Of a stretch of 64,000 bases of DNA, positions 1-64,000 are shown in pieces. The translations under genes and the position numbers were made by a program. The stretch lies in the NCBI RefSeq assembly GCF_039566955.1, contig NZ_CP154796.1, forward strand, positions 4,526,001 to 4,590,000, given 5' to 3'. Within the stretch, counting starts at the first letter, position 1, and the number at the start of each line of letters is the position of its first letter. The notes under the pieces are model-generated. The model worked only from the letters and a program-made list of their open reading frames with translations. It searched no databases and was not told where the DNA came from. Origin of the DNA: Micromonospora sp. DSM 45708. GTDB lineage: Bacteria > Actinomycetota > Actinomycetes > Mycobacteriales > Micromonosporaceae.

Positions 1-976
1 AGTTGCGGGTGAGCAGGCTGGCCAGGTCGTTGTGCAGGTTCTGACCGCCGGCCCAGTTGGCCCGCAGCCCGTCCGCGCCGGCGCGTTCCAGCCGGGCCAG
101 GTACCACGCGCCGCCGGCCGGGTTCTGCTGGTTGGACGCGCCGTACTCGTTGATCTGGTGCGGTCGCGGGTGCGCGATGCCCCGGGAGTCGAGCGTCTGG
201 TTGGCGGTGGCCACGTTCGCCACCGGGTCCCCCGGCAGGGAGTGCCAGCTGAAGATGTCCGGCACCACGTTGTTGGCCTTGACGTAGTCCAGGTACTGGG
301 TCCACCAGCCGCTCGTCGACGGCACGCACGCGCAGCTCGGTCCGACGATGAGCATGCCCGGGAACGTCGCCCGGATCCGCTGGTAGGTGCGTCGCCACAG
401 CTCGAAGTACTGCGACTGGGGCCGGTTCCAGAACAGGCTGATGTTCGGCTCGTTCCAGATGTCCCACTGCACGGTGATCCCCGACGCGCGCACGTCGGAG
501 AAGAGCCGGTCCAGGAAGCGGTCGTAGTCGCTCCAGTCGCCGTTGTCACCGGGGAAGCGGCTGATCGAGGCGCCGTCGGCGCCCCACAGGTCGTGGTCGA
601 GCAGCACGAACGTGCCGCCCAGCGCCGCGGTGCGTCGCGCCTGCGCCACGGTGGCGTTCCACCGGCGGTCGTAGCCGCCGCCGACCCAGCCCTGGCCCGG
701 CAACTGGGCGCCACCGGCGCGCATCGCCCGGAACTTCACGTCCCGGAAGAAGCTGTCCGGCGGGTTCTGGCCGTTCTCGGTCATCCCGTAGATCCAGCCC
801 GATCCGCGGTAGGTCGGCGTACCCAGCGCGGTGGAGAAATTGACGGTGAGCGACTCGTCGGCGGCCCGGGCCGGGGCCGCGACGACCGCGAGCGAGCAGA
901 CGACGGCGACGGCGCCGGCCGCGATCCGGGCGGCGAGGCCGCGGATCCGTGGCGCCCGGGGATGGGGGAGGTTCAC
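1..976 (-). CDS. Secreted clan GH-A glycoside hydrolase (3' end outside window)
   Basis: This gene reads leftward and has no stop before base 1, so only about 325 N-terminal residues are visible. The start is a GTG at 976 with AAGGAG six bases upstream. A twin-arginine-free signal peptide ends near AxA (PARAADES). The mature part contains WDIWNEPN at about residue 155, the acid/base motif of clan GH-A (beta/alpha)8 glycosidases, and a later HQINEYGAS segment that may carry the nucleophile region. The fold resembles GH39/GH5-type enzymes, but the family and substrate cannot be fixed. A perfect palindrome lies just upstream, suggesting LacI-type control together with the importer that diverges from it. 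Confidence 0.8.
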   Translation of the reverse strand, partial: MNLPHPRAPRIRGLAARIAAGAVAVVCSLAVVAAPARAADESLTVNFSTALGTPTYRGSGWIYGMTENGQNPPDSFFRDVKFRAMRAGGAQLPGQGWVGGGYDRRWNATVAQARRTAALGGTFVLLDHDLWGADGASISRFPGDNGDWSDYDRFLDRLFSDVRASGITVQWDIWNEPNISLFWNRPQSQYFELWRRTYQRIRATFPGMLIVGPSCACVPSTSGWWTQYLDYVKANNVVPDIFSWHSLPGDPVANVATANQTLDSRGIAHPRPHQINEYGASNQQNPAGGAWYLARLERAGADGLRANWAGGQNLHNDLASLLTRN

Positions 977-1021
977 TGGTGACTCCTTCGGCAGGGCGGG
1001 GATGCTGCGGAGGACGTCCTA

Positions 1022-1035
1022 GCGAATCGATTCGC
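1022..1035. promoter_or_regulatory. LacI-type operator candidate (site A)
   Basis: The sequence GCGAATCGATTCGC is a perfect 14-base palindrome between the glycosidase start and the divergent importer. The core CGAATCGATTCG recurs with small changes at 1155-1166, 6985-6996 and 7074-7085. Palindromes with a central CG are typical of LacI-family operators, and a LacI gene lies at 5938-6963. Confidence 0.7.
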
Positions 1036-1154
1036 CGCGCAGCTTAGGCGTAGACATCCATAAATGTCAACGCGACGACCGGACCATGACAAGGATGTTT
1101 CACGAGCAGGCATCGAACATCTTGACCGTCTCACCGGAGCGGCCTATCTTCGGT

Positions 1155-1166
1155 CGAACCGATTCG
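1155..1166. promoter_or_regulatory. LacI-type operator candidate (site B)
   Basis: CGAACCGATTCG lies 27 bases before the start codon of the solute-binding protein gene. It differs from the core of site A at one base, and its position fits repression of the importer operon. Confidence 0.6.
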
Positions 1167-1192
1167 CCCAGCGCTCTCCGAGGGGGCACACC

Positions 1193-2440
1193 ATGACGAC
1201 ATCCGCGTGGCGGCGGCGCGTGGCCGGCGCCGCCCTGACCGCTCTCGCCCTCGCCGGCACCGCCACCGGGTGCACCGCGACGGACGGTCCGGACGGCGGC
1301 GCCGGTGGCGCCGCGTACACCGTCTGGGACCCGTACCCGCAGTTCGCCGCCGGGTCCGACTGGGAGAAGCTGCTCCAGAGCTGCGGCAGCGCCGCGGGCG
1401 TGACGGTACGCCGCACCGGCTACGACACCACCGACCTGACCAACAAGGCGCTGCTCGCCGCGCAGCAGAGCAACTCGCCCGACGTGCTGATCATCGACAA
1501 CCCGGTGATCTCGACGCTGGCCCAGGCCGGCGCGTTGACCCCGACGGACGAGACCGGGCTGGACACCTCCGCGTCCGCGCCCAACCTGCTCGGCGCCGGC
1601 CGGCTCGACGGCAAGACCTACGGCGTCCCGATCGGGGCCAACACGCTCGCGCTCTGGTACAACAAGGACCTGCTGGGCAAGGCGGGCGTGGACGTCGCGT
1701 CGGTGAAGGACTGGCCCTCGCTCACCGCCGCGCTGGCGAAGGTCACGAGCGCCGGCAAGAAGGGCATCACGTTCTCGGCGATCGGCACCGAGGAGGGCAG
1801 CTTCCAGTTCCTGCCCTGGTTCTGGGGCTCCGGTGCCCGCCTCACCGCGCTGGACTCCCCGCCGGCGGTGTCCGCGCTGACGCTGTGGAAGGACTGGCTG
1901 ACCCGGGGGTACGCGCCGAACTCCGTCATCAACAACACCCAGACCACCAGTTGGCAGGAGTTCGCCGGCGGCGACTTCGCGTTCGCCGAGAACGGCACCT
2001 GGCAGCGCGCCAACGCCGAGAAACTCGGCTTCGCGTACGGGATCATCCCGGTGCCGGCCAGCGCCGGCGGCACCGCGCCGGCCCCGACCGGCGGAGAGTT
2101 CGTCTCCATCCCGGTGCAGCGCGACACCGGCCGCTACGACGTCTCGCGCCAACTGGTGACGTGCCTGACCAGCCCGGACAACCTGCTGACCACCGACACC
2201 ACGCTGTCGTACGTCGCGCCGGTGGCGGCCGTGCAGCGCAGGCAGGTCGCGGCCGATCCGGCGCTGACGGTGTGGGTCGACGCGGTGAACGCCGCCAAGG
2301 GCCGCACCGGCGACAACCTGGGCACGAGGTACCCGAAGATCTCCGAGCAGCTCTGGACCGCCGTGCAGGGCGCGCTCAGCGGGTCGAAGACGCCGCAGGC
2401 GGCGCTCTCCGCCGCCCAGGGCGCGGTCGGCGCCAGGTAG
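1193..2440 (+). CDS. ABC sugar transporter, solute-binding lipoprotein
   Basis: A 415-residue extracellular binding protein of the carbohydrate (CUT1-type) family. The frame is open from 1064, but ATG 1193 is chosen because GAGGGGG precedes it and it gives a proper lipoprotein signal: RRR, a hydrophobic stretch, then a lipobox-like ATGC with the acylated Cys near residue 27. The body has family features such as ALWYNKDLL and a final Ala-rich helix. Two permease genes follow after four bases, so it delivers a sugar or oligosaccharide to them. Operator candidates upstream point to LacI control. The ligand is unknown. Confidence 0.9.
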   Translation: MTTSAWRRRVAGAALTALALAGTATGCTATDGPDGGAGGAAYTVWDPYPQFAAGSDWEKLLQSCGSAAGVTVRRTGYDTTDLTNKALLAAQQSNSPDVLIIDNPVISTLAQAGALTPTDETGLDTSASAPNLLGAGRLDGKTYGVPIGANTLALWYNKDLLGKAGVDVASVKDWPSLTAALAKVTSAGKKGITFSAIGTEEGSFQFLPWFWGSGARLTALDSPPAVSALTLWKDWLTRGYAPNSVINNTQTTSWQEFAGGDFAFAENGTWQRANAEKLGFAYGIIPVPASAGGTAPAPTGGEFVSIPVQRDTGRYDVSRQLVTCLTSPDNLLTTDTTLSYVAPVAAVQRRQVAADPALTVWVDAVNAAKGRTGDNLGTRYPKISEQLWTAVQGALSGSKTPQAALSAAQGAVGAR

Positions 2441-2444
2441 CTCC

Positions 2445-3332
2445 GTGAGCCGGAACCGCACCGACTGGTGGACGGCGTGGGCGTTCCTGGCCCCGGTCAC
2501 GGTCTACCTGCTGGCCTTCTACGCCTACCCGCTCTACCGCAACATCGAGCTGAGCCTGCGGCACTACACGGTCCGCTCGTTCGTCTCCGGCGACGCCCCG
2601 TTCGCCGGGCTGGACAACTACCGCGAGGTGGTGACCCACCCGACGTTCGGGCCGGCGCTCACCCACACGGCGGTGTTCACGGCGGTGTCGCTGCTGTTCC
2701 AGTTCGCCATCGGGCTGGCGCTCGCGGTCTTCTTCCGCCGGCACTTCCCGCTGTCGGCGACGCTGCGGGCGCTGTTCCTCGTCCCCTGGCTGCTGCCGCT
2801 GATCGTCTCGGCCTCCACCTGGTCGTGGATGCTCAACAGCGACGCCGGCGTGGTCAACGCCGCGCTCGGCGCCCTGGGCCTCGCCCCGGTCAACTGGCTG
2901 ACGTCGCCACGGTGGTCGCTGGCCTCGGTGATCATCGCGAACATCTGGATCGGCGTCCCGTTCAACCTGGTGGTCCTCTACAGCGGCCTCCAGGCGATCC
3001 CGGCCGACGTGTACGAGGCGGCGGCGCTGGACGGGGCGAGCGGGCCGCAACGCTTCTGGCGGATCACGTTCCCGCTGCTGCGACCGGTGTCCGCGATCAC
3101 CCTGCTGCTCGGGCTGATCTACACGCTGAAGGTCTTCGACATCATCTGGATCATGACGCGGGGTGGCCCGACCGACTCGTCCACGACGTTCGCCACCTGG
3201 TCGTACCGGCTCGGCTTCGGCAGCCTGCTGCCCGAGTTCGGGCCGGGCGCGGCGGTCGGCAACCTGCTGATCGTCGTCGCCCTCGGCTTCGGGTTGGGAT
3301 ACGTCCGGGCCCAGCGGCGGCAGCGGTGGTGA
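2445..3332 (+). CDS. ABC sugar transporter permease (MalF-like)
   Basis: A 295-residue inner-membrane permease with about six hydrophobic segments. The EAA loop is clear (YEAAALDGASGPQRFWRITFPLL), the site where the ATPase docks. The start is GTG 2445, four bases after the binding-protein stop. The end overlaps the next permease by four bases (GTGA). It is one half of the membrane channel of a CUT1-type importer. No ATP-binding subunit is encoded nearby; in actinomycetes such importers commonly use a shared ATPase such as MsiK, which is an inference here. Confidence 0.92.
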   Translation: MSRNRTDWWTAWAFLAPVTVYLLAFYAYPLYRNIELSLRHYTVRSFVSGDAPFAGLDNYREVVTHPTFGPALTHTAVFTAVSLLFQFAIGLALAVFFRRHFPLSATLRALFLVPWLLPLIVSASTWSWMLNSDAGVVNAALGALGLAPVNWLTSPRWSLASVIIANIWIGVPFNLVVLYSGLQAIPADVYEAAALDGASGPQRFWRITFPLLRPVSAITLLLGLIYTLKVFDIIWIMTRGGPTDSSTTFATWSYRLGFGSLLPEFGPGAAVGNLLIVVALGFGLGYVRAQRRQRW

Positions 3333-4156
3333 CCGGCGGACGTGCCCGAGGCGGCTGGTGGCGCACCGCCCTGGGCGTGGTCTTCACCGCGCTGATGCTG
3401 TTCCCCGTCTACTGGATGGTGAACGTGTCCTTCACCCGGGACACCGACCTGCGGGCCGATCCACCGCACCTGTTCCCCACCCACGGCACCGTCGAGGGCT
3501 ACCAGGTGGTGCTGCGGGACCAGGTGCCGTACCTCGGGACCAGCCTGCTCGTCGGGCTCGGCACCGTGGCGCTGACCGTGGCCCTCGCCGCGCCCGCCGG
3601 GTACGCCCTGGCCACGTTGCGCCCGGTCGGCGGCGGCATGCTCCGTTTCGTGCTGCTGATCGCGCAGATGATCCCCGGCATCATCATGGCGATGGGGTTC
3701 TACGCCATCTATCTCCGGCTCGGCGTGCTCAACTCGGCGGCCGGCCTGGTGCTGGCCGACTCCACCATCGCCGTGCCGTTCGCGGTGCTGATCTTCACGG
3801 TGTTCATGTCCGGCATCCCGGGCGAGGTGCTCCAGGCCGCCGTGGTGGACGGCGCGAGCCGGTGGCGGACGTTCCGGTCGGTGGTGCTGCCGCTGAGCCG
3901 CAGCTCGATCATCACCGTGTCGCTGTTCGCCTTCCTCTGGGCCTGGTCGGACTTCCTGTTCGCGTCCACGCTGGACGCCGGCGGCGCCGCCCGGCCGGTC
4001 ACGCTGGGCATCTACCGCTACATCGGCAACAACAACCAGCAGTGGAACGCCATCATGGCGACCGCCGTGATCGCCTCCGTCCCCGCCACCGTCCTGCTGA
4101 TCGTGGCCCAGCGGTACGTCGCCGCGGGCGTGACAGCCGGCGCGGTCAAGGACTGA
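3329..4156 (+). CDS. ABC sugar transporter permease (MalG-like)
   Basis: A 275-residue second permease. The open frame runs far upstream, but GTG 3329 overlaps the previous stop as GTGA and gives a normal length and N-terminus. It has an N-terminal membrane helix (FTALMLFPVYWMVN), the usual periplasmic-type segment with FTRDTDL, and the EAA motif LQAAVVDGASRWRTFRSVVLPL. It pairs with the upstream permease. A 37-base gap separates it from the cytosolic glycosidase gene, so all four genes probably form one operon. Confidence 0.92.
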   Translation: MTGGRARGGWWRTALGVVFTALMLFPVYWMVNVSFTRDTDLRADPPHLFPTHGTVEGYQVVLRDQVPYLGTSLLVGLGTVALTVALAAPAGYALATLRPVGGGMLRFVLLIAQMIPGIIMAMGFYAIYLRLGVLNSAAGLVLADSTIAVPFAVLIFTVFMSGIPGEVLQAAVVDGASRWRTFRSVVLPLSRSSIITVSLFAFLWAWSDFLFASTLDAGGAARPVTLGIYRYIGNNNQQWNAIMATAVIASVPATVLLIVAQRYVAAGVTAGAVKD

Positions 4157-4193
4157 GCGAGCCGTCCGCACCACAGAAAGGCAGCCACTCCAG

Positions 4194-5897
4194 ATGACCG
4201 TCGCCCCCTCCGGCCCGACGTTCGCCGTCCGGGAGATCCCGTTCAGCCACCGCGGGTCCTGGCTCAGCGTCTCCCCCGTGGTCGCCGAGAACACCTACGC
4301 CGACGACCTGCACCTGGTCTCGCACCGCAACGGCATGCACCCGGTGCTCCGGTTCACCGCGCCGGCCGACGCCACGGTGACGGCCCGACCGGCGCTGCTG
4401 AGCTGGCACGACCGCGACGGCCGGGTCGAGTTGACCTACGCGGGCCCGGACACGCTCCGGCTCCGTGGCCGCGGGGCCGGGCTGCGGATCAGCGCCGCCG
4501 CCGCCACCCTCACGCCGTTCAGCGGGACGTACCTCTACGACGACCCGGTGGACTCCGCGTTCGTGTTCACCTCGTACGAGACCGGCCGCCGGTACCGGGT
4601 CACCGTGCTCACCGGCACCGCCGAGGCGGTCGGTACGCAGGCGCTCGGCACCGCGGCCCGCGGCCTGGTCCTGCCGGCCGACCGGCCCTGGGAGGTGGCG
4701 ATCGAGGAGTACGCCACGGCCCGCCGACCGTACGCGGCCGACGCCGGCTTCGACGACCTGGTCGCCGCCGCCCACGCGGACTTCACCGCGTTCGTGGCGG
4801 CGGTCGCGCCGTGGCGCGGCCCGGCGACCCCGGCCGCCGAGCTGGCCGGGTACGTGCTGTGGTCGGCCACGGTGGCGCCGTCCGGCTTCGTCACCCGGCC
4901 CGCGACGCTGATGTCGAAGCACTGGATGAACAAGGTGTGGAGCTGGGACCACTGCTTCAACGCGCTCGCGCTGGCGGCCGGGCGGACCGAACTCGCCCGG
5001 CACCAGTTCCACCTGCCGTTCGACCACCTGGACGAGAGCGGCGCGCTGCCCGACTCGGTGACCCACTCGGAGATCCTGCACAACTTCGTCAAGCCGCCGG
5101 TCCACGGCTGGGCGTGGCGGCAGCTGCGGCGGCGGTCCGGTCGGGTGGTGCCGCGCGCGGAGCTGGTCGAGGTCTACGAGCGGTTGACCCGGTGGACCAC
5201 GTTCTGGCTGGACCACCGGCGGGCGCCCGGCCGGCGGTTGCCGCACTACCAGCACGGCAACGACAGCGGCTGGGACAACGCCACGACCTTCGACGACGAC
5301 CGGGTCGTCGAGGCGCCGGACCTCGCCGCCCTCCTGGTGACGCAGGTGGAGTGCCTCGCGGAGCTGGCCGCCGAGCTGGACCGCCCGGCGGAGGCGACGC
5401 GGTGGGCCGACATCGCCGGTGAGGTCCGCGACGCGCTGCTGAGCGAGCTGTGGACCGGTGAGCGGTTCACCGCGCGCAGCGCGCGTACCGGGCGGACCAG
5501 GTCCAGCACCAGCCTGCTGGACCTCATGCCGATCGTGCTCGGCGAGACGCTCCCGGCCGGCGTCGCCGCCACCCTCGCCCGCCGGATCGAGGCCCACCTC
5601 ACCGAGCACGGGCTGGCCACCGAGCCACTCGACTCCCCGCACCACGTGGCCGACGGCTACTGGCGCGGGCCGATCTGGGCCCCGGCCACCGTCCTGATCG
5701 AGGACGGCCTGCGCCGGGCCGGGCACCTCGCGCTCGCCGACGAGGTCAGCCGACGGTTCCGGCTCCTGTGCGAACGATCCGGCTTCGCCGAGAACTTCGA
5801 CGCCAAGACCGGCGCGGGCCTGCGGGACCGGGCGTACACCTGGACCGCGAGCGGTTACCTGCTGCTCGCCGGCGACGACCGCCGACGGCGGGGGTGA
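4194..5897 (+). CDS. Cytosolic MGH1/GH63-like (alpha/alpha)6 glycoside hydrolase
   Basis: A 567-residue protein without signal peptide. The N-terminal third is beta-rich and the rest is an (alpha/alpha)6-barrel of the GH63/GH37/MGH1 type. Visible motifs are HWMNKVWSWDHCFNA (about residue 240), the NDSGWDNA motif (about 355) whose Asp fits the catalytic acid of these families, GYWRGPIWAP (about 488) and ENFDAKTG (about 533). It probably cleaves the oligosaccharide or glycoside brought in by the importer encoded just upstream. Databases often name such proteins glycogen debranching-like, but the substrate cannot be told from sequence. Confidence 0.82.
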   Translation: MTVAPSGPTFAVREIPFSHRGSWLSVSPVVAENTYADDLHLVSHRNGMHPVLRFTAPADATVTARPALLSWHDRDGRVELTYAGPDTLRLRGRGAGLRISAAAATLTPFSGTYLYDDPVDSAFVFTSYETGRRYRVTVLTGTAEAVGTQALGTAARGLVLPADRPWEVAIEEYATARRPYAADAGFDDLVAAAHADFTAFVAAVAPWRGPATPAAELAGYVLWSATVAPSGFVTRPATLMSKHWMNKVWSWDHCFNALALAAGRTELARHQFHLPFDHLDESGALPDSVTHSEILHNFVKPPVHGWAWRQLRRRSGRVVPRAELVEVYERLTRWTTFWLDHRRAPGRRLPHYQHGNDSGWDNATTFDDDRVVEAPDLAALLVTQVECLAELAAELDRPAEATRWADIAGEVRDALLSELWTGERFTARSARTGRTRSSTSLLDLMPIVLGETLPAGVAATLARRIEAHLTEHGLATEPLDSPHHVADGYWRGPIWAPATVLIEDGLRRAGHLALADEVSRRFRLLCERSGFAENFDAKTGAGLRDRAYTWTASGYLLLAGDDRRRRG

Positions 5898-5937
5898 GCG
5901 GACGCCCCGGCGTGCGGCGAGGGCGCGGCCGGTGCGG

Positions 5938-6963
5938 TCAGGGCGCGGCCCGGTGCGCCGGCGCCGGGCCGGTGCTGGCGCGCAGCGAGATCGGCGGGCG
6001 GTAGAGCCGGTGCCGCGGTGCGGTGCCGGGCGTGGCGATCCGCTCCAGCAGGAGCGACACCGCCTCGGCGCCCATGTCGACGATCGGCACGTCCGCCGCG
6101 GTCAGCGGCGGACGGAGGTTCTCCGCCCAGTGTCGCGCGGCGACCCCGGTGAGGGAGAAGTCGCGCGGCACCACGAGCCCGGCGGACTCCAGCGCCCGTT
6201 GCATGCCGGGCAGGGCCGCCTCGTTGACGGTGGCCACGGCCGTGACCTCGGGACGGGTGGCCAGCAGCTCCTCGACGCACGCCTCACCGGCGGCGACGTC
6301 GTCGCCGCAGCAGACGTCGACGCCGGTCAGGCCGCGTTCCGCGACCGCCGCGGCGAAGCCGGTCAGCGCCCGGCAGCCGGGGCCGTAGCCGGCGGCGACG
6401 AGTTCCGCCGAGCGGTTCACCAGGGCGACGTGCCGGTGCCCCAGGTCCGCCAGGTGGTGCACGCAACTGGCGATGAGGCCGCCGTAGTCCACGTCCACCC
6501 AGCTCGTCCCGGCCGGTTGGGCGGTGCGGCCGATGGTCACGAACGGCAGGCCGGTCTGCTCCAGCCGGGTCACCCGCTCGTCGGTGAGCCGGATCTCCAT
6601 CAGCACGACCCCGTCGACGCGGCGGCCGGTCACGATCCGTTCGAACGACCGGTCGTGGTCACCGCCGGACGGCGACAGCAGCACGTCGAGGTCGGCCCGC
6701 GCGGCGGCCTCGACCACGCTGGCGACGAAGCCGAGCTGCATGTCGGTGAGGCGTCGGCTCGCGGGCGGGATGACCAGGCCGAGGGTGCGGGTCCGGCCCT
6801 CCTTGAGGGCGCGCGCGCTGGCGTTGGGGCGGTAGTCCAGCTCGTCGATGACGGCCTGGATCCGCTGCCGGGTGGCCGCCGAGACCGGCCGCTTGCCGCT
6901 CAACACGTACGACACCGTGCTGCGGGACACCCCGGCCCGCCGGGCGATCTCACCGATGTTCAT
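5938..6963 (-). CDS. LacI-family transcriptional regulator
   Basis: A 341-residue repressor. The N-terminal helix-turn-helix is typical (IGEIARRAGVSRSTVSYVLSG) with a hinge helix around NASARALK, followed by a periplasmic-binding-protein-like sensor domain with the usual family signatures. It converges on the glycosidase gene and diverges from the beta-helix protein gene. Its own upstream region holds two copies of the same operator-like palindrome found before the importer and the clan-A glycosidase, so it is the probable local regulator and is likely autoregulated. The inducer is presumably a sugar from the imported glycan. Confidence 0.93.
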   Translation of the reverse strand: MNIGEIARRAGVSRSTVSYVLSGKRPVSAATRQRIQAVIDELDYRPNASARALKEGRTRTLGLVIPPASRRLTDMQLGFVASVVEAAARADLDVLLSPSGGDHDRSFERIVTGRRVDGVVLMEIRLTDERVTRLEQTGLPFVTIGRTAQPAGTSWVDVDYGGLIASCVHHLADLGHRHVALVNRSAELVAAGYGPGCRALTGFAAAVAERGLTGVDVCCGDDVAAGEACVEELLATRPEVTAVATVNEAALPGMQRALESAGLVVPRDFSLTGVAARHWAENLRPPLTAADVPIVDMGAEAVSLLLERIATPGTAPRHRLYRPPISLRASTGPAPAHRAAP

Positions 6964-6984
6964 CCCGCTCCCGGCAACGGTCGT

Positions 6985-6996
6985 CGAATCGGTTCA
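6985..6996. promoter_or_regulatory. LacI-type operator candidate (site C)
   Basis: CGAATCGGTTCA lies 22 bases upstream of the LacI start codon. Its reverse complement TGAACCGATTCG differs from site B at one base. The position suggests autoregulation. Confidence 0.6.
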
Positions 6997-7073
6997 CCTG
7001 GTGGGACGACCCTAGGTCGGGCCGGTGACGAGTGTCAACGCGCACTTCCGTACGTCATAGACTTGCTTCGATA

Positions 7074-7085
7074 TTGACCGGTTCG
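7074..7085. promoter_or_regulatory. LacI-type operator candidate (site D)
   Basis: TTGACCGGTTCG reads CGAACCGGTCAA on the other strand, so one half-site matches sites A to C well and the other is degenerate. It lies about 60 bases before the beta-helix protein start, in the shared promoter region with the LacI gene. Confidence 0.45.
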
Positions 7086-7145
7086 ATACCCGCGCTTAAC
7101 ATGAGACGTCATACCTATAGTGATCAATGCGCCGCTGGAGGTTCC

Positions 7146-9542
7146 GTGAACGCATCCGCCCTGCGACGGTCGGCCGTGACCGGCCTCGCGCTGGCCACGG
7201 CGGTCGCCGGCGTCGCCGTCGCGGCCTTCGCCCCGTCCGCCTCGGCCGCCGCCACCACCGTCTACGCGTCCCCCGGCGGCACCGGCAGCGGCTGCACCGC
7301 CACCCAGCCCTGTTCGCTGTCCACGGCCCAGGCCACGGTGCGCTCGCTGGTCGGCGGCATGTCCGACGACATCGTGGTGCAACTGTCCGACGGCGTCTAC
7401 CGGGTGACGTCGCCGCTGACGTTCGGCGCGGCCGACTCCGGCACGAACGGTCACACCGTGCGCTGGCAGGCCGCCACCGGGGCGCACCCGGTGATCAGCG
7501 GCGCGAAGCAGGTGACCGGCTGGTCCGTCGCGGACTCCGGCCGCAACATCTGGCGGGCGAGCGTCGGCGCCGGCCTGAACACCCGGCAGCTCTACGTCGA
7601 CGGCCAACTGGCCACCCGGGCCCGCACGGCGGTCAGCCGGTCGGACTTCAGCGCGTCGGCCACCGGCCTGCGGATCACCAACAGCAACCTGAACTACCTG
7701 AACAACCTGGCCAACGCCAACCGGGTCGAGGTGGAGGGCATCAACTCGTTCACCGACCGGTACTCGCCGGTGCAGAGCATCAGCGGCGGCCTGCTCACCA
7801 TGGCGCAGCCGGCCTGGAACAACAACAACTTCGGCTACGACACCCTGATGAACCCGTTCCGGGCCGGCCCGTTCTACCTGGTGAACGCGTACGAGTTCCT
7901 CGACTCCCCCGGCGAGTGGTACGTCGACACCGGCACCGGCACGCTCTACTACATCCCGCGCTCCGGGCAGAACATGTCCACCGTGGACGTCGAGTTCCCG
8001 GTCACGCAGTCGCTGGTCACCGTGGGCGGCAGCTACGCCAGCCCGGCGCACCACATCGCGTTCTCCGGCCTCACCTTCACCGGCACCAGTTGGCTGGGCC
8101 CCAGCAGCAACCAGGGCTGGGTCGACCAGCAGACCGGCTCGTACATCGCCGGCACCTGGTCGTGGCCCGGGTTCGGCTCCTGCACCTCCGGCTGCCAGCA
8201 GTTCGAGGCGGCCCGGCCGAACTGGTCCCAGATGCCCGCCGCGGTGCAGATCTCGGCCGCCAACACCATCACGTTCAGCGACTCCCAGTTCGTCAACCTG
8301 GGCCAGACCGCCGTGGGCATCGGCAACGACGCCAACGCGCACACCACCGGCGTCGGGCTGGGCGCCAGCAACATCACCGTCACCCGGTCCGAGATCGCCC
8401 GCAACGCCGCCGGCGGCTTCGTCATCGGCGGCGTGCGCGCCGACGCGCACCACCCGAGCGACTCCCGGATGACCAACCGGGACATCACCGTGAGCAACAA
8501 CCGCATCCACGACCTCGGCCTGGACTACCGCGGCATCAGCTCGGTGCTGCCCACGTACGTCACCAACGCCACGATCAGCCACAACGAGATCTACAACCTG
8601 CCGTACTCCGGCCTGACGATCGGGTACGGGTGGGGCGCCAACGACGCCGGCGGCAACAACGAGTACGCCCGTCGTGGCCTGTACAACTACCAGCCGCGCT
8701 ACAGCACCCCGACCACCGCGTCGAACAACCGCGTGATCGGCAACTACGTGCACGACGTGATGCAGCAGATGAACGACGGCGGGTGCATCTACACCCTGGG
8801 CTGGGACCCGAACGCGCTGATCAGCGAGAACTACTGCCTGCGGACCAACGGCTACTTCGGCGTCTACTTCGACGAGGGCTCCAAGTACTACACCGTCACC
8901 AACAACGTCTTCTCGAACACCGGCACCTGGGCCACCGCCAACTACTGGGGCGGCGAGAACATGGGCAACTGGACGCTCACCAACAACTGGTCGACGAACA
9001 ACAGCACCAACGTCACCAACGGCGACCGGGGCAACGTGGTCTCCGGCAACACGACGGTGAGCAACGGCAACTGGCCGGCCGGCGCGCAGACCGTGATGAA
9101 CGCCGCCGGCCCGCAGGGCTCCGGCGGCCCGACCACGCCGCCGCCGACCGGCAGCGCCCAGCAGATCGTCGGCGGGCAGTCCGGTCGCTGCGTGGACGTG
9201 CCCAACTCGTCCACGCAGAACGGCACCCAGGTCCAGCTCTGGGACTGCGGCAGCGCGACCGGCCAACGTTGGACCGTCACCGCCGGCCGACAGCTCCAGG
9301 TGTACGGCAGCAAGTGCCTGGACGCCAACGGCCAGGGCACCAGCAACGGCACCGCCGTGATCATCTGGGACTGCAACGGCCAGCCCAACCAGCAGTGGAC
9401 CGTCAACGCCAACGGCACCATCACCGGCCAGCAGTCCGGGCTCTGCCTGGACGCCAACGCCGCCGGCACCGCCAACGGCACCAAGCTGATCCTGTGGGCC
9501 TGCAACGGCGGGGCCAACCAGCAGTGGAGCCTGCGGGGCTGA
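7146..9542 (+). CDS. Secreted right-handed beta-helix protein with C-terminal CBM13 (ricin-type lectin)
   Basis: A 798-residue secreted protein. GTG 7146 is chosen over the upstream open frame because GGAGG precedes it and a clean signal peptide follows (AVAGVAVAAFAPSASA). The N-terminal and central part is a Pro/Asn-rich parallel beta-helix with an opening ASPGGTGSGC motif and LDSPGEWYVDTGTGTLYYIP, a pattern common in GH141-like and pectate-lyase-fold proteins. After a short Pro-rich linker, from about residue 670, three QxW repeats (GQRWTV, NQQWTV, NQQWSL) form a CBM13 trefoil. It probably acts on or binds extracellular plant polysaccharide, and operator candidates upstream place it under the nearby LacI protein. 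Confidence 0.82.
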   Translation: MNASALRRSAVTGLALATAVAGVAVAAFAPSASAAATTVYASPGGTGSGCTATQPCSLSTAQATVRSLVGGMSDDIVVQLSDGVYRVTSPLTFGAADSGTNGHTVRWQAATGAHPVISGAKQVTGWSVADSGRNIWRASVGAGLNTRQLYVDGQLATRARTAVSRSDFSASATGLRITNSNLNYLNNLANANRVEVEGINSFTDRYSPVQSISGGLLTMAQPAWNNNNFGYDTLMNPFRAGPFYLVNAYEFLDSPGEWYVDTGTGTLYYIPRSGQNMSTVDVEFPVTQSLVTVGGSYASPAHHIAFSGLTFTGTSWLGPSSNQGWVDQQTGSYIAGTWSWPGFGSCTSGCQQFEAARPNWSQMPAAVQISAANTITFSDSQFVNLGQTAVGIGNDANAHTTGVGLGASNITVTRSEIARNAAGGFVIGGVRADAHHPSDSRMTNRDITVSNNRIHDLGLDYRGISSVLPTYVTNATISHNEIYNLPYSGLTIGYGWGANDAGGNNEYARRGLYNYQPRYSTPTTASNNRVIGNYVHDVMQQMNDGGCIYTLGWDPNALISENYCLRTNGYFGVYFDEGSKYYTVTNNVFSNTGTWATANYWGGENMGNWTLTNNWSTNNSTNVTNGDRGNVVSGNTTVSNGNWPAGAQTVMNAAGPQGSGGPTTPPPTGSAQQIVGGQSGRCVDVPNSSTQNGTQVQLWDCGSATGQRWTVTAGRQLQVYGSKCLDANGQGTSNGTAVIIWDCNGQPNQQWTVNANGTITGQQSGLCLDANAAGTANGTKLILWACNGGANQQWSLRG

Positions 9543-9567
9543 CCGGGGCGGCGGCGAGGAGACGAGC

Positions 9568-10740
9568 GTGAAGGTCACCGGCTACCGCAGCCTCACCACC
9601 GCGCACGACTGGGGACGGCTGATCGGCGACGCCAACGGGGTGATGCCGGAGACGCGTACCGACGTGCCCGTGCTGATCCTGGAGACCGACGTCGGTCTGG
9701 AAGGCGTCGGTCTCGGCCCGCACGGGGACGTCGAGCGGGTCTTCCGCGCGGTCGACGGCGCCGATCCCCGCGCCGCTCCGGCGCTCTACGACCGGATGCT
9801 GAACCAGGTGTTCAAGACCGGTCACGCGGGTGCGACGTTCGGCACCGTCGGCGCGCTCGACATGGCGTTGTGGGACCTGAAGGCGAAGGCGGCGGACGAA
9901 CCGCTCTGGCGTACCGTCGGCGCCGCCGACCGGTTCGTCCCCGGCTACGCCTCCGGGCTCGACATCGCGCTCGACGACGACGCGCTCGCGCGGCTGTACG
10001 AGCGCTTCGCCGAACGGGGCTTCGACGCCGCCAAGCTCAAGGGCGGCCACGACGTCGAACGGGACCGACGCCGGCTGGAGGCGGTCCGGGAGATCCTCGG
10101 CCGCAACTCCCCCCGCCCGGCGCTGATGCTCGACGCCAACGAGGCGTGGAACCGCGCCCAGGCCGTCCGGTTCGTCACCGCGCTGGAGCGTACCGTCGAC
10201 CTGACCTGGGTCGAGGAGCCGGTGCGCCGGTGGGACGCGGCCGGCCTCGCGTCGGTGCGCCACGGCGTCCGGGCGGCGGTCGCCACCGGCGAGAACCTCA
10301 CCGGCCTGGAGCAGTTCCGACCCCTGCTGGACGCGGACGCCGTCGACGTCGTCCAGGTGGGCAGCGTCTGGGGCATCACCCACTTCCTGCGGACCGCCGC
10401 GGTCGCGCACGGGCGGGACCTGCCGGTGAGCCCGGTGGCCTACCACGCCAACCCGCTCGCGGCCGCCGCCGCAGCGGTGCCCAACCACCTGGCGTGCGAG
10501 GTCCAGGACTTCACCTGGCCGATCGGGCTGGCGGTCGACCAGGAGATCGCGGACGGCGGCATCGTCCTCGGCGACCGGCCGGGCCTGGGCATCCAGGTCG
10601 ACGAGCAGCGCATCGCGGCCACCCGGGCGTCCACCTCGGCGGGGGGGGGGCGCGCCGGCCTGCGGCTGGTCCCCGACCCCGCAGCTACCGTCCCTCGCCG
10701 CCGCCCGGCCCGGCCAACCGGCGCCGCTGCCACGAGGTGA
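9568..10740 (+). CDS. Mandelate racemase/muconate-lactonizing enzyme family protein (enolase superfamily)
   Basis: A 390-residue enzyme, probably a sugar-acid dehydratase or epimerase. Mandelate-racemase-subgroup residues are visible in order: KxK (AAKLKGG, about 156-158), metal ligands in LDANEAW (about 189), EEP (about 217) and TGEN (about 240), a DVVQVG Asp, the catalytic His in SPVAYHAN (about 294) and the ACEVQD Glu (about 312). The last 35 or so residues after DRPGLGIQVDE are atypical. They follow a run of ten G bases and overlap the convergent GntR gene by 56 bases, so the C-terminus may be wrong or slippage-prone. It sits 25 bases after the beta-helix gene. Confidence 0.85.
   Translation: MKVTGYRSLTTAHDWGRLIGDANGVMPETRTDVPVLILETDVGLEGVGLGPHGDVERVFRAVDGADPRAAPALYDRMLNQVFKTGHAGATFGTVGALDMALWDLKAKAADEPLWRTVGAADRFVPGYASGLDIALDDDALARLYERFAERGFDAAKLKGGHDVERDRRRLEAVREILGRNSPRPALMLDANEAWNRAQAVRFVTALERTVDLTWVEEPVRRWDAAGLASVRHGVRAAVATGENLTGLEQFRPLLDADAVDVVQVGSVWGITHFLRTAAVAHGRDLPVSPVAYHANPLAAAAAAVPNHLACEVQDFTWPIGLAVDQEIADGGIVLGDRPGLGIQVDEQRIAATRASTSAGGGRAGLRLVPDPAATVPRRRPARPTGAAATR
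10641..10650 (+). repeat. Homopolymer run of ten G
   Basis: Ten consecutive G bases lie inside the enolase-superfamily gene, right where its family homology seems to end. Such runs cause both sequencing indels and polymerase slippage. Confidence 0.9.
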
Positions 10741-11437
10741 CGATGTGGTCCCGCATGGCGCGTTCGGCGGCGGCCACGTCCTGGCGGGCGATGGCGTCGA
10801 CCACCCGCGCGTGCTCGTCGAGCGTCGACTCGAACGCGCTCTCGTACGCCATTCCGTGGTACCGGCTGCTCTCCATCGCGCGCCGGTAGAGGCGCTTGCA
10901 GATGTTCTCCGCCAGGCGGTTCCCGGACAGCTCCATGACGGTGAAGTGGAAGACCACGTCCGCCTGCCGGAACGAGTCGGTCTCGTGCCGGATCTCGCGC
11001 ATCACGGCGACCGCGTGCTCGACGCGGGCCAGTTCCTCCGGCGTACGCCGGCTCGCCAGCGTGCCCGCCATGGCCGCCTCCAGGCTGCCGCGCACGACGG
11101 TCAGCTCGTCCAGGACGCCGAGCGACTCGTCGTTGTCGATGAGCGCGGAGAGCACGACCGGGTCCAGCATGTTCCACGAGCCGACCCGGGCCACCTGGGT
11201 GCCCCGGCCCTGCGAGACCACCACCAGGCCCTTCTCCTCGAGCCGCTTCACCGACTCCCGGATCACCGTCCGGCTCACGCCGAAGTGCTCGCTGAGCGGC
11301 CCCTCCGGCGGGAGGAGCTGTCCCGCGCCGAGCTGGCCGGTGACGATCAGCTCGACCAGCTCACTCACCACCGCCACCCCCAACCGCTCCGCCGGGCGGC
11401 GGGGCGGAAAGGCGAACCCGTCCAGGCGAGCCGTCAT
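10685..11437 (-). CDS. GntR-family (FadR subfamily) transcriptional regulator
   Basis: About 250 residues. The N-terminal winged helix is clear: LLPPEGPLSEHFGVSRTVIRESVKRLEEKGLV with the GRGTQVA wing. The C-terminal all-helical FCD domain has metal/ligand-type residues (FHFTVMELSGNR, DEHARVVDAI). An in-frame GTG lies at 11443, but ATG 11437 has better spacing to TAGGG. It converges on the sugar-acid enzyme gene and probably controls it. FCD regulators typically sense small carboxylates such as sugar acids. Confidence 0.9.
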   Translation of the reverse strand: MTARLDGFAFPPRRPAERLGVAVVSELVELIVTGQLGAGQLLPPEGPLSEHFGVSRTVIRESVKRLEEKGLVVVSQGRGTQVARVGSWNMLDPVVLSALIDNDESLGVLDELTVVRGSLEAAMAGTLASRRTPEELARVEHAVAVMREIRHETDSFRQADVVFHFTVMELSGNRLAENICKRLYRRAMESSRYHGMAYESAFESTLDEHARVVDAIARQDVAAAERAMRDHIVTSWQRRRLAGPGGGEGR

Positions 11438-11547
11438 GCGCACACCCTAGTGCAGCGCCACGGCCGTCCTTCGACGTCGCGACCGGATCACGCGCCGACC
11501 GCGTCCGGCCCGGCGGGCGCGTCGGCGGGCCGGCCCGGGCCCGGCCG

Positions 11548-12015
11548 TCACGCGGTGAGCAGCCGCTCGATCCGCGCGTACTCGGCGGACATCTCGGGGG
11601 TGGCCAGGAAGTCGTCGAGGTCGGCCGGGACCCGGTAGTCGACCTGCTCGACCGCGCGGACGGCAAGCTCGTGGATCTCGTCGCGCCGGCCCGTCTCCAG
11701 ATAGGTCGTCCAGTGTTCGAGCGCCGAGACGGCGATGAGGAGTTCCGGATCCATGTCCCCGTCGCTGAGGACGCCGTCGTCGATGCGCGTGAGCAGCGCG
11801 CGCAGCTCGGCCGCGCCGGCCGTCGAGGCGTTCGCCCGGGCGACGGTGAACGCCGCCGACGCGTCGTCGTCGAGCTCGCCCGCGGCGGCGATCCCGGGCA
11901 GTTCCTCGTCCCGGACGACCCGGGCCACCGTCTCGGCGCCGAAGGCGCGGAGCGCCTCGTCGCGGGCACCGGCGACCAACCCGCGGACGGCCGCCTCGAA
12001 TTCCTGGTATCTCAC
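11548..12015 (-). CDS. Hypothetical acidic alpha-helical protein
   Basis: A 155-residue soluble protein rich in Ala, Glu and Asp with no signal peptide or membrane segment. The central part (VSALEHWTTYLETGRRDEIHELAVRAVEQVDY) suggests a helical bundle of the sort seen in small YjaG/DUF416-like or immunity-like proteins, but the resemblance is too weak for a call. It stands alone between a GntR gene and a membrane protein gene, all on the minus strand, 110 bases from the former. Codon use matches the host. Confidence 0.65.
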   Translation of the reverse strand: MRYQEFEAAVRGLVAGARDEALRAFGAETVARVVRDEELPGIAAAGELDDDASAAFTVARANASTAGAAELRALLTRIDDGVLSDGDMDPELLIAVSALEHWTTYLETGRRDEIHELAVRAVEQVDYRVPADLDDFLATPEMSAEYARIERLLTA

Positions 12016-12046
12016 GGCCGCAGTCTAGGGACGGCCACCGACGAGG

Positions 12047-12544
12047 TCACCGGGACCGGAGCAGGCCGCGTCCGGCCAGGAACGCGCGCAGCGTCTCGTC
12101 GTCCCCGGCGGCCATCAACCGGCGCGGGATCACGGTGGCCGGCATCCGGCCCACGTACACGATCCAGAACTCCGGGCTGTCCGTGACCCGGGTGACCCCG
12201 TCCCACGCGATGCCGCCGGACTCCGAGCCGCTGCGCATCATGATGTTGTCGTCGGTGATGTCGTAGCCGCCCTCGACGGCGTAGTCACCGGAGCGGCGGC
12301 GGGCGCGCCACCGGACCCACGGCGAGTAGAGCATCGACAGCAGGCCGGCCACGAGCATCGACGTCCACAGCGGCGCGACCCGATCGCCCCACCCGAACGC
12401 CCCCGAGGCGACCAGGCCGACCACCCCGACCGCCGCCAGCGCCGCGCCGAGGCGGCCGAACGGGCGCAGCCGGACCCCGCTGAGCGCGGCGGCCACCCGG
12501 CCCGGGTAGGCGGGATCGGCCGGTACGTCGAAACGGATGTGCAC
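12047..12544 (-). CDS. Membrane protein with YcxB-like C-terminal domain
   Basis: A 165-residue protein. The frame is open upstream to 13276, but GTG 12544 begins a plausible N-terminus (HIRFDVPADPAYPG), and the rest of the longer frame is a shadow of the 13098 gene leader. Two hydrophobic segments (about residues 30-75) are followed by a cytosolic domain with GGYDITDDNIMMRSGSESGGIAWDGVTRV, a pattern of YcxB-like/PH-like domains. The ending is YVGRMPATVIPRRLM followed by a short basic tail. The function of this family is unknown. Confidence 0.7.
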   Translation of the reverse strand: MHIRFDVPADPAYPGRVAAALSGVRLRPFGRLGAALAAVGVVGLVASGAFGWGDRVAPLWTSMLVAGLLSMLYSPWVRWRARRRSGDYAVEGGYDITDDNIMMRSGSESGGIAWDGVTRVTDSPEFWIVYVGRMPATVIPRRLMAAGDDETLRAFLAGRGLLRSR

Positions 12545-12791
12545 GCCTCGCACCCTAGCCTGCGCTCCGGACGGACCAGAGGTCCGCCGCGCTCGACGGC
12601 CGACCGCCGCGTGGTGATCGTTCACTATCGGGGCGAGCCGACCGCCGCGCCAAAACTTTCGGGCGGCCGGACGGGGTTTTTGATCAGTCCACATGACCCT
12701 GAGCTGTGCATCTGGCCGAACGCCGACGGATCTCGGCCATACACCGAGAGGCGGCATCGGTGCGTTTACCGCAATGCTTCCGGTTGAAGAT

Positions 12792-12841
12792 GTTATCGAT
12801 AACCTGCTATCTTTCGGCACGGGAGCGCAGGGCACGCTCCC
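12792..12841. promoter_or_regulatory. Palindromic operator candidate upstream of esterase gene
   Basis: GTTATCGATAAC at 12792-12803 is a perfect 12-base palindrome of LacI type, different from the CGAATCGATTCG sites of the importer region. A second inverted repeat, GGGAGCG and CGCTCCC separated by seven bases, follows at 12821-12841. It contains the half-sites of the cellobiose regulator CebR (known box TGGGAGCGCTCCCA) but with wrong spacing, so it may only be a hairpin. The 550-base gap before the esterase shows no other feature. Confidence 0.5.
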
Positions 12842-13097
12842 ACGACCGGTCGACCGGCACGGCGCCGCACAGGCCCTTCCCGCCGCCCGACCGGCCGGTG
12901 ACCGGTCCGGGCCGCTCCGCCGACGCCAGCCGACCGGAGGGCGCTGCCCGGACGCCGTTCCGGCCCGGCCGCACCGCTCCCCCACGCCACCTCGCAGGCG
13001 ACCCCGGCACGGCTTCCGCCCCGGCGGCACGTCGCGGTCGCCGGGCACCCACGCGCACCCCACCGGCACCACATCGACGGCACGGAGGCAAGCAATC

Positions 13098-14402
13098 GTG
13101 AAACGTACCCCGCTTCTCCCATCCCTCGCCGCGGCGGCCGTGTTCCTCGCGGCAGCCGCGGGCGGCGTGCTGAGCGGCGGCCTCGGCCCCGCGGCGCAGG
13201 CCGCGACGAACGGCACGCTCGCGGCGACCGCCGGCTGCGGCAAGGCCCCCACGCTCACCAACGGGACCCGCACCATCTCCAGCAGCGGACAGAACCGCAG
13301 CTACATCCTGCGCATCCCGGACGGGTACGACCGCAACCACCCGTACCGGCTCGTCTTCGGCTTCCACTGGCTGAACGGCTCCGCGAACAACGTCGCCTCG
13401 GCCGGCTACTACGGGCTCCTGCCGCTGTCGAACAACAGCACGATCTTCGTCGCGCCGCAGGGCATCGACAACGGCTGGGCCAACACCAACGGCCGGGACC
13501 TGACGCTCTTCGACGACATCTCCCGGCAGGTCGAGAACGACCTCTGCGTCGACACCACCCAGCGGTTCGCGCTCGGCTGGAGCTACGGCGGCGCCATGAG
13601 CTACGCGGTGGCGTGCGCCCGGCCCACCGTCATCCGCGCGGTGACGGTGCTGTCCGGCGCCAACCTCAGCGGCTGCAACGGCGGCACCCAGCCCGTCGCC
13701 TACTTCGGCATCCACGGCACCCACGACAGCGTGCTGAACATCTCCATGGGCCGGTCGCTGCGCGACACGTTCGTCCGGAACAACGGCTGCACCGCGCAGA
13801 GCCCCCGTGAGCCGGCCCTGAACAGCTTCACCCACATCACCACCGCCTACGCGGGCTGCCGGGCCGGATACCCGGTGCAGTGGGCCGCCTTCGACGGCGA
13901 CCACACGCCGAGCCCGGTGGACGGATCGGGCAGCCCGAACGACTCCCGGACCTGGACCTCGGGGGAGATCTGGCGGTTCTTCAGCCAGTTCGAGTCGACC
14001 ACCCCGCCGACCACGGCCCCGCCGACCAGCACGCCGCCCACGAGCACGCCGCCCACCACGACCCCGCCCACGACGACACCGCCGACGACTCCCCCGCCGA
14101 CCGGCTGCGCGGCCAGCTACCGCACCGTCAACACCTGGCCGGGCGGTTTCCAGGGTGAGGTCACCGTGGCCAACAACACCACCGCCACGATCAACGGCTG
14201 GACGGTACGGCTGACCCTGGCCTCCGGTCAGGCCATCAGCAGCCTCTGGGGCGGCGTCAACACCGGCACCACCGGCACCGTGTCGGTCCAGAACGCCCCC
14301 TACAACGGCACGTTGGGCGTGAACGCCTCGACCACCTTCGGGTTCACCGCCACCGGCAACGGCGCCACCGCGCCCGGCAACGTCAGCTGCACCGGTTCCT
14401 GA
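13098..14402 (+). CDS. Secreted CE1-type esterase (feruloyl/acetylxylan esterase-like) with CBM2
   Basis: 434 residues. GTG 13098 follows GGAGG and begins a signal peptide ending in AQAATNG. The catalytic domain is an alpha/beta hydrolase of the LpqC/polyhydroxybutyrate depolymerase type, with the nucleophile Ser in GWSYGGAMS at about residue 158, an FGIHGTHD segment carrying the probable Asp, and the His in GDHTPSP. A Thr/Pro linker of STPPT and TTPPT repeats leads to a CBM2 domain with conserved Trp and the YNGTLG motif. It likely removes ester groups from hemicellulose. A strong hairpin follows the stop codon. Confidence 0.88.
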   Translation: MKRTPLLPSLAAAAVFLAAAAGGVLSGGLGPAAQAATNGTLAATAGCGKAPTLTNGTRTISSSGQNRSYILRIPDGYDRNHPYRLVFGFHWLNGSANNVASAGYYGLLPLSNNSTIFVAPQGIDNGWANTNGRDLTLFDDISRQVENDLCVDTTQRFALGWSYGGAMSYAVACARPTVIRAVTVLSGANLSGCNGGTQPVAYFGIHGTHDSVLNISMGRSLRDTFVRNNGCTAQSPREPALNSFTHITTAYAGCRAGYPVQWAAFDGDHTPSPVDGSGSPNDSRTWTSGEIWRFFSQFESTTPPTTAPPTSTPPTSTPPTTTPPTTTPPTTPPPTGCAASYRTVNTWPGGFQGEVTVANNTTATINGWTVRLTLASGQAISSLWGGVNTGTTGTVSVQNAPYNGTLGVNASTTFGFTATGNGATAPGNVSCTGS

Positions 14403-14413
14403 CGACGCGGACC

Positions 14414-14445
14414 CGGGGCCCGGAGCCGTCCGGCTCCGGGCCCCG
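14414..14445 (+). terminator. Hairpin terminator after esterase gene
   Basis: A perfect 14-base GC-rich stem (14414-14427 with 14432-14445) with a four-base loop, 12 bases after the stop. There is no T-tract, as is common in high-GC actinomycetes. Confidence 0.75.
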
Positions 14446-14514
14446 CGGTTCCCCTGCACGGGACACCGCCGGTACGTACAGTGCGGGGACAGCGCCGTCG
14501 CGAAGAGGAGAGCC

Positions 14515-14934
14515 ATGTCGAAGCCGCCGCTGCCCGAGCCCGCCGTCGCCATGCTGCGCAAGCCGAACCCCGCCGTGATCGCCACGCTGCGCCCCGACGG
14601 GCAGCCGGTGTCCGCGGCCACCTGGTACCTGTGGGACGACGGCCGGATCCTGGTGAACATGGACGAGGGGCGCCGCCGGTTGGGCCACCTGCGCAACGAC
14701 CCCCGGGTCACCCTCACCGTGCTGGACGAACAGGGCTGGTACACCCACGTCAGCATCATCGGCCACGTCGTGGAGCTGCGGGACGACACGGACCTGGCGG
14801 ACATCGACCGGCTCGCCCGGCACTACACGGGACAGCCGTACCCGCGACGGGAACGCCGCCGGGTCAGCGCGTCGATCGAGATCGACCGCTGGCACGGGTG
14901 GGGCGCGCTCAAGGACAGCAGCCAGATCGGCTGA
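14515..14934 (+). CDS. PPOX-class (split beta-barrel) flavin/F420-dependent oxidoreductase
   Basis: A 139-residue protein of the pyridoxamine-5'-phosphate-oxidase-like fold. Typical signatures are NPAVIATLRPDGQPVSAATWYLWDDGRILVN and RRRLGHLRNDPRVTLTVLD, the cofactor-binding strands, and a closing WHGWGALKD. In actinomycetes most small members of this type bind F420 rather than FMN, which is an inference. ATG 14515 has GAGGAG nine bases upstream. The metallopeptidase gene follows after 22 bases, so they may be co-transcribed, but no functional link is evident. Confidence 0.85.
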   Translation: MSKPPLPEPAVAMLRKPNPAVIATLRPDGQPVSAATWYLWDDGRILVNMDEGRRRLGHLRNDPRVTLTVLDEQGWYTHVSIIGHVVELRDDTDLADIDRLARHYTGQPYPRRERRRVSASIEIDRWHGWGALKDSSQIG

Positions 14935-14956
14935 GCCGGCCGGGCGAGGAGTTCGC

Positions 14957-15691
14957 ATGTCCGCTCGACCGGGCCGGTGGCGGCGCTGGCGCCGGGTGGT
15001 GGCCGGCGTGGTCGTCCTGACGGTGACCGCGACGGCCGCGCTGGTCCTGGCGTACCCGTCGGCCGCCGCCACCACCTGCCCCCGCTGCTACGGGCTGGTG
15101 CCGGTGCGGCACGGCCTCTACGCCGAACCCGACCTGTCGGACGCCGACCGGCAGCGGCTGATCGAGGTGTACCGCGACGCGAACCAGCGGGTCGACGACT
15201 TCTACCAGGGGCGCGAGAGTGACCCGACCGTGCTCGCCTGCCTCACGTCCGACTGTTACCGGCGGATCGGTGGCGGCGGCGAGCGCGGGATCGCGATCCG
15301 CAACCGGGCGCTGATGCTCTCGCCCCGGGGCATCTCGCCGGTGATCGCCGCGCACGAACTCTCGCACGTGGAGTTCCACGCGCGCCTCGGTTCCCGGCGC
15401 GACGAGGTTCCGCAGTGGTTCGACGAGGGGCTCGCCGTGCTGGTTTCCGACGACCGGCGGTACCTCGCGCCGCCGACCGCCCCGGACCGCTGCCGGGACG
15501 CCGCGCCGGGACCACTGCCGGGGACGCTGGACGCCTGGCTGCGCGCTGCCGGCGCGGACGAGCAGGTGTACGCCAGGGCCGCCTGCCGGGTCCACCGGTG
15601 GGTGGCGGCACACGGCGGGCGGGCGGCCGTGCCCGACCTCGCCGAGCGGCTCCGCCGCGGTGAATCCTTCGCCACGCTCGTCGACGACTGA
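14957..15691 (+). CDS. Membrane-tethered or secreted HExxH metallopeptidase
   Basis: 244 residues. A basic N-terminus (WRRWRR) is followed by one hydrophobic segment ending near PSAAA, a signal peptide or anchor. The exported domain has VIAAHELSHVEFHAR (about residue 135), a zinc HExxH motif, and about 20 residues later WFDEGLAVLV, giving the third ligand Glu of gluzincin-type peptidases. Cysteine pairs (TCPRCYG, CLTSDCYRR) suggest disulfides outside the cell. Such peptidase-MA-like proteins are of unknown substrate. The start ATG is preceded by GAGGAG. A perfect nine-base hairpin lies 28 bases after the stop. Confidence 0.8.
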   Translation: MSARPGRWRRWRRVVAGVVVLTVTATAALVLAYPSAAATTCPRCYGLVPVRHGLYAEPDLSDADRQRLIEVYRDANQRVDDFYQGRESDPTVLACLTSDCYRRIGGGGERGIAIRNRALMLSPRGISPVIAAHELSHVEFHARLGSRRDEVPQWFDEGLAVLVSDDRRYLAPPTAPDRCRDAAPGPLPGTLDAWLRAAGADEQVYARAACRVHRWVAAHGGRAAVPDLAERLRRGESFATLVDD

Positions 15692-15719
15692 CCCGTTGCG
15701 AACCGGTCGAAAAACAAAG

Positions 15720-15742
15720 GGCAAGGAGCAGAACTCCTTGCC
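15720..15742. terminator. Hairpin terminator after metallopeptidase gene
   Basis: A perfect nine-base stem GGCAAGGAG/CTCCTTGCC with loop CAGAA. An A-rich tract precedes it, so on the minus strand it looks like a classical stem followed by T residues. It separates the peptidase gene from the monooxygenase promoter. Confidence 0.7.
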
Positions 15743-15750
15743 ACTATTAA

Positions 15751-17328
<1,578 letters not shown>

Positions 17329-17386
17329 CCCTGCCGACCGTCGGACGCTCCGCCGGCCCGCCCGGTCCCCTGAGCAGGGCCGGACG

Positions 17387-17425
17387 GTCCAGGGTGTGGT
17401 CGCCCGGCCGGACCACACCCTGGAC
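17387..17425. terminator. Bidirectional hairpin terminator
   Basis: A perfect 15-base inverted repeat (17387-17401 with 17411-17425, nine-base loop) between the convergent monooxygenase and Cip1-like genes. Confidence 0.8.
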
Positions 17426-17445
17426 ACGTCCACGATCCCGGCGGG

Positions 17446-18699
17446 TCAGCAGCCGATCCGGCTGGACCCGACCGCGACGTCGTCGTACCAGAGCGTGTCG
17501 GATCCGCCGCCGTAGCTCTCCCAGCCCAGCTTCAGGTCGGTGAGCTGGGGCCGCCAGGTGCGGTTGTACCACTGGCCGTCGATGTCGTGCGTCGGGACGC
17601 CGTCCGCGGTCAGCCCGGGCACGGCGGCGCCGTCCAGCCAGGTACGGAGTTGACCGGCGGAGCCGTCCACCATGAACTCCAGGCAGGCCCACCGGTTGGT
17701 GGGCAGCGGCAGGCTCTGCGCCACCCCGGCCGGGCTCTGTTCGGGCAGCGTGGCGTCGTCCGAGGCGCGGTTCCACTGCATGGCGCCGTTCTGGCCGCCC
17801 ATCCGCAGGTCCTTGTTGCCGTCGGCGGCGTCGGTCATCGCCATCATCGTGGTGTGGTCGGTGGGCTGGGCGGTGGTGTGCCGCACCCAGATCCGGCCGT
17901 ACCGGACGCTGCCGAGGCTGCCGAGGTTCTTCGTGGACCGGATGAACACGTGGTTGCAGTAGCCGGCGGCGCCGTTGATCCGGACCGCCCGGCTGCCGCT
18001 GTGCGCGGTGGTCGTGTCGACGGTGGCCGTGCCGGCGCCGGCGCAGTCCGGGTTCACCACGGTCCAGTCGCCGGACGGCGTCGAGCCGGTCTGGTTCTCG
18101 AAGCCGTCGCAGAGCGCCGCGCCGGCGCACCCGACCGGCGGCGGCGCGGTGGTCGGCGGCGGCGCGGTGGTGGGCGGCGCGGACGTGGGCGGCGCGGTGG
18201 TGGGCGGCGCGGTGGTGGGCGGCGCGGTGGTGGGCGGCGCGGTGGTCGGCACCGTCGTGGTGGGCGCGCCGGTCGGCCCGGCGCCGTTGCACGGCACACC
18301 GTTCAGGCTGAACCCGGTCGGCGCGCCGCCGCCGGCGGAGAACGTGCCCTGCACGCCGAACTCGGTGGAGCCGCCGGCCGGGATGCTGCCGTTGTACGAC
18401 ACGTTGCGGGCGGTCACCGTCGATCCGGACTGGGTGACCGTGGCGTTCCAGCCGTTCGTGACGCGCTGGTCGCCGGGGTACGTCCAGGTGACCGTCCAGC
18501 CGGAGACGGCGGTGTCGCCGGGGGAAACCTTGATGTTGGCGGTAAACCCGCCGGACCACTGGTTGGGCGTGTAGTCGACCCGGCAGCCCTGGGCGGCTGC
18601 GGCCGGACCGGCGAGCAGAGCCGTCCCGGTCGCGGCCACGGCGGCCAGCGCGGCGACGGTCGCCAGGATCGGGGCGGGGCGGGCGCGGAGAATCGTCAT
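17446..18699 (-). CDS. Secreted CBM2 protein with Cip1-like domain
   Basis: 417 residues. ATG 18699 is preferred over ATG 18717 because AGAAGGA sits six bases before it. After a signal peptide (LLAGPAAAAQG) comes a CBM2 cellulose-binding domain (GCRVDYTPNQWSGGF to SLNGVPC), then a TTAPP repeat linker, then a 225-residue domain. That domain carries LCDGFENQTG, AGYCNHVFIRSTKNLG, LRMGGQNGAMQWNRASDDATLPEQSP and LWYDDVAVGSSRIGC, closely matching the Trichoderma reesei Cip1 pattern as I remember it. Fungal Cip1 is a cellulose-induced secreted protein with a beta-jelly-roll fold, and glucuronan lyase activity has been reported for relatives. Confidence 0.85.
   Translation of the reverse strand: MTILRARPAPILATVAALAAVAATGTALLAGPAAAAQGCRVDYTPNQWSGGFTANIKVSPGDTAVSGWTVTWTYPGDQRVTNGWNATVTQSGSTVTARNVSYNGSIPAGGSTEFGVQGTFSAGGGAPTGFSLNGVPCNGAGPTGAPTTTVPTTAPPTTAPPTTAPPTTAPPTSAPPTTAPPPTTAPPPVGCAGAALCDGFENQTGSTPSGDWTVVNPDCAGAGTATVDTTTAHSGSRAVRINGAAGYCNHVFIRSTKNLGSLGSVRYGRIWVRHTTAQPTDHTTMMAMTDAADGNKDLRMGGQNGAMQWNRASDDATLPEQSPAGVAQSLPLPTNRWACLEFMVDGSAGQLRTWLDGAAVPGLTADGVPTHDIDGQWYNRTWRPQLTDLKLGWESYGGGSDTLWYDDVAVGSSRIGC
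18170..18260 (-). repeat. Tandem 15-base repeats encoding the TTAPP linker
   Basis: Four to five near-identical 15-base units (plus strand GGTGGTGGGCGGCGC) encode the Thr/Pro linker between CBM2 and the Cip1-like domain. One unit has a Ser codon change. Copy number could vary between strains without shifting the frame. Confidence 0.8.
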
Positions 18700-18902
18700 G
18701 GAGGGTCCTTCTGCCATCGAGCTGGGCGGAGGCGACGCGGCGGCGCGCGTCCCGGACGGACGCGGCGCGGCAACGTGCCCTGGATGTGGCGCGGCGGTGC
18801 GCCACGGCGACCGGTCGGCGCGTACGACCGACGTGCCCGGCTCGGGGTGGAGCTGTCAGCCGCCGACGGCCCGGTCGGAGGACCTCGGCGGCGCCCGCCC
18901 CC

Positions 18903-18931
18903 AATCTATTGACAGATCCCTATTCAATCAA
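18903..18931 (-). promoter_or_regulatory. Candidate promoter of the Cip1-like gene
   Basis: On the minus strand TTGATT (18931-18926) and TAGATT (18908-18903) are separated by 17 bases, a good vegetative sigma-factor spacing in an unusually AT-rich patch. This would leave a leader of roughly 200 bases before the start codon. Confidence 0.4.
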
Positions 18932-18997
18932 GCGTCGATGGTCCACCCTCCGGACAGCTGATCGACAACGGGCAGCACATCGCAGACCATCTATCCC

Positions 18998-20779
18998 ATG
19001 GAAGCCCCGTCCACCGACGCTCGGGACAGCACCGAGAGCGTGCCCCCCGAACAGCCCCCAGCCGACCCGCCGCCGAGCCGGCCCCGATGGCGCCGCGCCC
19101 GTCCCGAATGGATCCTCGCGGCGCTGGCCAGCCTGCTGGTGTCGGTGGCGCTCACCTGGCCGACGCTGCGGCACCCGGCGAGCACGATCCCCGGTGACCT
19201 CGGCGACCCGACGTTGCAGGCGTGGCAGGTGGCCTGGGCGGGGCACGCGCTGCTGAGCAGCCCGCTCGACCTCTGGCACTCGAACACGTTCTACCCCGAG
19301 CGGTACACGTACGCCTACAGCGACACGCTGCTCGGATACGCCCCGGTCGGGATGCTCGGCGGCGGCTTCGAGGCGGCCGTGATCCGGTACAACGTGCTCT
19401 ACGTGCTGCTGCACGCGCTGGCGTGCCTCGGGGCGTACGCGCTGGCCCGCCAGCTCGGCGCGAACCGGTGGGGCGGGGCGGTCGCCGGGATCGCCTGGGC
19501 GTTCGGGCCCTGGCGACTCGCGCACTCCGGGCACCTGAACATCCTGTCCAGCGGCGGCATCGCGCTGTCCCTGGCGATGCTGGCCCGGGGCCACGGATGG
19601 TCGCTGCGCCACGGCTACCGGCCGGAGCGACGGCAGCCCGGCTCAGTGTTCGCCGGGTGGCTCGTCGCCGCCTGGCAGGTCAGCCTCGGCTTCGGCATCG
19701 GCCTGCCGCTGGTGTACTTCCTGCTGGCCGCCGTGCTGGTGGCGGCCGGCTGCTACGGCTGGTCCTGGTGGCGCCGGCGGGAACGCCCACCGTTCGGCCG
19801 GCGGTTGCTGCTCGCGGACCTGGCCGGTGGCGCCGTGTTCGGCGCGGTGACGCTGCTGCTCGGCCTGGTCTTCCTGCGCGTCGTCGACCTCAACCCGCAG
19901 GCCCAACGCACGTTGGACTGGACGAAGATGTTCTCCCCGCCGCTGATGGGGTTCCTCACCGCGCCGGCGGACTCGTGGCTGTGGGGCGAGCGGCACGCCG
20001 CCGCACGCGAGCAGCTCTCCTGGCCACCGGAGATGGCGCTGCTGCCGGGCATGACGCTGATCGGGCTGGCCGCGGCGGGGCTGATCGTCTCCGCGTACCC
20101 GCTCCGGCGCCGGGTCGCGCTGGGGGTGGGCGTGCTCGGCACGGTGCTGCTCGGGTTGGGCGCCACGCTCGGCGGGGACGGCGATCCCGGCTACCTGACG
20201 CTGTCCACGCACCTGCCGGGCTGGGACGCGTTGCGGACCCCGGGTCGGATGATGCACTGGACCAGCCTGCTGCTGGCGCTGCTGGCCGCCGGGCTGGTGA
20301 CCGCGCTGGCCGAGTCGCCGGGACGATCCACGGGCCGTCTCCGGTCCCGGGTGCTCATGCCGCTGCTCCTGCTGGTGCCGCTGACCCTGGTCGTCGTGGA
20401 GGGCGTCAACACCACGCCCCACCCGGTGGTGCCCCGACCGCCGGCGGCGCTGCGGGCGGCCCCGGAGCCGATCCTGGTGCTGCCGGCCGGCGGCGTGGGC
20501 GACCTGACGTACATGCTGTGGACGACCGACGGCTTCCCCCGGGTGACGAACGGGCTGGCCGGCTTCGAGCCGGTCAGCCAGGCACAGACCAAGGCGGCGA
20601 TCGCGTCGTTCCCCGACCCGGGCAGCGTGGCGTACCTGCGCGGAATCGGCGTGCGGTCGGTCGTGGCCGTGCCGAGCCGCGCCGCCGGCACACCGTGGGA
20701 GGGCATCGAGGCCCGGCCGGTCGACGGGCTCGGCATCACCCGGGAGGATCTCGATGGCACGCTTGTCTACCACCTCTGA
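18998..20779 (+). CDS. Polytopic membrane protein, GT-C glycosyltransferase-like
   Basis: A 593-residue protein with a Pro-rich cytosolic N-terminus, about ten membrane helices and a soluble C-terminal part from about residue 490. The first outside loop has IPGDLGDPTLQAWQVAWAGHALL and NTFYPERYTYAYSDTLLG, a pattern found in bacterial GT-C-like proteins in which a loop Asp helps bind the lipid-phosphate sugar donor. Sixteen bases downstream lies a polyprenyl-phosphate sugar synthase, so the two probably make and use a lipid-linked sugar for glycosylation outside the membrane. The acceptor is unknown. Confidence 0.7.
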   Translation: MEAPSTDARDSTESVPPEQPPADPPPSRPRWRRARPEWILAALASLLVSVALTWPTLRHPASTIPGDLGDPTLQAWQVAWAGHALLSSPLDLWHSNTFYPERYTYAYSDTLLGYAPVGMLGGGFEAAVIRYNVLYVLLHALACLGAYALARQLGANRWGGAVAGIAWAFGPWRLAHSGHLNILSSGGIALSLAMLARGHGWSLRHGYRPERRQPGSVFAGWLVAAWQVSLGFGIGLPLVYFLLAAVLVAAGCYGWSWWRRRERPPFGRRLLLADLAGGAVFGAVTLLLGLVFLRVVDLNPQAQRTLDWTKMFSPPLMGFLTAPADSWLWGERHAAAREQLSWPPEMALLPGMTLIGLAAAGLIVSAYPLRRRVALGVGVLGTVLLGLGATLGGDGDPGYLTLSTHLPGWDALRTPGRMMHWTSLLLALLAAGLVTALAESPGRSTGRLRSRVLMPLLLLVPLTLVVVEGVNTTPHPVVPRPPAALRAAPEPILVLPAGGVGDLTYMLWTTDGFPRVTNGLAGFEPVSQAQTKAAIASFPDPGSVAYLRGIGVRSVVAVPSRAAGTPWEGIEARPVDGLGITREDLDGTLVYHL

Positions 20780-20794
20780 GCGGGGCGGGGCGAG

Positions 20795-21754
20795 GTGACG
20801 CACGTGCGGCTGTCCGTGGTGGTGCCCTGCTTCAACGAGGAAGCGTCGGTGGAGCGGTTGCACGGGACCGTGCGCGCCGCGCTCGCCGAGCTGCCCGACG
20901 TGGACGTCGAGGTGGTCTACGTCGACGACGGCAGCACCGACGGTACCCTCGCGGCGCTGCGCCGGCTCGCCGCCGCCGACGCCGACGTCCGCTACACGTC
21001 CCTGAGCCGCAACTTCGGCAAGGAGGCGGCGATGCTCGCCGGGCTGCGGCGCACGACCGGCGACGCGGTCGTGATCATGGACGCTGACCTGCAACACCCG
21101 CCGCGACTGCTGCCCGAGATGGTGGCGCTCTACCGTCAGGGCTTCGACCAGGTGATCGCCCGCCGGGACCGGCGTGGTGACCGCTTCGTCCGGACGCTCG
21201 CCTCCCGGTCGTTCTACCGGGCCATCAACTGGTGGATCGACGTACGCCTGCTGGACGGCGCCGGCGACTTCCGCCTGCTGTCCCGGCTCGCGGTGAACGC
21301 GATCCTGACCATGCCGGAGTACAACCGGTTCTCCAAGGGCCTGTTCTCCTGGATCGGCTTCCGGACCGCGGTGGTGGCCCACCGCAACGAGATCCGGCAG
21401 GCGGGGCGGAGCCGGTGGACGTTCGGCAAGCTCTTCAACTACGCGTTCGACGGCCTGCTGTCGTTCAACAACCGACCGCTGCGTCTCGCGATCTACGGCG
21501 GCCTGTTCCTCACCCTGATCGCGGTCGCCTACATGGCCTGGGTGGTCGCGGACGCCGTCGAGAAGGGCATCGACGTCCCCGGCTACACCACCATCATCGT
21601 CAGCGTGATCGGGCTCGGCGGCATCCAGATGATGCTCCTCGGGGTGATCGGGGAGTACATCGGCCGGATCTACTACGAGACCAAGCGCCGGCCGCACTAC
21701 CTGGTGCAGGAGACCGAGCACCCGACCGGCCCGGGCGGGCGCCCCGGGACGTGA
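20795..21754 (+). CDS. GT2 polyprenyl-phosphate glycosyltransferase (DPM1/GtrB-like)
   Basis: A 319-residue enzyme that transfers a sugar from a nucleotide to polyprenyl phosphate. The GT-A domain shows VVPCFNEEASV, YVDDGSTDGT, SRNFGKEAAMLAGL and the DADLQHPP metal-binding motif, followed by ...GAGDFRLLSR. Two C-terminal membrane helices (LRLAIYGGLFLTLIAVAYMAW and IGLGGIQMMLLGVIGEYIG) are those of GtrB-type enzymes. GTG 20795 or GTG 20804 may be the start. The partner is the GT-C-like membrane protein upstream. Confidence 0.92.
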   Translation: MTHVRLSVVVPCFNEEASVERLHGTVRAALAELPDVDVEVVYVDDGSTDGTLAALRRLAAADADVRYTSLSRNFGKEAAMLAGLRRTTGDAVVIMDADLQHPPRLLPEMVALYRQGFDQVIARRDRRGDRFVRTLASRSFYRAINWWIDVRLLDGAGDFRLLSRLAVNAILTMPEYNRFSKGLFSWIGFRTAVVAHRNEIRQAGRSRWTFGKLFNYAFDGLLSFNNRPLRLAIYGGLFLTLIAVAYMAWVVADAVEKGIDVPGYTTIIVSVIGLGGIQMMLLGVIGEYIGRIYYETKRRPHYLVQETEHPTGPGGRPGT

Positions 21755-21837
21755 CCGCGCTCTTCGGACGGGTCGGACCGACATCCTGAGTACGCCGACT
21801 CATGCCCGCCACATCGACCTCGGCCACGCTGGAGCGC

Positions 21838-22269
21838 ATGACGTCTGCCACCACCACCGCTCGCCGGGGCGGCCCGGTCGTCGGACTGCTCGTCGCGCTC
21901 TGGGCCTGCGGGCTGATCGCGACGGCCGCCTGGTGGGTGGGCATCGGCCTGCGACAGTGGTCGGTCAGCTACGGCGACGCCACGGGTGAGGTCGCGGACC
22001 TACGACGCCGGGCGACCCTGGCCCTGCTGACCTTCGTGCTGGTGGCGGTCGCCGGGCCCGTTCTCATCGCGCTCGTGGCGTACCACCTGCGCCTGGTCCG
22101 CACCGCGATCGCCTTCCTGGTGCTGGCCGTCGGGCTCACCGTCCCCGCCCTGCCGATCGCCGTGCACGCCGGCCGGGACCTCGACCCGGCGCCGGCACCG
22201 ACCACGCCCGGCCCTCCGGGCCACTGCGTGGAGCACAGCGGTGGCGACACCCGCTGCCCGGGCGGTTGA
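21838..22269 (+). CDS. Small membrane protein of unknown function
   Basis: About 143 residues from ATG 21838, which follows GGAG closely; an in-frame ATG at 21802 would add 12 residues but lacks a ribosome site. There are three to four hydrophobic segments: VVGLLVALWACGLIATAAWWVG, a long stretch LALLTFVLVAVAGPVLIALVAY, and FLVLAVGLTVPALPIAV. It ends with a Pro-rich tail and a CVEH...RCPGG cysteine pair. Nothing in the sequence points to a family. It follows the GT2 gene by 83 bases. Confidence 0.6.
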   Translation: MTSATTTARRGGPVVGLLVALWACGLIATAAWWVGIGLRQWSVSYGDATGEVADLRRRATLALLTFVLVAVAGPVLIALVAYHLRLVRTAIAFLVLAVGLTVPALPIAVHAGRDLDPAPAPTTPGPPGHCVEHSGGDTRCPGG

Positions 22270-22332
22270 CCGCCCTCCCGGCAACCGTCAACGCATCCAG
22301 GAATCTCGATCTATCGAAGTGGGTAGAGGCGT

Positions 22333-22357
22333 GGTCCCGGACGGTGCGTCCGGGACC
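22333..22357 (+). promoter_or_regulatory. Perfect 11-base hairpin just upstream of ribosome site
   Basis: GGTCCCGGACG and CGTCCGGGACC pair around a three-base loop GTG, ending only four bases before the CGGAGG ribosome site of the SGNH protein gene. It could terminate the upstream transcript, but its closeness to the ribosome site allows a role in translation control. Confidence 0.55.
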
Positions 22358-22370
22358 GATCGGAGGTTCG

Positions 22371-24200
22371 ATGCGCAGACACCGCAGGCTCCTGCTGCCG
22401 GCCGCAACCGTCGTGATCACCCTGGGTACGGGGCTCCTGCCCGCCCTGGCCCAACCGGCTGTGGACCCCGCACCGGCCGACACCGTCGACGAGCGCACCT
22501 GCATCCGCCACATCGAGGGGGTGGACTGGTTCTTCGATCCGTGCGTCGCACCGGACGAGCCGTTGCCACCCGACGTGCTGACCGGCATCGAGGAGGACCG
22601 GCAGGCCCGCTGCGGGCCGACCGGGTCGCCCTCGACGACGCCACCCGCGGTCACCCTCACGACGACGACGCCGTCGGCTCCCTCGACCACGACCGCCGCC
22701 CCGACCGGCATCCCGACCTCCAGCGGCAGCGCGGGTCCGAGCCCGAGTGGATCGGCCGGCCCGTCCGCCTCGGTGCCGTCGAGTCCGTGCCCGGTCACGC
22801 CGAGCCCCACCCTCCCGACGTCCACGCCGCCGACGTCGCCCGGCACCACCACGTCCGCCACGCCACCACCGGCCACCACCGCGCCACCCGGCACGGTTCC
22901 GCCCAGCGCCACCGTGCCGCCCGGCACCACCGCGCCACCGACCACCACCGCTCCGCCCGGCACCGCTGCGCCCAGCGCCACGGTGCCGCCCTCGGGCAGT
23001 CCGTCACCGACCGCCGGCGGGTGCGCGGCGCCCGGCGGCCCCGCGCCGGCCGACAGCCGCCTCTCCGAAGCGGAGAAGGACCGGCTCTGCCCACCGAACC
23101 GGAATCCGGCCGCGCCCGTGGTGCTGGTGGCGACCGGTGACTCCGTCACCTCGGCGCACATCCAGGTGAAGAACCACCACGAACCCAGGAAGTGCGCCGT
23201 CAACCAGAACACCAGGGCCGACCAGCGGGGCCTGCCCGGCAACGACATGACGTCGAGCTACGCGGGCAGGTACGTGACCGAACTGAACCGCGACGTGGTG
23301 GAGTACTACAACTTCGCGCGTACCGGGATGGGCACCGGTGACATCCTCGGCGCGCCGGCCACCTACCCGGATGCCTGCGAGAACGTCTGGTCCCGTACGT
23401 CGCCGCCGGCAGCGCTGGCCGAGGCGGCCGTGGCCAAGGCCAAGCAGGATCGGCGCAAGGCGTACTTCGTCACCACCGGCGGGATCAACAACACCAACTG
23501 GACCCAGGTGGCCCAGGGCATCGCGATGTGCGGCATGGCCGAGCTGATGCGCACCGAGATGGTCAAGTACTTCATCCGGAACAACCTCCCGCTCAACGCC
23601 GTGATGCGCTGGTACGACACGACGGGCAAGCAGATCGCCCGGGATGACGTGATCAAGGGCGGGGCGTGCCAGGTGGTGCTCCAGGAGAACGTCAACGCCG
23701 GCAACGAGAAGGAGGTCACCGTCGACCGGCTCCGGTTCACGGTGCCCGCCTTCGACGGCCCGGCCAACTACGCGAAGATCACCGCGGACGCCAACGCGAT
23801 CACGACCCGGATGGTCCGCGCCGGGGCGGACAAGGTGGTCTGGATGGGCTACTACGACATCACGCCGGCGAAGGTGGCCCTGGGGGCGTTCGCCCAGACG
23901 TACGTGCAGAACACGAAGCTGCCCGACCCGGTCAAGGGCGCACTGCCGAACATCCCCGACGTCGAGGTGGACCTCGTCACGCAGCCGGCGTGGAAGACAC
24001 AGGTCCAGGCCTGGACGAAGGACGTCAACAACGCCATCCGGGCGAGCATCCTGCCCGCCGACCCGATCGTCCGCTTCCAGCCGGCGCCGGCCCTCACCTC
24101 CGACAAGATCCAGAAGACGTTGATCGGCGGATGCCCGCACCCCAACCTGACCGGGCACGACGAACTGGCCAAGGCACTGGACGCCGCGATCAAGGCGTAG
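22371..24200 (+). CDS. Large secreted SGNH-hydrolase-like protein with Thr/Pro-rich spacer
   Basis: 609 residues, ATG 22371 with GGAGG. A signal peptide (LPALAQPAVD) is followed by a short cysteine-containing N-terminal module, a spacer of about 140 residues made of Pro, Thr and Ser, and a C-terminal domain from about residue 245. That domain begins LVATGDSVTSAH (block I Ser), continues with NFARTGMGTGD (Gly block), TTGGINNTNW (Asn block) and ends CPHPNLTGHDELAKAL, giving the DxxH-like block V His. These are SGNH/GDSL hydrolase features, with a large insertion between blocks III and V. It is probably a cell-surface esterase of unknown substrate. Confidence 0.75.
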   Translation: MRRHRRLLLPAATVVITLGTGLLPALAQPAVDPAPADTVDERTCIRHIEGVDWFFDPCVAPDEPLPPDVLTGIEEDRQARCGPTGSPSTTPPAVTLTTTTPSAPSTTTAAPTGIPTSSGSAGPSPSGSAGPSASVPSSPCPVTPSPTLPTSTPPTSPGTTTSATPPPATTAPPGTVPPSATVPPGTTAPPTTTAPPGTAAPSATVPPSGSPSPTAGGCAAPGGPAPADSRLSEAEKDRLCPPNRNPAAPVVLVATGDSVTSAHIQVKNHHEPRKCAVNQNTRADQRGLPGNDMTSSYAGRYVTELNRDVVEYYNFARTGMGTGDILGAPATYPDACENVWSRTSPPAALAEAAVAKAKQDRRKAYFVTTGGINNTNWTQVAQGIAMCGMAELMRTEMVKYFIRNNLPLNAVMRWYDTTGKQIARDDVIKGGACQVVLQENVNAGNEKEVTVDRLRFTVPAFDGPANYAKITADANAITTRMVRAGADKVVWMGYYDITPAKVALGAFAQTYVQNTKLPDPVKGALPNIPDVEVDLVTQPAWKTQVQAWTKDVNNAIRASILPADPIVRFQPAPALTSDKIQKTLIGGCPHPNLTGHDELAKALDAAIKA

Positions 24201-24201
24201 A

Positions 24202-24250
24202 CCATCGACCCGGGCCGGTACGCGGATCGCGTACCGGCCCGGGTCGATGG
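24202..24250. terminator. Bidirectional terminator with 22-base perfect stem
   Basis: Positions 24202-24223 pair perfectly with 24229-24250 around loop GGATC. It starts one base after the SGNH stop codon and ends 11 bases before the convergent YCII gene. Confidence 0.85.
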
Positions 24251-24261
24251 ATCGGGTCTGC

Positions 24262-24633
24262 TCAGTCGTCCTGGTGGCGGCGGAGCATCGCCTCCGTGTC
24301 CGGGTCGTAGCTGATCTCCCGCACCTCCTGCGGGCATCGGCAGGCGTCGGCGATCCGGGTCGCCCACGCCAGCCCCTCCTCGCGGGTCTCCGCGTCGACG
24401 ATCACGAACCCGCCGAGGAACCTCTCGGCCTCCGGGTCAGGGCCGTCGGTGACCGTCCCGTCCGCGGTCACGACGCTCGCCTTCTGGCGTTCGACCCCGA
24501 TGCCGAACACGTACGCACCGGCCTTCACGGCATCCTCGATCACCGCGTGCGAGGCCTTGTCCACCTCGGCCATCTCCTCGGTGGGGATGTGGTCCATCGC
24601 GCCGTCCTCGAACGAGATCAGGTACCGCTTCAT
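24262..24633 (-). CDS. YCII-related (DGPF-type) domain protein
   Basis: 123 residues from ATG 24633, which has GGGAG seven bases upstream; the longer open frame adds an implausible Gly-rich leader. The ferredoxin-like fold of the YCII/DGPF family shows in MKRYLISFEDG, the central HAVIEDAVKAGAYVFGIGVE and TVTDGPDPEAERFLGGFVIVD, the last being the family signature. In actinomycetes such genes often sit next to ECF sigma factors, but none is adjacent here. The enzymatic role is unknown. It stands alone, facing the SGNH gene. Confidence 0.88.
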   Translation of the reverse strand: MKRYLISFEDGAMDHIPTEEMAEVDKASHAVIEDAVKAGAYVFGIGVERQKASVVTADGTVTDGPDPEAERFLGGFVIVDAETREEGLAWATRIADACRCPQEVREISYDPDTEAMLRRHQDD

Positions 24634-24865
24634 GCCATGACTCCCTTGTCCCGGCGACCCTCTCCGGTCACCCCTCACCTGTCCCTACCCACGAGCGGAC
24701 CAGATATCGACGCCCGTACCGGATGAATTCTTCCCCAGATCCCCGCTTGCCGCTCCGGACCGTGGTGCCAGCACCACCGGAACGCGGGAGTCAGCACCGC
24801 CGACCCGACGACCCGGACGGCGCATCGTCTTCCCTGTCCGGCTCCAGCGACGACGGGGAGACACC

Positions 24866-25600
24866 GTGCCCACGAGGATCGACAACCGAGGTTCGACGTC
24901 CGCCACCGACGCCCCGGCCGGCCGACGCCGGCCGGGACGGCAACTGCGCTGGGTGGTGCCGCTGCTGCTGGTCGCGGTGGTGTTCGTCGGGTACGCGCTC
25001 CCGCCCTATCTGACCCTGGATCCGGGCCGGTCCCGGCTGCCGGTCCCGGCGGCCCATCCGCAGTACTACCCGCTGCTGGTGGCGCACATCGTGTTCGGCT
25101 CCGTGGCGCTGCTCGCCGGATGTCTCCAGGTGTGGCCGTGGCTACGCCGCCGCCATCCGGTCGCCCACCGGTGGACGGGCCGGGCGTACCTCTTCGGCGG
25201 GGTCTTCCCCGGCGGCGTGGCCGTGCTGGGTGTCGCGCCGCTGAGCAGCACCGGCTTCGTCTCCCAGGTCGGCAACACCATGCTGGCGGTCCTCTGGCTC
25301 GCCACCGCCGTCGCCGGATACCGGATGGCGCGGCGACGGCGGTTCGTCGCGCACCGCCGGTGGATGGTACGCAGTTTCGCGTTGACGCTGTCGATCGTGG
25401 CGAACCGGTTGTGGGTCGTCCTCTTCGTCGTGCTGCTGCTCCCCCAGGTCGACACGACCTACGGCGGGGACCAGGACGCCATGATCCGGGCCGCGGCCGG
25501 CGCGAGCGTCTGGATGAGCTGGGTGGTCAACCTGCTCGTCGCCGAGTGGTGGCTCGACCGGCGGGAAAAGGACTCGACGGGGCGACGCCCGGGCTTGTAA
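24866..25600 (+). CDS. DUF2306 family membrane protein
   Basis: 244 residues, GTG 24866 with GGAGA. Five to six membrane helices and conserved His residues in the second and third segments are visible (LLVAHIVFGSVALLAGCLQVWPWLRRRHPVAHRWTGRAYL and FVAHRRWMVRSFAL). This is the DUF2306 pattern, thought to resemble haem-binding four-helix cytochromes because of its paired His, but no activity is established. It lies upstream of the second monooxygenase, separated by a 150-base leader. Confidence 0.85.
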   Translation: MPTRIDNRGSTSATDAPAGRRRPGRQLRWVVPLLLVAVVFVGYALPPYLTLDPGRSRLPVPAAHPQYYPLLVAHIVFGSVALLAGCLQVWPWLRRRHPVAHRWTGRAYLFGGVFPGGVAVLGVAPLSSTGFVSQVGNTMLAVLWLATAVAGYRMARRRRFVAHRRWMVRSFALTLSIVANRLWVVLFVVLLLPQVDTTYGGDQDAMIRAAAGASVWMSWVVNLLVAEWWLDRREKDSTGRRPGL

Positions 25601-27172
<1,572 letters not shown>

Positions 27173-27238
27173 TCCCCGAGCGGCAACCCGGCCGGGCAGC
27201 CGCCGGCCTGACGGTCGGCCGCTCGGGCTCCGGCGTAC

Positions 27239-27275
27239 CCCGGGGACCGGACGTGACCGACGTCCGGTCCCCGGG
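27239..27275. terminator. Bidirectional hairpin terminator
   Basis: A perfect 16-base stem (27239-27254 with 27260-27275) and five-base loop between the convergent monooxygenase and multicopper oxidase genes. Confidence 0.8.
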
Positions 27276-27308
27276 CCGCCCGCGTACCGGCGATCCGTTC
27301 GGGACGGA

Positions 27309-28772
27309 TCAGACGATCTTGAGGTTGGCCATCATGCCCATCGCGCTGTGGTCGACCATGTGGCAGTGATAGGGGTAGACGCCGCGCCAGGTGTCGAACG
27401 TCGCCTGCAACCGCACGCTCTGCCCCGGCCAGACGATCACGGTGTCCTTCAGCCCGGACTCGGTGGGATCGGCCGGTGCGCCGTTGCGGTCGAGCACCCG
27501 GAACTGCACCAGGTGCATGTGGAAGTTGTGCGGCATGACGACGTTGGCGTTGGTCACCGTCCACTCCTCGGTGCTGCCCCAGGCGATGGTGGTGTCGATC
27601 CGGGCCGGGTCGAAGACCCTCCCGTCGATGTACGCCCGATGCCCGCCGGAACCCACCTCGTCCATCCGCAGCTCGATGCTGCGGCGCACGGTCGGCGTGG
27701 GCAGCGGCGGCAGCGTACGCAGCCGCTGCGGCACCGACGTGCGGTCCGGTCCCTTCGCCGGTACGACGTCGAAGCGCATCACCTGGCCCACCTGCTCGGC
27801 CGGGCCGGGGCCCATCAGGTTCTGCAGCACCACGGAGGTGCCCGGCTGGTAGCGGGCGAAGTCGACCACCACGTCGAGCCGCTCACCCGGCGAGAGCAGC
27901 ACGTACGGCATGGTGACCGGCGCCTCCAGCAGGCCGCCGTCGGAGCCGATCACCGTGATGTCCCCGCCGTCGGCGAGCCGCAGCAGGTAGAACCGCAGGT
28001 TGCTGGCGTTGACCAGGCGCAGCCGGTAGCGGCGGGCCTGCACCTCGAAGCGCGGCCACGGCCGCCCGTTCACCAGCAGGGTGGTCCGGCTGTCGGCGTC
28101 GTCCATGGTCCAGACCAACTGGGCGTTGTCGTCCAGGTGCGCGTCGCGCAGCACGAGCGGGACGTCGAACCGGCCCCGGGGCAGCGGCAGCGCCGCCTCG
28201 GTGCGGTCGGTGAGCAGGTAGAGGCTGGCCAGGCCCCGGTAGAGGTGCTCGGCCTCCATGTGGTGGGTGTGGTCGTGCATCCAGAGCGTGGCGTGCGGCT
28301 GCCGGTTCGGGTAGGTGTAGACCCGCTCGCCGCCGGGCGGGATCGTGGCATCGCCCGAGCCGTCGTCGCCGGGGGCGGTGGCGCCGCCGTGCAGGTGCAC
28401 CGCCGTGGGCATGTCCAGCCGGTTCCGCTGACGGACCACCACCCGCCGACCCGACGTGGCGTGGATCGTCGGGCCGGGCAGGTCGCCGTTGTAGGTGTAC
28501 ACCTCGGTACGCGTGCCGGGCACGATCTCCAGTCGCCGCCGGTGCATGGTGACCGAGTAGTAGTCGGTGGTGGCGGTCCGCAGCACCGGACGCAGGGACT
28601 GCGGCACGGTCAACGGAACGGTGAACGGGGTCACGGGCGTGGCCGTCGGCGCGGCGGTCCCGGCCGTGGCGGGAGCCGCGCCCCACTGCCCGGCCAGACC
28701 GGCCAGGCCACCGGTCGCCCCGACGATGCCCGACGCCGCGCCCAGGCGCAGCAGTTGACGACGAGTGGACAA
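27309..28772 (-). CDS. Tat-exported multicopper oxidase (CotA/bilirubin-oxidase-like)
   Basis: 487 residues. The start is TTG 28772, with GGGGAAGGAA five bases upstream. The N-terminus STRRQLLRLGAASG is a twin-arginine signal. All four copper motifs are intact: HLHGG (about 123), WMHDHTHH (about 164), HNFHMHL (about 414) and HCHMVDHSAMGMM (about 467), with Met as axial ligand of the type 1 copper. Enzymes of this group oxidise phenols, bilirubin or metals with reduction of oxygen to water outside the membrane. The gene stands alone. Confidence 0.93.
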   Translation of the reverse strand: MSTRRQLLRLGAASGIVGATGGLAGLAGQWGAAPATAGTAAPTATPVTPFTVPLTVPQSLRPVLRTATTDYYSVTMHRRRLEIVPGTRTEVYTYNGDLPGPTIHATSGRRVVVRQRNRLDMPTAVHLHGGATAPGDDGSGDATIPPGGERVYTYPNRQPHATLWMHDHTHHMEAEHLYRGLASLYLLTDRTEAALPLPRGRFDVPLVLRDAHLDDNAQLVWTMDDADSRTTLLVNGRPWPRFEVQARRYRLRLVNASNLRFYLLRLADGGDITVIGSDGGLLEAPVTMPYVLLSPGERLDVVVDFARYQPGTSVVLQNLMGPGPAEQVGQVMRFDVVPAKGPDRTSVPQRLRTLPPLPTPTVRRSIELRMDEVGSGGHRAYIDGRVFDPARIDTTIAWGSTEEWTVTNANVVMPHNFHMHLVQFRVLDRNGAPADPTESGLKDTVIVWPGQSVRLQATFDTWRGVYPYHCHMVDHSAMGMMANLKIV

Positions 28773-28916
28773 GGCAGTTCCTTCCCCGAGGGGTGCGAAA
28801 GGTTCCGGCAGCCGCCGTCGGGCTGGTGGGCCGGGCGGTCGTCGCAGGCACGATGATCCCGGGGATTCCGTCGGGAGGAGACCCCTATCGACCGCACATC
28901 CGGACCGGTCCTCCCC

Positions 28917-29645
28917 TTAGAGGCTCCCCGCGACCCGGGTCGCGGCATGGTCACTCAAAGGTGCCGGGACCGTCGGGGTGTCGAGGGCATCGAGGTAGCG
29001 GGCGAAGCCGTACGGGGCGCGGGCCTGCCGCCGGGCACTGGTCCGGACCGGGCAGCCCGGGTCGGCGACGACCCGTACGGCATGCCGACGACCCCGCTCG
29101 ACCAGGTCGTGGTCCTCGCCGTGCGGCAGGTCGGCGAACCCACCCAGCCGCTCGTAGGCCGGGGCGGCGCAGCCCAGGTTCGCACCGTGGACGTGTCGAT
29201 GCCCGGTGCTGGTCAGATCCCGTCGGTACCGGGTCTCGAAACGCTCCCGGACCTGCTCGGAGCGGGGTGCCCAGTCGGTCACCCGCACGGTGCCGACAAG
29301 CAGGTCGGTGCCGGCGCGGGCGTGGCGCAACTGCCAGCCGCCCCACCGCCGGGGCACGCGGCTGTCCGCGTCGGTGGTGGCGAGCCACAGATCCCGCGGG
29401 CCGTGGCGCAGCGCGTGCGCCATGCCGACCGCGCGAGCACGGCCGACGTTGCGGGCCCGCACCGTCAGCACGACGGCGCCGAGTCGCTCGGCGACGGCGG
29501 CGGTCCCGTCCCGGCAGTCGTCGGCCACGACGATCACCTCCGACGGCACGGGCAGGCGACGGAGCGCACCGAGGACCGAGGTCAGGCAACCGGGCAACAG
29601 TTCCTGCTCGTCGTGGGCGGGCACCACGACGGCCATCCGCCTCAC
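28917..29645 (-). CDS. GT2 family glycosyltransferase (fourth gene of ACAD/PIG-L operon)
   Basis: 242 residues from GTG 29645, which overlaps the methyltransferase stop as GTGA; the longer open frame is a shadow. GT-A features are AVVVPAHDEQELLPGCLTSV, VIVVADDCRDGT, RNVGRARAVGMAHAL and the DADSRVP metal motif, with GEDHDLVERG as the probable catalytic region. No membrane helix is seen. It closes a four-gene minus-strand operon whose other products are a PIG-L deacetylase, a NodS-like methyltransferase and an acyl-CoA-dehydrogenase-like protein. Confidence 0.9.
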   Translation of the reverse strand: MRRMAVVVPAHDEQELLPGCLTSVLGALRRLPVPSEVIVVADDCRDGTAAVAERLGAVVLTVRARNVGRARAVGMAHALRHGPRDLWLATTDADSRVPRRWGGWQLRHARAGTDLLVGTVRVTDWAPRSEQVRERFETRYRRDLTSTGHRHVHGANLGCAAPAYERLGGFADLPHGEDHDLVERGRRHAVRVVADPGCPVRTSARRQARAPYGFARYLDALDTPTVPAPLSDHAATRVAGSL

Positions 29646-30264
29646 CACAGACCCTCGGCCTGCGCCACGGAGCGGGCTGGCGGCGGCACGCGGAGGAAGA
29701 CGTCGAGCAGGAAGTCCGCCTCCTCGTGGCGTGCCGTCCGCACCAGCCCGTCCACGTCGTCGAGCAGCCGGTGCACGTCGTCCCCGCCACGGGCGTGCTC
29801 GGCCACCGCTGGCCGCCAGTGCACGGCGACGAGCGTGCCACCCGGTTCGAGCGAGCCCACCGTCCGGGTGGTCAGCAGGTCCAGCCCGGCGTCGTCGAAG
29901 TAGTAGCCGAGCTCGGAGAGCACGATCAGATCGAAGCGGGCGTCCGCCACGGCCGGCCACTCGTCGGGAACACGCATCCGCTCCACCCGTACGTGGGCCT
30001 GGTCCGCGAGCCGCTGCCGGGTGCTCGCCACCGGCGCGGCGGCGATGTCGACGGCCAGCAGCCGGTCGCACCGCTGCGCGAGCCGGCGGGTGAGCATGCC
30101 TGTCGAGCATCCCGGTTCGAATGCCGACCGGTAACGCCGACGAGGCAGACAGGCGACGGTCAGCTCGTGCTTACGCTGGTCGTACCAGCGGGTCTCGAAA
30201 CTCCACGGGTCGTCGGCCTCGGCGTACATGTCGTCGAAGTACTCGGCTGGGGTGCCGCGTGAGC

Positions 30265-30268
<4 letters not shown>
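29642..30268 (-). CDS. SAM-dependent methyltransferase, NodS-like
   Basis: 208 residues, ATG 30268 overlapping the PIG-L stop by four bases. The N-terminal YFDDMYAEADDPWSFETRWYDQRKHELTVACL is the hallmark of the NodS-type group, which N-methylates chitooligosaccharide amines in rhizobia. The SAM site is FEPGCSTGMLTRRLAQRCDRLLAVDIA. Placed after a deacetylase that would free an amine, it may methylate that amine, an inference from order and family. Confidence 0.9.
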
Positions 30269-31019
<751 letters not shown>

Positions 31020-31026
<7 letters not shown>

Positions 31027-31982
31027 CCGGGATCTCCGACCGCCGTCACCAGCTCGCCCAGATGAGCGAGGTCCGCCTCCGCGTGGCTCTGCCGCAGATA
31101 CACCGTCAGGTCGGCGACCCGCCTGGCGTGGTCGGCGTCCTGGCACAGCGGGCCCGCCCCCAGCGCCCGGCCGACCCGGTCGACGACGGTGGTGGCGCTC
31201 GCCTCGACGGTGGCGCGCACCTGGTGTGCCAGCCGGTCGGCGTCGCCGGTGGGGTTCGCGTCGATCTCGTCGGCGGCGGCGAACAGGACGCCGCGGGCGG
31301 CGGTCAGGGTCGCGTCCACCGCCCCGAGGTGCGCCATGGCGTGCGGGCCGAGGCGGCGGCGCCGCGCCGCGTCGTGCAGGGCGTCGGCGATCCCGACCGC
31401 GCCGCCGTACCAGCACGCCGCCACACCCGCCCCGCCGTGCCAGAAGCCCGGCCGTGAGGTGTAGCAACCGGGCCCGCCGACACCGACGGCGGTAACCCCG
31501 TCGAAGCGGACGGTTCGACTGTCACTGGCGGCCATGCCGACGGCGGGCCAGGTGTCGGCCAGCGGGGTGACCCCGGCCGCGCCGACCTCGATCGAGAACA
31601 GTCGTACGCCGTCGTCAGCGGTCGCGGTCACCAGGGCCCGGGACAGCAGACCCGCCCCGGAGCACCACGGTCGGTCCCCGGTCAGCCGCCACCGGTCTCC
31701 GTCCCGGGTCGCGGTGACCGAGGCCGGCGCGGCGGCCCAGACGCCCCACGGCTCGCGGCGCCACGCCGGGGCGATCGTCACCCCGAGTTCGGCGAGGATC
31801 GCCAGCGCGTCGGCGTGTCCCTCCCCCAGCCGGGCCAACGCCGGGTCGGCGCGACCGAGCTCGACGAGGCACCGGAACCGCTCGTCCGTCCGTCCGCCAC
31901 CGGGCAACGGCAGGTCGAGACGCCCCCCGAGCACGGCCGATCGGAACGCGGCAGCCGTGGGCTCGCCGCCCGTGGTCGTCAT
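31020..31982 (-). CDS. Acyl-CoA dehydrogenase-like flavoprotein, shortened
   Basis: 320 residues from ATG 31982, short for the family (about 380). The middle has the ACAD beta-domain pattern (PWGVWAAAPASVTATRDGDRWRLTGDRPWCSGAGLLSRALVTA), and the helical C-terminal domain has the ATVEASATTVVDRVGRALGAGPLCQDADHARRVADLTVYLRQSHAEADLAHLG pattern. The N-terminal helical domain is reduced. It is the first full-length gene of the operon and is unlikely to serve beta-oxidation given its sugar-type neighbours. The start overlaps the 34-codon upstream ORF as ATGA. Confidence 0.85.
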
Positions 31983-32083
31983 CGGCTTTCCGCCACGGTG
32001 AGCGCCTCCCCGACCGCGCCGGCCGGTGCCCGGCCGGTCCCGCCGTCGACGACCGGGAACGTCCCCGGACGGCCGATGGTCAT
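31979..32083 (-). CDS. 34-residue ORF translationally coupled to ACAD-like gene
   Basis: ATG 32083 follows GGAGGGGAG with seven-base spacing, stronger than the site before the ACAD-like gene. The peptide reads MTIGRPGTFPVVDGGTGRAP and continues to ...ALTVAESR, with the stop overlapping the next ATG as ATGA. It may be a true small protein, a coupling leader, or the remains of a longer N-terminal part. Nothing similar is recognised. Confidence 0.5.
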   Translation of the reverse strand: MTIGRPGTFPVVDGGTGRAPAGAVGEALTVAESR

Positions 32084-32257
32084 CGCGCACTCCCCTCCGG
32101 TGACGTGGCGACCCGAGTGGGCCGCGGCCGGAAGATGCCCCTCGCATCGGGGTCGAAACCATCGCCGGTCACCGGGTCTGAGGGGCGACCTGAACGCCAC
32201 CTGGGAGTTGTGGTCCGGCCGCATCGAGGCCGGCACGGCGGGGTAGGTACCAGCGGT

Positions 32258-33169
32258 ATGGCCGACACCGCGCTGCTGGACCTCGCCGCCGACTACCAGG
32301 TACACGAGGGATACGACGACGACCCGGTGCTGCTGCTGCCCGACGGCAGCCCGGTGGAGACCTGGCGCGACGGCTACCCGTACGACGAGCGTCTCGACCG
32401 GGAGGAGTACGACCACCAGAAGCGGTTGCTCCAGATCGAGCTGCTCAAGTTGCAGGACTGGGTCAAGGACACCGGCGAGCGGCTGGTGATCCTCTTCGAG
32501 GGCCGCGACGCCGCCGGCAAGGGTGGCACGATCAAGCGCTTCATGGAGCATCTCAACCCGCGCGGCGCGAGCGTGGTCGCGCTGGAGAAGCCGGACGTGC
32601 GCGAGGCCGGCCAGTGGTACTTCCAGCGCTGGCTGGCGCACCTGCCGGCGGCCGGTGAGATCGTGCTGTTCGACCGGTCCTGGTACAACCGGGCCGGCGT
32701 GGAACGGGTGATGGGCTTCTGCTCCCGCAAGGAGTACCTGGAGTTCCTGCGGCAGGCCCCGGACCTGGAGCGGATGCTGGTGCGCTCCGGCATCCGCCTG
32801 GTCAAGTTCTGGTTCTCGGTGTCCCGCAACGAGCAGCGCACCCGGTTCGTCATCCGCAAGGTCGATCCGGTGCGTCAGTGGAAGCTCTCGCCGATGGATC
32901 TCGCCTCACTCGACCGCTGGGACGACTACACCGAGGCCAAGGAGGCGATGTTCTTCTGGACCGACACCGCGGACGCGCCGTGGACGGTGGTGAAGAGCAA
33001 CGACAAGAAGCGGGCCCGGCTGGAGGCGATGCGCCACGTGCTGCACCGCTTCGACTACGCCGACAAGGACGAGGCCGTGGTCGGCACGCCGGACCCGCGC
33101 ATCATCGGGCCGGCCGGGCTCGACCTCGACCCGGAGGACCAGCCGGTGCCGATCTTCCCCCGCCCCTGA
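32258..33169 (+). CDS. ppk2: Polyphosphate kinase 2 (PPK2) family
   Basis: 303 residues from ATG 32258; the upstream open frame is rejected for lack of family sequence. The P-loop kinase motifs are clear: Walker A LFEGRDAAGKGGTIKR (about residue 78-93) and Walker B/lid LFDRSWYNRAGVERVMGF (about 137), then FWFSVSRNEQRTRF and WKLSPMD. Enzymes of this family move phosphate between polyphosphate and nucleotides. The single-domain form with this length fits class I, which mostly makes NTP from NDP, though direction cannot be read from sequence. It is divergent from the ACAD/PIG-L operon. Confidence 0.95.
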   Translation: MADTALLDLAADYQVHEGYDDDPVLLLPDGSPVETWRDGYPYDERLDREEYDHQKRLLQIELLKLQDWVKDTGERLVILFEGRDAAGKGGTIKRFMEHLNPRGASVVALEKPDVREAGQWYFQRWLAHLPAAGEIVLFDRSWYNRAGVERVMGFCSRKEYLEFLRQAPDLERMLVRSGIRLVKFWFSVSRNEQRTRFVIRKVDPVRQWKLSPMDLASLDRWDDYTEAKEAMFFWTDTADAPWTVVKSNDKKRARLEAMRHVLHRFDYADKDEAVVGTPDPRIIGPAGLDLDPEDQPVPIFPRP

Positions 33170-33196
33170 CCCGCGCTGGGCGCCCGCGTCGGCCGG

Positions 33197-33575
33197 TCAA
33201 CGCCAGGCGGGCGGCGCTTGCCCGTAGGCGGGCGGCAGGTGCGGCCAGCTCAGCGCACGGGACGGCGCGGATCGTCGACCCGCAGCACGTCGGCACCGAG
33301 CGCACCCAGCATCCGGACCGGCGATGACCCGGGTCAGGTCGAGCACCCGCACCCCCGGACGCCGGCAGCCGACCCGGTGCGACCGGCGACACCGGCAGCG
33401 GTCCACGGCTCAGCGGCACCATGTCGACCAGCGGCGACGCCAGCGGGTCCCGGCCGTCCGCCTCCCAGTGGGCCCGGGTACGAGCGGCCACGGCCAACCC
33501 GCCTGCGGCGTACACCGCACGCCCGACCTCCCCCGCCGGGCGGCCGGCCCTCGCCGAGGCGTTCCAGACCATCTC
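33197..33575 (-). pseudogene. Decayed CaiB/BaiF-type CoA-transferase
   Basis: Three frames of the minus strand each hold a piece of this family. One reads VGRAVYAAGGLAVAARTRAHW (about 33540-33470), the next RRPGVRVLDLTRVIAGP (about 33363-33315), the third MLGALGADVLRVDDPRR (about 33310-33260). The tail SWPHLPPAYGQAPPAWR to the stop at 33197 looks like a family C-terminus. Two frameshifts and a large internal deletion are needed to join them. This fills most of the 500-base gap between PPK2 and the YunG-like gene. Confidence 0.75.
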
Positions 33576-33674
33576 CCCCGTGCTCCTCGCCGGGTCCTTG
33601 ACCCTCGACCTGCTGGAGGGTCCACCCTGCACAGGTGACACCCGGAGAAGCTGGCAGGGCGAGGAGAGCACCCG

Positions 33675-34079
33675 ATGACGGACCTGGAGCGGCTGCGGTC
33701 GGCACTACGCACGAGCTGGGGCGCGGACACCTGCGATCCGCACGACGTGCGGGACTGGCATCCGGGCAACCCGGCCCGTGGCCAGTGCGGGGTCACCGCA
33801 CTGATCATCCATGACCTTCTCGGCGGTGAACTCGTTCTCGGCGAGGTCGTCGTCGGGGGCGTCAAGGTCGGTCACCACTACTGGAACCGGCTGCCCGACG
33901 GCGACGACATCGACCTCACCGCCGACCAGTTCCACCCGTGGGAGACCGTCGTCGGCGCCCGGGTGCAGCAACGTCCGCCGGGACCGCCCGGACGATGCCG
34001 GCAGCAGTACGAGTTGTTGCGAGGACGGGTGCTGTCCGGTCTCGACCGGACCCGGCGGGAAGAGACCGGCGCGGCGTGA
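33675..34079 (+). CDS. YunG-like family protein
   Basis: 134 residues, ATG 33675 after GAGGAGAG. The pattern LRTSWGADTCDPHDVRDWHPGNPARGQCGVTALIIHDLLGGEL...GHHYWNRLPDGDDIDLTADQF matches the YunG family, in which the Cys after GQ and the His of HHYWN are conserved, suggesting a papain-like or transglutaminase-type fold. No activity is established. It converges on the NACHT gene. Confidence 0.85.
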   Translation: MTDLERLRSALRTSWGADTCDPHDVRDWHPGNPARGQCGVTALIIHDLLGGELVLGEVVVGGVKVGHHYWNRLPDGDDIDLTADQFHPWETVVGARVQQRPPGPPGRCRQQYELLRGRVLSGLDRTRREETGAA

Positions 34080-34116
34080 CGGACCGGCGCGGTGAGCTTC
34101 CAGCGCCGTAGCCGCG

Positions 34117-36207
34117 TCACGGGACAGCGGCGCCGGCCAGGCGGCGCCGTAGCTCCTCGTGGCGGAACCGGTAGACCGGACCGGCCTGTCGCAGGATGCC
34201 CCGCTGGCGGGCGTCGTCCAGGAATCGGATGACGCGCCAGGGCAGACGGCCGGTCACGGCGAGGTACGGCCGGGTGAGGGTGCTCCAGGAACCCCACGCG
34301 GTACAGGTCAGGACGTAGGCCAGCCGGGCGGGTATCGCCATGCCCGCGGCGGCGAGACCGACTGTCACGCCGCCGAACGCGCCGAAGGCCCCGCCGATCC
34401 CGACGACGCACGCCAGCGTGACGACGCCCGAGCGCAGCAGGACGCTGCGGCGACTCGACCCGAGCGACGCGTGCGGGCTGCTGATGAGTTCGGGCTCGGC
34501 CGGGATCTCGACGGACCGCAGCAGGATCACGGTGATCGCGGTCGACAGCGCGACCGCGATGGAGGGCACGGTGCCGAACGCGAAGGCGAGCGACCATCCG
34601 CCGGCCGACAGGAGGATCACCTTCAGCGGCAGAAAGGACGCCTTCGCGATGAAGAAGACGACCACGAAGTCGCGGAACTGGTCGCGGAGACGTCCGTGGA
34701 GACGCACCTGTGTCCGCATGGGTGGCGCGCCCCGGGCCGGCCAGCCCGTGTACAGGCCGCCGACGAGCGCCACCACCCCGGACAGTGCCACGCCGGGCCG
34801 GAGCACCGCGTCGCCTCGGCCGCCGAAGTGACTGAACAGCACCGTGAGCAGTGTGACGGTGAGCAGTGCCGCCAGCCCGTGTACGGCCCCGCAGCACAGC
34901 ACCCGGACGGCCCTGGGCACCTGGTCGCGGAGCTGCCACCAGGCCAGGTCCCCGCTGCGGGACCCGCCGCCGTAGCGGGCGAGACACGTCAGCCACGGGC
35001 GCGCGGCCTCCGCCGTCCAACCGTTCGGTGACCGGTGGCGGTAGACGGCCGGGACGAAAGCCGTCAACAGGTGCTGCCGGAGGTCGTCAGCGGTGGGAAA
35101 GCGATCCCGGTCGAGCAGTTCGGCCGGATCGTGGCCGTTGTCGGAATAGCCGGTCCGGGCCAGGTAGACCATGAGGGGCGTGCTCAGCGCCCCGGCCAGC
35201 GCAGCGGCGGCCGGGTCGCTGGCGTGCCGGCCAAGCCGGGCGAGCACCGGGCCCCACCCGCCGCGGTCGGTGTCGGTTGCCGTGGGCGACGGACGGCTGG
35301 TGCGACGGAGGTAGTGGGCCAGATCGGTCGGCGTCAGGCCCGGTAGTTCGATGCCGGCCGCCCCGGCCAACACGGATCCGTCGGCGACCGTCGCCTCGTA
35401 CTCGGCTGCTCGCGACGTCAGGACCAGCGGCACCGATGCGGCGAGGTTCATCTGCTCGATCGCCAGTTTGCGCAGGCGAGGTGGCATGTCGTCGAACCCG
35501 TCGAGGATCGGCCAGACGTGCCCGCCGCCGACCAACCGCGCGGCGACCCCGGGTCGGTCCGGGCCGGCCAGCTCAGGATGGTCGTGGGCCAGTTGTGCGA
35601 CCATCCAGTCTCGCAGGGGGTCGGCGGGATCCCACGAGCAGGCGTGGAGCACCACCGGCACCGGACCACCAGGACGACGGACGTCCAGCAGATCGAGGGC
35701 GAGCCGGGTGACCAGTACGGTCTTGCCGGCCCCGGCCGCGCCGAGGACGACCAGCCGACCAGACGGGATCCGGCCGTGAACCCTGGCGATGTCCGCTGAG
35801 GTTCCGGCCAGCCGCAGCGGGCCGGGCTCGGCGCCGGGGCGGGCCCGGCGGATGTTGGACCAGTGGTCGAGCAGTTTCCCCGGGGCCGGCCGGAACCGCA
35901 CCAGCATCGCGGGTGGGGCCTGCACCCGCCGTTGCTCCTCCGCCTGGACGTACCGCTCACGGAGGGCCCGCGCCAACCAGTCGGCCGCTTCGTCGAGGTC
36001 GCTCGGGCGCCAGGTGACCGAAGGCGCCGCCGACTTGTCGCGGACCCCGACGGCGACGGCCGCCACGCCGAGGAGCCCGGTCGCCGTCCAGACCACGGGG
36101 GGCCACCAACTCGCCGTCACCTGCACGGTGCTGGTCGCCAGATTGCCGACCACCGCCAGCACCACCGGGACCGCGGCCACCAGGATCGACCGACGCCACC
36201 CGCGCAT
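34117..36207 (-). CDS. NACHT-domain NTPase with membrane segments
   Basis: 696 residues from ATG 36207, which has GGAGG six to seven bases upstream. Two N-terminal membrane helices are followed by a cytosolic linker and a NACHT domain: Walker A VVLGAAGAGKTVLV (about 152), Walker B VWPILDGFDDMP (about 232), and sensor LVLTSRAAEYEA. After the helical part, the C-terminal 250 residues hold five or so membrane helices and end near GILRQAGPVYRFRHEELRRRLA. This layout is common in actinomycetes; related STAND NTPases act in signalling or phage defence, but no effector domain is visible here. Confidence 0.85.
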   Translation of the reverse strand: MRGWRRSILVAAVPVVLAVVGNLATSTVQVTASWWPPVVWTATGLLGVAAVAVGVRDKSAAPSVTWRPSDLDEAADWLARALRERYVQAEEQRRVQAPPAMLVRFRPAPGKLLDHWSNIRRARPGAEPGPLRLAGTSADIARVHGRIPSGRLVVLGAAGAGKTVLVTRLALDLLDVRRPGGPVPVVLHACSWDPADPLRDWMVAQLAHDHPELAGPDRPGVAARLVGGGHVWPILDGFDDMPPRLRKLAIEQMNLAASVPLVLTSRAAEYEATVADGSVLAGAAGIELPGLTPTDLAHYLRRTSRPSPTATDTDRGGWGPVLARLGRHASDPAAAALAGALSTPLMVYLARTGYSDNGHDPAELLDRDRFPTADDLRQHLLTAFVPAVYRHRSPNGWTAEAARPWLTCLARYGGGSRSGDLAWWQLRDQVPRAVRVLCCGAVHGLAALLTVTLLTVLFSHFGGRGDAVLRPGVALSGVVALVGGLYTGWPARGAPPMRTQVRLHGRLRDQFRDFVVVFFIAKASFLPLKVILLSAGGWSLAFAFGTVPSIAVALSTAITVILLRSVEIPAEPELISSPHASLGSSRRSVLLRSGVVTLACVVGIGGAFGAFGGVTVGLAAAGMAIPARLAYVLTCTAWGSWSTLTRPYLAVTGRLPWRVIRFLDDARQRGILRQAGPVYRFRHEELRRRLAGAAVP

Positions 36208-36464
36208 ACCGGTCCTCCATCGGTGCCGATCGTCGTGCCGCAACACCCTACAACGCACTGTCGAGCGTGGACCTGCGTCGGCGGGAACGCTCCCGGCGGG
36301 ATCGGCTCGCGGCGACGGACGTCAAGTGGCGGAAGCGGTCGCTCCCCGCACCGGCCGGTCGATCCGGGCCGCCGAACGGCCTTGACCATCCGGTGCAGTG
36401 ATGACCATCGTTGAGAACGACTGCCAGAATGACCGGCGTGTCATTGCTCGGTCACTCTGCGACC

Positions 36465-37613
36465 ATGACCGATGTCACGGGGGAGGGCCGGGCGAACCGG
36501 TTCATGCTGGCGCTGCTGGCGCTGCATCGGTTCACCTGCCTGGCTCCGGCGGTCGTCACCTGCGCCTACGGCGCGTACCGCAGCGCCTGGACCAACCTCG
36601 GCCTGCTGGTCGCGGCGACGGCCTGGAACGTGGTGCTGTTCGGGGTGGCCCGGCGGCGGGGCTGGTTCCCGGCGGCGCTGGTGCACTTCGACGTCCTGCT
36701 GGCCGGCACGGTGCTGGTGGCGGTAACCGCCAACCTGACGACCGGCGTCACGGCCCCGAACTGGGGCAACCTGGTGGTGCAGGCGAGCGGATCGCTGGTG
36801 GGGGCGGCGCTGACCCGCCCCTGGGCCGTCGCGGGGAACCTGCTGGTGCTGATGCTCATCCAGTCGCTGGTGATCGTCGCCGTCGGGCCGGGAACGGGCC
36901 CCTCGGTGCCGGCGCTCGTCCACGCGGTCAACGGCGTGGCCTGCTTCGCGCTGGTCGCCGGCTTCGCCGTGCGCTACCTGCGTCGCACCGGACGCAACCT
37001 CGACCGGACCAACGCGCAACGGTTGGCGGCCGAGGCCGACGCCGCCGCCGATCACGCCCGTTTCGTCACCCGGCTCGCCCACCACCGGACGCTGCACGAC
37101 ACGGTGCTGACCACGCTGACGTTGATCGCCCGCGGCGTGGCCGACCCGGCCCGGCCCGAGGTACGCCGGCGCTGCGCCCGCGACGCGGAAGTGGTCCGGG
37201 GGCTGCTCGGCGACGGCTCCGACGTGGAGTTCGGCACGCTCGGCGAGGCGCTGCGGGACGTGGTCAGCGAGGCGTCCCTGCTCGGCCTGCGGATCCGGTA
37301 CCAGGGGGCGAGCGTCCCCGCGGACGTACCGCCCCAGGTCGTGGCCGCGCTGCGCGCGGCGACGCAGGAGGCACTGAACAACGTGGTCAAGCACGCCGGT
37401 GTGGATCGTGCCTGGCTGACCGTGACCGTGGAGGGCCGGCTGCTGCGGGTGACGGTGGTCGACCGCGGGCGCGGCTTCCACCCGGCGGAGGCACCCGTGG
37501 GCTTCGGCTTCCGGCACTCGATCGTCGACCGGGTGGCCGAGGTGGGCGGCCGGGCCCGCGTCTCCAGCGAGCCGGGGGCCGGGACGTGTGTGGAGCTGAC
37601 GTGGACCGGCTGA
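36465..37613 (+). CDS. Sensor histidine kinase (NarL/DesK type)
   Basis: About 382 residues from ATG 36465; other in-frame starts at 36411 (TTG) and 36429 (ATG) exist and none has a strong ribosome site. Five or six membrane helices form the sensor, with almost no outside domain. The phospho-acceptor His is in LAHHRTLHDTVLTTLTLIARG and the HATPase motifs are ATQEALNNVVKHAG (N box), VVDRGRGF (G1) and GFGFRHSIVDRVAEVGG. It overlaps the response regulator gene by 13 bases. The signal is unknown, probably membrane-related. Confidence 0.9.
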   Translation: MTDVTGEGRANRFMLALLALHRFTCLAPAVVTCAYGAYRSAWTNLGLLVAATAWNVVLFGVARRRGWFPAALVHFDVLLAGTVLVAVTANLTTGVTAPNWGNLVVQASGSLVGAALTRPWAVAGNLLVLMLIQSLVIVAVGPGTGPSVPALVHAVNGVACFALVAGFAVRYLRRTGRNLDRTNAQRLAAEADAAADHARFVTRLAHHRTLHDTVLTTLTLIARGVADPARPEVRRRCARDAEVVRGLLGDGSDVEFGTLGEALRDVVSEASLLGLRIRYQGASVPADVPPQVVAALRAATQEALNNVVKHAGVDRAWLTVTVEGRLLRVTVVDRGRGFHPAEAPVGFGFRHSIVDRVAEVGGRARVSSEPGAGTCVELTWTG

Positions 37614-38239
37614 TCCGGGTGGCGGCCGTCGACGACGACCGGATGCTGCTGGAGGGGCTGGACGCCTGGCTGGCGGGCGTCGGCGACCTGCGGCTGGTCC
37701 GCACGGCGGCCACGGTGGAGGGCCTGCTGCGGACGTTGACCGAGCCGATCGACGTGGTCCTGCTGGACCTGGTGCTGCGCGACGGCAGCGACGCGGCGGA
37801 GAACGTGCGGCGGTTGGTGACGTCCGGCCGCCGGGTGCTGGTGCTCAGCGTCTGGGCCCGCCCCGACCAGGTGGTGGCGACGTTCGCCGCCGGGTGCAGC
37901 GGGTACGTGACGAAGGACCACGACCTGGGGGCCCTGGCCGCCGCGGTGCGGGACGTGGCAGCGGGGCGGCCCGCGTTCTCGTCGGAACTGGCGTTCGCCT
38001 GCCTGGGTGACGCCCGGCCGACCCGTCCCCGGCTGTCCCCCCGCGAGCGCGGCGTGCTGCTCGCGTACGCCTCGGGCATGACGCTCACGGCCACCGCACG
38101 GCACCTGGGCATCAAGCCGGAGACCGCCCGCACCTACCTGGACCGGGTCAAGGCCAAGTACCACGACCTCGGCCGGCCCAGCCGCACGAAACTCGACCTC
38201 GCCGACCGGGTCCGTGAGGACCGTCTACAGGCCGGCTGA
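37601..38239 (+). CDS. NarL/FixJ-family response regulator
   Basis: 212 residues from GTG 37601, overlapping the kinase gene. The receiver domain has the acidic pair AAVDDDRMLL, the phospho-acceptor in DVVLLDLVLRDG (about residue 53) and the conserved Lys in GYVTKDHDL. The C-terminal LuxR-type helix-turn-helix is LSPRERGVLLAYASGMTLTATARHLGIKPETARTYLDRVKAKY. It works with the kinase encoded upstream. A 14-base hairpin follows, and the large glycoconjugate operon begins 237 bases downstream, so it is a possible target. Confidence 0.93.
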   Translation: MDRLIRVAAVDDDRMLLEGLDAWLAGVGDLRLVRTAATVEGLLRTLTEPIDVVLLDLVLRDGSDAAENVRRLVTSGRRVLVLSVWARPDQVVATFAAGCSGYVTKDHDLGALAAAVRDVAAGRPAFSSELAFACLGDARPTRPRLSPRERGVLLAYASGMTLTATARHLGIKPETARTYLDRVKAKYHDLGRPSRTKLDLADRVREDRLQAG

Positions 38240-38286
38240 GACGGCCCCGGGCACCCACGAACCGCCCGACCGCCGTCCTCGCGGAC

Positions 38287-38318
38287 GTCCGCTGTCCCCC
38301 ACCCGGGGGACAGCGGAC
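38287..38318 (+). terminator. Hairpin terminator after response regulator
   Basis: A perfect 14-base stem (38287-38300 with 38305-38318) and four-base loop, 48 bases after the stop codon. Confidence 0.75.
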
Positions 38319-38475
38319 GGGTCGGTCCGTCCCCCGAACATCCGGCATGACGAGATCGACACACGTCGCTAGCTTGGGATCGCACAGCGTCGCCACACCG
38401 TCACCCGGGGGTTCGGGGGGCCGGTCCCGTCGGCGCTGGCACTCCCCCACCGGTCGTCCGAGGAAAGGCCACCGC

Positions 38476-39897
38476 ATGCCCCACCTGATCGGTATCGACG
38501 AGGCGGAACAGCTCGGCACGAAGCGGGTGCACCAGCTGTACCGCGACCATGTCAGTCGCAGTCAGGTCTCCCTGATGACGACGTTCGGCTTCGGCCGGGA
38601 ACTGGTGGACCACGCCGAGGGGGTGTGGATCCACCTCCGGGACGGCCGCCGGGTGCTGGACTTCTCGGGCGGCGTCGGCGTGCTGAACCACGGGCACAAC
38701 CATCCGCGCATCCTGGCCGCCCGGCGGCGCTTCGCCGAGGCCCGGCGGATGGAGGTGCACAAGGCGTTCTTCTCGCCGTACACGGCGGCGCTGAGCCACA
38801 ACATGGCCGCCCTGCTTCCCGGCGACCTCTCCGTCTCGTACTTCCCGAACTCGGGCGCGGAGGCGAACGAGGGCGCGGTGAAGATGGCCTACAAGTACCA
38901 CGGCGGGCGGCGCAACACGGTGCTGCGCGCCGACATCAGCTTCCACGGCAAGACCCTCGGCGCGGGCAGCCTCACCGGCTCGTCGGAGAACGCGTTCCGG
39001 TTCCCCGGCCTGCCCGGCATCGTCGTCTACCCGTACGGTGACCTCGCCGCCGTCCGGGCGGCCGTCGACGCGGCGCGCGCCCCGGACGGCGGCTGCGACG
39101 TGTACGCCATCCTGGTCGAACCGTTCAGCGCCTCCACGATGCGCCGGTGGAGCGACGACGACCTGCTGGCCCTGCAACGGCTCTGCCGCGAGCGGGACAT
39201 CATCATGATCTTCGACGAGGTCTACACCGGGTGGGGCAAGACCGGCAGCCTCTTCAACTTCATGCGGTGCGAAGGGCTGCTGCCGGACATCCTCACCTAC
39301 TCCAAGTCGCTCGGCGGCGGCAAGGCCTCGATCGCCGGCTACACGGCCCGCGAGCCGGTGTTCCGCCGGGCGTACGACCGGCTGACCGACGTCATCCTGC
39401 ACAGCACCACCTACTACGGCTTCGGGGAGGAGACCGCCACCGCCCTGGAGGCCGTCGCGGTGGTGGTCGACGACGACTACCCCGCCCGGGCCCGGATGCT
39501 GGAGGCGGTGCTGCAACCCGGCCTCGACCGCATCGCCAAGGCGTACCCCGAGGTGGTCGGCCGGGTCGACGGCGCCGGCGCGTTGTGGGGCGTCTTCCTC
39601 GGCGGCGGTCCCGGTCTGCTCGACCTGGCCGGCCGGCTGATGCCCGGCTTCACCCACGACCCGCAGTTCCGCACCAAGCTCATCACCCTGTCGGTGATCG
39701 CGCACCTGTTCCGCGAGCACGGGATCATGACCTACTACAGCCCCAACGCCGACAATCCGCTGATGGTCGCGCCGAGCCTGGTGGCCACCGGTGAGGACGT
39801 GGAGCACTTCCTCACCGCGCTGGACGCGACGCTGTCGCGGGGGCTGCCCCGGCTGCTGACCGCCTTCGTGCGGGAGCGGGTGACGTCGCGATGGTGA
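38476..39897 (+). CDS. Class III PLP-dependent aminotransferase
   Basis: 473 residues from ATG 38476 after GAGGAAAGG. Motifs include FPNSGAEANEGAVKMAYKYH (phosphate binding), ISFHGKTLGAGSLTGS, IIMIFDEVYTGWGKTG and the Schiff-base Lys in DILTYSKSLGGGK (about residue 277). Family members transaminate omega-amines, glutamate-1-semialdehyde or sugars; the substrate is not evident. It opens a ten-gene operon and overlaps the epimerase gene by seven bases. Confidence 0.92.
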   Translation: MPHLIGIDEAEQLGTKRVHQLYRDHVSRSQVSLMTTFGFGRELVDHAEGVWIHLRDGRRVLDFSGGVGVLNHGHNHPRILAARRRFAEARRMEVHKAFFSPYTAALSHNMAALLPGDLSVSYFPNSGAEANEGAVKMAYKYHGGRRNTVLRADISFHGKTLGAGSLTGSSENAFRFPGLPGIVVYPYGDLAAVRAAVDAARAPDGGCDVYAILVEPFSASTMRRWSDDDLLALQRLCRERDIIMIFDEVYTGWGKTGSLFNFMRCEGLLPDILTYSKSLGGGKASIAGYTAREPVFRRAYDRLTDVILHSTTYYGFGEETATALEAVAVVVDDDYPARARMLEAVLQPGLDRIAKAYPEVVGRVDGAGALWGVFLGGGPGLLDLAGRLMPGFTHDPQFRTKLITLSVIAHLFREHGIMTYYSPNADNPLMVAPSLVATGEDVEHFLTALDATLSRGLPRLLTAFVRERVTSRW

Positions 39898-40934
39898 CCA
39901 GCGGCCACGTCGTGGTGACCGGGGCCAGCGGGATGCTCGGCTCGCACCTGGTCCGCCGGCTGCTCGCCGAGGGACACCGGGTGCACGGGGTGGACCTGCT
40001 GCCCGCCGCGCACACCCATCCGGAGCTGGCCCACAGCCAGGGCGACGTCCGCGACGCCGCGTTGCTGGCGCGGGTGTTCGCCGACGCGTCCGCCGTGGTG
40101 CACTGCGCTGCCGCGCTGCCCAGCTACCCGGCCGAGATGATCCGGTCGATCATCGTGGACGGCACGCACGCGGTGCTCGGCGCCGCCCGCCGGGTGCAGG
40201 TGCCCCGGGTCGTGCACATCTCCTCCACCGCCGTCTACGGCCTGCCCCGGCTGGTGCCGACGCCCGAGGACCACCCGCGGGAGCCGGTCGACCCGTACAC
40301 CCGGGCGAAGGTCGAGGCGGAGCTGCTGGTGGAACGGTTCCGCGCGGAAGGGCTCTGCGTCCCGGTGCTGCGCCCCAAGACGTTCCTCGGGCCGGGCCGG
40401 ATGGGCCTGTTCGCGATGCTCTTCGAATGGGCCGAGGAAGGCCGTCACTTCCCGGTGCTCGGTCGCGGCGACGTGCGGGTGCAGATGTTCGCCGTCGAGG
40501 ACCTGGTCGACGCGGTGCTGACCGTGCTCGCCGCCCCGGAGGACGTCGCCGGGGACACGTACAACCTCGGCGCCGCCGAGTTCGGCACGCTCCGCGAGGA
40601 CTTCCAGGCGGTGCTCGACGCCGCCGGACACGGCCGGCGGGTGGTCGGGCTGCCGGCCGCGCCGACGCTCGCGGCGCTGCGGGCGCTGGAGCGCAGCGGC
40701 CTCTCCCCGGTGTACGGGCGGCTGCTGTACAAGCTGCGCGCCGACTCGTACGTGAGCATCGACAAGGCCCGCGACCGGCTCGGTTTCACGCCCCGCTTCG
40801 CCAACCGCGAGGCGATCCTCGCCACCTACCGGTGGTGGCGGGCGAACCGGGGCGCGGCGGCGAGCGGGGCCGGCCGGACCAGCCGGGAACCCTGGCGACA
40901 GGGCGCGCTCTCCCTCGCGAAGATCTTCTTCTAG
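39891..40934 (+). CDS. NAD-dependent epimerase/dehydratase (extended SDR)
   Basis: 347 residues. The nucleotide-binding motif is VVVTGASGMLGSHLVRRLL and the active site is Ser-Thr...Tyr...Lys: ISSTAVYGLP with YTRAK. It resembles GalE/WcaG-type sugar-nucleotide epimerases or reductases, and the C-terminus has the usual YVSIDKARDRLGFTPRF. It overlaps the aminotransferase gene and precedes the UbiA-like gene by 11 bases, so it likely prepares a sugar donor for the pathway. Confidence 0.9.
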   Translation: MVTSGHVVVTGASGMLGSHLVRRLLAEGHRVHGVDLLPAAHTHPELAHSQGDVRDAALLARVFADASAVVHCAAALPSYPAEMIRSIIVDGTHAVLGAARRVQVPRVVHISSTAVYGLPRLVPTPEDHPREPVDPYTRAKVEAELLVERFRAEGLCVPVLRPKTFLGPGRMGLFAMLFEWAEEGRHFPVLGRGDVRVQMFAVEDLVDAVLTVLAAPEDVAGDTYNLGAAEFGTLREDFQAVLDAAGHGRRVVGLPAAPTLAALRALERSGLSPVYGRLLYKLRADSYVSIDKARDRLGFTPRFANREAILATYRWWRANRGAAASGAGRTSREPWRQGALSLAKIFF

Positions 40935-40945
40935 GGCGCGGGCCG

Positions 40946-41908
40946 ATGCCTCTCCTCGACTCCGCTCCCGCCGCCGTGCCGGCCCTGGAGCCGCCGACCA
41001 CCCGCCGACCCCGGCTGGTCGTCGACCTGCTCCGCCTGATCCGCCCCGGCCACTGGGTGAAGAGCCTGCTGGTCGTCCCGCTCCCCCTGCTGGACCCGCT
41101 GTCCTGGCACCTGGCCGGGCTGACCCGGCTGGGCTGGTCCGTCGTCGCCTTCGTGCTCGCCGCCTCGGCCGTCTACGTCGGCAACGACGTGGTCGACCGG
41201 CACCGGGACGGTCACCACCCGGTGAAGCGGCACCGGCCGGTGGCGTCCGGCCGGGTGCCGGTGCCGGTGGCGTACGCCTGCGCCGTCGTGCTCCTGCTCG
41301 GCCTCGCGCTGCTGCTGGCCGCCGGCCCGGTCGGACCGGCCTGGCCGGTGCTTGCCTACCTCGCGCTCAACGTCTGGTACAGCCGGGGCCTGAAGCACGT
41401 CCCACTGGTCGAGGCCGGTGTGGTCGCGACCGGGTTCGTGCTGCGCGCCGTGCAGGGCTACCTGGCCGTCGGCGCGGCCGTGTCGGCCTGGCTGCTGGTC
41501 ACCGTGTTCGCCGGCTGCCTGCTGCTGATCGTCGGCAAGCGCCGCCAGGAACTGCTGGACGCTGGGGTGGCCCACCGGCCCGCCCTGCGCGGCTGGTCGG
41601 TGGAGCTGGCCGGGCACCTGCTCCAGCTCAACGGGCTCCTGGCGGTCACCGCCGGGCTGGTCTGGCTCGGCACGGAAGCACCGTTCGACCCGTACCGGGA
41701 CGCCGCGATGCTGCTGTCCACCCCGTTCGTCCTCTACCTGATGTCGCGGTACCTGCAACTGGCCCTCGTCCGGCGGGCCGGCGGCGACCCGGTCCGGTTG
41801 CTGTCGCGGGACCGGGCGGTGATCGCCGCCGCCGTGCTCTGGGCGGCCAGCCTCGGCGCGCTCTACGCCGCCATCCGGTTCCCGGCGATCGTCGCCGCCC
41901 TGTCCTGA
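40946..41908 (+). CDS. UbiA-family prenyltransferase, decaprenyl-phosphate phosphoribosyltransferase-like
   Basis: 320 residues from ATG 40946 with eight to nine membrane helices. The first Asp-rich motif NDVVDRHRDGHHPVKRHRPVASG closely follows the pattern of mycobacterial DPPR synthase (Rv3806c type), which joins phosphoribose to decaprenyl phosphate. The start region RLIRPGHWVKSLLVVPLPL is also shared. The second motif lies near LLIVGKRRQELLD. If the family call holds, this enzyme makes a polyprenyl-phospho-pentose, the lipid donor for the transferases encoded next. Confidence 0.85.
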   Translation: MPLLDSAPAAVPALEPPTTRRPRLVVDLLRLIRPGHWVKSLLVVPLPLLDPLSWHLAGLTRLGWSVVAFVLAASAVYVGNDVVDRHRDGHHPVKRHRPVASGRVPVPVAYACAVVLLLGLALLLAAGPVGPAWPVLAYLALNVWYSRGLKHVPLVEAGVVATGFVLRAVQGYLAVGAAVSAWLLVTVFAGCLLLIVGKRRQELLDAGVAHRPALRGWSVELAGHLLQLNGLLAVTAGLVWLGTEAPFDPYRDAAMLLSTPFVLYLMSRYLQLALVRRAGGDPVRLLSRDRAVIAAAVLWAASLGALYAAIRFPAIVAALS

Positions 41909-41909
41909 A

Positions 41910-41957
41910 CCCGCGCCCCCGCCCCCACCCGCGCCCGCGCCCGCGCCCGCGCCCGCG
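41910..41957 (+). repeat. C-rich hexamer repeat between UbiA-like and GT2 genes
   Basis: Several copies of CCCGCG fill the 61-base gap. The minus strand has at least seven runs of three or more G spaced by one to three bases, a G-quadruplex-type sequence. The AAGGAGA ribosome site of the next gene follows immediately. Confidence 0.85.
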
Positions 41958-41969
41958 TCAAGGAGAGCC

Positions 41970-43001
41970 ATGACCGCGCACACCCCGACCGTCTCGATCG
42001 TCGTTCCCAACTACAACCACGCCGACTCGCTGCCGCTGACGCTGCCGGCGCTGCTGGCGCAGACCCATCCCGCCACCGAGATCATCTTCGTGGACGACCG
42101 GAGCACCGACGACTCGGTGGCGGTGGCCGAGTCGCTCGGCGTGCCGGTGGTCCGCACGCCGCACAACGGCGGCCCCGCCCTGGCCCGCAACGTCGGGGCC
42201 GCCCGGGCCAACGGCGACGTCCTGCTCTTCGTCGACTCCGACGTGGAACTGCCACCGGACACGGTGACCCGGGCGGTACGGCTGCTCGCCGCCGACCCGC
42301 GGGCCGGCGCGATCTGCGGCATCCTCGACGAGGTCCCGCTGGTCCGGGACAGCCTCGTCCAGGAGTGCCGGTGTCTCCAGGCGCACTGGTGGCGGATCAG
42401 CTCGTTGGGCGACGTCAGCTTCCTGTTCACCGCCATCTGCGCCATGCCGGCCCGGGTGTTCGCCGAGATCGGCCCGTTCCACGAGGGGCTGCGCCAGACC
42501 GAGGAGGTCGAGTACGGCGAGCGGCTCACCGGCCGGTACCCGATCCGGCTCACCGACGCCCTGCACGGTCGGCACCGCGACGACGACCGGCTCGCTCCGA
42601 TGCTGCGCAAGGTGTTCCACCGCAGCCGGTTGCGGATGCCGCTGTACGCGTACCGGCGTCGCGCCGCGCAGGGCTTCGAGACCGCGTCCCGGATGTGGGC
42701 CGCCGTCAGCGCCCTGCTCGGCACGCTCGCGCTGCCGTTGCCGCTGCTGGCCGGGGTGCTCGGGGCGCTGCCCTTCCTGGCCTTCCTCCTGCTCTTCCTG
42801 GCGTGCGACGCCGGCATGTACCGGTTCGTCGCCCGCCGCCGCGGACCGGCGTTGCTCGCCGCGTTCGTCGGGGTGCAGTGGCTGATCAACCTGGCGATCG
42901 CCGCCGGCGCCGCCGCCGGCGCGGCGCAGTGGCTCTGCTCCCGCTCCTTCCGTCACCTCTACGAGGGCGGCCCACACCCGGCCGCACAGGTGACGGCATG
43001 A
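41970..43001 (+). CDS. GT2 glycosyltransferase with C-terminal membrane helices (copy 1)
   Basis: 343 residues. The GT-A domain shows VSIVVPNYNHADSLP, IFVDDRSTDDSVAVAES, GGPALARNVGAARANGDVLLFVDSDVELP and a TEEVEYGERLTGRYPIRL region in place of the usual ED base motif. Two to three membrane helices close the protein (ALLGTLALPLPLLAGVLGALPFLAFLLLFLAC and following). It is similar to the GT2 proteins at 44131 and 45149. It overlaps the next gene by four bases (ATGA). Confidence 0.9.
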   Translation: MTAHTPTVSIVVPNYNHADSLPLTLPALLAQTHPATEIIFVDDRSTDDSVAVAESLGVPVVRTPHNGGPALARNVGAARANGDVLLFVDSDVELPPDTVTRAVRLLAADPRAGAICGILDEVPLVRDSLVQECRCLQAHWWRISSLGDVSFLFTAICAMPARVFAEIGPFHEGLRQTEEVEYGERLTGRYPIRLTDALHGRHRDDDRLAPMLRKVFHRSRLRMPLYAYRRRAAQGFETASRMWAAVSALLGTLALPLPLLAGVLGALPFLAFLLLFLACDAGMYRFVARRRGPALLAAFVGVQWLINLAIAAGAAAGAAQWLCSRSFRHLYEGGPHPAAQVTA

Positions 43002-44134
43002 GCGAACGCACCGAGCGCAGCGAGGGCCATGAGCGCATGCCCGACCGGCGGCGGTGGTGTACGGCCACCCGGCTGCTCTGCGCGGCGGCGTTCGGCTGGG
43101 CGGTGTTCACCGGCCTGCACCGGGCGTTGAGCGGGCGCTGGTGGTTCTGGCTGCTGCCGGACCTGCTGCCACCGGCGGCGTACCTGCTGGTGCCGGTGGC
43201 GCTGGCGGCGGCCGTACCGGCGGCCCGGGCGCTGCGCCGGCCGCTGCCCGCCCGGCCGGCGGCGGCGGTGCTGGCGGCGGCGGCCACCGCGTTCGCGGTC
43301 GGCCTGCCCGACGGGGGCCTCAACCGGTACGCGTGGGCGTCCCGCCCCGCCCCGCCGTCGGGCGCGCTGACGGTGCTGGCCTGGAACACCGGCTACTGGG
43401 ACCAGCACGACGACCCGGAGGCGTTCCTGCGTTTCCTGCTCGACCGGCGGGCCGACGTCTACCTGTTGCAGGAGCACCTCTACTGGGACGACGCGGCCGG
43501 GCTGGCCGGGGCCCGGCCCGCCCCCGACCCGGAGCGGCTGCGCCGGGCGTTCCCCGGCTACACCGTCGTCGCCCGTGGCGAACTGCTCACCCTGTCCCGG
43601 TTCCCGGTGGTGGCCCGGCCGGCGGTCGGTCCCGACGCGGACCTCGCGGCCGACCCGGGCGCCGACTTCGGGCGGGTCTTCACCGCTGCCAAGGTGCTCC
43701 GCGCCGACCTGCTGGTGGGCGGCCGGGTGCTGTCCACGTACAACGTGCACCTGCCGGTGCAGGTGAACCTCGCGCCGAGGCGGTTCCTGGGCTACGTGCG
43801 GGAGCGCGACCGGGCCCGGCGGGCGCAACTCGCCGGGCTGCGGGCCGACCTCGCCGCCAACGCCGGGCCGGTGCTGGTCGCCGGCGACTTCAACACCACG
43901 GCCGCGATGGGCGACCTGCGCCCGTTGCGGGACCGGCTGCGCGACGCCGCGGACGCCAACGCCGACGTGTACCCGGCGAGCTGGCCCGCCGGTCGGCTAC
44001 CGGCGGCCTGGCGGCTGGACTGGACGCTGACCTCCCGGACGGTACGCGTGCACCGGTACACGCTGGACGATCCGCGCGGGCTGTCCGACCACCGCGCCCA
44101 GACCGCCCTGATCACCCTCGGGGAGGGGTCGTGA
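42998..44134 (+). CDS. Membrane-anchored endonuclease/exonuclease/phosphatase (EEP) family protein (copy 1)
   Basis: 378 residues. The first 110 residues hold three or so membrane helices, the rest an extracytoplasmic EEP domain: LTVLAWNTGYWD (first Asn), ADVYLLQEHLYW (metal Glu), YNVHLPVQ, VLVAGDFNTTAAMGDLRPL (catalytic Asp/Asn) and LSDHRAQTA (catalytic His). EEP enzymes cleave phosphodiester bonds in nucleic acids, inositol phosphates or sphingomyelin. Facing outward in this operon, it more likely cuts a lipid-linked or polymer phosphodiester than DNA. The N-terminus MSERTERSEGHERM is low-complexity. Confidence 0.85.
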   Translation: MSERTERSEGHERMPDRRRWCTATRLLCAAAFGWAVFTGLHRALSGRWWFWLLPDLLPPAAYLLVPVALAAAVPAARALRRPLPARPAAAVLAAAATAFAVGLPDGGLNRYAWASRPAPPSGALTVLAWNTGYWDQHDDPEAFLRFLLDRRADVYLLQEHLYWDDAAGLAGARPAPDPERLRRAFPGYTVVARGELLTLSRFPVVARPAVGPDADLAADPGADFGRVFTAAKVLRADLLVGGRVLSTYNVHLPVQVNLAPRRFLGYVRERDRARRAQLAGLRADLAANAGPVLVAGDFNTTAAMGDLRPLRDRLRDAADANADVYPASWPAGRLPAAWRLDWTLTSRTVRVHRYTLDDPRGLSDHRAQTALITLGEGS

Positions 44135-45147
44135 GCCGTACGCCGACCGTCTCGGTCGTGATCCCGGTCTGGAACGCCGCGAAGACGCTGCGCCACTGCC
44201 TGGACGCAGTGGCGGCGCAGACCCACCCGCCGGTGGAGGTGCTCGTCGTCGACGACGGCAGCACCGACGGGTCGGCGGCGGTGGCCGCCGCGGCCCGTGT
44301 CCGGGTGCTGGTGCAGCCGGTCAACGGTGGGGTCTCCGCGGCCCGCAACGCCGGGGTGGCGGCCAGCCACGGTGAGGTGGTCTTCTTCGTCGACTCCGAC
44401 GTCGCGCTGGCCCCGGACGCGATCGCCAACGCGCTGGCGGTGCTCGCCGCCGACCCGGACTGCGGCTGCGTCTACGGCGTCTACGCCCCGGAGCCGCTGA
44501 TCGACGACGGGCCGGTCGAGCGGTACCGGGTGCTGCACCTGCACTCCGCGCTGACCCGGGCGGTCGGCCCGGTCGACACCGCGGTCTTCGCGCTCGCCGC
44601 GGTGCCCCGCGCCGTGCTGAGCGAGCTGGGCCCGTTCGACGAGAACCTGCGCAGCGCCGAGGACGACGAGTACAGCGAGCGGTTGCTGACCCGGTACCGG
44701 ATCCGGCTCACCGACACCGTCGTCGGTCGGCACGACGAGGCGGACCGGCTGCTGCCGCTGCTGGGAGAGCAGTACCGGCGGGCCCAACTGCTCCGCTGGT
44801 CGCTGCGCAACCGCTACCGCCGGCGCGGTCTGGCGCTGAACCGCAGCCTCGGCGTGCTGGCCGCCGGGCTGGCCGTGCTCACCCTGCCGGCGGCGCTGCT
44901 CGGCCCGTACGGGGCCGGTGTGCCAATGCTCTGCCTGGCGGTCTTCGCCGCCGCCGACCCGCCGCTGGTGGTGGCGCTGCGCCGGGGCGGCGGGGCGTTC
45001 CTGGCCCGTGCCCTCGGCATCCACCTGCTGGTGAACGTCGCGCTGATCGCCGGTGCCGCGGTCGGCCTGGTCCGGTCCCTGGTGGACCCGTCGTTCGGCC
45101 CGTCGTCGCGTGCCGCCCTCCGTCCCCTCGACTCGAAAGGTTGGTGA
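44131..45147 (+). CDS. GT2 glycosyltransferase with C-terminal membrane helices (copy 2)
   Basis: 338 residues from GTG 44131, overlapping the EEP stop as GTGA. It has VSVVIPVWNAAKTLRHCLDAVAAQTHPP, VVDDGSTDGSAAVAAAA, GGVSAARNAGVAASHGEVVFFVDSDVALAP and SAEDDEYSERLLTRYRIRL, with EDDEYS as probable catalytic base region, followed by two or three membrane helices. It resembles the other two GT2 proteins of the operon throughout. Confidence 0.9.
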   Translation: MSRTPTVSVVIPVWNAAKTLRHCLDAVAAQTHPPVEVLVVDDGSTDGSAAVAAAARVRVLVQPVNGGVSAARNAGVAASHGEVVFFVDSDVALAPDAIANALAVLAADPDCGCVYGVYAPEPLIDDGPVERYRVLHLHSALTRAVGPVDTAVFALAAVPRAVLSELGPFDENLRSAEDDEYSERLLTRYRIRLTDTVVGRHDEADRLLPLLGEQYRRAQLLRWSLRNRYRRRGLALNRSLGVLAAGLAVLTLPAALLGPYGAGVPMLCLAVFAAADPPLVVALRRGGGAFLARALGIHLLVNVALIAGAAVGLVRSLVDPSFGPSSRAALRPLDSKGW

Positions 45148-45148
45148 G

Positions 45149-46171
45149 GTGGTGACCGTCTCCGCACCCCTCGTCTCGGTCATCGTGCCCAACTACAACT
45201 ACGCCCGCACGCTGCGGCTCTGCCTGGCGGCGCTGCGGCGGCAGACCCACCGGCCGGTGGAGGTGATCGTGGTCGACGACGGCAGCACCGACGACTCGGT
45301 GGCGGTCGCCGAGTCCTTCCCCGAGGTGCGGGTGCTGCGTACACCTGTCAACAGCGGGCCCTCGGTGGCGCGCAACCTCGGCGCGGAGGCCGCCACCGGG
45401 GAGGTCCTGATGTTCGTCGACTCGGACGTGGCGCTGGCCCCGGACGCGGTGGCCGTCGCGGTGGCGATCCTGCGCGACGAGCCCGGCGTCGGCGCGGTCT
45501 GCGGCAACTACGACACCGTCCCGCTGATCGACGGCACCTTCACCAAGGACTACCGCAACCTGTACCGGCACTGGTATTTCCGCGCCGCCGAGGGCAGCAT
45601 CACCGGTTTCCTGTCGACCGCGATCCTGGCCGTGCCGACCAGCGTCTGGGCGCAGGTGGGCCCGTTCAACCCCCGGCTGACCCAGAGCGAGGGCGCGGAC
45701 GTCAGCGAACGGCTCACCGACCGGTACGAGGTGCGGATGACCAGCCGGGTCATCGGCCGGCACGACGACGACGCGACGCTGCGGATCGCGCTGGGCAAGG
45801 TGTTCACCCGGACCCGGGTGCACATCCCGTTCTTCCTGCACCGACGGCGGGTGGTGGGGGTGGTGACCTCCGCCGAGTCCGGCACCGGGCTGGCGTCCTG
45901 GCTGGCCGCCGCCACCACACCGCTGCCACTGCTGGCCGGTCCGGGGTGGGCCGTCGTGCCGCTGCTGCTGCTGGCGCTCTGGCTGCTCAGCGACGCCCGG
46001 ATGTACCGCTACGTGCGCGCCGTGCGGGGCCTGCCCTACACGCTGCGCTTCGCCGGCCTGCACCTGCTGGTCAGCCTCACCATCGGGGTGGGCGTGGCGG
46101 TGGGGCTGGTGCAGTGGCTGCTCTCCCGCCGCTTCCGCCGCCTCTACGAGCAGCCGGCGGTGATCGCGTGA
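45149..46171 (+). CDS. GT2 glycosyltransferase with C-terminal membrane helices (copy 3)
   Basis: 340 residues. GTG 45149 (or 45152) is chosen because GAAAGG lies eight bases upstream and the previous gene ends at 45147. Motifs are VSVIVPNYNYARTLRLC, VVDDGSTDDSVAVAES, GPSVARNLGAEAATGEVLMFVDSDVALAP and SEGADVSERLTDRYEVRM, which lacks the ED pair of copy 2, as in copy 1. The membrane tail ends RRFRRLYEQP, much like SRSFRHLYEGG in copy 1. Its stop overlaps the second EEP gene by four bases. Confidence 0.9.
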   Translation: MVTVSAPLVSVIVPNYNYARTLRLCLAALRRQTHRPVEVIVVDDGSTDDSVAVAESFPEVRVLRTPVNSGPSVARNLGAEAATGEVLMFVDSDVALAPDAVAVAVAILRDEPGVGAVCGNYDTVPLIDGTFTKDYRNLYRHWYFRAAEGSITGFLSTAILAVPTSVWAQVGPFNPRLTQSEGADVSERLTDRYEVRMTSRVIGRHDDDATLRIALGKVFTRTRVHIPFFLHRRRVVGVVTSAESGTGLASWLAAATTPLPLLAGPGWAVVPLLLLALWLLSDARMYRYVRAVRGLPYTLRFAGLHLLVSLTIGVGVAVGLVQWLLSRRFRRLYEQPAVIA

Positions 46172-47274
46172 CCGCCGTGCGGACGCCACCGCACACCGAG
46201 CCGGCGGCGGGCCGGGCGGGCCGGGCCGGTCGGCTGCCCGGCACCCGCACCGGCGCGGTGCTCACCGGCCTGGCCGCGGCGTGGCTGATCCTCGTGGTGG
46301 CGCACCGGCTGCTCAGCGGCCGGTGGTGGCTGTGGCTGGCGCCGGAGCTGATTCCGCCGCTGGCGTTCGTCGCCGTACCGGTGCTGCTGCTCGGCTCCGT
46401 GCCGCTGGCCGGACGGCTCCGGGCCCGGCTGGCGCTGCTCGCGGTGACCGGGCTGCTGCTCGGCGCGGACCTGGCCGGGCTGAACCCGGCCGTGTGGCGC
46501 ACCCCGCCGCCGGCGCCGGCGGGCGCGCTGCGCGTGGTCTCGTGGAACACGACGGTGTGGAACTCCACCGACGACCACGACGTGTTCTACGCCTCGCTGA
46601 CCGCCCGGCACGCCGACGTCTACCTCCTCCAGGAGTACAAGCCCGACGACGACCCGGCACGCCGCGACGCCGACCTGGCCCGGCTGCGGCGGGAGTTCCC
46701 CGGCTACCAGGTGGTGCTGCGCGGGGAGTTGGTCACCGTGACCCGGTTCCCGGTCGTCGCGACGACCGCGTTGCCGGCCGACCCGCCGCCGGGCGCGGAC
46801 TGGCGCACCGACTACTGGGAGGTCAAGTCGCTGCGCACCGACCTGCGGGTGGGAAGCCGCACGGTGTCGGTCTACAACACCCACATCCTGGTGCCGCTGG
46901 ATTTGAGCAGCCCGCTGCGCGAGCTGTTCTACGACCGCCGGCACGAGTTCTTCCAGCGGCGCGAGACGCAGTACCGGGCGCTCGCCGCCGACCTGGACCG
47001 CAATCCGAACCCGGTGCTGGTCGCCGGCGACCTCAACACCAGCCCGGCCATGGGCGACCTGGCCCGGCTCCGCGGCCGGCTCACCGACGCGGCCCGGGCC
47101 AGCGGGTCGGCGTACCCGACGTCGTGGACGATCGCCGGCCGACGCTGGTGGCGGCTGGACTGGACGTTCGTCTCCCCCGGATGGACCGTGCACCGCTACC
47201 GGCTGCGCGACGCGCGGGGCATGTCCGACCACCGGGTGCAGGACGTCGTGCTCTCCCTCGGCGGGTCCCGGTGA
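46168..47274 (+). CDS. Membrane-anchored EEP family protein (copy 2)
   Basis: 368 residues from GTG 46168. The layout is the same as for the protein at 42998: an N-terminal group of three membrane helices including HRLLSGRWWLWLAPELIPPLAF (compare HRALSGRWWFWLLPDLLPP), then the EEP domain with RVVSWNTTVWN, ADVYLLQEYKPDD, YNTHILVPL, VLVAGDLNTSPAMGDLARL and MSDHRVQDV. The two are clear paralogues from a duplication of a GT2-EEP gene pair. The catalytic residues are kept in both copies. Confidence 0.87.
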   Translation: MTAVRTPPHTEPAAGRAGRAGRLPGTRTGAVLTGLAAAWLILVVAHRLLSGRWWLWLAPELIPPLAFVAVPVLLLGSVPLAGRLRARLALLAVTGLLLGADLAGLNPAVWRTPPPAPAGALRVVSWNTTVWNSTDDHDVFYASLTARHADVYLLQEYKPDDDPARRDADLARLRREFPGYQVVLRGELVTVTRFPVVATTALPADPPPGADWRTDYWEVKSLRTDLRVGSRTVSVYNTHILVPLDLSSPLRELFYDRRHEFFQRRETQYRALAADLDRNPNPVLVAGDLNTSPAMGDLARLRGRLTDAARASGSAYPTSWTIAGRRWWRLDWTFVSPGWTVHRYRLRDARGMSDHRVQDVVLSLGGSR

Positions 47275-48257
47275 GCCGGGCGCGGGTGTGGGCCGCGCTG
47301 CGCGTGGTCGGGTACGCCGCCGTACTGGCCTTCCTCGGCTGGCAGGTGTGGCGGGTACGGCACGGGATGGCGGACAGCCTGCGGACGGTCGGCTGGGGCG
47401 CGGCGCTGACCGCCGGGGTCCTCGCCGCGGTCGGCGGCGTGCCCGGCTTCGTCGGCTGGCGGGTCCTGCTGGCCGGGCTGGGCACGAAACTGTCGCTGCG
47501 CGACGCCACCCGGGTCTACTTCCTCGCCGGGCTGACCCGCTACCTGCCGGGCGGGGTGTGGCCGACGGTCGCGCACGCCGCGATGGCCCGGCCGCTGCGC
47601 CAACCGCCGGCCCGGCTCGCCGCCGCGTTCCTGGCCAGCCAGGGACTCGCGGCGGTGTCCGGGGTGCTCGTCGGCGTCCTCGCGCTGCCCTGGCTGCTCG
47701 GGCAGAGCCGGTGGTGGTGGCTGCTGCTGCCGGCCTGCGTGGCCGCCGCCGCGCCGGTGCTCGCCCCGGGCCTGCTGGGCCGGCTGCTGGGCGCCGCCGC
47801 GCGGTTGCTGCGCCGGGGCGACACCGGGCCGCTGCTGCCCGGCCGCCCGACGCTGCTGGGCGCCACCGGGCTGATGGTGCTCGGCTGGCTGATCAGCGGC
47901 CTGCACATCACCGTGCTGGCGGTCGCCCTCGGCGCCGCGCCGGGCCCGGCGCTGCCGCTGGGCGTCGGCGGTTTCGCCCTCTCCGTGGTCGCCGGGCTCT
48001 GCGCCGTGGTGCTGCCGACCGGGCTCGGCGTACGCGAGGTCGCGCTCGCGCTCACCGTCGCCACCCTGGTCGGCGGCCCGGACCTGGTGACCCTCGTCGC
48101 GTTGAGCCGGGTGCTGCTGACCGTCGGCGACATCGGCTCGACGCTCGTCGTGCTCGCCCTGCTCGCCGTCACCGGCCGTCGCCGGGGCGGCCCACCGCAC
48201 GCCGCCACCCCGTCCCGTCCCGCCCCTGCCGACCGTCTCGAAGGAGTCTCCTCATGA
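47271..48257 (+). CDS. Integral membrane protein, lysylphosphatidylglycerol-synthase-TM/flippase-like
   Basis: 328 residues with about eight membrane helices, start GTG 47271 overlapping the EEP stop. Family marks are the central LTRYLPGGVWPTVAHAAMARPLRQP and the VVLPTGLGVREVALAL segment, seen in the LPG_synthase_TM (UPF0104) group. Proteins of this group include lipid flippases of MprF, so it may move the lipid-linked product of the operon across the membrane, an inference from context. The Ala/Pro tail is disordered. Confidence 0.82.
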   Translation: MSRARVWAALRVVGYAAVLAFLGWQVWRVRHGMADSLRTVGWGAALTAGVLAAVGGVPGFVGWRVLLAGLGTKLSLRDATRVYFLAGLTRYLPGGVWPTVAHAAMARPLRQPPARLAAAFLASQGLAAVSGVLVGVLALPWLLGQSRWWWLLLPACVAAAAPVLAPGLLGRLLGAAARLLRRGDTGPLLPGRPTLLGATGLMVLGWLISGLHITVLAVALGAAPGPALPLGVGGFALSVVAGLCAVVLPTGLGVREVALALTVATLVGGPDLVTLVALSRVLLTVGDIGSTLVVLALLAVTGRRRGGPPHAATPSRPAPADRLEGVSS

Positions 48258-49264
48258 CCGCCACCGACCTGCCGTCCGCGGCGTCCCCCGTCACCGGCGG
48301 CGGGCTGCGCGGCGGTGTCCGCCGGCTGCGCAGCGCCGTGCGTACCGCCTCCGGGGTGGAGGTGCTCTCCGCCCTGCCGTTCCTCGCCGGCCCGTTGGCG
48401 CGGCTGGAGCGCCGCCCCCTGCTGCACGGGCTGGTGCTCTCCGCGTTCGGGCTACGCCGGCCGATCTTCGTGGACTTCCCGGTGAGCCCGGAGCCGCGCT
48501 TCGGCTACGGCCGCCCCGACCATCCGGGCATCACCGAGCTGCTCGACCGGCGGCGGGACGCGTACGCCGCCACGCTCCGGCGGTTCCTCGGTCACGCCGA
48601 CCGGCTCGCCGCCGTCCCGCTGCACGGCGACCTCGACTCGGGCGAGCCGTACTGGCGCAACGGCTGGCTGCCGCCGCTGGACGCGCTGGCGCTCTACGGT
48701 TTCCTGGTCGAGCACGAACCACGGCGGTACGTCGAGATCGGCTCCGGCAACTCGACCAAGTTCGCCCGCCGGGCGGTCCGCGACCACGGGCTGCGTACCC
48801 GGATCACCTCGATCGACCCGGCGCCCCGGGCCAGCGTCGACGTGCTCTGCGACGACGTGGTCCGCGCGCCGCTGGAGCGGGCCGACCTGAGCCTGTTCGA
48901 CGAGTTGGACGCCGGTGACGTGGTCTTCTTCGACGGCTCGCACCGCAGCTTCATGGGCTCGGACGTGACGGTCTTCTTCTTCGAGGTGCTGCCCCGGCTG
49001 CGGCCCGGCGTGTTGGTGCAGGTGCACGACATCATGCTGCCCCGCGACTACCCACCGCAGTGGCGCTACCGGCACTACAACGAGCAGTACCTGCTGGCCG
49101 CGTTCCTGCTGGCCGCACCGGAGCGCTGGGAGATCGAGCTGCCCAACGCGTTCGTGGCCGGCGACCCGGAGCTGCGCGGGGTCGCGGCCCCGCTGTGGCG
49201 GCGTCTCGGGCTGGCCGAGCAGTTCCTGCCCGCGTCGTTCTGGCTGCGTCCGCGGGCGGACTGA
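48254..49264 (+). CDS. Class I SAM-dependent methyltransferase-like protein
   Basis: 336 residues from ATG 48254, ATGA overlap with the previous gene. The core has RYVEIGSGNSTKFARRAV (SAM site), SIDPAPRASVD, AGDVVFFDGSHRSFMGSDVTVFFFEVLPRLRPGVLVQVHDI, matching the Methyltransf_24 type found beside glycosyltransferases. The 130-residue N-terminal extension is not recognised. It is the last gene of the operon and is followed by a 12-base hairpin. A role in methylating the finished sugar or its lipid is likely. Confidence 0.85.
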   Translation: MTATDLPSAASPVTGGGLRGGVRRLRSAVRTASGVEVLSALPFLAGPLARLERRPLLHGLVLSAFGLRRPIFVDFPVSPEPRFGYGRPDHPGITELLDRRRDAYAATLRRFLGHADRLAAVPLHGDLDSGEPYWRNGWLPPLDALALYGFLVEHEPRRYVEIGSGNSTKFARRAVRDHGLRTRITSIDPAPRASVDVLCDDVVRAPLERADLSLFDELDAGDVVFFDGSHRSFMGSDVTVFFFEVLPRLRPGVLVQVHDIMLPRDYPPQWRYRHYNEQYLLAAFLLAAPERWEIELPNAFVAGDPELRGVAAPLWRRLGLAEQFLPASFWLRPRAD

Positions 49265-49291
49265 ACGGCCCGCGCCGCGGCGTCGGTGTCC

Positions 49292-49318
49292 GGTGTCAGC
49301 CCGTGGCGGGCTGACACC
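49292..49318 (+). terminator. Hairpin terminator closing the ten-gene operon
   Basis: Perfect 12-base stem GGTGTCAGCCCG/CGGGCTGACACC with loop TGG, 27 bases after the last stop codon. Confidence 0.8.
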
Positions 49319-49346
49319 GCACCCGGTCGGGCGTGAGGATGAGGGC

Positions 49347-50198
49347 ATGAGTTCGTCGCACCCCGTCGTCGACCCCGGTCCCGAGCCGCACCCGACCGCG
49401 GGCTCCGCCCCGGATCACGGCTACCTGCTCGACAACGCCCGGGCCGAGGCGGGCGAGCGGTTCACCTGGCTGGCCGAGCTGTTCGACGGTGTCACGCGTG
49501 GGCACTTCGACCGGCTCGGGGTGGGGCCGGGCTGGCGCTGCTGGGAGGTCGGCGCCGGTGGCCCCGGCATTCCCGAGGCCCTGGCCACGGCCGTCGGGCC
49601 AACCGGTCACGTGCTGGCCACGGACCTCGACCCGGCCTGGTTGGACCCGCACGGCGGGTACGAGGTGCGCCGGCACGACATCGTCGCGGACCCGCCGCCG
49701 CAGCCCGGCACGTTCGACCTGGTCCACGCGCGGCTCGTGCTCCTTCACGTGCCCGACCGGGTCCGGGCGTTGGCGACGATGGCGGCGGCGCTGCGGCCCG
49801 GCGGTTGGCTGGTGGTGGAGGACGCCGACACCGAGTTGCAGCCACTGGCCTGCCTCGACGAGGTCGGCCCGGCGCAGCGGCGCGCCAACCGGCTGCGGCG
49901 GGCCGTCCGGGAGTTGCTGACCCGCCGCGGCGCCGATCTGCGCTTCGGCCGGACGCTGCCGCGGGCGTTGCGGGCGGCGGGGCTGGTCGACGTGACGGCC
50001 GCCGGCTGCTTCCCGATCGGTGGGCTGGCCTGCGACCGGCTGGAAGCCGCGACGGTGCGCATGGTCCGTGGCGAGTTGCTCGCCGCGGGGCTGGCCGACG
50101 ACGTCGAGATCGACGCCCACCTGGCCGCCGTCGAGGCCGGCGAACTCGACCTCACGCTCGCGCCGCTGATCTCGGCCTGGGGACGCCGCCCGGGCTGA
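49347..50198 (+). CDS. SAM-dependent methyltransferase (UbiE/Methyltransf_25 type)
   Basis: 283 residues from ATG 49347; GAGGATGAGGG precedes it. The SAM-binding motif is CWEVGAGGPGIPEALATAVG with VLATDLDPAWL, then TFDLVHARLVLLHVPDRVRALATMAAALRPGGWLVVED. The C-terminal half may bind the substrate. It lies after the operon terminator, so it is probably expressed separately. Nothing in its context shows the substrate. Confidence 0.88.
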   Translation: MSSSHPVVDPGPEPHPTAGSAPDHGYLLDNARAEAGERFTWLAELFDGVTRGHFDRLGVGPGWRCWEVGAGGPGIPEALATAVGPTGHVLATDLDPAWLDPHGGYEVRRHDIVADPPPQPGTFDLVHARLVLLHVPDRVRALATMAAALRPGGWLVVEDADTELQPLACLDEVGPAQRRANRLRRAVRELLTRRGADLRFGRTLPRALRAAGLVDVTAAGCFPIGGLACDRLEAATVRMVRGELLAAGLADDVEIDAHLAAVEAGELDLTLAPLISAWGRRPG

Positions 50199-50415
50199 CC
50201 TGTCGTCCCGGGCCGGCGGTCGCCGGGAAGCCGTTGCCCTCGCTGGCGTCGTACGGAGTCGGTACCGGTACGACCAGCGTGGTGGCCGAAAGCCCGTCGC
50301 CCGGTCAACCGACGCCCTGAACGACGCCCCGGCGACGGAACCTGGACGAAGCTGATCACCTCTTACTTGACAGGATGCGCTGGAGTACGTAGCGCGCGGG
50401 GCGGACAATGGGCGA

Positions 50416-51396
50416 ATGCTGGAGCGAATGGCGGTAGGCACCGTCGGACCGACGGCACGGCTGGCTGCGGGGCATATCTGTAGACGAATGAAGCGCAGAC
50501 ACCACTACACCGAAACGGTGGTCCGGCTGATGGCGGATGCGCGGGACGATCGGGTGTCGGCGATGGCCGAGGCGGCCCTCGTTAGGGCCTGGGCCAGCGA
50601 CCGGACGGCGCCCAACCGCATCTGGGCCGCCCTGGTCGACAGACCGAAGCTGGCGTTGCGGTTCCTCCTCGCGCCCGCGCCGGACTGCCCGCACGAGCCG
50701 TTGGTGCGGCTGGTCACCGCGCCACCGGACGGCGGCCGGGTGCTGCGGGCCGCGCAGGGCTCCCCCGACCCCGAGATGCGTGAGGCGATGGCCGACGTGC
50801 TGCGCGCCACCGACCATCCGGTTCTCCTCGCGGACTTCGACGAGGCCCTGGGCGGTACGGACACGCCGTCCCAGGTGGTCCTCGACCTCGCACTGGACAA
50901 CCCCCATCTGTGCCGGCCCGCGCCGCTGGGGAGGTACCACACCGGGCTCGCCGTCGTCCCGATCCGGAAAGGACGGCTCGACCTGCTCGACAGCTACGAC
51001 CCGGCGAGGCTGGTGTCGACACTGGCGCGCGTCGCGGGCCGGACGTTCCCCGCGCCCGTCGTCGAGGTGTGCCGCCAGCGGCTCCGCGCGCTGGGTCCCG
51101 GCCCGGCCCGCGAGCAGCTGTGCGTGCTCGCCATCGAGGGCGACGCCGAGGCGCTGGCCGCCGCCAGGGACAGTGGCCAGGAGCCGGAATCTCCGGAGCT
51201 GCTGCCTCTCTTCCTCTTCCGCACCGAGCAGTGGCAGCGGTATGACGCTCTGGATCCCGACGGCACGCTGCTGGACAAGCACGCCGCGGGGCTCGACGAC
51301 GACGTCCTGATCGATCTGGCCGGGATCGCTCGGCGGAACGGACGCAAGGGACCGGAGCCGACATCGTCAAGGTCGACGCTCCTGACCGGCTTCTGA
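50416..51396 (+). CDS. Hypothetical helical-repeat protein
   Basis: 326 residues if ATG 50416 is used; ATG 50428 and 50488 are also possible. It is rich in Ala, Leu and Arg, with successive 20-40-residue helix pairs (ALVRAWASDRTAPNRIWAALVDRPKLALRFLL, DPEMREAMADVLRATDHPVLLADFDEAL) as in leucine-rich-variant or HEAT-like repeats of actinomycete hypothetical proteins. There is no signal peptide. The gene stands alone between the methyltransferase and the tryptophan-dioxygenase operon, which has no visible link to it. Confidence 0.65.
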   Translation: MLERMAVGTVGPTARLAAGHICRRMKRRHHYTETVVRLMADARDDRVSAMAEAALVRAWASDRTAPNRIWAALVDRPKLALRFLLAPAPDCPHEPLVRLVTAPPDGGRVLRAAQGSPDPEMREAMADVLRATDHPVLLADFDEALGGTDTPSQVVLDLALDNPHLCRPAPLGRYHTGLAVVPIRKGRLDLLDSYDPARLVSTLARVAGRTFPAPVVEVCRQRLRALGPGPAREQLCVLAIEGDAEALAAARDSGQEPESPELLPLFLFRTEQWQRYDALDPDGTLLDKHAAGLDDDVLIDLAGIARRNGRKGPEPTSSRSTLLTGF

Positions 51397-51433
51397 CCGG
51401 CTCCACCCGTCACTGGGGTACGCATCTGACGGC

Positions 51434-51586
51434 ATGAACCGGTGGCAGCCCACACACCCGACCATCTCCGAATTCACCACGAAGAAACACTACGGACACC
51501 AATTCCGAACAAAGGGCCATGTTGGTCCGCCAATCGATGAAGTGATCGGCTGCGACTCTGGCGCATCGGCTTTCGTCATTGGATAA
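51434..51586 (+). other. 50-codon ORF in AT-richer leader upstream of TDO operon
   Basis: ATG 51434 opens a frame to TAA 51586, beginning MNRWQPTHPTISEF and ending ASAFVIG. It lies in the AT-richest stretch of this part of the window, with about 64% GC at third positions against over 90% in neighbours, and has no clear ribosome site. It may be leader, foreign DNA, or chance. Confidence 0.25.
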
Positions 51587-51639
51587 TGGCCCGGCCGCAC
51601 CGCCGCCCCGGCGTGCCGTCGCCGAGTGGAGGCCATTCC

Positions 51640-52332
51640 TTGAAGCGCGACAAGTCGCCCACCCTGCCCGGGTCGGGCGCCACCGACTACGCGCGTTACA
51701 TGCGGACCGACGTGCTGCTCGGACTGCAACGACAACCGGACGAAGTCATTCACCGCGATGAGTTGCTGTTCCAGGTGGTGCACCAGTCCAGCGAGTTGTG
51801 GCTCAAACTGGCCGCCGCCGAGGTGACCGAGACGACCGCGCGGGTGACCGCCGGGGACCTGGCCACGGCACAGGCCCTGCTGACGCGGGCGGCGCTCGCC
51901 GTACGGCTGGTCACCGACCAGTTGGAGATGTTGGGCCACCTGTCTCCCGGGGACTTCCAGGCGATGCAGCCCGCGCTGGGCAACGGGTCCGGCGCCGAGT
52001 CGCCGGGCTGGCGGCACGTCCAGGCGGCCAGCCGGAAACTCGGCCGCGCCTTCGCCGATCACCTCGCCGCCCACGGGACGACCGCGGTGGACCTGCGACC
52101 GGCGGACCGCGCCGATCCGGCCTGCCGGCTCGCCGAGACGATGGTGGAGTGGGACGAGCGGGTGGCGCTGTGGCGCTTCCGGCACTACCAGGTGGCGCTG
52201 CGGGTCGGCGGCCACGCCCCGGCCAGCACGCCGAACAGTTCGGCGGCCGTGCTCGCCAAGCTCGTCGAGCACCGGTTCTTCCCGGAGCTGTGGCAGGCCC
52301 GACTCCACTCCCCCGGCACCGACCCGCTCTGA
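51640..52332 (+). CDS. Tryptophan 2,3-dioxygenase family protein
   Basis: 230 residues from TTG 51640, which has GGAGG seven bases upstream and explains why longer starts give no family sequence. TDO motifs are clear: LLFQVVHQSSELWLK, the substrate-site region, LEMLGHLSPGDFQAMQPALGNGSGAESPGWRHV and WRFRHYQVALRVGGHAPAST with the haem-ligand His. TDO opens the indole ring of tryptophan to N-formylkynurenine. It is somewhat short. It starts an operon with a second TDO-like protein, a kynureninase-like enzyme and a methyltransferase. Confidence 0.87.
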   Translation: MKRDKSPTLPGSGATDYARYMRTDVLLGLQRQPDEVIHRDELLFQVVHQSSELWLKLAAAEVTETTARVTAGDLATAQALLTRAALAVRLVTDQLEMLGHLSPGDFQAMQPALGNGSGAESPGWRHVQAASRKLGRAFADHLAAHGTTAVDLRPADRADPACRLAETMVEWDERVALWRFRHYQVALRVGGHAPASTPNSSAAVLAKLVEHRFFPELWQARLHSPGTDPL

Positions 52333-52399
52333 CGGCCCCCGTCCGCCGCAGGGCCGAGGGCGCCTGCGTGCTTGTCGTCCCCACCTCGAAGGGCTGTCC

Positions 52400-53668
52400 G
52401 TGCACGAATTGACGAGCTGGTTGTCCGGAACGACGGATCCCCGCGCCTTCCCCTACGCGGCGGTGTTGCGAGAGTTCCACCGGGTCGGCAAACACTTCGT
52501 CGATCCGCGACTCCTCGAGTTGCTCGACGAGGCGCGGCGACGGCTCACCGGCTCCGGGCCGACCGGGAGCGGTACGGCGCCGGGGCTCCTCGACGACTTC
52601 ATCGATGTCACGCTCGACAAGTGGGACGGGCGGTACGACTACCGCAGCTATCTGGCACTGCGTCTGCTGCGGTTGCCGTCCGGCGAGGACGACCCGGCCG
52701 CGACCGGGGACGACGACACCACCACGCGACACGCCCGCGACCGGTTGTTCGTCCGGCTGGTCGCCGACGCGCTGGCGTTCGAACTCGCCGCTGCCCGGGG
52801 CGCCGCCGACCTGCTCCCGCTCCAGCGTCCCGCGTGGACGGTGGTGGTCAAGCGCTGCCGGCTCGGCGTCCGGGCCGCCGCCCCCGCGCTCCTGCGGCTC
52901 GGCTGCCAGGCGTCGCCCGACGACGGCACCCCGGCTGATGCCGCAGCCGCACTGCACGCCCTCGCCGCCACCCTCGATCCCCCGGCGGACGTACCGCTGC
53001 GACTGAGCATGTTGCCGGTCCACGTGACACACGACGAGTACCTGTTCATCCGGGTGCTGCAAGCGTACGAGTGCCTGTTCGCCGCGCTCGCCGACGAACT
53101 CGGCGCCGCCGTCGCCGCGCTGGCCGACGCCCGGCCCACCCCCGCAGCCGACCGGCTGGCGTACGCCCACGATCTGCTCGACGGCGCCGGCCCGCTGTTC
53201 TCGCTGCTGGCGACCATGCAGCCGGAGTCGTTCCAGACGTTCCGGCAGTACACCGAGGGGGCCAGCGCCATCCAGTCCCGCTCCTACAAGCGGGTGGAGT
53301 CGCTCTGTCGGACCCCGCTCCAGGAGCGCCTCGACTCGGTGGCGTACCAGGCGGTTCCCGAGGTGCGGGCCCGGGTCCGGGCCGGCCAGGCGACGGTCGA
53401 CGAGGCGTACCGCTCGGCCGTGGCCGACGGTCGGCTCGACGGCCCGGACCGACGTCTGGTGGCGCGGCGGATGGAGGCGTTCGCCAGCGCCCTGTTCCGG
53501 TGGCGGCACACCCACCACCGCATCGCCACCCGGATGCTCGGTCGCCGTTCCGGCACCGGCTACACCGAGGGCACGCCCTACCTGGCGGCGGTCCGGGACG
53601 TGCCGGTCTTCACGTCCGTCGACCCCCGTCCCGGCCCGTTCCAAGCCGTAGGAGGCCCGCGCGCATGA
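52400..53668 (+). CDS. Divergent TDO-superfamily haem protein
   Basis: 422 residues from GTG 52400. The C-terminal half resembles TDO: ATMQPESFQTFRQYTEGASAIQSRSYKRVESLC (compare DFxxFR...ASGFQS) and WRHTHHRIATRMLGRRSGTGYTEGTPYL with the probable haem His. The N-terminal half (residues 1-200) is an all-helical part typical of the larger family members. Relatives with changed chemistry, such as MarE and PrnB, occur in antibiotic clusters, so this protein may not open the ring as ordinary TDO does. It overlaps the next gene by four bases. Confidence 0.75.
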   Translation: MHELTSWLSGTTDPRAFPYAAVLREFHRVGKHFVDPRLLELLDEARRRLTGSGPTGSGTAPGLLDDFIDVTLDKWDGRYDYRSYLALRLLRLPSGEDDPAATGDDDTTTRHARDRLFVRLVADALAFELAAARGAADLLPLQRPAWTVVVKRCRLGVRAAAPALLRLGCQASPDDGTPADAAAALHALAATLDPPADVPLRLSMLPVHVTHDEYLFIRVLQAYECLFAALADELGAAVAALADARPTPAADRLAYAHDLLDGAGPLFSLLATMQPESFQTFRQYTEGASAIQSRSYKRVESLCRTPLQERLDSVAYQAVPEVRARVRAGQATVDEAYRSAVADGRLDGPDRRLVARRMEAFASALFRWRHTHHRIATRMLGRRSGTGYTEGTPYLAAVRDVPVFTSVDPRPGPFQAVGGPRA

Positions 53669-54840
53669 GCCCGCCCGAACCGGGACCCGGCAACACGCCG
53701 CGGTGCCTCGACGAGGTCACGCACGCCGCGCTGCGGGCGGAGTTCCCGGTGCTGCGAGACTGCGTGTACCTGAACAGCAACTCCACCGGCGCGGTGCCGG
53801 CCGGGGCCGAGGCGGTGTTGCGCGACTACTGGGCGACGCTGCGCACCTGGCGCGACGACGTCTGGCAGGGCTGGCACGTCGGCCTCGACCGGTACGCGGA
53901 CTCGCTGGCCCGCCTTCTCGGCGCGCCACCCGGCAGCGTGGTCACCGACGGGAACCTCAGCACGCTGCTGGCCCGGGTGGCCTCCTGCTTCGACTACCGT
54001 CCGCCCCGCGACCGCGTCGTCACCACCGACCTGGAGTACCCCACCGTCCCGTTCATCTTCCGGGCGTTCCGCCGCTACGGCGCGCGGCTGGATGTGGTCG
54101 GTGACGGCGGCCCCCACCTCGACCAGGACGCCCTGGAGGCACGCCTCGACGAGCGGACGCTGCTGGTGTGCGTGTCGCACGCCAGCTTCACCTCCGGCGC
54201 CACCGTCGACCTGCCCCGCCTGGTCGCCCGCGCCCACGACGTCGGCGCGCTGGTCGTCGTCGACGCCTTCCAGACCGTCGGCGTGGTGCCGCTGGACGTC
54301 GCCGCCCTCGACGTCGACATCGTGCTCGGCGGCGCGCACAAGTGGCTCTGCGGTGTCGGCACCGCCTTCCTCTACGTCCGGCCGGACCTGGCGTCGACGC
54401 TGGAACCGGCGGCCACCGGCTGGCAGGCCGGGGACCGGGCGTTGACGTTCCAGCCGTCCGACGGTTGGGCGCCCGGCGCGCAGCGGTTCGCCGGCGGCAC
54501 GCCGTACCCGCTCACCGCCCTGATCTCGCAGGTCGGCCTCGACCTGCTGGCGGGGGTCGGCGCCGAGGCCGTCCGGGCGCACTCCCTGGTCCTCACCCAG
54601 CGGGTCCTGGACCGGGCCGCGGCGGCCGGGATCCGTGTGGTCAGCCCCACCTCGCCCCAGCGCCGCGGCGGCGTGGTCTGCCTGGACGTCCCCGACGGCG
54701 AGGCGGTCAAGCACCGGCTGATCGCCCAGCGGCTGATCGGTAGCTGGCGCGGCTACCTCCGGATCGGGCCGCACGTCTACAACACCCTCGACGAGGTCGA
54801 CGCGTTCATGGACGCGCTGACGAAGGAGCTGCACCGATGA
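53665..54840 (+). CDS. Kynureninase-like class V PLP enzyme
   Basis: 391 residues from ATG 53665, GGAGG upstream, ATGA overlap. Family signs are VYLNSNSTGAVPAGAEAVLRDYW, VSHASFTSGATVDLPRLVARAHDVGALVVVDAFQTVGVVPLDV and the Schiff-base Lys in IVLGGAHKWLCGVGTAFLYVRPDL (about residue 228). It would cleave kynurenine or 3-hydroxykynurenine to an anthranilate and alanine, or act as a related aminotransferase. Position after two TDO-type genes supports the kynurenine role. Confidence 0.85.
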   Translation: MSPPEPGPGNTPRCLDEVTHAALRAEFPVLRDCVYLNSNSTGAVPAGAEAVLRDYWATLRTWRDDVWQGWHVGLDRYADSLARLLGAPPGSVVTDGNLSTLLARVASCFDYRPPRDRVVTTDLEYPTVPFIFRAFRRYGARLDVVGDGGPHLDQDALEARLDERTLLVCVSHASFTSGATVDLPRLVARAHDVGALVVVDAFQTVGVVPLDVAALDVDIVLGGAHKWLCGVGTAFLYVRPDLASTLEPAATGWQAGDRALTFQPSDGWAPGAQRFAGGTPYPLTALISQVGLDLLAGVGAEAVRAHSLVLTQRVLDRAAAAGIRVVSPTSPQRRGGVVCLDVPDGEAVKHRLIAQRLIGSWRGYLRIGPHVYNTLDEVDAFMDALTKELHR

Positions 54841-55868
54841 CCGTCGCCCTCTCCCCACGGGCGCTGATGAGCCTGCTCGTCAACGGCCCCAAGGCCATGG
54901 ACGTGCTGGAGACCGCGTTCGACACCGGCCTGCTCGACGCGCTGGAGCCCGGCCCGGCCCGCCTCGACGCGCTCGCCACCCGGTTCGGGATGCGCCCGCT
55001 GCGGCTGTACAAGTTCCTCGACTGCCTGGAGAGTCTCGGCCTGCTGACCCGGGTCGAGTCGGGCGACGACATCGGCGCCACCACCTACCGGACCCTGCCC
55101 GGGTTGCGGGACACGGTCGCCGCGGTGGTCGGCCCGGGTGCGGTCGAGCGGGACCGGGACCGCTACCCGTGGCGGCTGCTGCACGGCCGGCTCGCCGAGA
55201 GCCTGCGCGGCGAGGTCAGCATCGGCGACGACGACTTCGCCTGGCCGCCCAGGACCGACGCCCAGACCGCCGACTTCGAACGCAGCATGGCCGTCGGGCT
55301 CGGCCCGGTGATCGAGACCGTCCGGCGGCACGCCGACGCGCTCTGGTCGGACCGCCACCGCCTGCTGGACGTGGGCGGCGGGGACGGCACGCTCGCCGCG
55401 CACATCCTGGACAGCGCGCCCCGGCTGCGGGCCGACGTCTACAACCTGCCCGCCGTGGCGCCACTCGTCGCGGCCACCCGCGTCGCCCGCGGCCACCCGG
55501 AGCGGCTCGGCTTCGTCGGCGGCGACTTCCTCGCCGAACCGCTGCCGTCCGGGTACGACGCGCTGTCCTTCGTGCGGGTCCTGCACGACTGGCCCGACGA
55601 CGTCGCCCGCCGCCTGCTGGAGCAGGCGTACGCCGCCCTGGAGCCGGGCGGGCTGCTCGTCATCAGCGAAGAGTTGCGCACCCCGGACCGGCTGGCCATG
55701 CAGTTCTTCTGGAGCTACTTCCTCATCGGCGTGGACACCTGCGTCAGCCGGCTCCGCGAGACCGAGTTCTACACCGGGCTGCTCACCGAGATCGGCTTCG
55801 AGCGCATCGCGGTGCTGCCCGGCACCTGGGAGCTGGTCACCGCGTACAAGCCGGCCACGGCTGGTTGA
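54837..55868 (+). CDS. O-methyltransferase-fold methyltransferase (kynurenine/anthranilate pathway type)
   Basis: 343 residues, ATG 54837 overlapping by ATGA. A dimerising winged-helix N-terminus (FDTGLLDALEPGPARLDALATRFGMRPLRLYKFLDCLESLGLLTR) is followed by the SAM domain with LLDVGGGDGTLAAHIL, DVYNLPAVAPLV and SFVRVLHDWPDD. Similar methyltransferases in actinomycin and sibiromycin clusters methylate 3-hydroxykynurenine on the ring. That homology and the operon suggest a methylated kynurenine or anthranilate product. A hydroxylase is not encoded nearby. Confidence 0.83.
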   Translation: MTVALSPRALMSLLVNGPKAMDVLETAFDTGLLDALEPGPARLDALATRFGMRPLRLYKFLDCLESLGLLTRVESGDDIGATTYRTLPGLRDTVAAVVGPGAVERDRDRYPWRLLHGRLAESLRGEVSIGDDDFAWPPRTDAQTADFERSMAVGLGPVIETVRRHADALWSDRHRLLDVGGGDGTLAAHILDSAPRLRADVYNLPAVAPLVAATRVARGHPERLGFVGGDFLAEPLPSGYDALSFVRVLHDWPDDVARRLLEQAYAALEPGGLLVISEELRTPDRLAMQFFWSYFLIGVDTCVSRLRETEFYTGLLTEIGFERIAVLPGTWELVTAYKPATAG

Positions 55869-55883
55869 TCCGCGCGTCCCTCC

Positions 55884-56486
55884 TCACGCCGGCACGCCGG
55901 CGACGGCATCGGCGACGTTGCCCTGGTAGCAGGTCGTCGTGGAGATGGCGGGGGCGGTCGCCGGCGGGCCGTAGACGACGTACCGCTGGCCGGTCTGCGC
56001 GTTACGGCACTGGATCTGGACCCGGTAGGTGCCGGTGTCGCACTGGGCGGTGCCGCGACCGTAGTAGTGATTGCTGCCTTCGTGGACCCACTCCGACCAG
56101 GAGACACAACCGGTGACACCGGTCGCCGGAAGCGGATCGTCGACCGGGTAGACGCCCTCGGCGACGTTGCCGCTGTAACAGGTCGTGGTGGCGGTGCCGG
56201 GGGCGTTCACCGCGTAGCCGCCGTAGACGACGTACCCGACGCCGGTCTGGAGGTTGCGGCACTGGAGCTTGACCTTGTAGCGACCGCTGGCGCACTGCAC
56301 GTTGCCCCGGCCGTAGTAGTAGCTGTTGCCACCCTCCTGCACCCATTCCACCCACGTCGTGCAGCCGGTGGCCGCGGCCTGGGCGCCCAGGTCGACCCGG
56401 GCGGTCGCGCCGGCGGGCGCGGGCGCGGCCAGGACGGAAAGGCCGAGCATCGTCGTCGCGATCAGCGAACGCACATACCTCGTCAC
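55884..56486 (-). CDS. Secreted protein with two tandem cysteine-containing repeats
   Basis: 200 residues from GTG 56486 after GGAGG. A signal peptide (VLAAPAPAGATA) precedes two repeats of about 75 residues: GCTTWVEWVQEGGNSYYYGRGNVQCASGRYKVKLQCRNLQTGVGYVVYG and GCVSWSEWVHEGSNHYYGRGTAQCDTGTYRVQIQCRNAQTGQRYVVYG. Four Cys per repeat are kept, likely as disulfides. The function is unknown. It converges on the methyltransferase gene with a 15-base gap. Confidence 0.8.
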   Translation of the reverse strand: MTRYVRSLIATTMLGLSVLAAPAPAGATARVDLGAQAAATGCTTWVEWVQEGGNSYYYGRGNVQCASGRYKVKLQCRNLQTGVGYVVYGGYAVNAPGTATTTCYSGNVAEGVYPVDDPLPATGVTGCVSWSEWVHEGSNHYYGRGTAQCDTGTYRVQIQCRNAQTGQRYVVYGPPATAPAISTTTCYQGNVADAVAGVPA

Positions 56487-56587
56487 ACACGCCTCCTGAC
56501 AACAGATGGAAGGATGTCGATAGTAACGCCGATCGGTCCGTGAGGGCTCGTCGCCGGCGGACCCGCACCGCCCGGGGACGGCACGGC

Positions 56588-57304
56588 TCAGGGGGTGTAC
56601 GGGGCGTCGGTGTGGCTCAACTCGGTGACCGTGACGCCGGAGAGCCGGTAGACGGTGGTCCGCCTCGTGTCGAGCTCGGCCATGCTCGCGTCGTCGGAGC
56701 GGGTCAGCCAGACCACTGTGGCCTTCTGCCCGGCGATCCCGATCGAGGTGACCGGGGTCCGGTCGCCCAGGTCCACCACCGTGCGGTAGGCCGGCTTCCC
56801 GGCCGCGTTGTGCCAGAAGACGACGCTCCAGAACTGGCCGGTCCCGCCGGTGCGCACCACCACCGCGCGAGCGGCGTCGGCGGCCTTGTCGCCGTCCAGG
56901 TCGCCGACCGCGCAGGGCTTCTGGAGTGCGACGCCGGTGCCGTCCTCACCGTTCCAGATGCCGTCGAGCAGCGGAATGTGGTCGGTGTGGTCGTAGAACG
57001 GCGCCTTCGGGCTGCCCAGGTCGGCGCCGGCGAGCTGGCCGCAGGTCAGCGCCGGGACTGCCTTCGGCGGGGCCGGCTGCGGGTCGCTCGCGGGCTTCGC
57101 CGGCGCGGGGGCGGTCGACGTGGGGCCGTCGGCGGCCGGCGCGGACGCTGTGGCGTCGGGGGTCACCTCGCCGCCGGCCGGGGCTTCGGCCGGCGGCGAG
57201 GTGACGGTGCTGGTGGCGGTGGGGACGGATCCGGAGTCGCCGGCGCACCCGGTGGCGGATCCGAGCAGGGTGAGGGCGACGACAATCGGCAGGGTCCGGC
57301 GCAT
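56588..57304 (-). CDS. Lipoprotein with Pro/Ala-rich spacer
   Basis: 238 residues from ATG 57304; the longer frame adds a non-signal leader. The lipobox is GSATGC with Cys at about residue 20. A spacer rich in Pro, Ala and Thr leads to a C-terminal domain of 150 residues (LTCGQLAGADLGSPKAPFYDHTDHIPLLDGIWNGEDGTGVALQKPCAVGDLDGDKAADAARAVVV) with a DLDGDKAAD calcium-type motif, as in VCBS/FG-GAP-like repeats. No enzyme signature is visible. It lies downstream of the sortase-substrate gene on the same strand. Confidence 0.7.
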   Translation of the reverse strand: MRRTLPIVVALTLLGSATGCAGDSGSVPTATSTVTSPPAEAPAGGEVTPDATASAPAADGPTSTAPAPAKPASDPQPAPPKAVPALTCGQLAGADLGSPKAPFYDHTDHIPLLDGIWNGEDGTGVALQKPCAVGDLDGDKAADAARAVVVRTGGTGQFWSVVFWHNAAGKPAYRTVVDLGDRTPVTSIGIAGQKATVVWLTRSDDASMAELDTRRTTVYRLSGVTVTELSHTDAPYTP

Positions 57305-57424
57305 CTGCGGGCGGTGTCCTCTCAGAGATGGTGCCCGCACCGTACTGAGCCGGTGCCACCGCACCGGTTCCGCGCCGAGGGCTTCGGTGACCCCTGGACA
57401 GCCCGCCCTGGCCGGCGGCGCGGA

Positions 57425-58663
57425 TCAGGCCGCCGGCCGCTCGTCCTCGGGGGTCACCAGGATCATCCGGCGACGCCGGGCAGCGAGGAACACCATGCCG
57501 CCGGCCACCAGCGCCGCGATGCCGACCGCGCCGACCAGCCCGGCCTGCGGCCCGGTGACCGGCAACCCGCCGGCACCGCCGCCACCATCGTCGCCGCCAC
57601 CATCGCCGCCGCCGCTCTTCGCGGTCAGCACCACGGCGAACCCGTCCCGGTTGTCGCTGCGGTCCACGTCGGCCACCCGCGCCGGGACGGCGTTCGTGGG
57701 CAGCGCGGTCCGCGCCGCCGTGGAACGGTCGTCCGTCGCCCGCTCGGCGAGCGCCTCCACCCGCACGGTTCCGCCGCGCAGCGTCGCCGGCGCGGTGCCG
57801 GACGCCGGAGTCGTCACCAGGTTGTACAACTCGACCGCCGAGTAGGTCGTGTCGTTCGGATCGGTGTCCTCGGCGGCCGGCACGAGGGTGAGGCTCTCGT
57901 AGGTGCAGACCGCCGAGCGCCCGGCGTCGGCGAGCACGCACCCGGCCGGCTGCCTGGTGAAGGTCACGCCCTTGGGCAGATGCAGCGTGACCCGCACTCC
58001 GCTGACCGCCTTCCGGCCCTGGTTGGCGATGGTGTGCCACACCGCGCCGATCTCACCGGGCTTCAGCGTCCCGGTGGGCTCGGGCGTACCGTCGGCGCCG
58101 ATCCGCACCGACTGCTTCACGTCCGGCGCGACCACCGAGAGGTCGGCACTGGGCTGGTCGACCAGTGCCAGCGGGAACCATCTGGTGTTGTCGGCCGGAT
58201 TCGCGTCCTTCTCCGGCCCGATGGTGACCGACGCCTCGAACCTGCCCTCGTAGGGCTCCGCGGCCCCGTAGACAGCGGCGTCGATGGGAACGTCGACGGT
58301 TTCGCCCGGCCCCGGAATCAGCTCCGGCATCAGTTGGCAGTAGAACCCCCCGAAGTCGCCGTCACACTCACCCACACCCCCGGAATGCCAGATCAGCGCG
58401 ACCGGCAGGGGGTCAGGGCCCTCCGGCGGCGGCTGGCGCACCCTGACGACGACGTCGCCCGGCGTCTCGTCCCCCCGGTTGCTGATCTTCAGGTGGACGA
58501 CCTTCTTCTCGACCCCCAGCGCGATTCGTGTCCCGGACGCGTCCACCGCGAGGTCCGGACCCCTCGCCGCCGCCTCGGCGGCACCGGCGGGAGCAGCCAC
58601 TCCGACGAGGAGGAACAGCGCGGCGATGACAGTGCGCGACAGCCGCCGACGACCAGAGTTCAT
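57425..58663 (-). CDS. LPxTG-type cell-wall-anchored surface protein
   Basis: 412 residues from ATG 58663. A signal peptide is followed by two or three beta-sandwich (DUF11/CARDB-like) domains: DLAVDASGTRIALGVEKKVVHLKISNRGDETPGDVVVRV and SADLSVVAPDVKQSVRIG...WHTIANQGRKAVSGVRVTLHLP. The end is Gly-rich spacer, LPVTG sortase motif (about residue 369), a hydrophobic helix and RRRR, then a short acidic tail. A sortase probably links it to peptidoglycan. No sortase gene is in the window. Confidence 0.85.
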   Translation of the reverse strand: MNSGRRRLSRTVIAALFLLVGVAAPAGAAEAAARGPDLAVDASGTRIALGVEKKVVHLKISNRGDETPGDVVVRVRQPPPEGPDPLPVALIWHSGGVGECDGDFGGFYCQLMPELIPGPGETVDVPIDAAVYGAAEPYEGRFEASVTIGPEKDANPADNTRWFPLALVDQPSADLSVVAPDVKQSVRIGADGTPEPTGTLKPGEIGAVWHTIANQGRKAVSGVRVTLHLPKGVTFTRQPAGCVLADAGRSAVCTYESLTLVPAAEDTDPNDTTYSAVELYNLVTTPASGTAPATLRGGTVRVEALAERATDDRSTAARTALPTNAVPARVADVDRSDNRDGFAVVLTAKSGGGDGGGDDGGGGAGGLPVTGPQAGLVGAVGIAALVAGGMVFLAARRRRMILVTPEDERPAA

Positions 58664-58757
58664 GGCACAACCCCTTCGGGACGTGCGGACAGTGTGGCTG
58701 AGAACACTATCGGCAGTCGGCTCCCGTCAGTGCCCCTCGCGAGGCCGGCCCGGTGGC

Positions 58758-59234
58758 TCAGTCCGGGCGATCCGTGCCGGCCGCGGGCGCGCCCGGGCCG
58801 GGCCGGGTGGCCACCTGATCGGGGCGGAGTTCGGCGTGGCAGGCGCCGCAGCGATAGGCGGCCCGGACCGGGCCTCCGCAGCCGTCGTGCACCAGCAGCC
58901 GCGGCGGGCCGGCCGGCTCGGGATAGTGGCGGTCGCCCCACCACATGAGCTGGGCGACGACCGGGGTCAGCTCCCGACCCTTGGCGGTCAGGTGGTATTC
59001 GAAACGCTCGGGTCGCTGCTGGTAGGCGCGGCGTTCCAGGACGCCCTCGGCAACGAGGTGGCGGAGCCGCTGGGTGAGCACGGTCCGGGTGACCCCGAGG
59101 CTGTCGACGAGTTCGTCGAAGCGGCGCCGGCCGACCAGGACGTCCCTGAGGATGAGCATGGTCCAACGCTCGCCGATCACCTCAAGGCTGCGGGCGAGCG
59201 AGCAGGTCTGATGCGCGTAGTCCTGTCCCAGCAT
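58758..59234 (-). CDS. HxlR-family transcriptional regulator
   Basis: 158 residues from ATG 59234. The winged helix is the HxlR type: CSLARSLEVIGERWTMLILRDVLVGRRRFDELVDSLGVTRTVLTQRLRHLVAEGVLERRAYQQRPERFEYHLTAKGREL. The C-terminal tail has CGGPVRAAYRCGACHAEL, a CxxC-type pair that could bind zinc or sense redox state. The gene diverges from an SDR gene with two direct repeats between them. Confidence 0.92.
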   Translation of the reverse strand: MLGQDYAHQTCSLARSLEVIGERWTMLILRDVLVGRRRFDELVDSLGVTRTVLTQRLRHLVAEGVLERRAYQQRPERFEYHLTAKGRELTPVVAQLMWWGDRHYPEPAGPPRLLVHDGCGGPVRAAYRCGACHAELRPDQVATRPGPGAPAAGTDRPD

Positions 59235-59256
59235 GAGATCGACGACCCTACACCCA

Positions 59257-59309
59257 GTGAGTTGCGTGAAGCGACTTATCGATCCTACGGTGAGTCGCGT
59301 GATGCTACT
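59257..59309. promoter_or_regulatory. Direct repeats between HxlR and SDR genes
   Basis: GTGAGTTGCGTGAAGCGACT (59257-59276) and GTGAGTCGCGTGATGCTACT (59290-59309) match at 17 of 20 bases, with starts 33 bases apart, about three helical turns. They are likely HxlR sites controlling both divergent genes. Confidence 0.65.
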
Positions 59310-59363
59310 CGCTCGGTGCCCGGCATCCGGCGAGCCACTTCTGCCGGAAGGGCAACCGTCGCC

Positions 59364-60200
59364 ATGACCACCTCCGAGACCCACCCCGCCCCTGCCGCCC
59401 GCGGACGCGCCCACCAGCGGTTCCTCGAACGGTACGGTCCCACCGCCCTGGTCACCGGCGCCTCCTCCGGCATCGGCCGGGAGATCGCCCACCGCCTCGC
59501 CGAACGCGGCTTCGATCTGGTGCTGGTGGCCCGCCGCGAGTCCGAGCTGCGTGAGCTGGCCGCCGACCTCACCGCCCGGCACGACACCGACGCGCACGTG
59601 CTGCCGTTCGATCTGGCCCGGCCGGAGAGCCTCGACGCGCTCGCCGCCGCGACCGTCGGCGCCGACATCGGCCTGTGCGTCGCCGCCGCCGGGTTCGGCA
59701 CCTCCGGCCCGCTCGTCGCGTCCGACCTGCCCCGCGAACTGGAGATGATCCAGGTCAACTGCGCGGCGACGCTGGCCCTGAGCTGGCTGTTCGGACGGCG
59801 CTTCGCCGATCGGGGCCGAGGTGGGATCATCCTGCTCAGCTCCATCGTCAGCTTCCAGGGCGCGCCCAACGCGGCGAACTACGCCGCCACCAAGGCCTAC
59901 GTCCAGACCCTCGCGGAAGGGCTGCACGCCGAACTCAAACCCCGTGGGGTCGACGTGCTCGCCTCCGCGCCGGGCCCGGTCGCCAGCGGCTTCGCCGACA
60001 CCGCCGGCATGCGGATGGGCAGGACCCTGACCCCCGAGGACGTCGCGCAGCGGTCACTCGACGCGCTCGGCCACCGGCCCACCGCCTTTCCCGGCCTGCT
60101 CTCCCGCGTCCTCAAGGACAGCCTCGCCCCGCTGCCGCGCCGAGCCCGGGTACGCATCATGGGTGGCGTCATGGCCGGCATGACCCGGCACCGCCGCTGA
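59364..60200 (+). CDS. Short-chain dehydrogenase/reductase
   Basis: 278 residues from ATG 59364. Classical SDR motifs are TALVTGASSGIGREIA (TGxxxGxG), AAAGFGTSG (NAG equivalent), SSIVSFQGAPNAANYAATKAYVQTLAEGL (Ser, YxxxK) and the PGPVASGF tail. It reduces or oxidises a carbonyl/alcohol with NAD(P)H; the substrate is unknown. Divergent HxlR-type regulation with direct repeats is probable. Confidence 0.93.
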   Translation: MTTSETHPAPAARGRAHQRFLERYGPTALVTGASSGIGREIAHRLAERGFDLVLVARRESELRELAADLTARHDTDAHVLPFDLARPESLDALAAATVGADIGLCVAAAGFGTSGPLVASDLPRELEMIQVNCAATLALSWLFGRRFADRGRGGIILLSSIVSFQGAPNAANYAATKAYVQTLAEGLHAELKPRGVDVLASAPGPVASGFADTAGMRMGRTLTPEDVAQRSLDALGHRPTAFPGLLSRVLKDSLAPLPRRARVRIMGGVMAGMTRHRR

Positions 60201-60287
60201 CGTCGCGCAGGCCGGCAGCACCTGGCCTCCGCTCGACTGCGGCCCGGGCACGACGGCGCCGCGGAGATTCCGATCCCCGGGATCGTG

Positions 60288-60303
60288 TGTACCATCTGGT
60301 ACA
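60288..60303. promoter_or_regulatory. TetR-type palindromic operator candidate overlapping start codon
   Basis: TGTACCA-TC-TGGTACA has perfect seven-base arms and its last base is the A of ATG 60303. A repressor bound here would block transcription start and ribosome entry together. It probably serves the TetR encoded downstream. Confidence 0.6.
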
Positions 60304-60806
60304 TGCACTACTCGGAGACGATCGTCACCACGGCGGGAACCGCCGCCGCCTGGGCCGTGGTGGCGGACGTGACGGACTGGCCCCGGTGGACGGCCTCCAT
60401 GTCGGAGGTCGCGCCGCTCGACCAGCCGACCCTGGCCCCGGGCGGCCGGTTCCGCGTCCGCCAACCCGGCCTGCCCACGACCGTGTGGCGGGTCCAGGAC
60501 CTGCAACCGGGCGCGTCGTTCGCCTGGGAGACGCACGCGCCGGGGGTGCGCACCTTCGCCTACCACCGGGTGGAGGCCCAGCCCGACGGGACGACCCGGA
60601 TCAGCATCGGCATCGAGCAGAGCGGGGCACTCGCCTGGCTGGTCACGCTGCTGACCGCGTCACGGACGCGACGGTACCTACGGATGGAGGCGGCGGCGCT
60701 CAAAGCGGCAGCGGAGTCAGGGACCGTCCCGCCGCCGGCTCCAGCCGACGGGACGGCCACCGAGGACACGACGACCGACGGGGTGCGCCGCACCGGTGGT
60801 CAATGA
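60303..60806 (+). CDS. SRPBCC (START-like) family protein
   Basis: 167 residues from ATG 60303; the six-residue longer start lies inside the palindrome. The START-like fold is seen in SETIVTTAGTAAAWAVVADVTDWPRWTASMSEVAPLD and FRVRQPGLPTTVWRVQDLQPGASFAWETHAPGVRTFAYHRVE. Such proteins bind hydrophobic small molecules or polyketide-like ligands. It overlaps the TetR gene by 11 bases. With no ribosome site and the operator at its start, the message may be leaderless. Confidence 0.82.
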   Translation: MHYSETIVTTAGTAAAWAVVADVTDWPRWTASMSEVAPLDQPTLAPGGRFRVRQPGLPTTVWRVQDLQPGASFAWETHAPGVRTFAYHRVEAQPDGTTRISIGIEQSGALAWLVTLLTASRTRRYLRMEAAALKAAAESGTVPPPAPADGTATEDTTTDGVRRTGGQ

Positions 60807-61365
60807 CGCCCGGGAGGCGCTGCTCGACCGCTGCGTCGGCCTCCTCAAGGACGGCGGGTTCAGCCAGCTCAGCCTCCGCGACATCGCGTCCGGCGTGGGC
60901 AGCAGCCATCGCATGCTGATCTATCACTTCGGCAGCCGGGAGGGCCTGCTCACCGAGGTCGTCCGACGGGTCGAGGCCGAGCAGCGCGCGGCGCTCGCGG
61001 CCCTCGCCGCGGAGCTCGACGACCCGGTCGAGACGAGTCGCCGTTTCTGGCAGCGGCTGGCCGATCCGGCCCTGGCGCCGGCGGAGCGGCTGTTCTTCGA
61101 GATCTACGCGCACGCGCTGTTCGAGAAGTCGTGGACCGAGCCCTTCCGCGCCTCGGTGATCGCCGCCTGGGCGGGCCCCGTCGAGGAGTTGTTCGTCCAC
61201 TTCGGCTGGGCCGCCCCGGAGGCCAGGCGGCGGGCCCGGTTGAGTCTCGCCGCGACCCGTGGCCTGTTGCTGGACCTGCTGATCACCGGTGACCGAGGCG
61301 TCCTGGACGATGCCGCCGAGTTGTTCGCCCAGCTCGTCACGGCACGACCACCGACAGCGGCGTGA
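60796..61365 (+). CDS. TetR-family transcriptional regulator
   Basis: 189 residues from GTG 60796. The helix-turn-helix is DRCVGLLKDGGFSQLSLRDIASGVGSSHRMLIYHFGSREGLLTEVV. The remaining two thirds are the helical ligand-binding domain (FFEIYAHALFEKSW, LAATRGLLLDLLITGD). It is co-transcribed with the SRPBCC gene, overlaps it, and likely binds the palindrome at 60288-60303. The ligand may be bound by the SRPBCC protein too. Confidence 0.92.
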   Translation: MVNDAREALLDRCVGLLKDGGFSQLSLRDIASGVGSSHRMLIYHFGSREGLLTEVVRRVEAEQRAALAALAAELDDPVETSRRFWQRLADPALAPAERLFFEIYAHALFEKSWTEPFRASVIAAWAGPVEELFVHFGWAAPEARRRARLSLAATRGLLLDLLITGDRGVLDDAAELFAQLVTARPPTAA

Positions 61366-61596
61366 GCACGGCCGGGGCCGCCGGACCCGGCCGCCGGGAG
61401 TCCCCGACCCGCACCCCGTTCCGTCGGACGTCACCGGCTGCACCGGGGTTGATCGCCGGCCAAGCTGGACCGTCAGACGGGGGCCGCACCCCTCCGTGCG
61501 GCGCCGGAACTGCCACCCGGGAGAACGGGTCGACGTCGGTGCACCGCCGACACCGGTTGAACTGAGCCGCGATCCTGCTGCCTCGCGGACAGCCGC

Positions 61597-62796
61597 TCAA
61601 CCCACCCCGAGCATCGCGACGAACTGAGCGACCGTGGTCGGGGCGCGAGGGTCGCGGGCAATCTCGGCGAGAATGTCCCGGGCGACAGGCCGGTACATGA
61701 TCTCGGCGGGCGCGGTGCGCTCGGCCTCGGTCACCATGCGAGCCGCGTTGCCGGCATCCCCGGCGTGCAGGTAGGCGCGGGCGACGTCGAGCAGGTGCGC
61801 GGCGCGGTGCTCTGCGGGCAGCCACCGCCAGCCGGACCGCGCGATGGCCCTCTCGTGCCGGACGACCGCCGCGTGAGCATCGCCGGCTTCGACGGCTGCG
61901 GCGACACGGGCCAGGTCGACGGCGGTGGGCCCGAACCCGGTGCGGTGATGGTCGTACCCGTCACCGACCCGCTCCGCCATGCCGGCGGCCTCGTCGAACA
62001 GCTCGCCGGCGGCGGCCTCGTGCCCGTCCTGCGCCGCCGCCAGACCGGCCTGGACGAGCAGGGCCCCGCACAGGGACAGCTCCGCCGGCGTGCCGTGCTC
62101 GACCACGGGCGGAGCGATCCGGTACGCGGCGGCGAGCAGTGCCGACTTCGCCTCCCGCGCCCGCCCGAGCGCGCGCAACACCTGACCGAGCTGCACGGCC
62201 GCGGCGGCCACCAGCTCCCGGTCGCCGGTGGCGGCGAGCATCGCCCGATCGACGGCCAACCACGCCAGCTCGGCGTCACCGAGCTTGACCAACACAGAAG
62301 CAGTGATCCGGTACGCCTCGACCAACGGCACCCGACCCGCCACCGGAGCCTCGGCGTGGGTGCGCTGGGCATGGGTGAGCAGGTCCGGCACGAGGTCGAC
62401 CACCTGCGGGTAGCGGGCGTACTGGAAAGTCGTCCACGCGTACCCCACGTCCCGCAGCATCCGGTCCACCGGCACCACCGGGCGGTCCACCCGCTTGCCC
62501 AACGGGATGTCGTAGCGGGACAACGCCGCCCTGATCCGATCGACGCCGTCGCCGCGATTCATCGGCTTGACCACCTCGACGTCGAGGCCGACCAGAGCGG
62601 CGGCGTCGATGCGCAGCACGCGGGCGATCTCCTGAAGTGTGGACAGCTTGTCCAGCCGCCGGACGCCGCGTTCGACCTTGTCGACCCAGCTCTTCGACTT
62701 GCCGAGGCGGTCGGCGAACACCTGCTGCGACAGCTTCCGCCGACCCCGCCAGTACGCCACCCGCCGCCCCACCGGCAGCAACTCACCGCTGCCCAC
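61597..62796 (-). CDS. XRE-family regulator with TPR-like C-terminus
   Basis: About 399 residues from GTG 62796. The N-terminal helix-turn-helix is VGRRVAYWRGRRKLSQQVFADRLGKSKSWVDKVERGVRRLDKLSTLQEIARVLRIDAAALVG. The rest is helical TPR-like repeats (AVQLGQVLRALGRAREAKSALLAAAYRIAPP, ARAYLHAGDAGNAARMVTEAERTAP). The C-terminus has VARDILAEIARDPRAPTTVAQFVAMLGVG. These actinomycete regulators are often found in pairs and act in development or secondary metabolism; the target is unknown. The small ORF before it overlaps by 14 bases. Confidence 0.87.
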   Translation of the reverse strand: MGSGELLPVGRRVAYWRGRRKLSQQVFADRLGKSKSWVDKVERGVRRLDKLSTLQEIARVLRIDAAALVGLDVEVVKPMNRGDGVDRIRAALSRYDIPLGKRVDRPVVPVDRMLRDVGYAWTTFQYARYPQVVDLVPDLLTHAQRTHAEAPVAGRVPLVEAYRITASVLVKLGDAELAWLAVDRAMLAATGDRELVAAAAVQLGQVLRALGRAREAKSALLAAAYRIAPPVVEHGTPAELSLCGALLVQAGLAAAQDGHEAAAGELFDEAAGMAERVGDGYDHHRTGFGPTAVDLARVAAAVEAGDAHAAVVRHERAIARSGWRWLPAEHRAAHLLDVARAYLHAGDAGNAARMVTEAERTAPAEIMYRPVARDILAEIARDPRAPTTVAQFVAMLGVG

Positions 62797-62953
62797 GACG
62801 CCACCGCCGATCCGGCAGCGCCCGGGTGGTTTCCTCCACCGGAATGCGATCCGCCTCCGCCTCGGCCAGAAGCCGCCGCTTCGCCGCCTCCCGCTCGGCC
62901 GCCTGGATCTGCTCACCCCGGCTCACCGCCGGCTCGTCGCCCTTACCCGACAT
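62783..62953 (-). CDS. Small charged protein upstream of XRE/TPR gene
   Basis: 56 residues from ATG 62953, preceded by GGAGG at good spacing, better than the XRE gene itself. The sequence is a charged single helix: SGKGDEPAVSRGEQIQAAEREAAKRRLLAEAEADRIPVEETTRALPDRRWRRGQR. The stop lies inside the next gene, so the two are probably translated together. The function is unknown. Confidence 0.6.
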   Translation of the reverse strand: MSGKGDEPAVSRGEQIQAAEREAAKRRLLAEAEADRIPVEETTRALPDRRWRRGQR

Positions 62954-63031
62954 TCCCCACCTCCGCCGCACCAGGTGACGGAAAAGCTACGGAAGGCTAC
63001 GCGCCGGAAGGGTAGGGTTCGTACCCCTGGA

Positions 63032-64000
63032 TCACGAGACGAGGCCGACCTTCATCGCCAGGTCGTGCGCCTCCTCCCGGGTGGAACGTGGGCCGTCGAG
63101 CAGATCCAGCGTGATCTGGCGGGCGTACCCGTTGAAGCGGATCGTCTCCGGTGCCGACTGGTACGCCTGCCCGAGGAAAGCCACTGCCGCTTCCGTGTCG
63201 TTCTTGCCGTAGTGCGCCCGCGCGACCTCGATGAGGTGACGCGCCCGGCGCGGCCTCGACGGAATCGCCGCCGCGTCGTGGCGACGCGCCTGCCGCACCG
63301 CCTCACCGGACTTCTGCAACTCCACCGACACCGTGACCGCGTGAGCCCCCATGACAACCCGCGAGAACGACGTCTGCGGCTGGTAGAAGTCCGCCGGAAG
63401 TCGATGGGCCACCCGGTCGGCGCGGTCCCAGAACCGCCAGGCCCGGCCCTCCTCGCCAGCGCGGGCGGCGGTATAGGCGGCCTCGAAGTTGACCGCACCC
63501 CACAACGCCAACAGATTGGGGTTCGCATCGTCCGTGTACGGCTCCAGAGCCGACAGAACGTCCAGGGTGACCACCATGGCGGTGTCCCAATCCCCCGCGT
63601 CCCGGTGCACCTGGCACAGGAACCACCCCGCGCACGCCACCGCCTCCGGATCACCGGACTCCTGCGCCGCCACCATCGCCCGGTCGGCGACCCGCCACAG
63701 CAACTCGGCGGCGGGTTGGTAGGCGAGGAACATCTGTGCCAGCCCGAGCGTCTCCGCCAACAGGGCCTGCGCCTGTCGACGCTCGCCGCCCTCGTACACG
63801 ATCGCGGCACGTTGCACGTCCCGCAGCAGCCCCGGCAGCACACCGCCCAGCACCGTCCGATGATCCGACGCCTGATGACGTGCCCGCCACGCTGCGTCGA
63901 GACGCGCCCTGAGGCCGGACAAGGATTCGGGAGGCACATCGGCGGAGATCGAGAAGCGATTCACCGCATCCCGCACCGACGCCAGCGCCGGATGCTCCGG
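63032..64000 (-). CDS. TPR-like C-terminal part of XRE-type regulator (N-terminus outside window)
   Basis: The frame is open to the window end. The visible 322 residues begin EHPALASVRDAVNRFSISADVPPESL and are helical repeats (GLLRDVQRAAIVYEGGERRQAQALLAETLGLAQMFLAYQPAAELLWRVADRAMVAAQESGDPEAVACAGWFLCQVHRDAGDWD). This matches the middle and end of XRE regulators like the one at 61597, with the helix-turn-helix expected beyond base 64000. A start at 63976 is possible but would give an unusual protein. The gap to the small ORF is 78 bases. Confidence 0.75.
   Translation of the reverse strand, partial: PEHPALASVRDAVNRFSISADVPPESLSGLRARLDAAWRARHQASDHRTVLGGVLPGLLRDVQRAAIVYEGGERRQAQALLAETLGLAQMFLAYQPAAELLWRVADRAMVAAQESGDPEAVACAGWFLCQVHRDAGDWDTAMVVTLDVLSALEPYTDDANPNLLALWGAVNFEAAYTAARAGEEGRAWRFWDRADRVAHRLPADFYQPQTSFSRVVMGAHAVTVSVELQKSGEAVRQARRHDAAAIPSRPRRARHLIEVARAHYGKNDTEAAVAFLGQAYQSAPETIRFNGYARQITLDLLDGPRSTREEAHDLAMKVGLVS

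Follow-up and report, generated by a model that had tools for sequence, protein, structure and literature searches.

The window, a stretch of 64,000 nucleotides from the genome of Micromonospora sp. DSM 45708, holds ten open reading frames at 38476-49264, with domains assigned by Pfam, and a two-component system directly upstream. The features run in the following order:

36465..37613, + strand, histidine kinase (HATPase_c; Pfam)
37601..38239, + strand, LuxR/NarL-type response regulator (Pfam)
38293..38312, no strand, palindrome TGTCCCC-N6-GGGGACA, candidate operator between the response regulator and the operon
38476..39897, + strand, class III PLP aminotransferase (AT3; Aminotran_3, PF00202, 1.2e-57)
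39891..40934, + strand, extended SDR epimerase/dehydratase (Epi; Epimerase, PF01370, 6.2e-42)
40946..41908, + strand, UbiA-family protein, polyprenyl-phosphate phosphoribosyltransferase-like (PF01040, 9e-20; PDB 8j8j, 1e-31; PRPP-site residues)
41970..43001, + strand, GT2 a, hydrophobic C-terminal segments (Glycos_transf_2, PF00535; hydropathy)
42998..44134, + strand, EEP phosphohydrolase a with three helices at its N terminus and the EEP domain predicted to lie outside (Exo_endo_phos)
44131..45147, + strand, GT2 b, hydrophobic C-terminal segments (Glycos_transf_2; hydropathy)
45149..46171, + strand, GT2 c, hydrophobic C-terminal segments (Glycos_transf_2; hydropathy)
46168..47274, + strand, EEP phosphohydrolase b, architecture as EEP a (Exo_endo_phos, PF03372, 7.8e-15)
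47271..48257, + strand, stand-alone MprF-type flippase-like membrane protein (LPG_synthase_TM, 29.8 bits, cut-off 33.4; MprF-type fold)
48254..49264, + strand, SAM methyltransferase (Methyltransf_24, PF13578, 2.1e-13)
49291..49319, + strand, 13-pair hairpin 3' of the last gene, without a T-run (folding)

The initial annotation had described ten genes that overlap almost throughout and end in a terminator. The genes and the tight operon stand, with overlaps at six of the nine junctions (one of 7 nt, five of 4 nt) and gaps of 1, 11 and 61 nt at the other three, but the terminator does not, the downstream hairpin lacking a T-run. Folding of 49262-49345 (-52.2 kcal/mol, z -3.1) indicates a strong hairpin; the terminator scan called nothing there, and a sigma-70 scan returned no promoter-like sites. 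GC-based gene calling selected shadow ORFs and was dropped in favour of a codon log-odds caller, which also selects all ten operon ORFs; since it was trained on 15 window genes, namely the ten of the operon and five others, its agreement is not independent. The two-component system, which lies outside the gene set first described, is kept in all five close loci (the window and L040-L043). The full palindrome occurs at a single place in the 7.0 Mb genome; GTCCC...GGGGGACA recurs in 5/5 aligned spacers of the close loci, and the full palindrome pattern in three of them.

Related gene sets were compared in 79 loci, comprising the window, sets of ten and two loci, 12 loci found with EEP as query, and 54 more, of which 51 were among the 54 matches of a survey of 150 Micromonosporaceae genomes (the other three matches were already included) and three were further additions. 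Locus lengths differ (about 11 to 31 kb), some loci may represent one strain held in two collections, L135 and L142 overlap, and dereplication of UbiA at 95% reduces the 79 loci to 72. Because 12 loci were found through EEP, EEP was also counted separately in 66 loci selected with UbiA alone, where the epimerase is present in 65, GT2 in 64, the flippase-like protein in 63, EEP in 62 and the aminotransferase in 54. All ten genes in the window order and on one strand were found in 8/79 loci (the window, four Micromonospora and three of another genus), so the arrangement is more than chance. The proposed check for the same set in other Micromonosporaceae thus came out positively, and a scattered arrangement in relatives is ruled out, the set being kept together across the compared loci. 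Cluster-type UbiA is nonetheless patchily distributed, occurring in 44 of the 150 family genomes, with up to three copies per genome, and in 8/36 other genomes of the window genus; related gene sets are also found in Streptomyces, Nonomuraea, Sphaerisporangium and Acrocarpospora. SARP-like (BTAD) regulators accompany 54/79 loci, whereas the window operon is without a SARP and carries the histidine kinase and response regulator instead. Other companions are aldo/keto reductases (31/79), SAM methyltransferases of the kind encoded at L025:4015-4686 (23/79), polysaccharide deacetylases (22/79), GT87 (17/79), a family that we take to be of the GT-C type, and one sulfotransferase. No PKS/NRPS modules were found in the scanned sample of locus genes (25 of the 39 unlabelled genes inside the spans; the best 25 of 33 families), and KR-domain matches in the scanned genes accompany short-chain-dehydrogenase matches, as seen protein by protein.

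The view of UbiA as DPPR-synthase-like was borne out. At E 0.01 its only matches among PDB sequences are the Rv3806c-type entries 8j8j (1e-31) and 8j8k (3.2e-22), the motif quoted in the initial annotation, NDVVDRHRDGHHPVKRHRPVASG, is present, and the protein is identical to Rv3806c, the mycobacterial DPPR synthase, at 9/12 residues of the PRPP/Mg site (R22, K28, Y70, N73, D77, K87, R90, Q135, Y138, K143, Y157 and K208 in Rv3806c numbering). With these nine residues kept, it is well supported by sequence that the operon would yield a polyprenyl-phospho-pentose. Of the three substitutions, Y157 to F is shared with 29/30 ordinary DPPR synthases, Q135 to N is found in 62/79 cluster UbiAs and 0/30 ordinary ones, and the third is K208 to P. 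The best NCBIfam DPPR-synthase model, NF008978, scores 164.1 bits, below its cut-off of 207, and cluster-type UbiA is treated here as a subfamily separate from the curated DPPR synthases. The 72 dereplicated cluster UbiAs form one group without outsiders in the UbiA tree, but as the node support is just 0.615 we do not claim this clade strongly.

Among the proteins expected to act on the lipid-linked pentose, the epimerases retain the Y and K of the SDR motif YxxxK in 79/79 aligned sequences and the T and G of the TG in TGxxGxxG in 70/79 (the other nine being gaps). The lysine K277, presumably the PLP lysine, is present in 69/69 aligned AT3 sequences, yet AT3 is absent from 12/79 loci and is therefore not core. 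The flippase-like protein, a helical membrane protein of 328 aa with no other Pfam match, belongs with the MprF / LPG synthase TM family (PF03706) at the level of the MprF flippase fold. Unlike MprF proper, which has a C-terminal aminoacyl-PG synthase domain, it is without the synthase domain, and its substrate would be a lipid-linked sugar.

What is new here is that PAP2 is typical of ordinary DPPR-synthase loci, while in cluster-type loci EEP nearly always stands in its stead. PAP2 was found in 19 and EEP in none of 25 ordinary loci (L035-L039 and 20 hand-picked from a larger table); in the cluster-type loci, window included, PAP2 was found in 0/79 and EEP in 62/66 of those chosen by UbiA. 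Six of the 25 ordinary loci are without a recognised PAP2, and two of the four UbiA-chosen loci in which EEP was not seen (L143 and L163) lie on short contigs; an earlier control of 26 ordinary loci with flanks of only ~1.5 kb gave eight with PAP2 and none with EEP. The EEPs have the superfamily fold and its catalytic residues, a key residue being changed in 7/99, EEP b of the window not among them. As first proposed, both operon EEPs are predicted to face outward, with three N-terminal helices and the domain placed outside. The EEP fold is common to nucleases, sphingomyelinases and phosphatases, and so the substrate is not readable from it; the nearest solved folds are DNA-repair nucleases, and a PDB sequence search with EEP gave no match, one with the EEP profile only two marginal ExoIII matches. 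We found no description of EEP in a polyprenyl-phospho-pentose gene setting in a literature search whose spaced form of the EEP name would probably miss the usual slashed spelling.

We propose, with a probability of about one half, that the operon is dedicated to making a pentofuranose-containing saccharide on polyprenyl phosphate, a pathway in which outward-facing EEPs would replace PAP2 and/or release the product. UbiA would move 5-phosphoribose from PRPP onto polyprenyl phosphate, a step well supported by sequence, and epimerisation and/or amination of the lipid-linked pentose may then fall to the SDR, with or without help from the class III aminotransferase. The membrane-anchored GT2s may attach more sugars or make more lipid donors, with the methyltransferase as a putative capping enzyme, and the fold of the MprF-type protein points to a role in flipping the lipid-linked sugar outward. 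Because of the PAP2-to-EEP swap between ordinary and cluster loci, the outward EEPs would take over the phosphohydrolysis performed by PAP2, i.e. removal of the 5-phosphate. Yet 73/99 EEPs have a same-strand GT2 neighbour and many loci carry two EEPs, which makes a pure 5-phosphatase role a poor fit; one of the two may cut the polyprenyl phosphodiester and so free the product. The two-component system, which may read the palindrome at 38293-38312, would control the operon; most relatives have SARP-like regulators. The operon had been assigned to a probable surface glycoconjugate, but Pfam recognised neither a polymerase nor a ligase nor a GT-C among its ten genes, and a specialised, possibly secreted, saccharide would fit this, the SARPs and the patchy, multiple copies at least as well. 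These three features (regulators, spread and copy number) favour a specialised, perhaps secreted, saccharide as the most likely product rather than a basic wall polymer of the genus. That it represents a new class of saccharide natural products from actinobacteria, built from a PRPP-derived (amino)pentofuranose on polyprenyl phosphate, with flipping by a stand-alone MprF-type protein and with dephosphorylation and/or lipid cleavage outside by membrane-anchored EEPs, whose fold would gain a new use on lipid-linked sugars, is a tentative suggestion that we hold somewhat less probable than not.

Alternatively, and in line with the initial annotation, the operon could be a variant three-component pentofuranosylation system that decorates a wall glycopolymer with pentofuranose side chains, the EEPs only dephosphorylating the donor and the GT-C being encoded elsewhere. 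Its first step and SDR epimerase would be as in the reference system, which likewise decorates a polymer outside the cytoplasm (PMC11127046), and 17 loci do carry GT87; the lack of a recognised GT-C in the window operon, the occurrence of cluster-type UbiA in just 8/36 and 44/150 genomes, the several copies per genome and the SARP-like regulators make wall decoration unlikely, though a serious contender. The EEPs might instead be purely release enzymes, cutting the polyprenyl phosphodiester of a finished, secreted oligosaccharide, with the 5-phosphate taken off by a housekeeping PAP2. A profile search of the window genome gave 11 PAP2 places above cut-off, none near the Rv3807c type (best 25.7 bits), and any of these, rather than EEP, could remove the 5-phosphate; release alone is nevertheless unlikely, as the exchange of PAP2 (19/25 against 0/79) for EEP (0/25 against 62/66) points more readily to a dephosphorylation step common to both.

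The SARP-like regulators, together with the aminotransferase, methyltransferases, aldo/keto reductases and sulfotransferase, would also suit a tailoring cluster that supplies polyprenyl-phospho-(amino)pentose as glycosyl donor for a natural product with a non-sugar core made elsewhere, an improbable reading given that PKS/NRPS modules were not seen in the scanned genes. That the EEPs are extracellular nucleases and incidental neighbours is in line with their nearest solved folds and with the two marginal ExoIII matches, the EEP profile having no other PDB sequence hits, but is scarcely credible when EEP occurs in 62/66 UbiA-chosen loci and in 0/25 controls.

If the dedicated saccharide pathway is correct, EEP would be a third kind of phosphohydrolase in polyprenyl-phospho-pentose pathways, beside the PAP2 and HAD types, and the MprF fold would gain a sugar-lipid job. 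The genes would also mark a common actinobacterial cluster family (44/150 Micromonosporaceae genomes), whose product we did not find in print in a limited search. The swap yields a testable prediction on one enzyme and one lipid substrate.

The operon EEPs resemble ExoIII and neutral sphingomyelinase in fold and key residues, but differ in their three N-terminal helices, the predicted outside location of the domain and their genetic tie to GT2 and UbiA. SARP-controlled biosynthetic gene clusters are a general class in actinobacteria, and the loci are like them in their SARP-like genes (54/79), modular gene content and patchy spread, but differ in having no PKS/NRPS module in the scanned genes and, in the window copy, a two-component system in place of a SARP. 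With the mycobacterial arabinan donor pathway (Rv3806c DPPR synthase, Rv3807c PAP2, DprE1/E2, EmbABC) the operon shares a DPPR-synthase-type UbiA with a mostly kept PRPP site, but near UbiA there is no PAP2, GlfT2 or Glf. In an ordinary locus, the gene at L037:7938-9797, which has no Pfam match, is tentatively labelled AftB by its place beside GlfT2/PAP2. The reported absence of EmbABC held genome-wide, as PF04602 gave no match in the window genome (among 14 control genomes only C. glutamicum was positive). No DprE1 was recognised in a search with the broader ALO family PF04030, whose two proteins are closest to xylitol oxidase and to FAD oxidases/lactone dehydrogenases, DprE1 being a weak partial match (42 bits) of the latter. 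Without Emb, a recognised DprE1 or a PAP2 neighbour, a mycobacterial-type arabinan pathway was rejected.

Polyprenyl-phospho-pentofuranose pathways beyond arabinan have already been published (PMC11127046), which narrows the earlier claim of a new pathway. In the three-component extracytoplasmic pentofuranose systems of Citrobacter youngae O1/O2, a UbiA-type polyprenyl-phosphoribose synthase with a fused HAD phosphatase domain uses PRPP, alongside a MATE flippase and a GT136 GT-C transferase (Kelly et al., 2024; PMC11127046). The operon differs from these systems in its EEPs, MprF-type flippase, GT2s, class III aminotransferase and UbiA without a HAD domain (no Pfam match to HAD among the ten proteins), and in having no recognised GT-C, and is like them in its PRPP-type UbiA, its SDR epimerase with TGxxGxxG and YxxxK, and a separate membrane protein as the proposed flippase (PMC11127046).

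The ten-gene operon that the initial annotation had placed at 38476..49264 was recovered with every gene at those coordinates, in a window spanning 4,526,001-4,590,000 of the 7,016,307-base single-contig genome. Pfam agreed with the gene identities proposed for all ten, gene 9 under the curated cut-off. Genes overlap at six of the nine junctions, and the UbiA-GT2 spacer (41909-41969) is a CCCGCG-type simple repeat whose length varies between relatives (61, 47, 34, 23 and 78 nt). A further SAM methyltransferase (49347-50198) follows straight after the hairpin, outside the conserved ten-gene order.

At E 0.01, the sole PDB matches of the window UbiA were two Rv3806c-type sequences (8j8j, 1e-31). 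Among the PRPP-site residues listed in PMC10994848, numbered on the Rv3806c-type chain, R22, K28, Y70, N73, D77, K87, R90, Y138 and K143 are all retained in the window UbiA and in 74 to 79 of the 79 cluster UbiAs (the first two positions have five gaps). In place of Y157 the window protein has F, which 29 of 30 ordinary UbiAs share, and in place of K208 it has P. Q135, a ribose O3 contact, is N in 62/79 cluster UbiAs versus 0/30 others. Because the window UbiA scores under the NCBIfam cut-offs for DPPR synthase, we treat it as a separate subfamily. EmbABC are indeed absent from the genome, as first claimed, and the closest relatives of its two ALO proteins are other oxidases, not DprE1, so that arabinose by the DprE1/2 route looks unlikely here.

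An SDR lies immediately beside UbiA on the same strand in 70/79 loci and carries the YxxxK motif in all 79; epimerisation of a lipid-linked pentose is therefore plausible, and it is a fair guess that the SDR would perform it. The aminotransferase, we would guess, puts an amine on a keto- or aldehydo-pentose. Elsewhere, at locus L172, an ordinary DPPRS-type UbiA has an Epi-like SDR neighbour (182 bits) and no EEP, perhaps another pentose-epimerising pathway.

By tblastn at 1e-8, Epi was found in 78 of the 79 cluster loci (window counted) and 65 of the 66 chosen by UbiA alone, GT2 in 77 and 64, LPG in 76 and 63, EEP in 75 and 62, AT3 in 67 and 54, and SARP-like genes (similar to one of three seeds) in 54 and 54; PAP2, sought in the same way, was found in 0/79 and 0/66. 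Variable partners among the 79 were aldo/keto reductase (31), GT4 (23: all 12 AT3-less loci plus 11 with AT3), methyltransferase (23), polysaccharide deacetylase (22), GT87 (17), Methyltransf_24 (9) and sulfotransferase (1). We scanned 25 of the 39 unlabelled genes within cluster spans; among the matches listed (25 of 33 families) were seven short-chain dehydrogenases, five polysaccharide deacetylases, two MFS proteins and single matches to GT4, UDP-sugar dehydrogenase, GH3, a solute-binding protein, amidohydrolase, HIUase, a TnpB-like gene and others. A TnpB/IS605-OrfB-like gene separates UbiA from GT2 at L130:8126-9331, and a phosphodiester glycosidase (NAGPA) domain protein (L052:25373-26944) adjoins the Nonomuraea gerenzanensis cluster. 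Catalytic residues are gone (N to D, D to N, D to S/T) in one EEP each of Sphaerisporangium (L044:7491-8804) and Acrocarpospora (L045:7711-8913), possibly pseudoenzyme partners.

The cluster family is well populated. The UbiA query matched 14/61 genomes (own genome counted); UbiA occurs in 8/36 other genomes of the genus, with the neighbourhood present at those loci. With a UbiA profile, cluster-type UbiA was found in 4/246 genomes of the class (355-471 bits; next best 209 bits) and, at E 1e-70, in 44/150 family genomes and 19/44 genera, with at most three matches per genome. The window's own genome holds a second, divergent copy (L031, G000:C1:1852500-1872400) that keeps the neighbourhood; it includes SARP-like genes, another EEP and a protein in which GT2 and flippase are fused. 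Querying genome contigs with EEPa gave 12 loci (four Micromonospora, six Streptomyces, one Sphaerisporangium, one Acrocarpospora), the closest named being Micromonospora L040 (90% identity) and L041 (82%); two further loci lie in Nonomuraea gerenzanensis and on a Streptomyces plasmid. Of 186 EEP homologues found, all named organisms among the 120 matches listed are actinobacteria. The same set, which the initial annotation had proposed to seek in other Micromonosporaceae, does occur there: the exact ten-gene order is kept in 8/79 loci, namely the window, L040-L043, and L144, L149 and L164, the last three belonging to a single further genus within the family. Streptomyces sp. SAT1 (L053) carries a short version on a 343 kb linear plasmid, beside a distant class III aminotransferase, a phytanoyl-CoA dioxygenase and DUF6309.

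In 5/5 close loci (window, L040-L043) the operon is preceded by genes for a histidine kinase and for a LuxR-type response regulator; in the window a NACHT-domain ATPase (34117-36207, minus strand) lies immediately upstream of this two-component system. The gap from response regulator to operon is 236 nt, and the following feature lies in it:

38293-38312, palindrome TGTCCCC-N6-GGGGACA

This pattern occurs at a single place in the whole 7.0 Mb genome. Its core, GTCCC...GGGGGACA, is present in 5/5 aligned spacers of the close loci and the full pattern in 3/5, and we regard it as a candidate operator. The region may instead be the terminator of the response regulator gene, which the fold of 38240-38330 (-59 kcal/mol, z -4.2) would fit.

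Since none of the ten operon genes could be recognised as encoding a polymerase, ligase or GT-C, the product is likelier a short saccharide than a polymer. The first observation is confirmed, and its interpretation is supported in part. The patchy distribution of the clusters, their presence in more than one copy and their SARP-like regulators speak for specialised metabolism. The likelihoods of the best reading and of its rivals overlap, because all of them share the first steps. We found no description of the gene combination or of the cluster family in open-licence literature, a search that did not cover the slashed EEP name, so one may exist in print. In PMC11127046, a UbiA-type enzyme of this kind serves pentofuranose addition outside mycobacteria; the system there also has a phosphatase domain, a GT-C, a membrane protein proposed as flippase and, in one serotype, an SDR epimerase that turns ribose into xylose; the operon is a putative new variant of such polyprenyl-phospho-pentose pathways.
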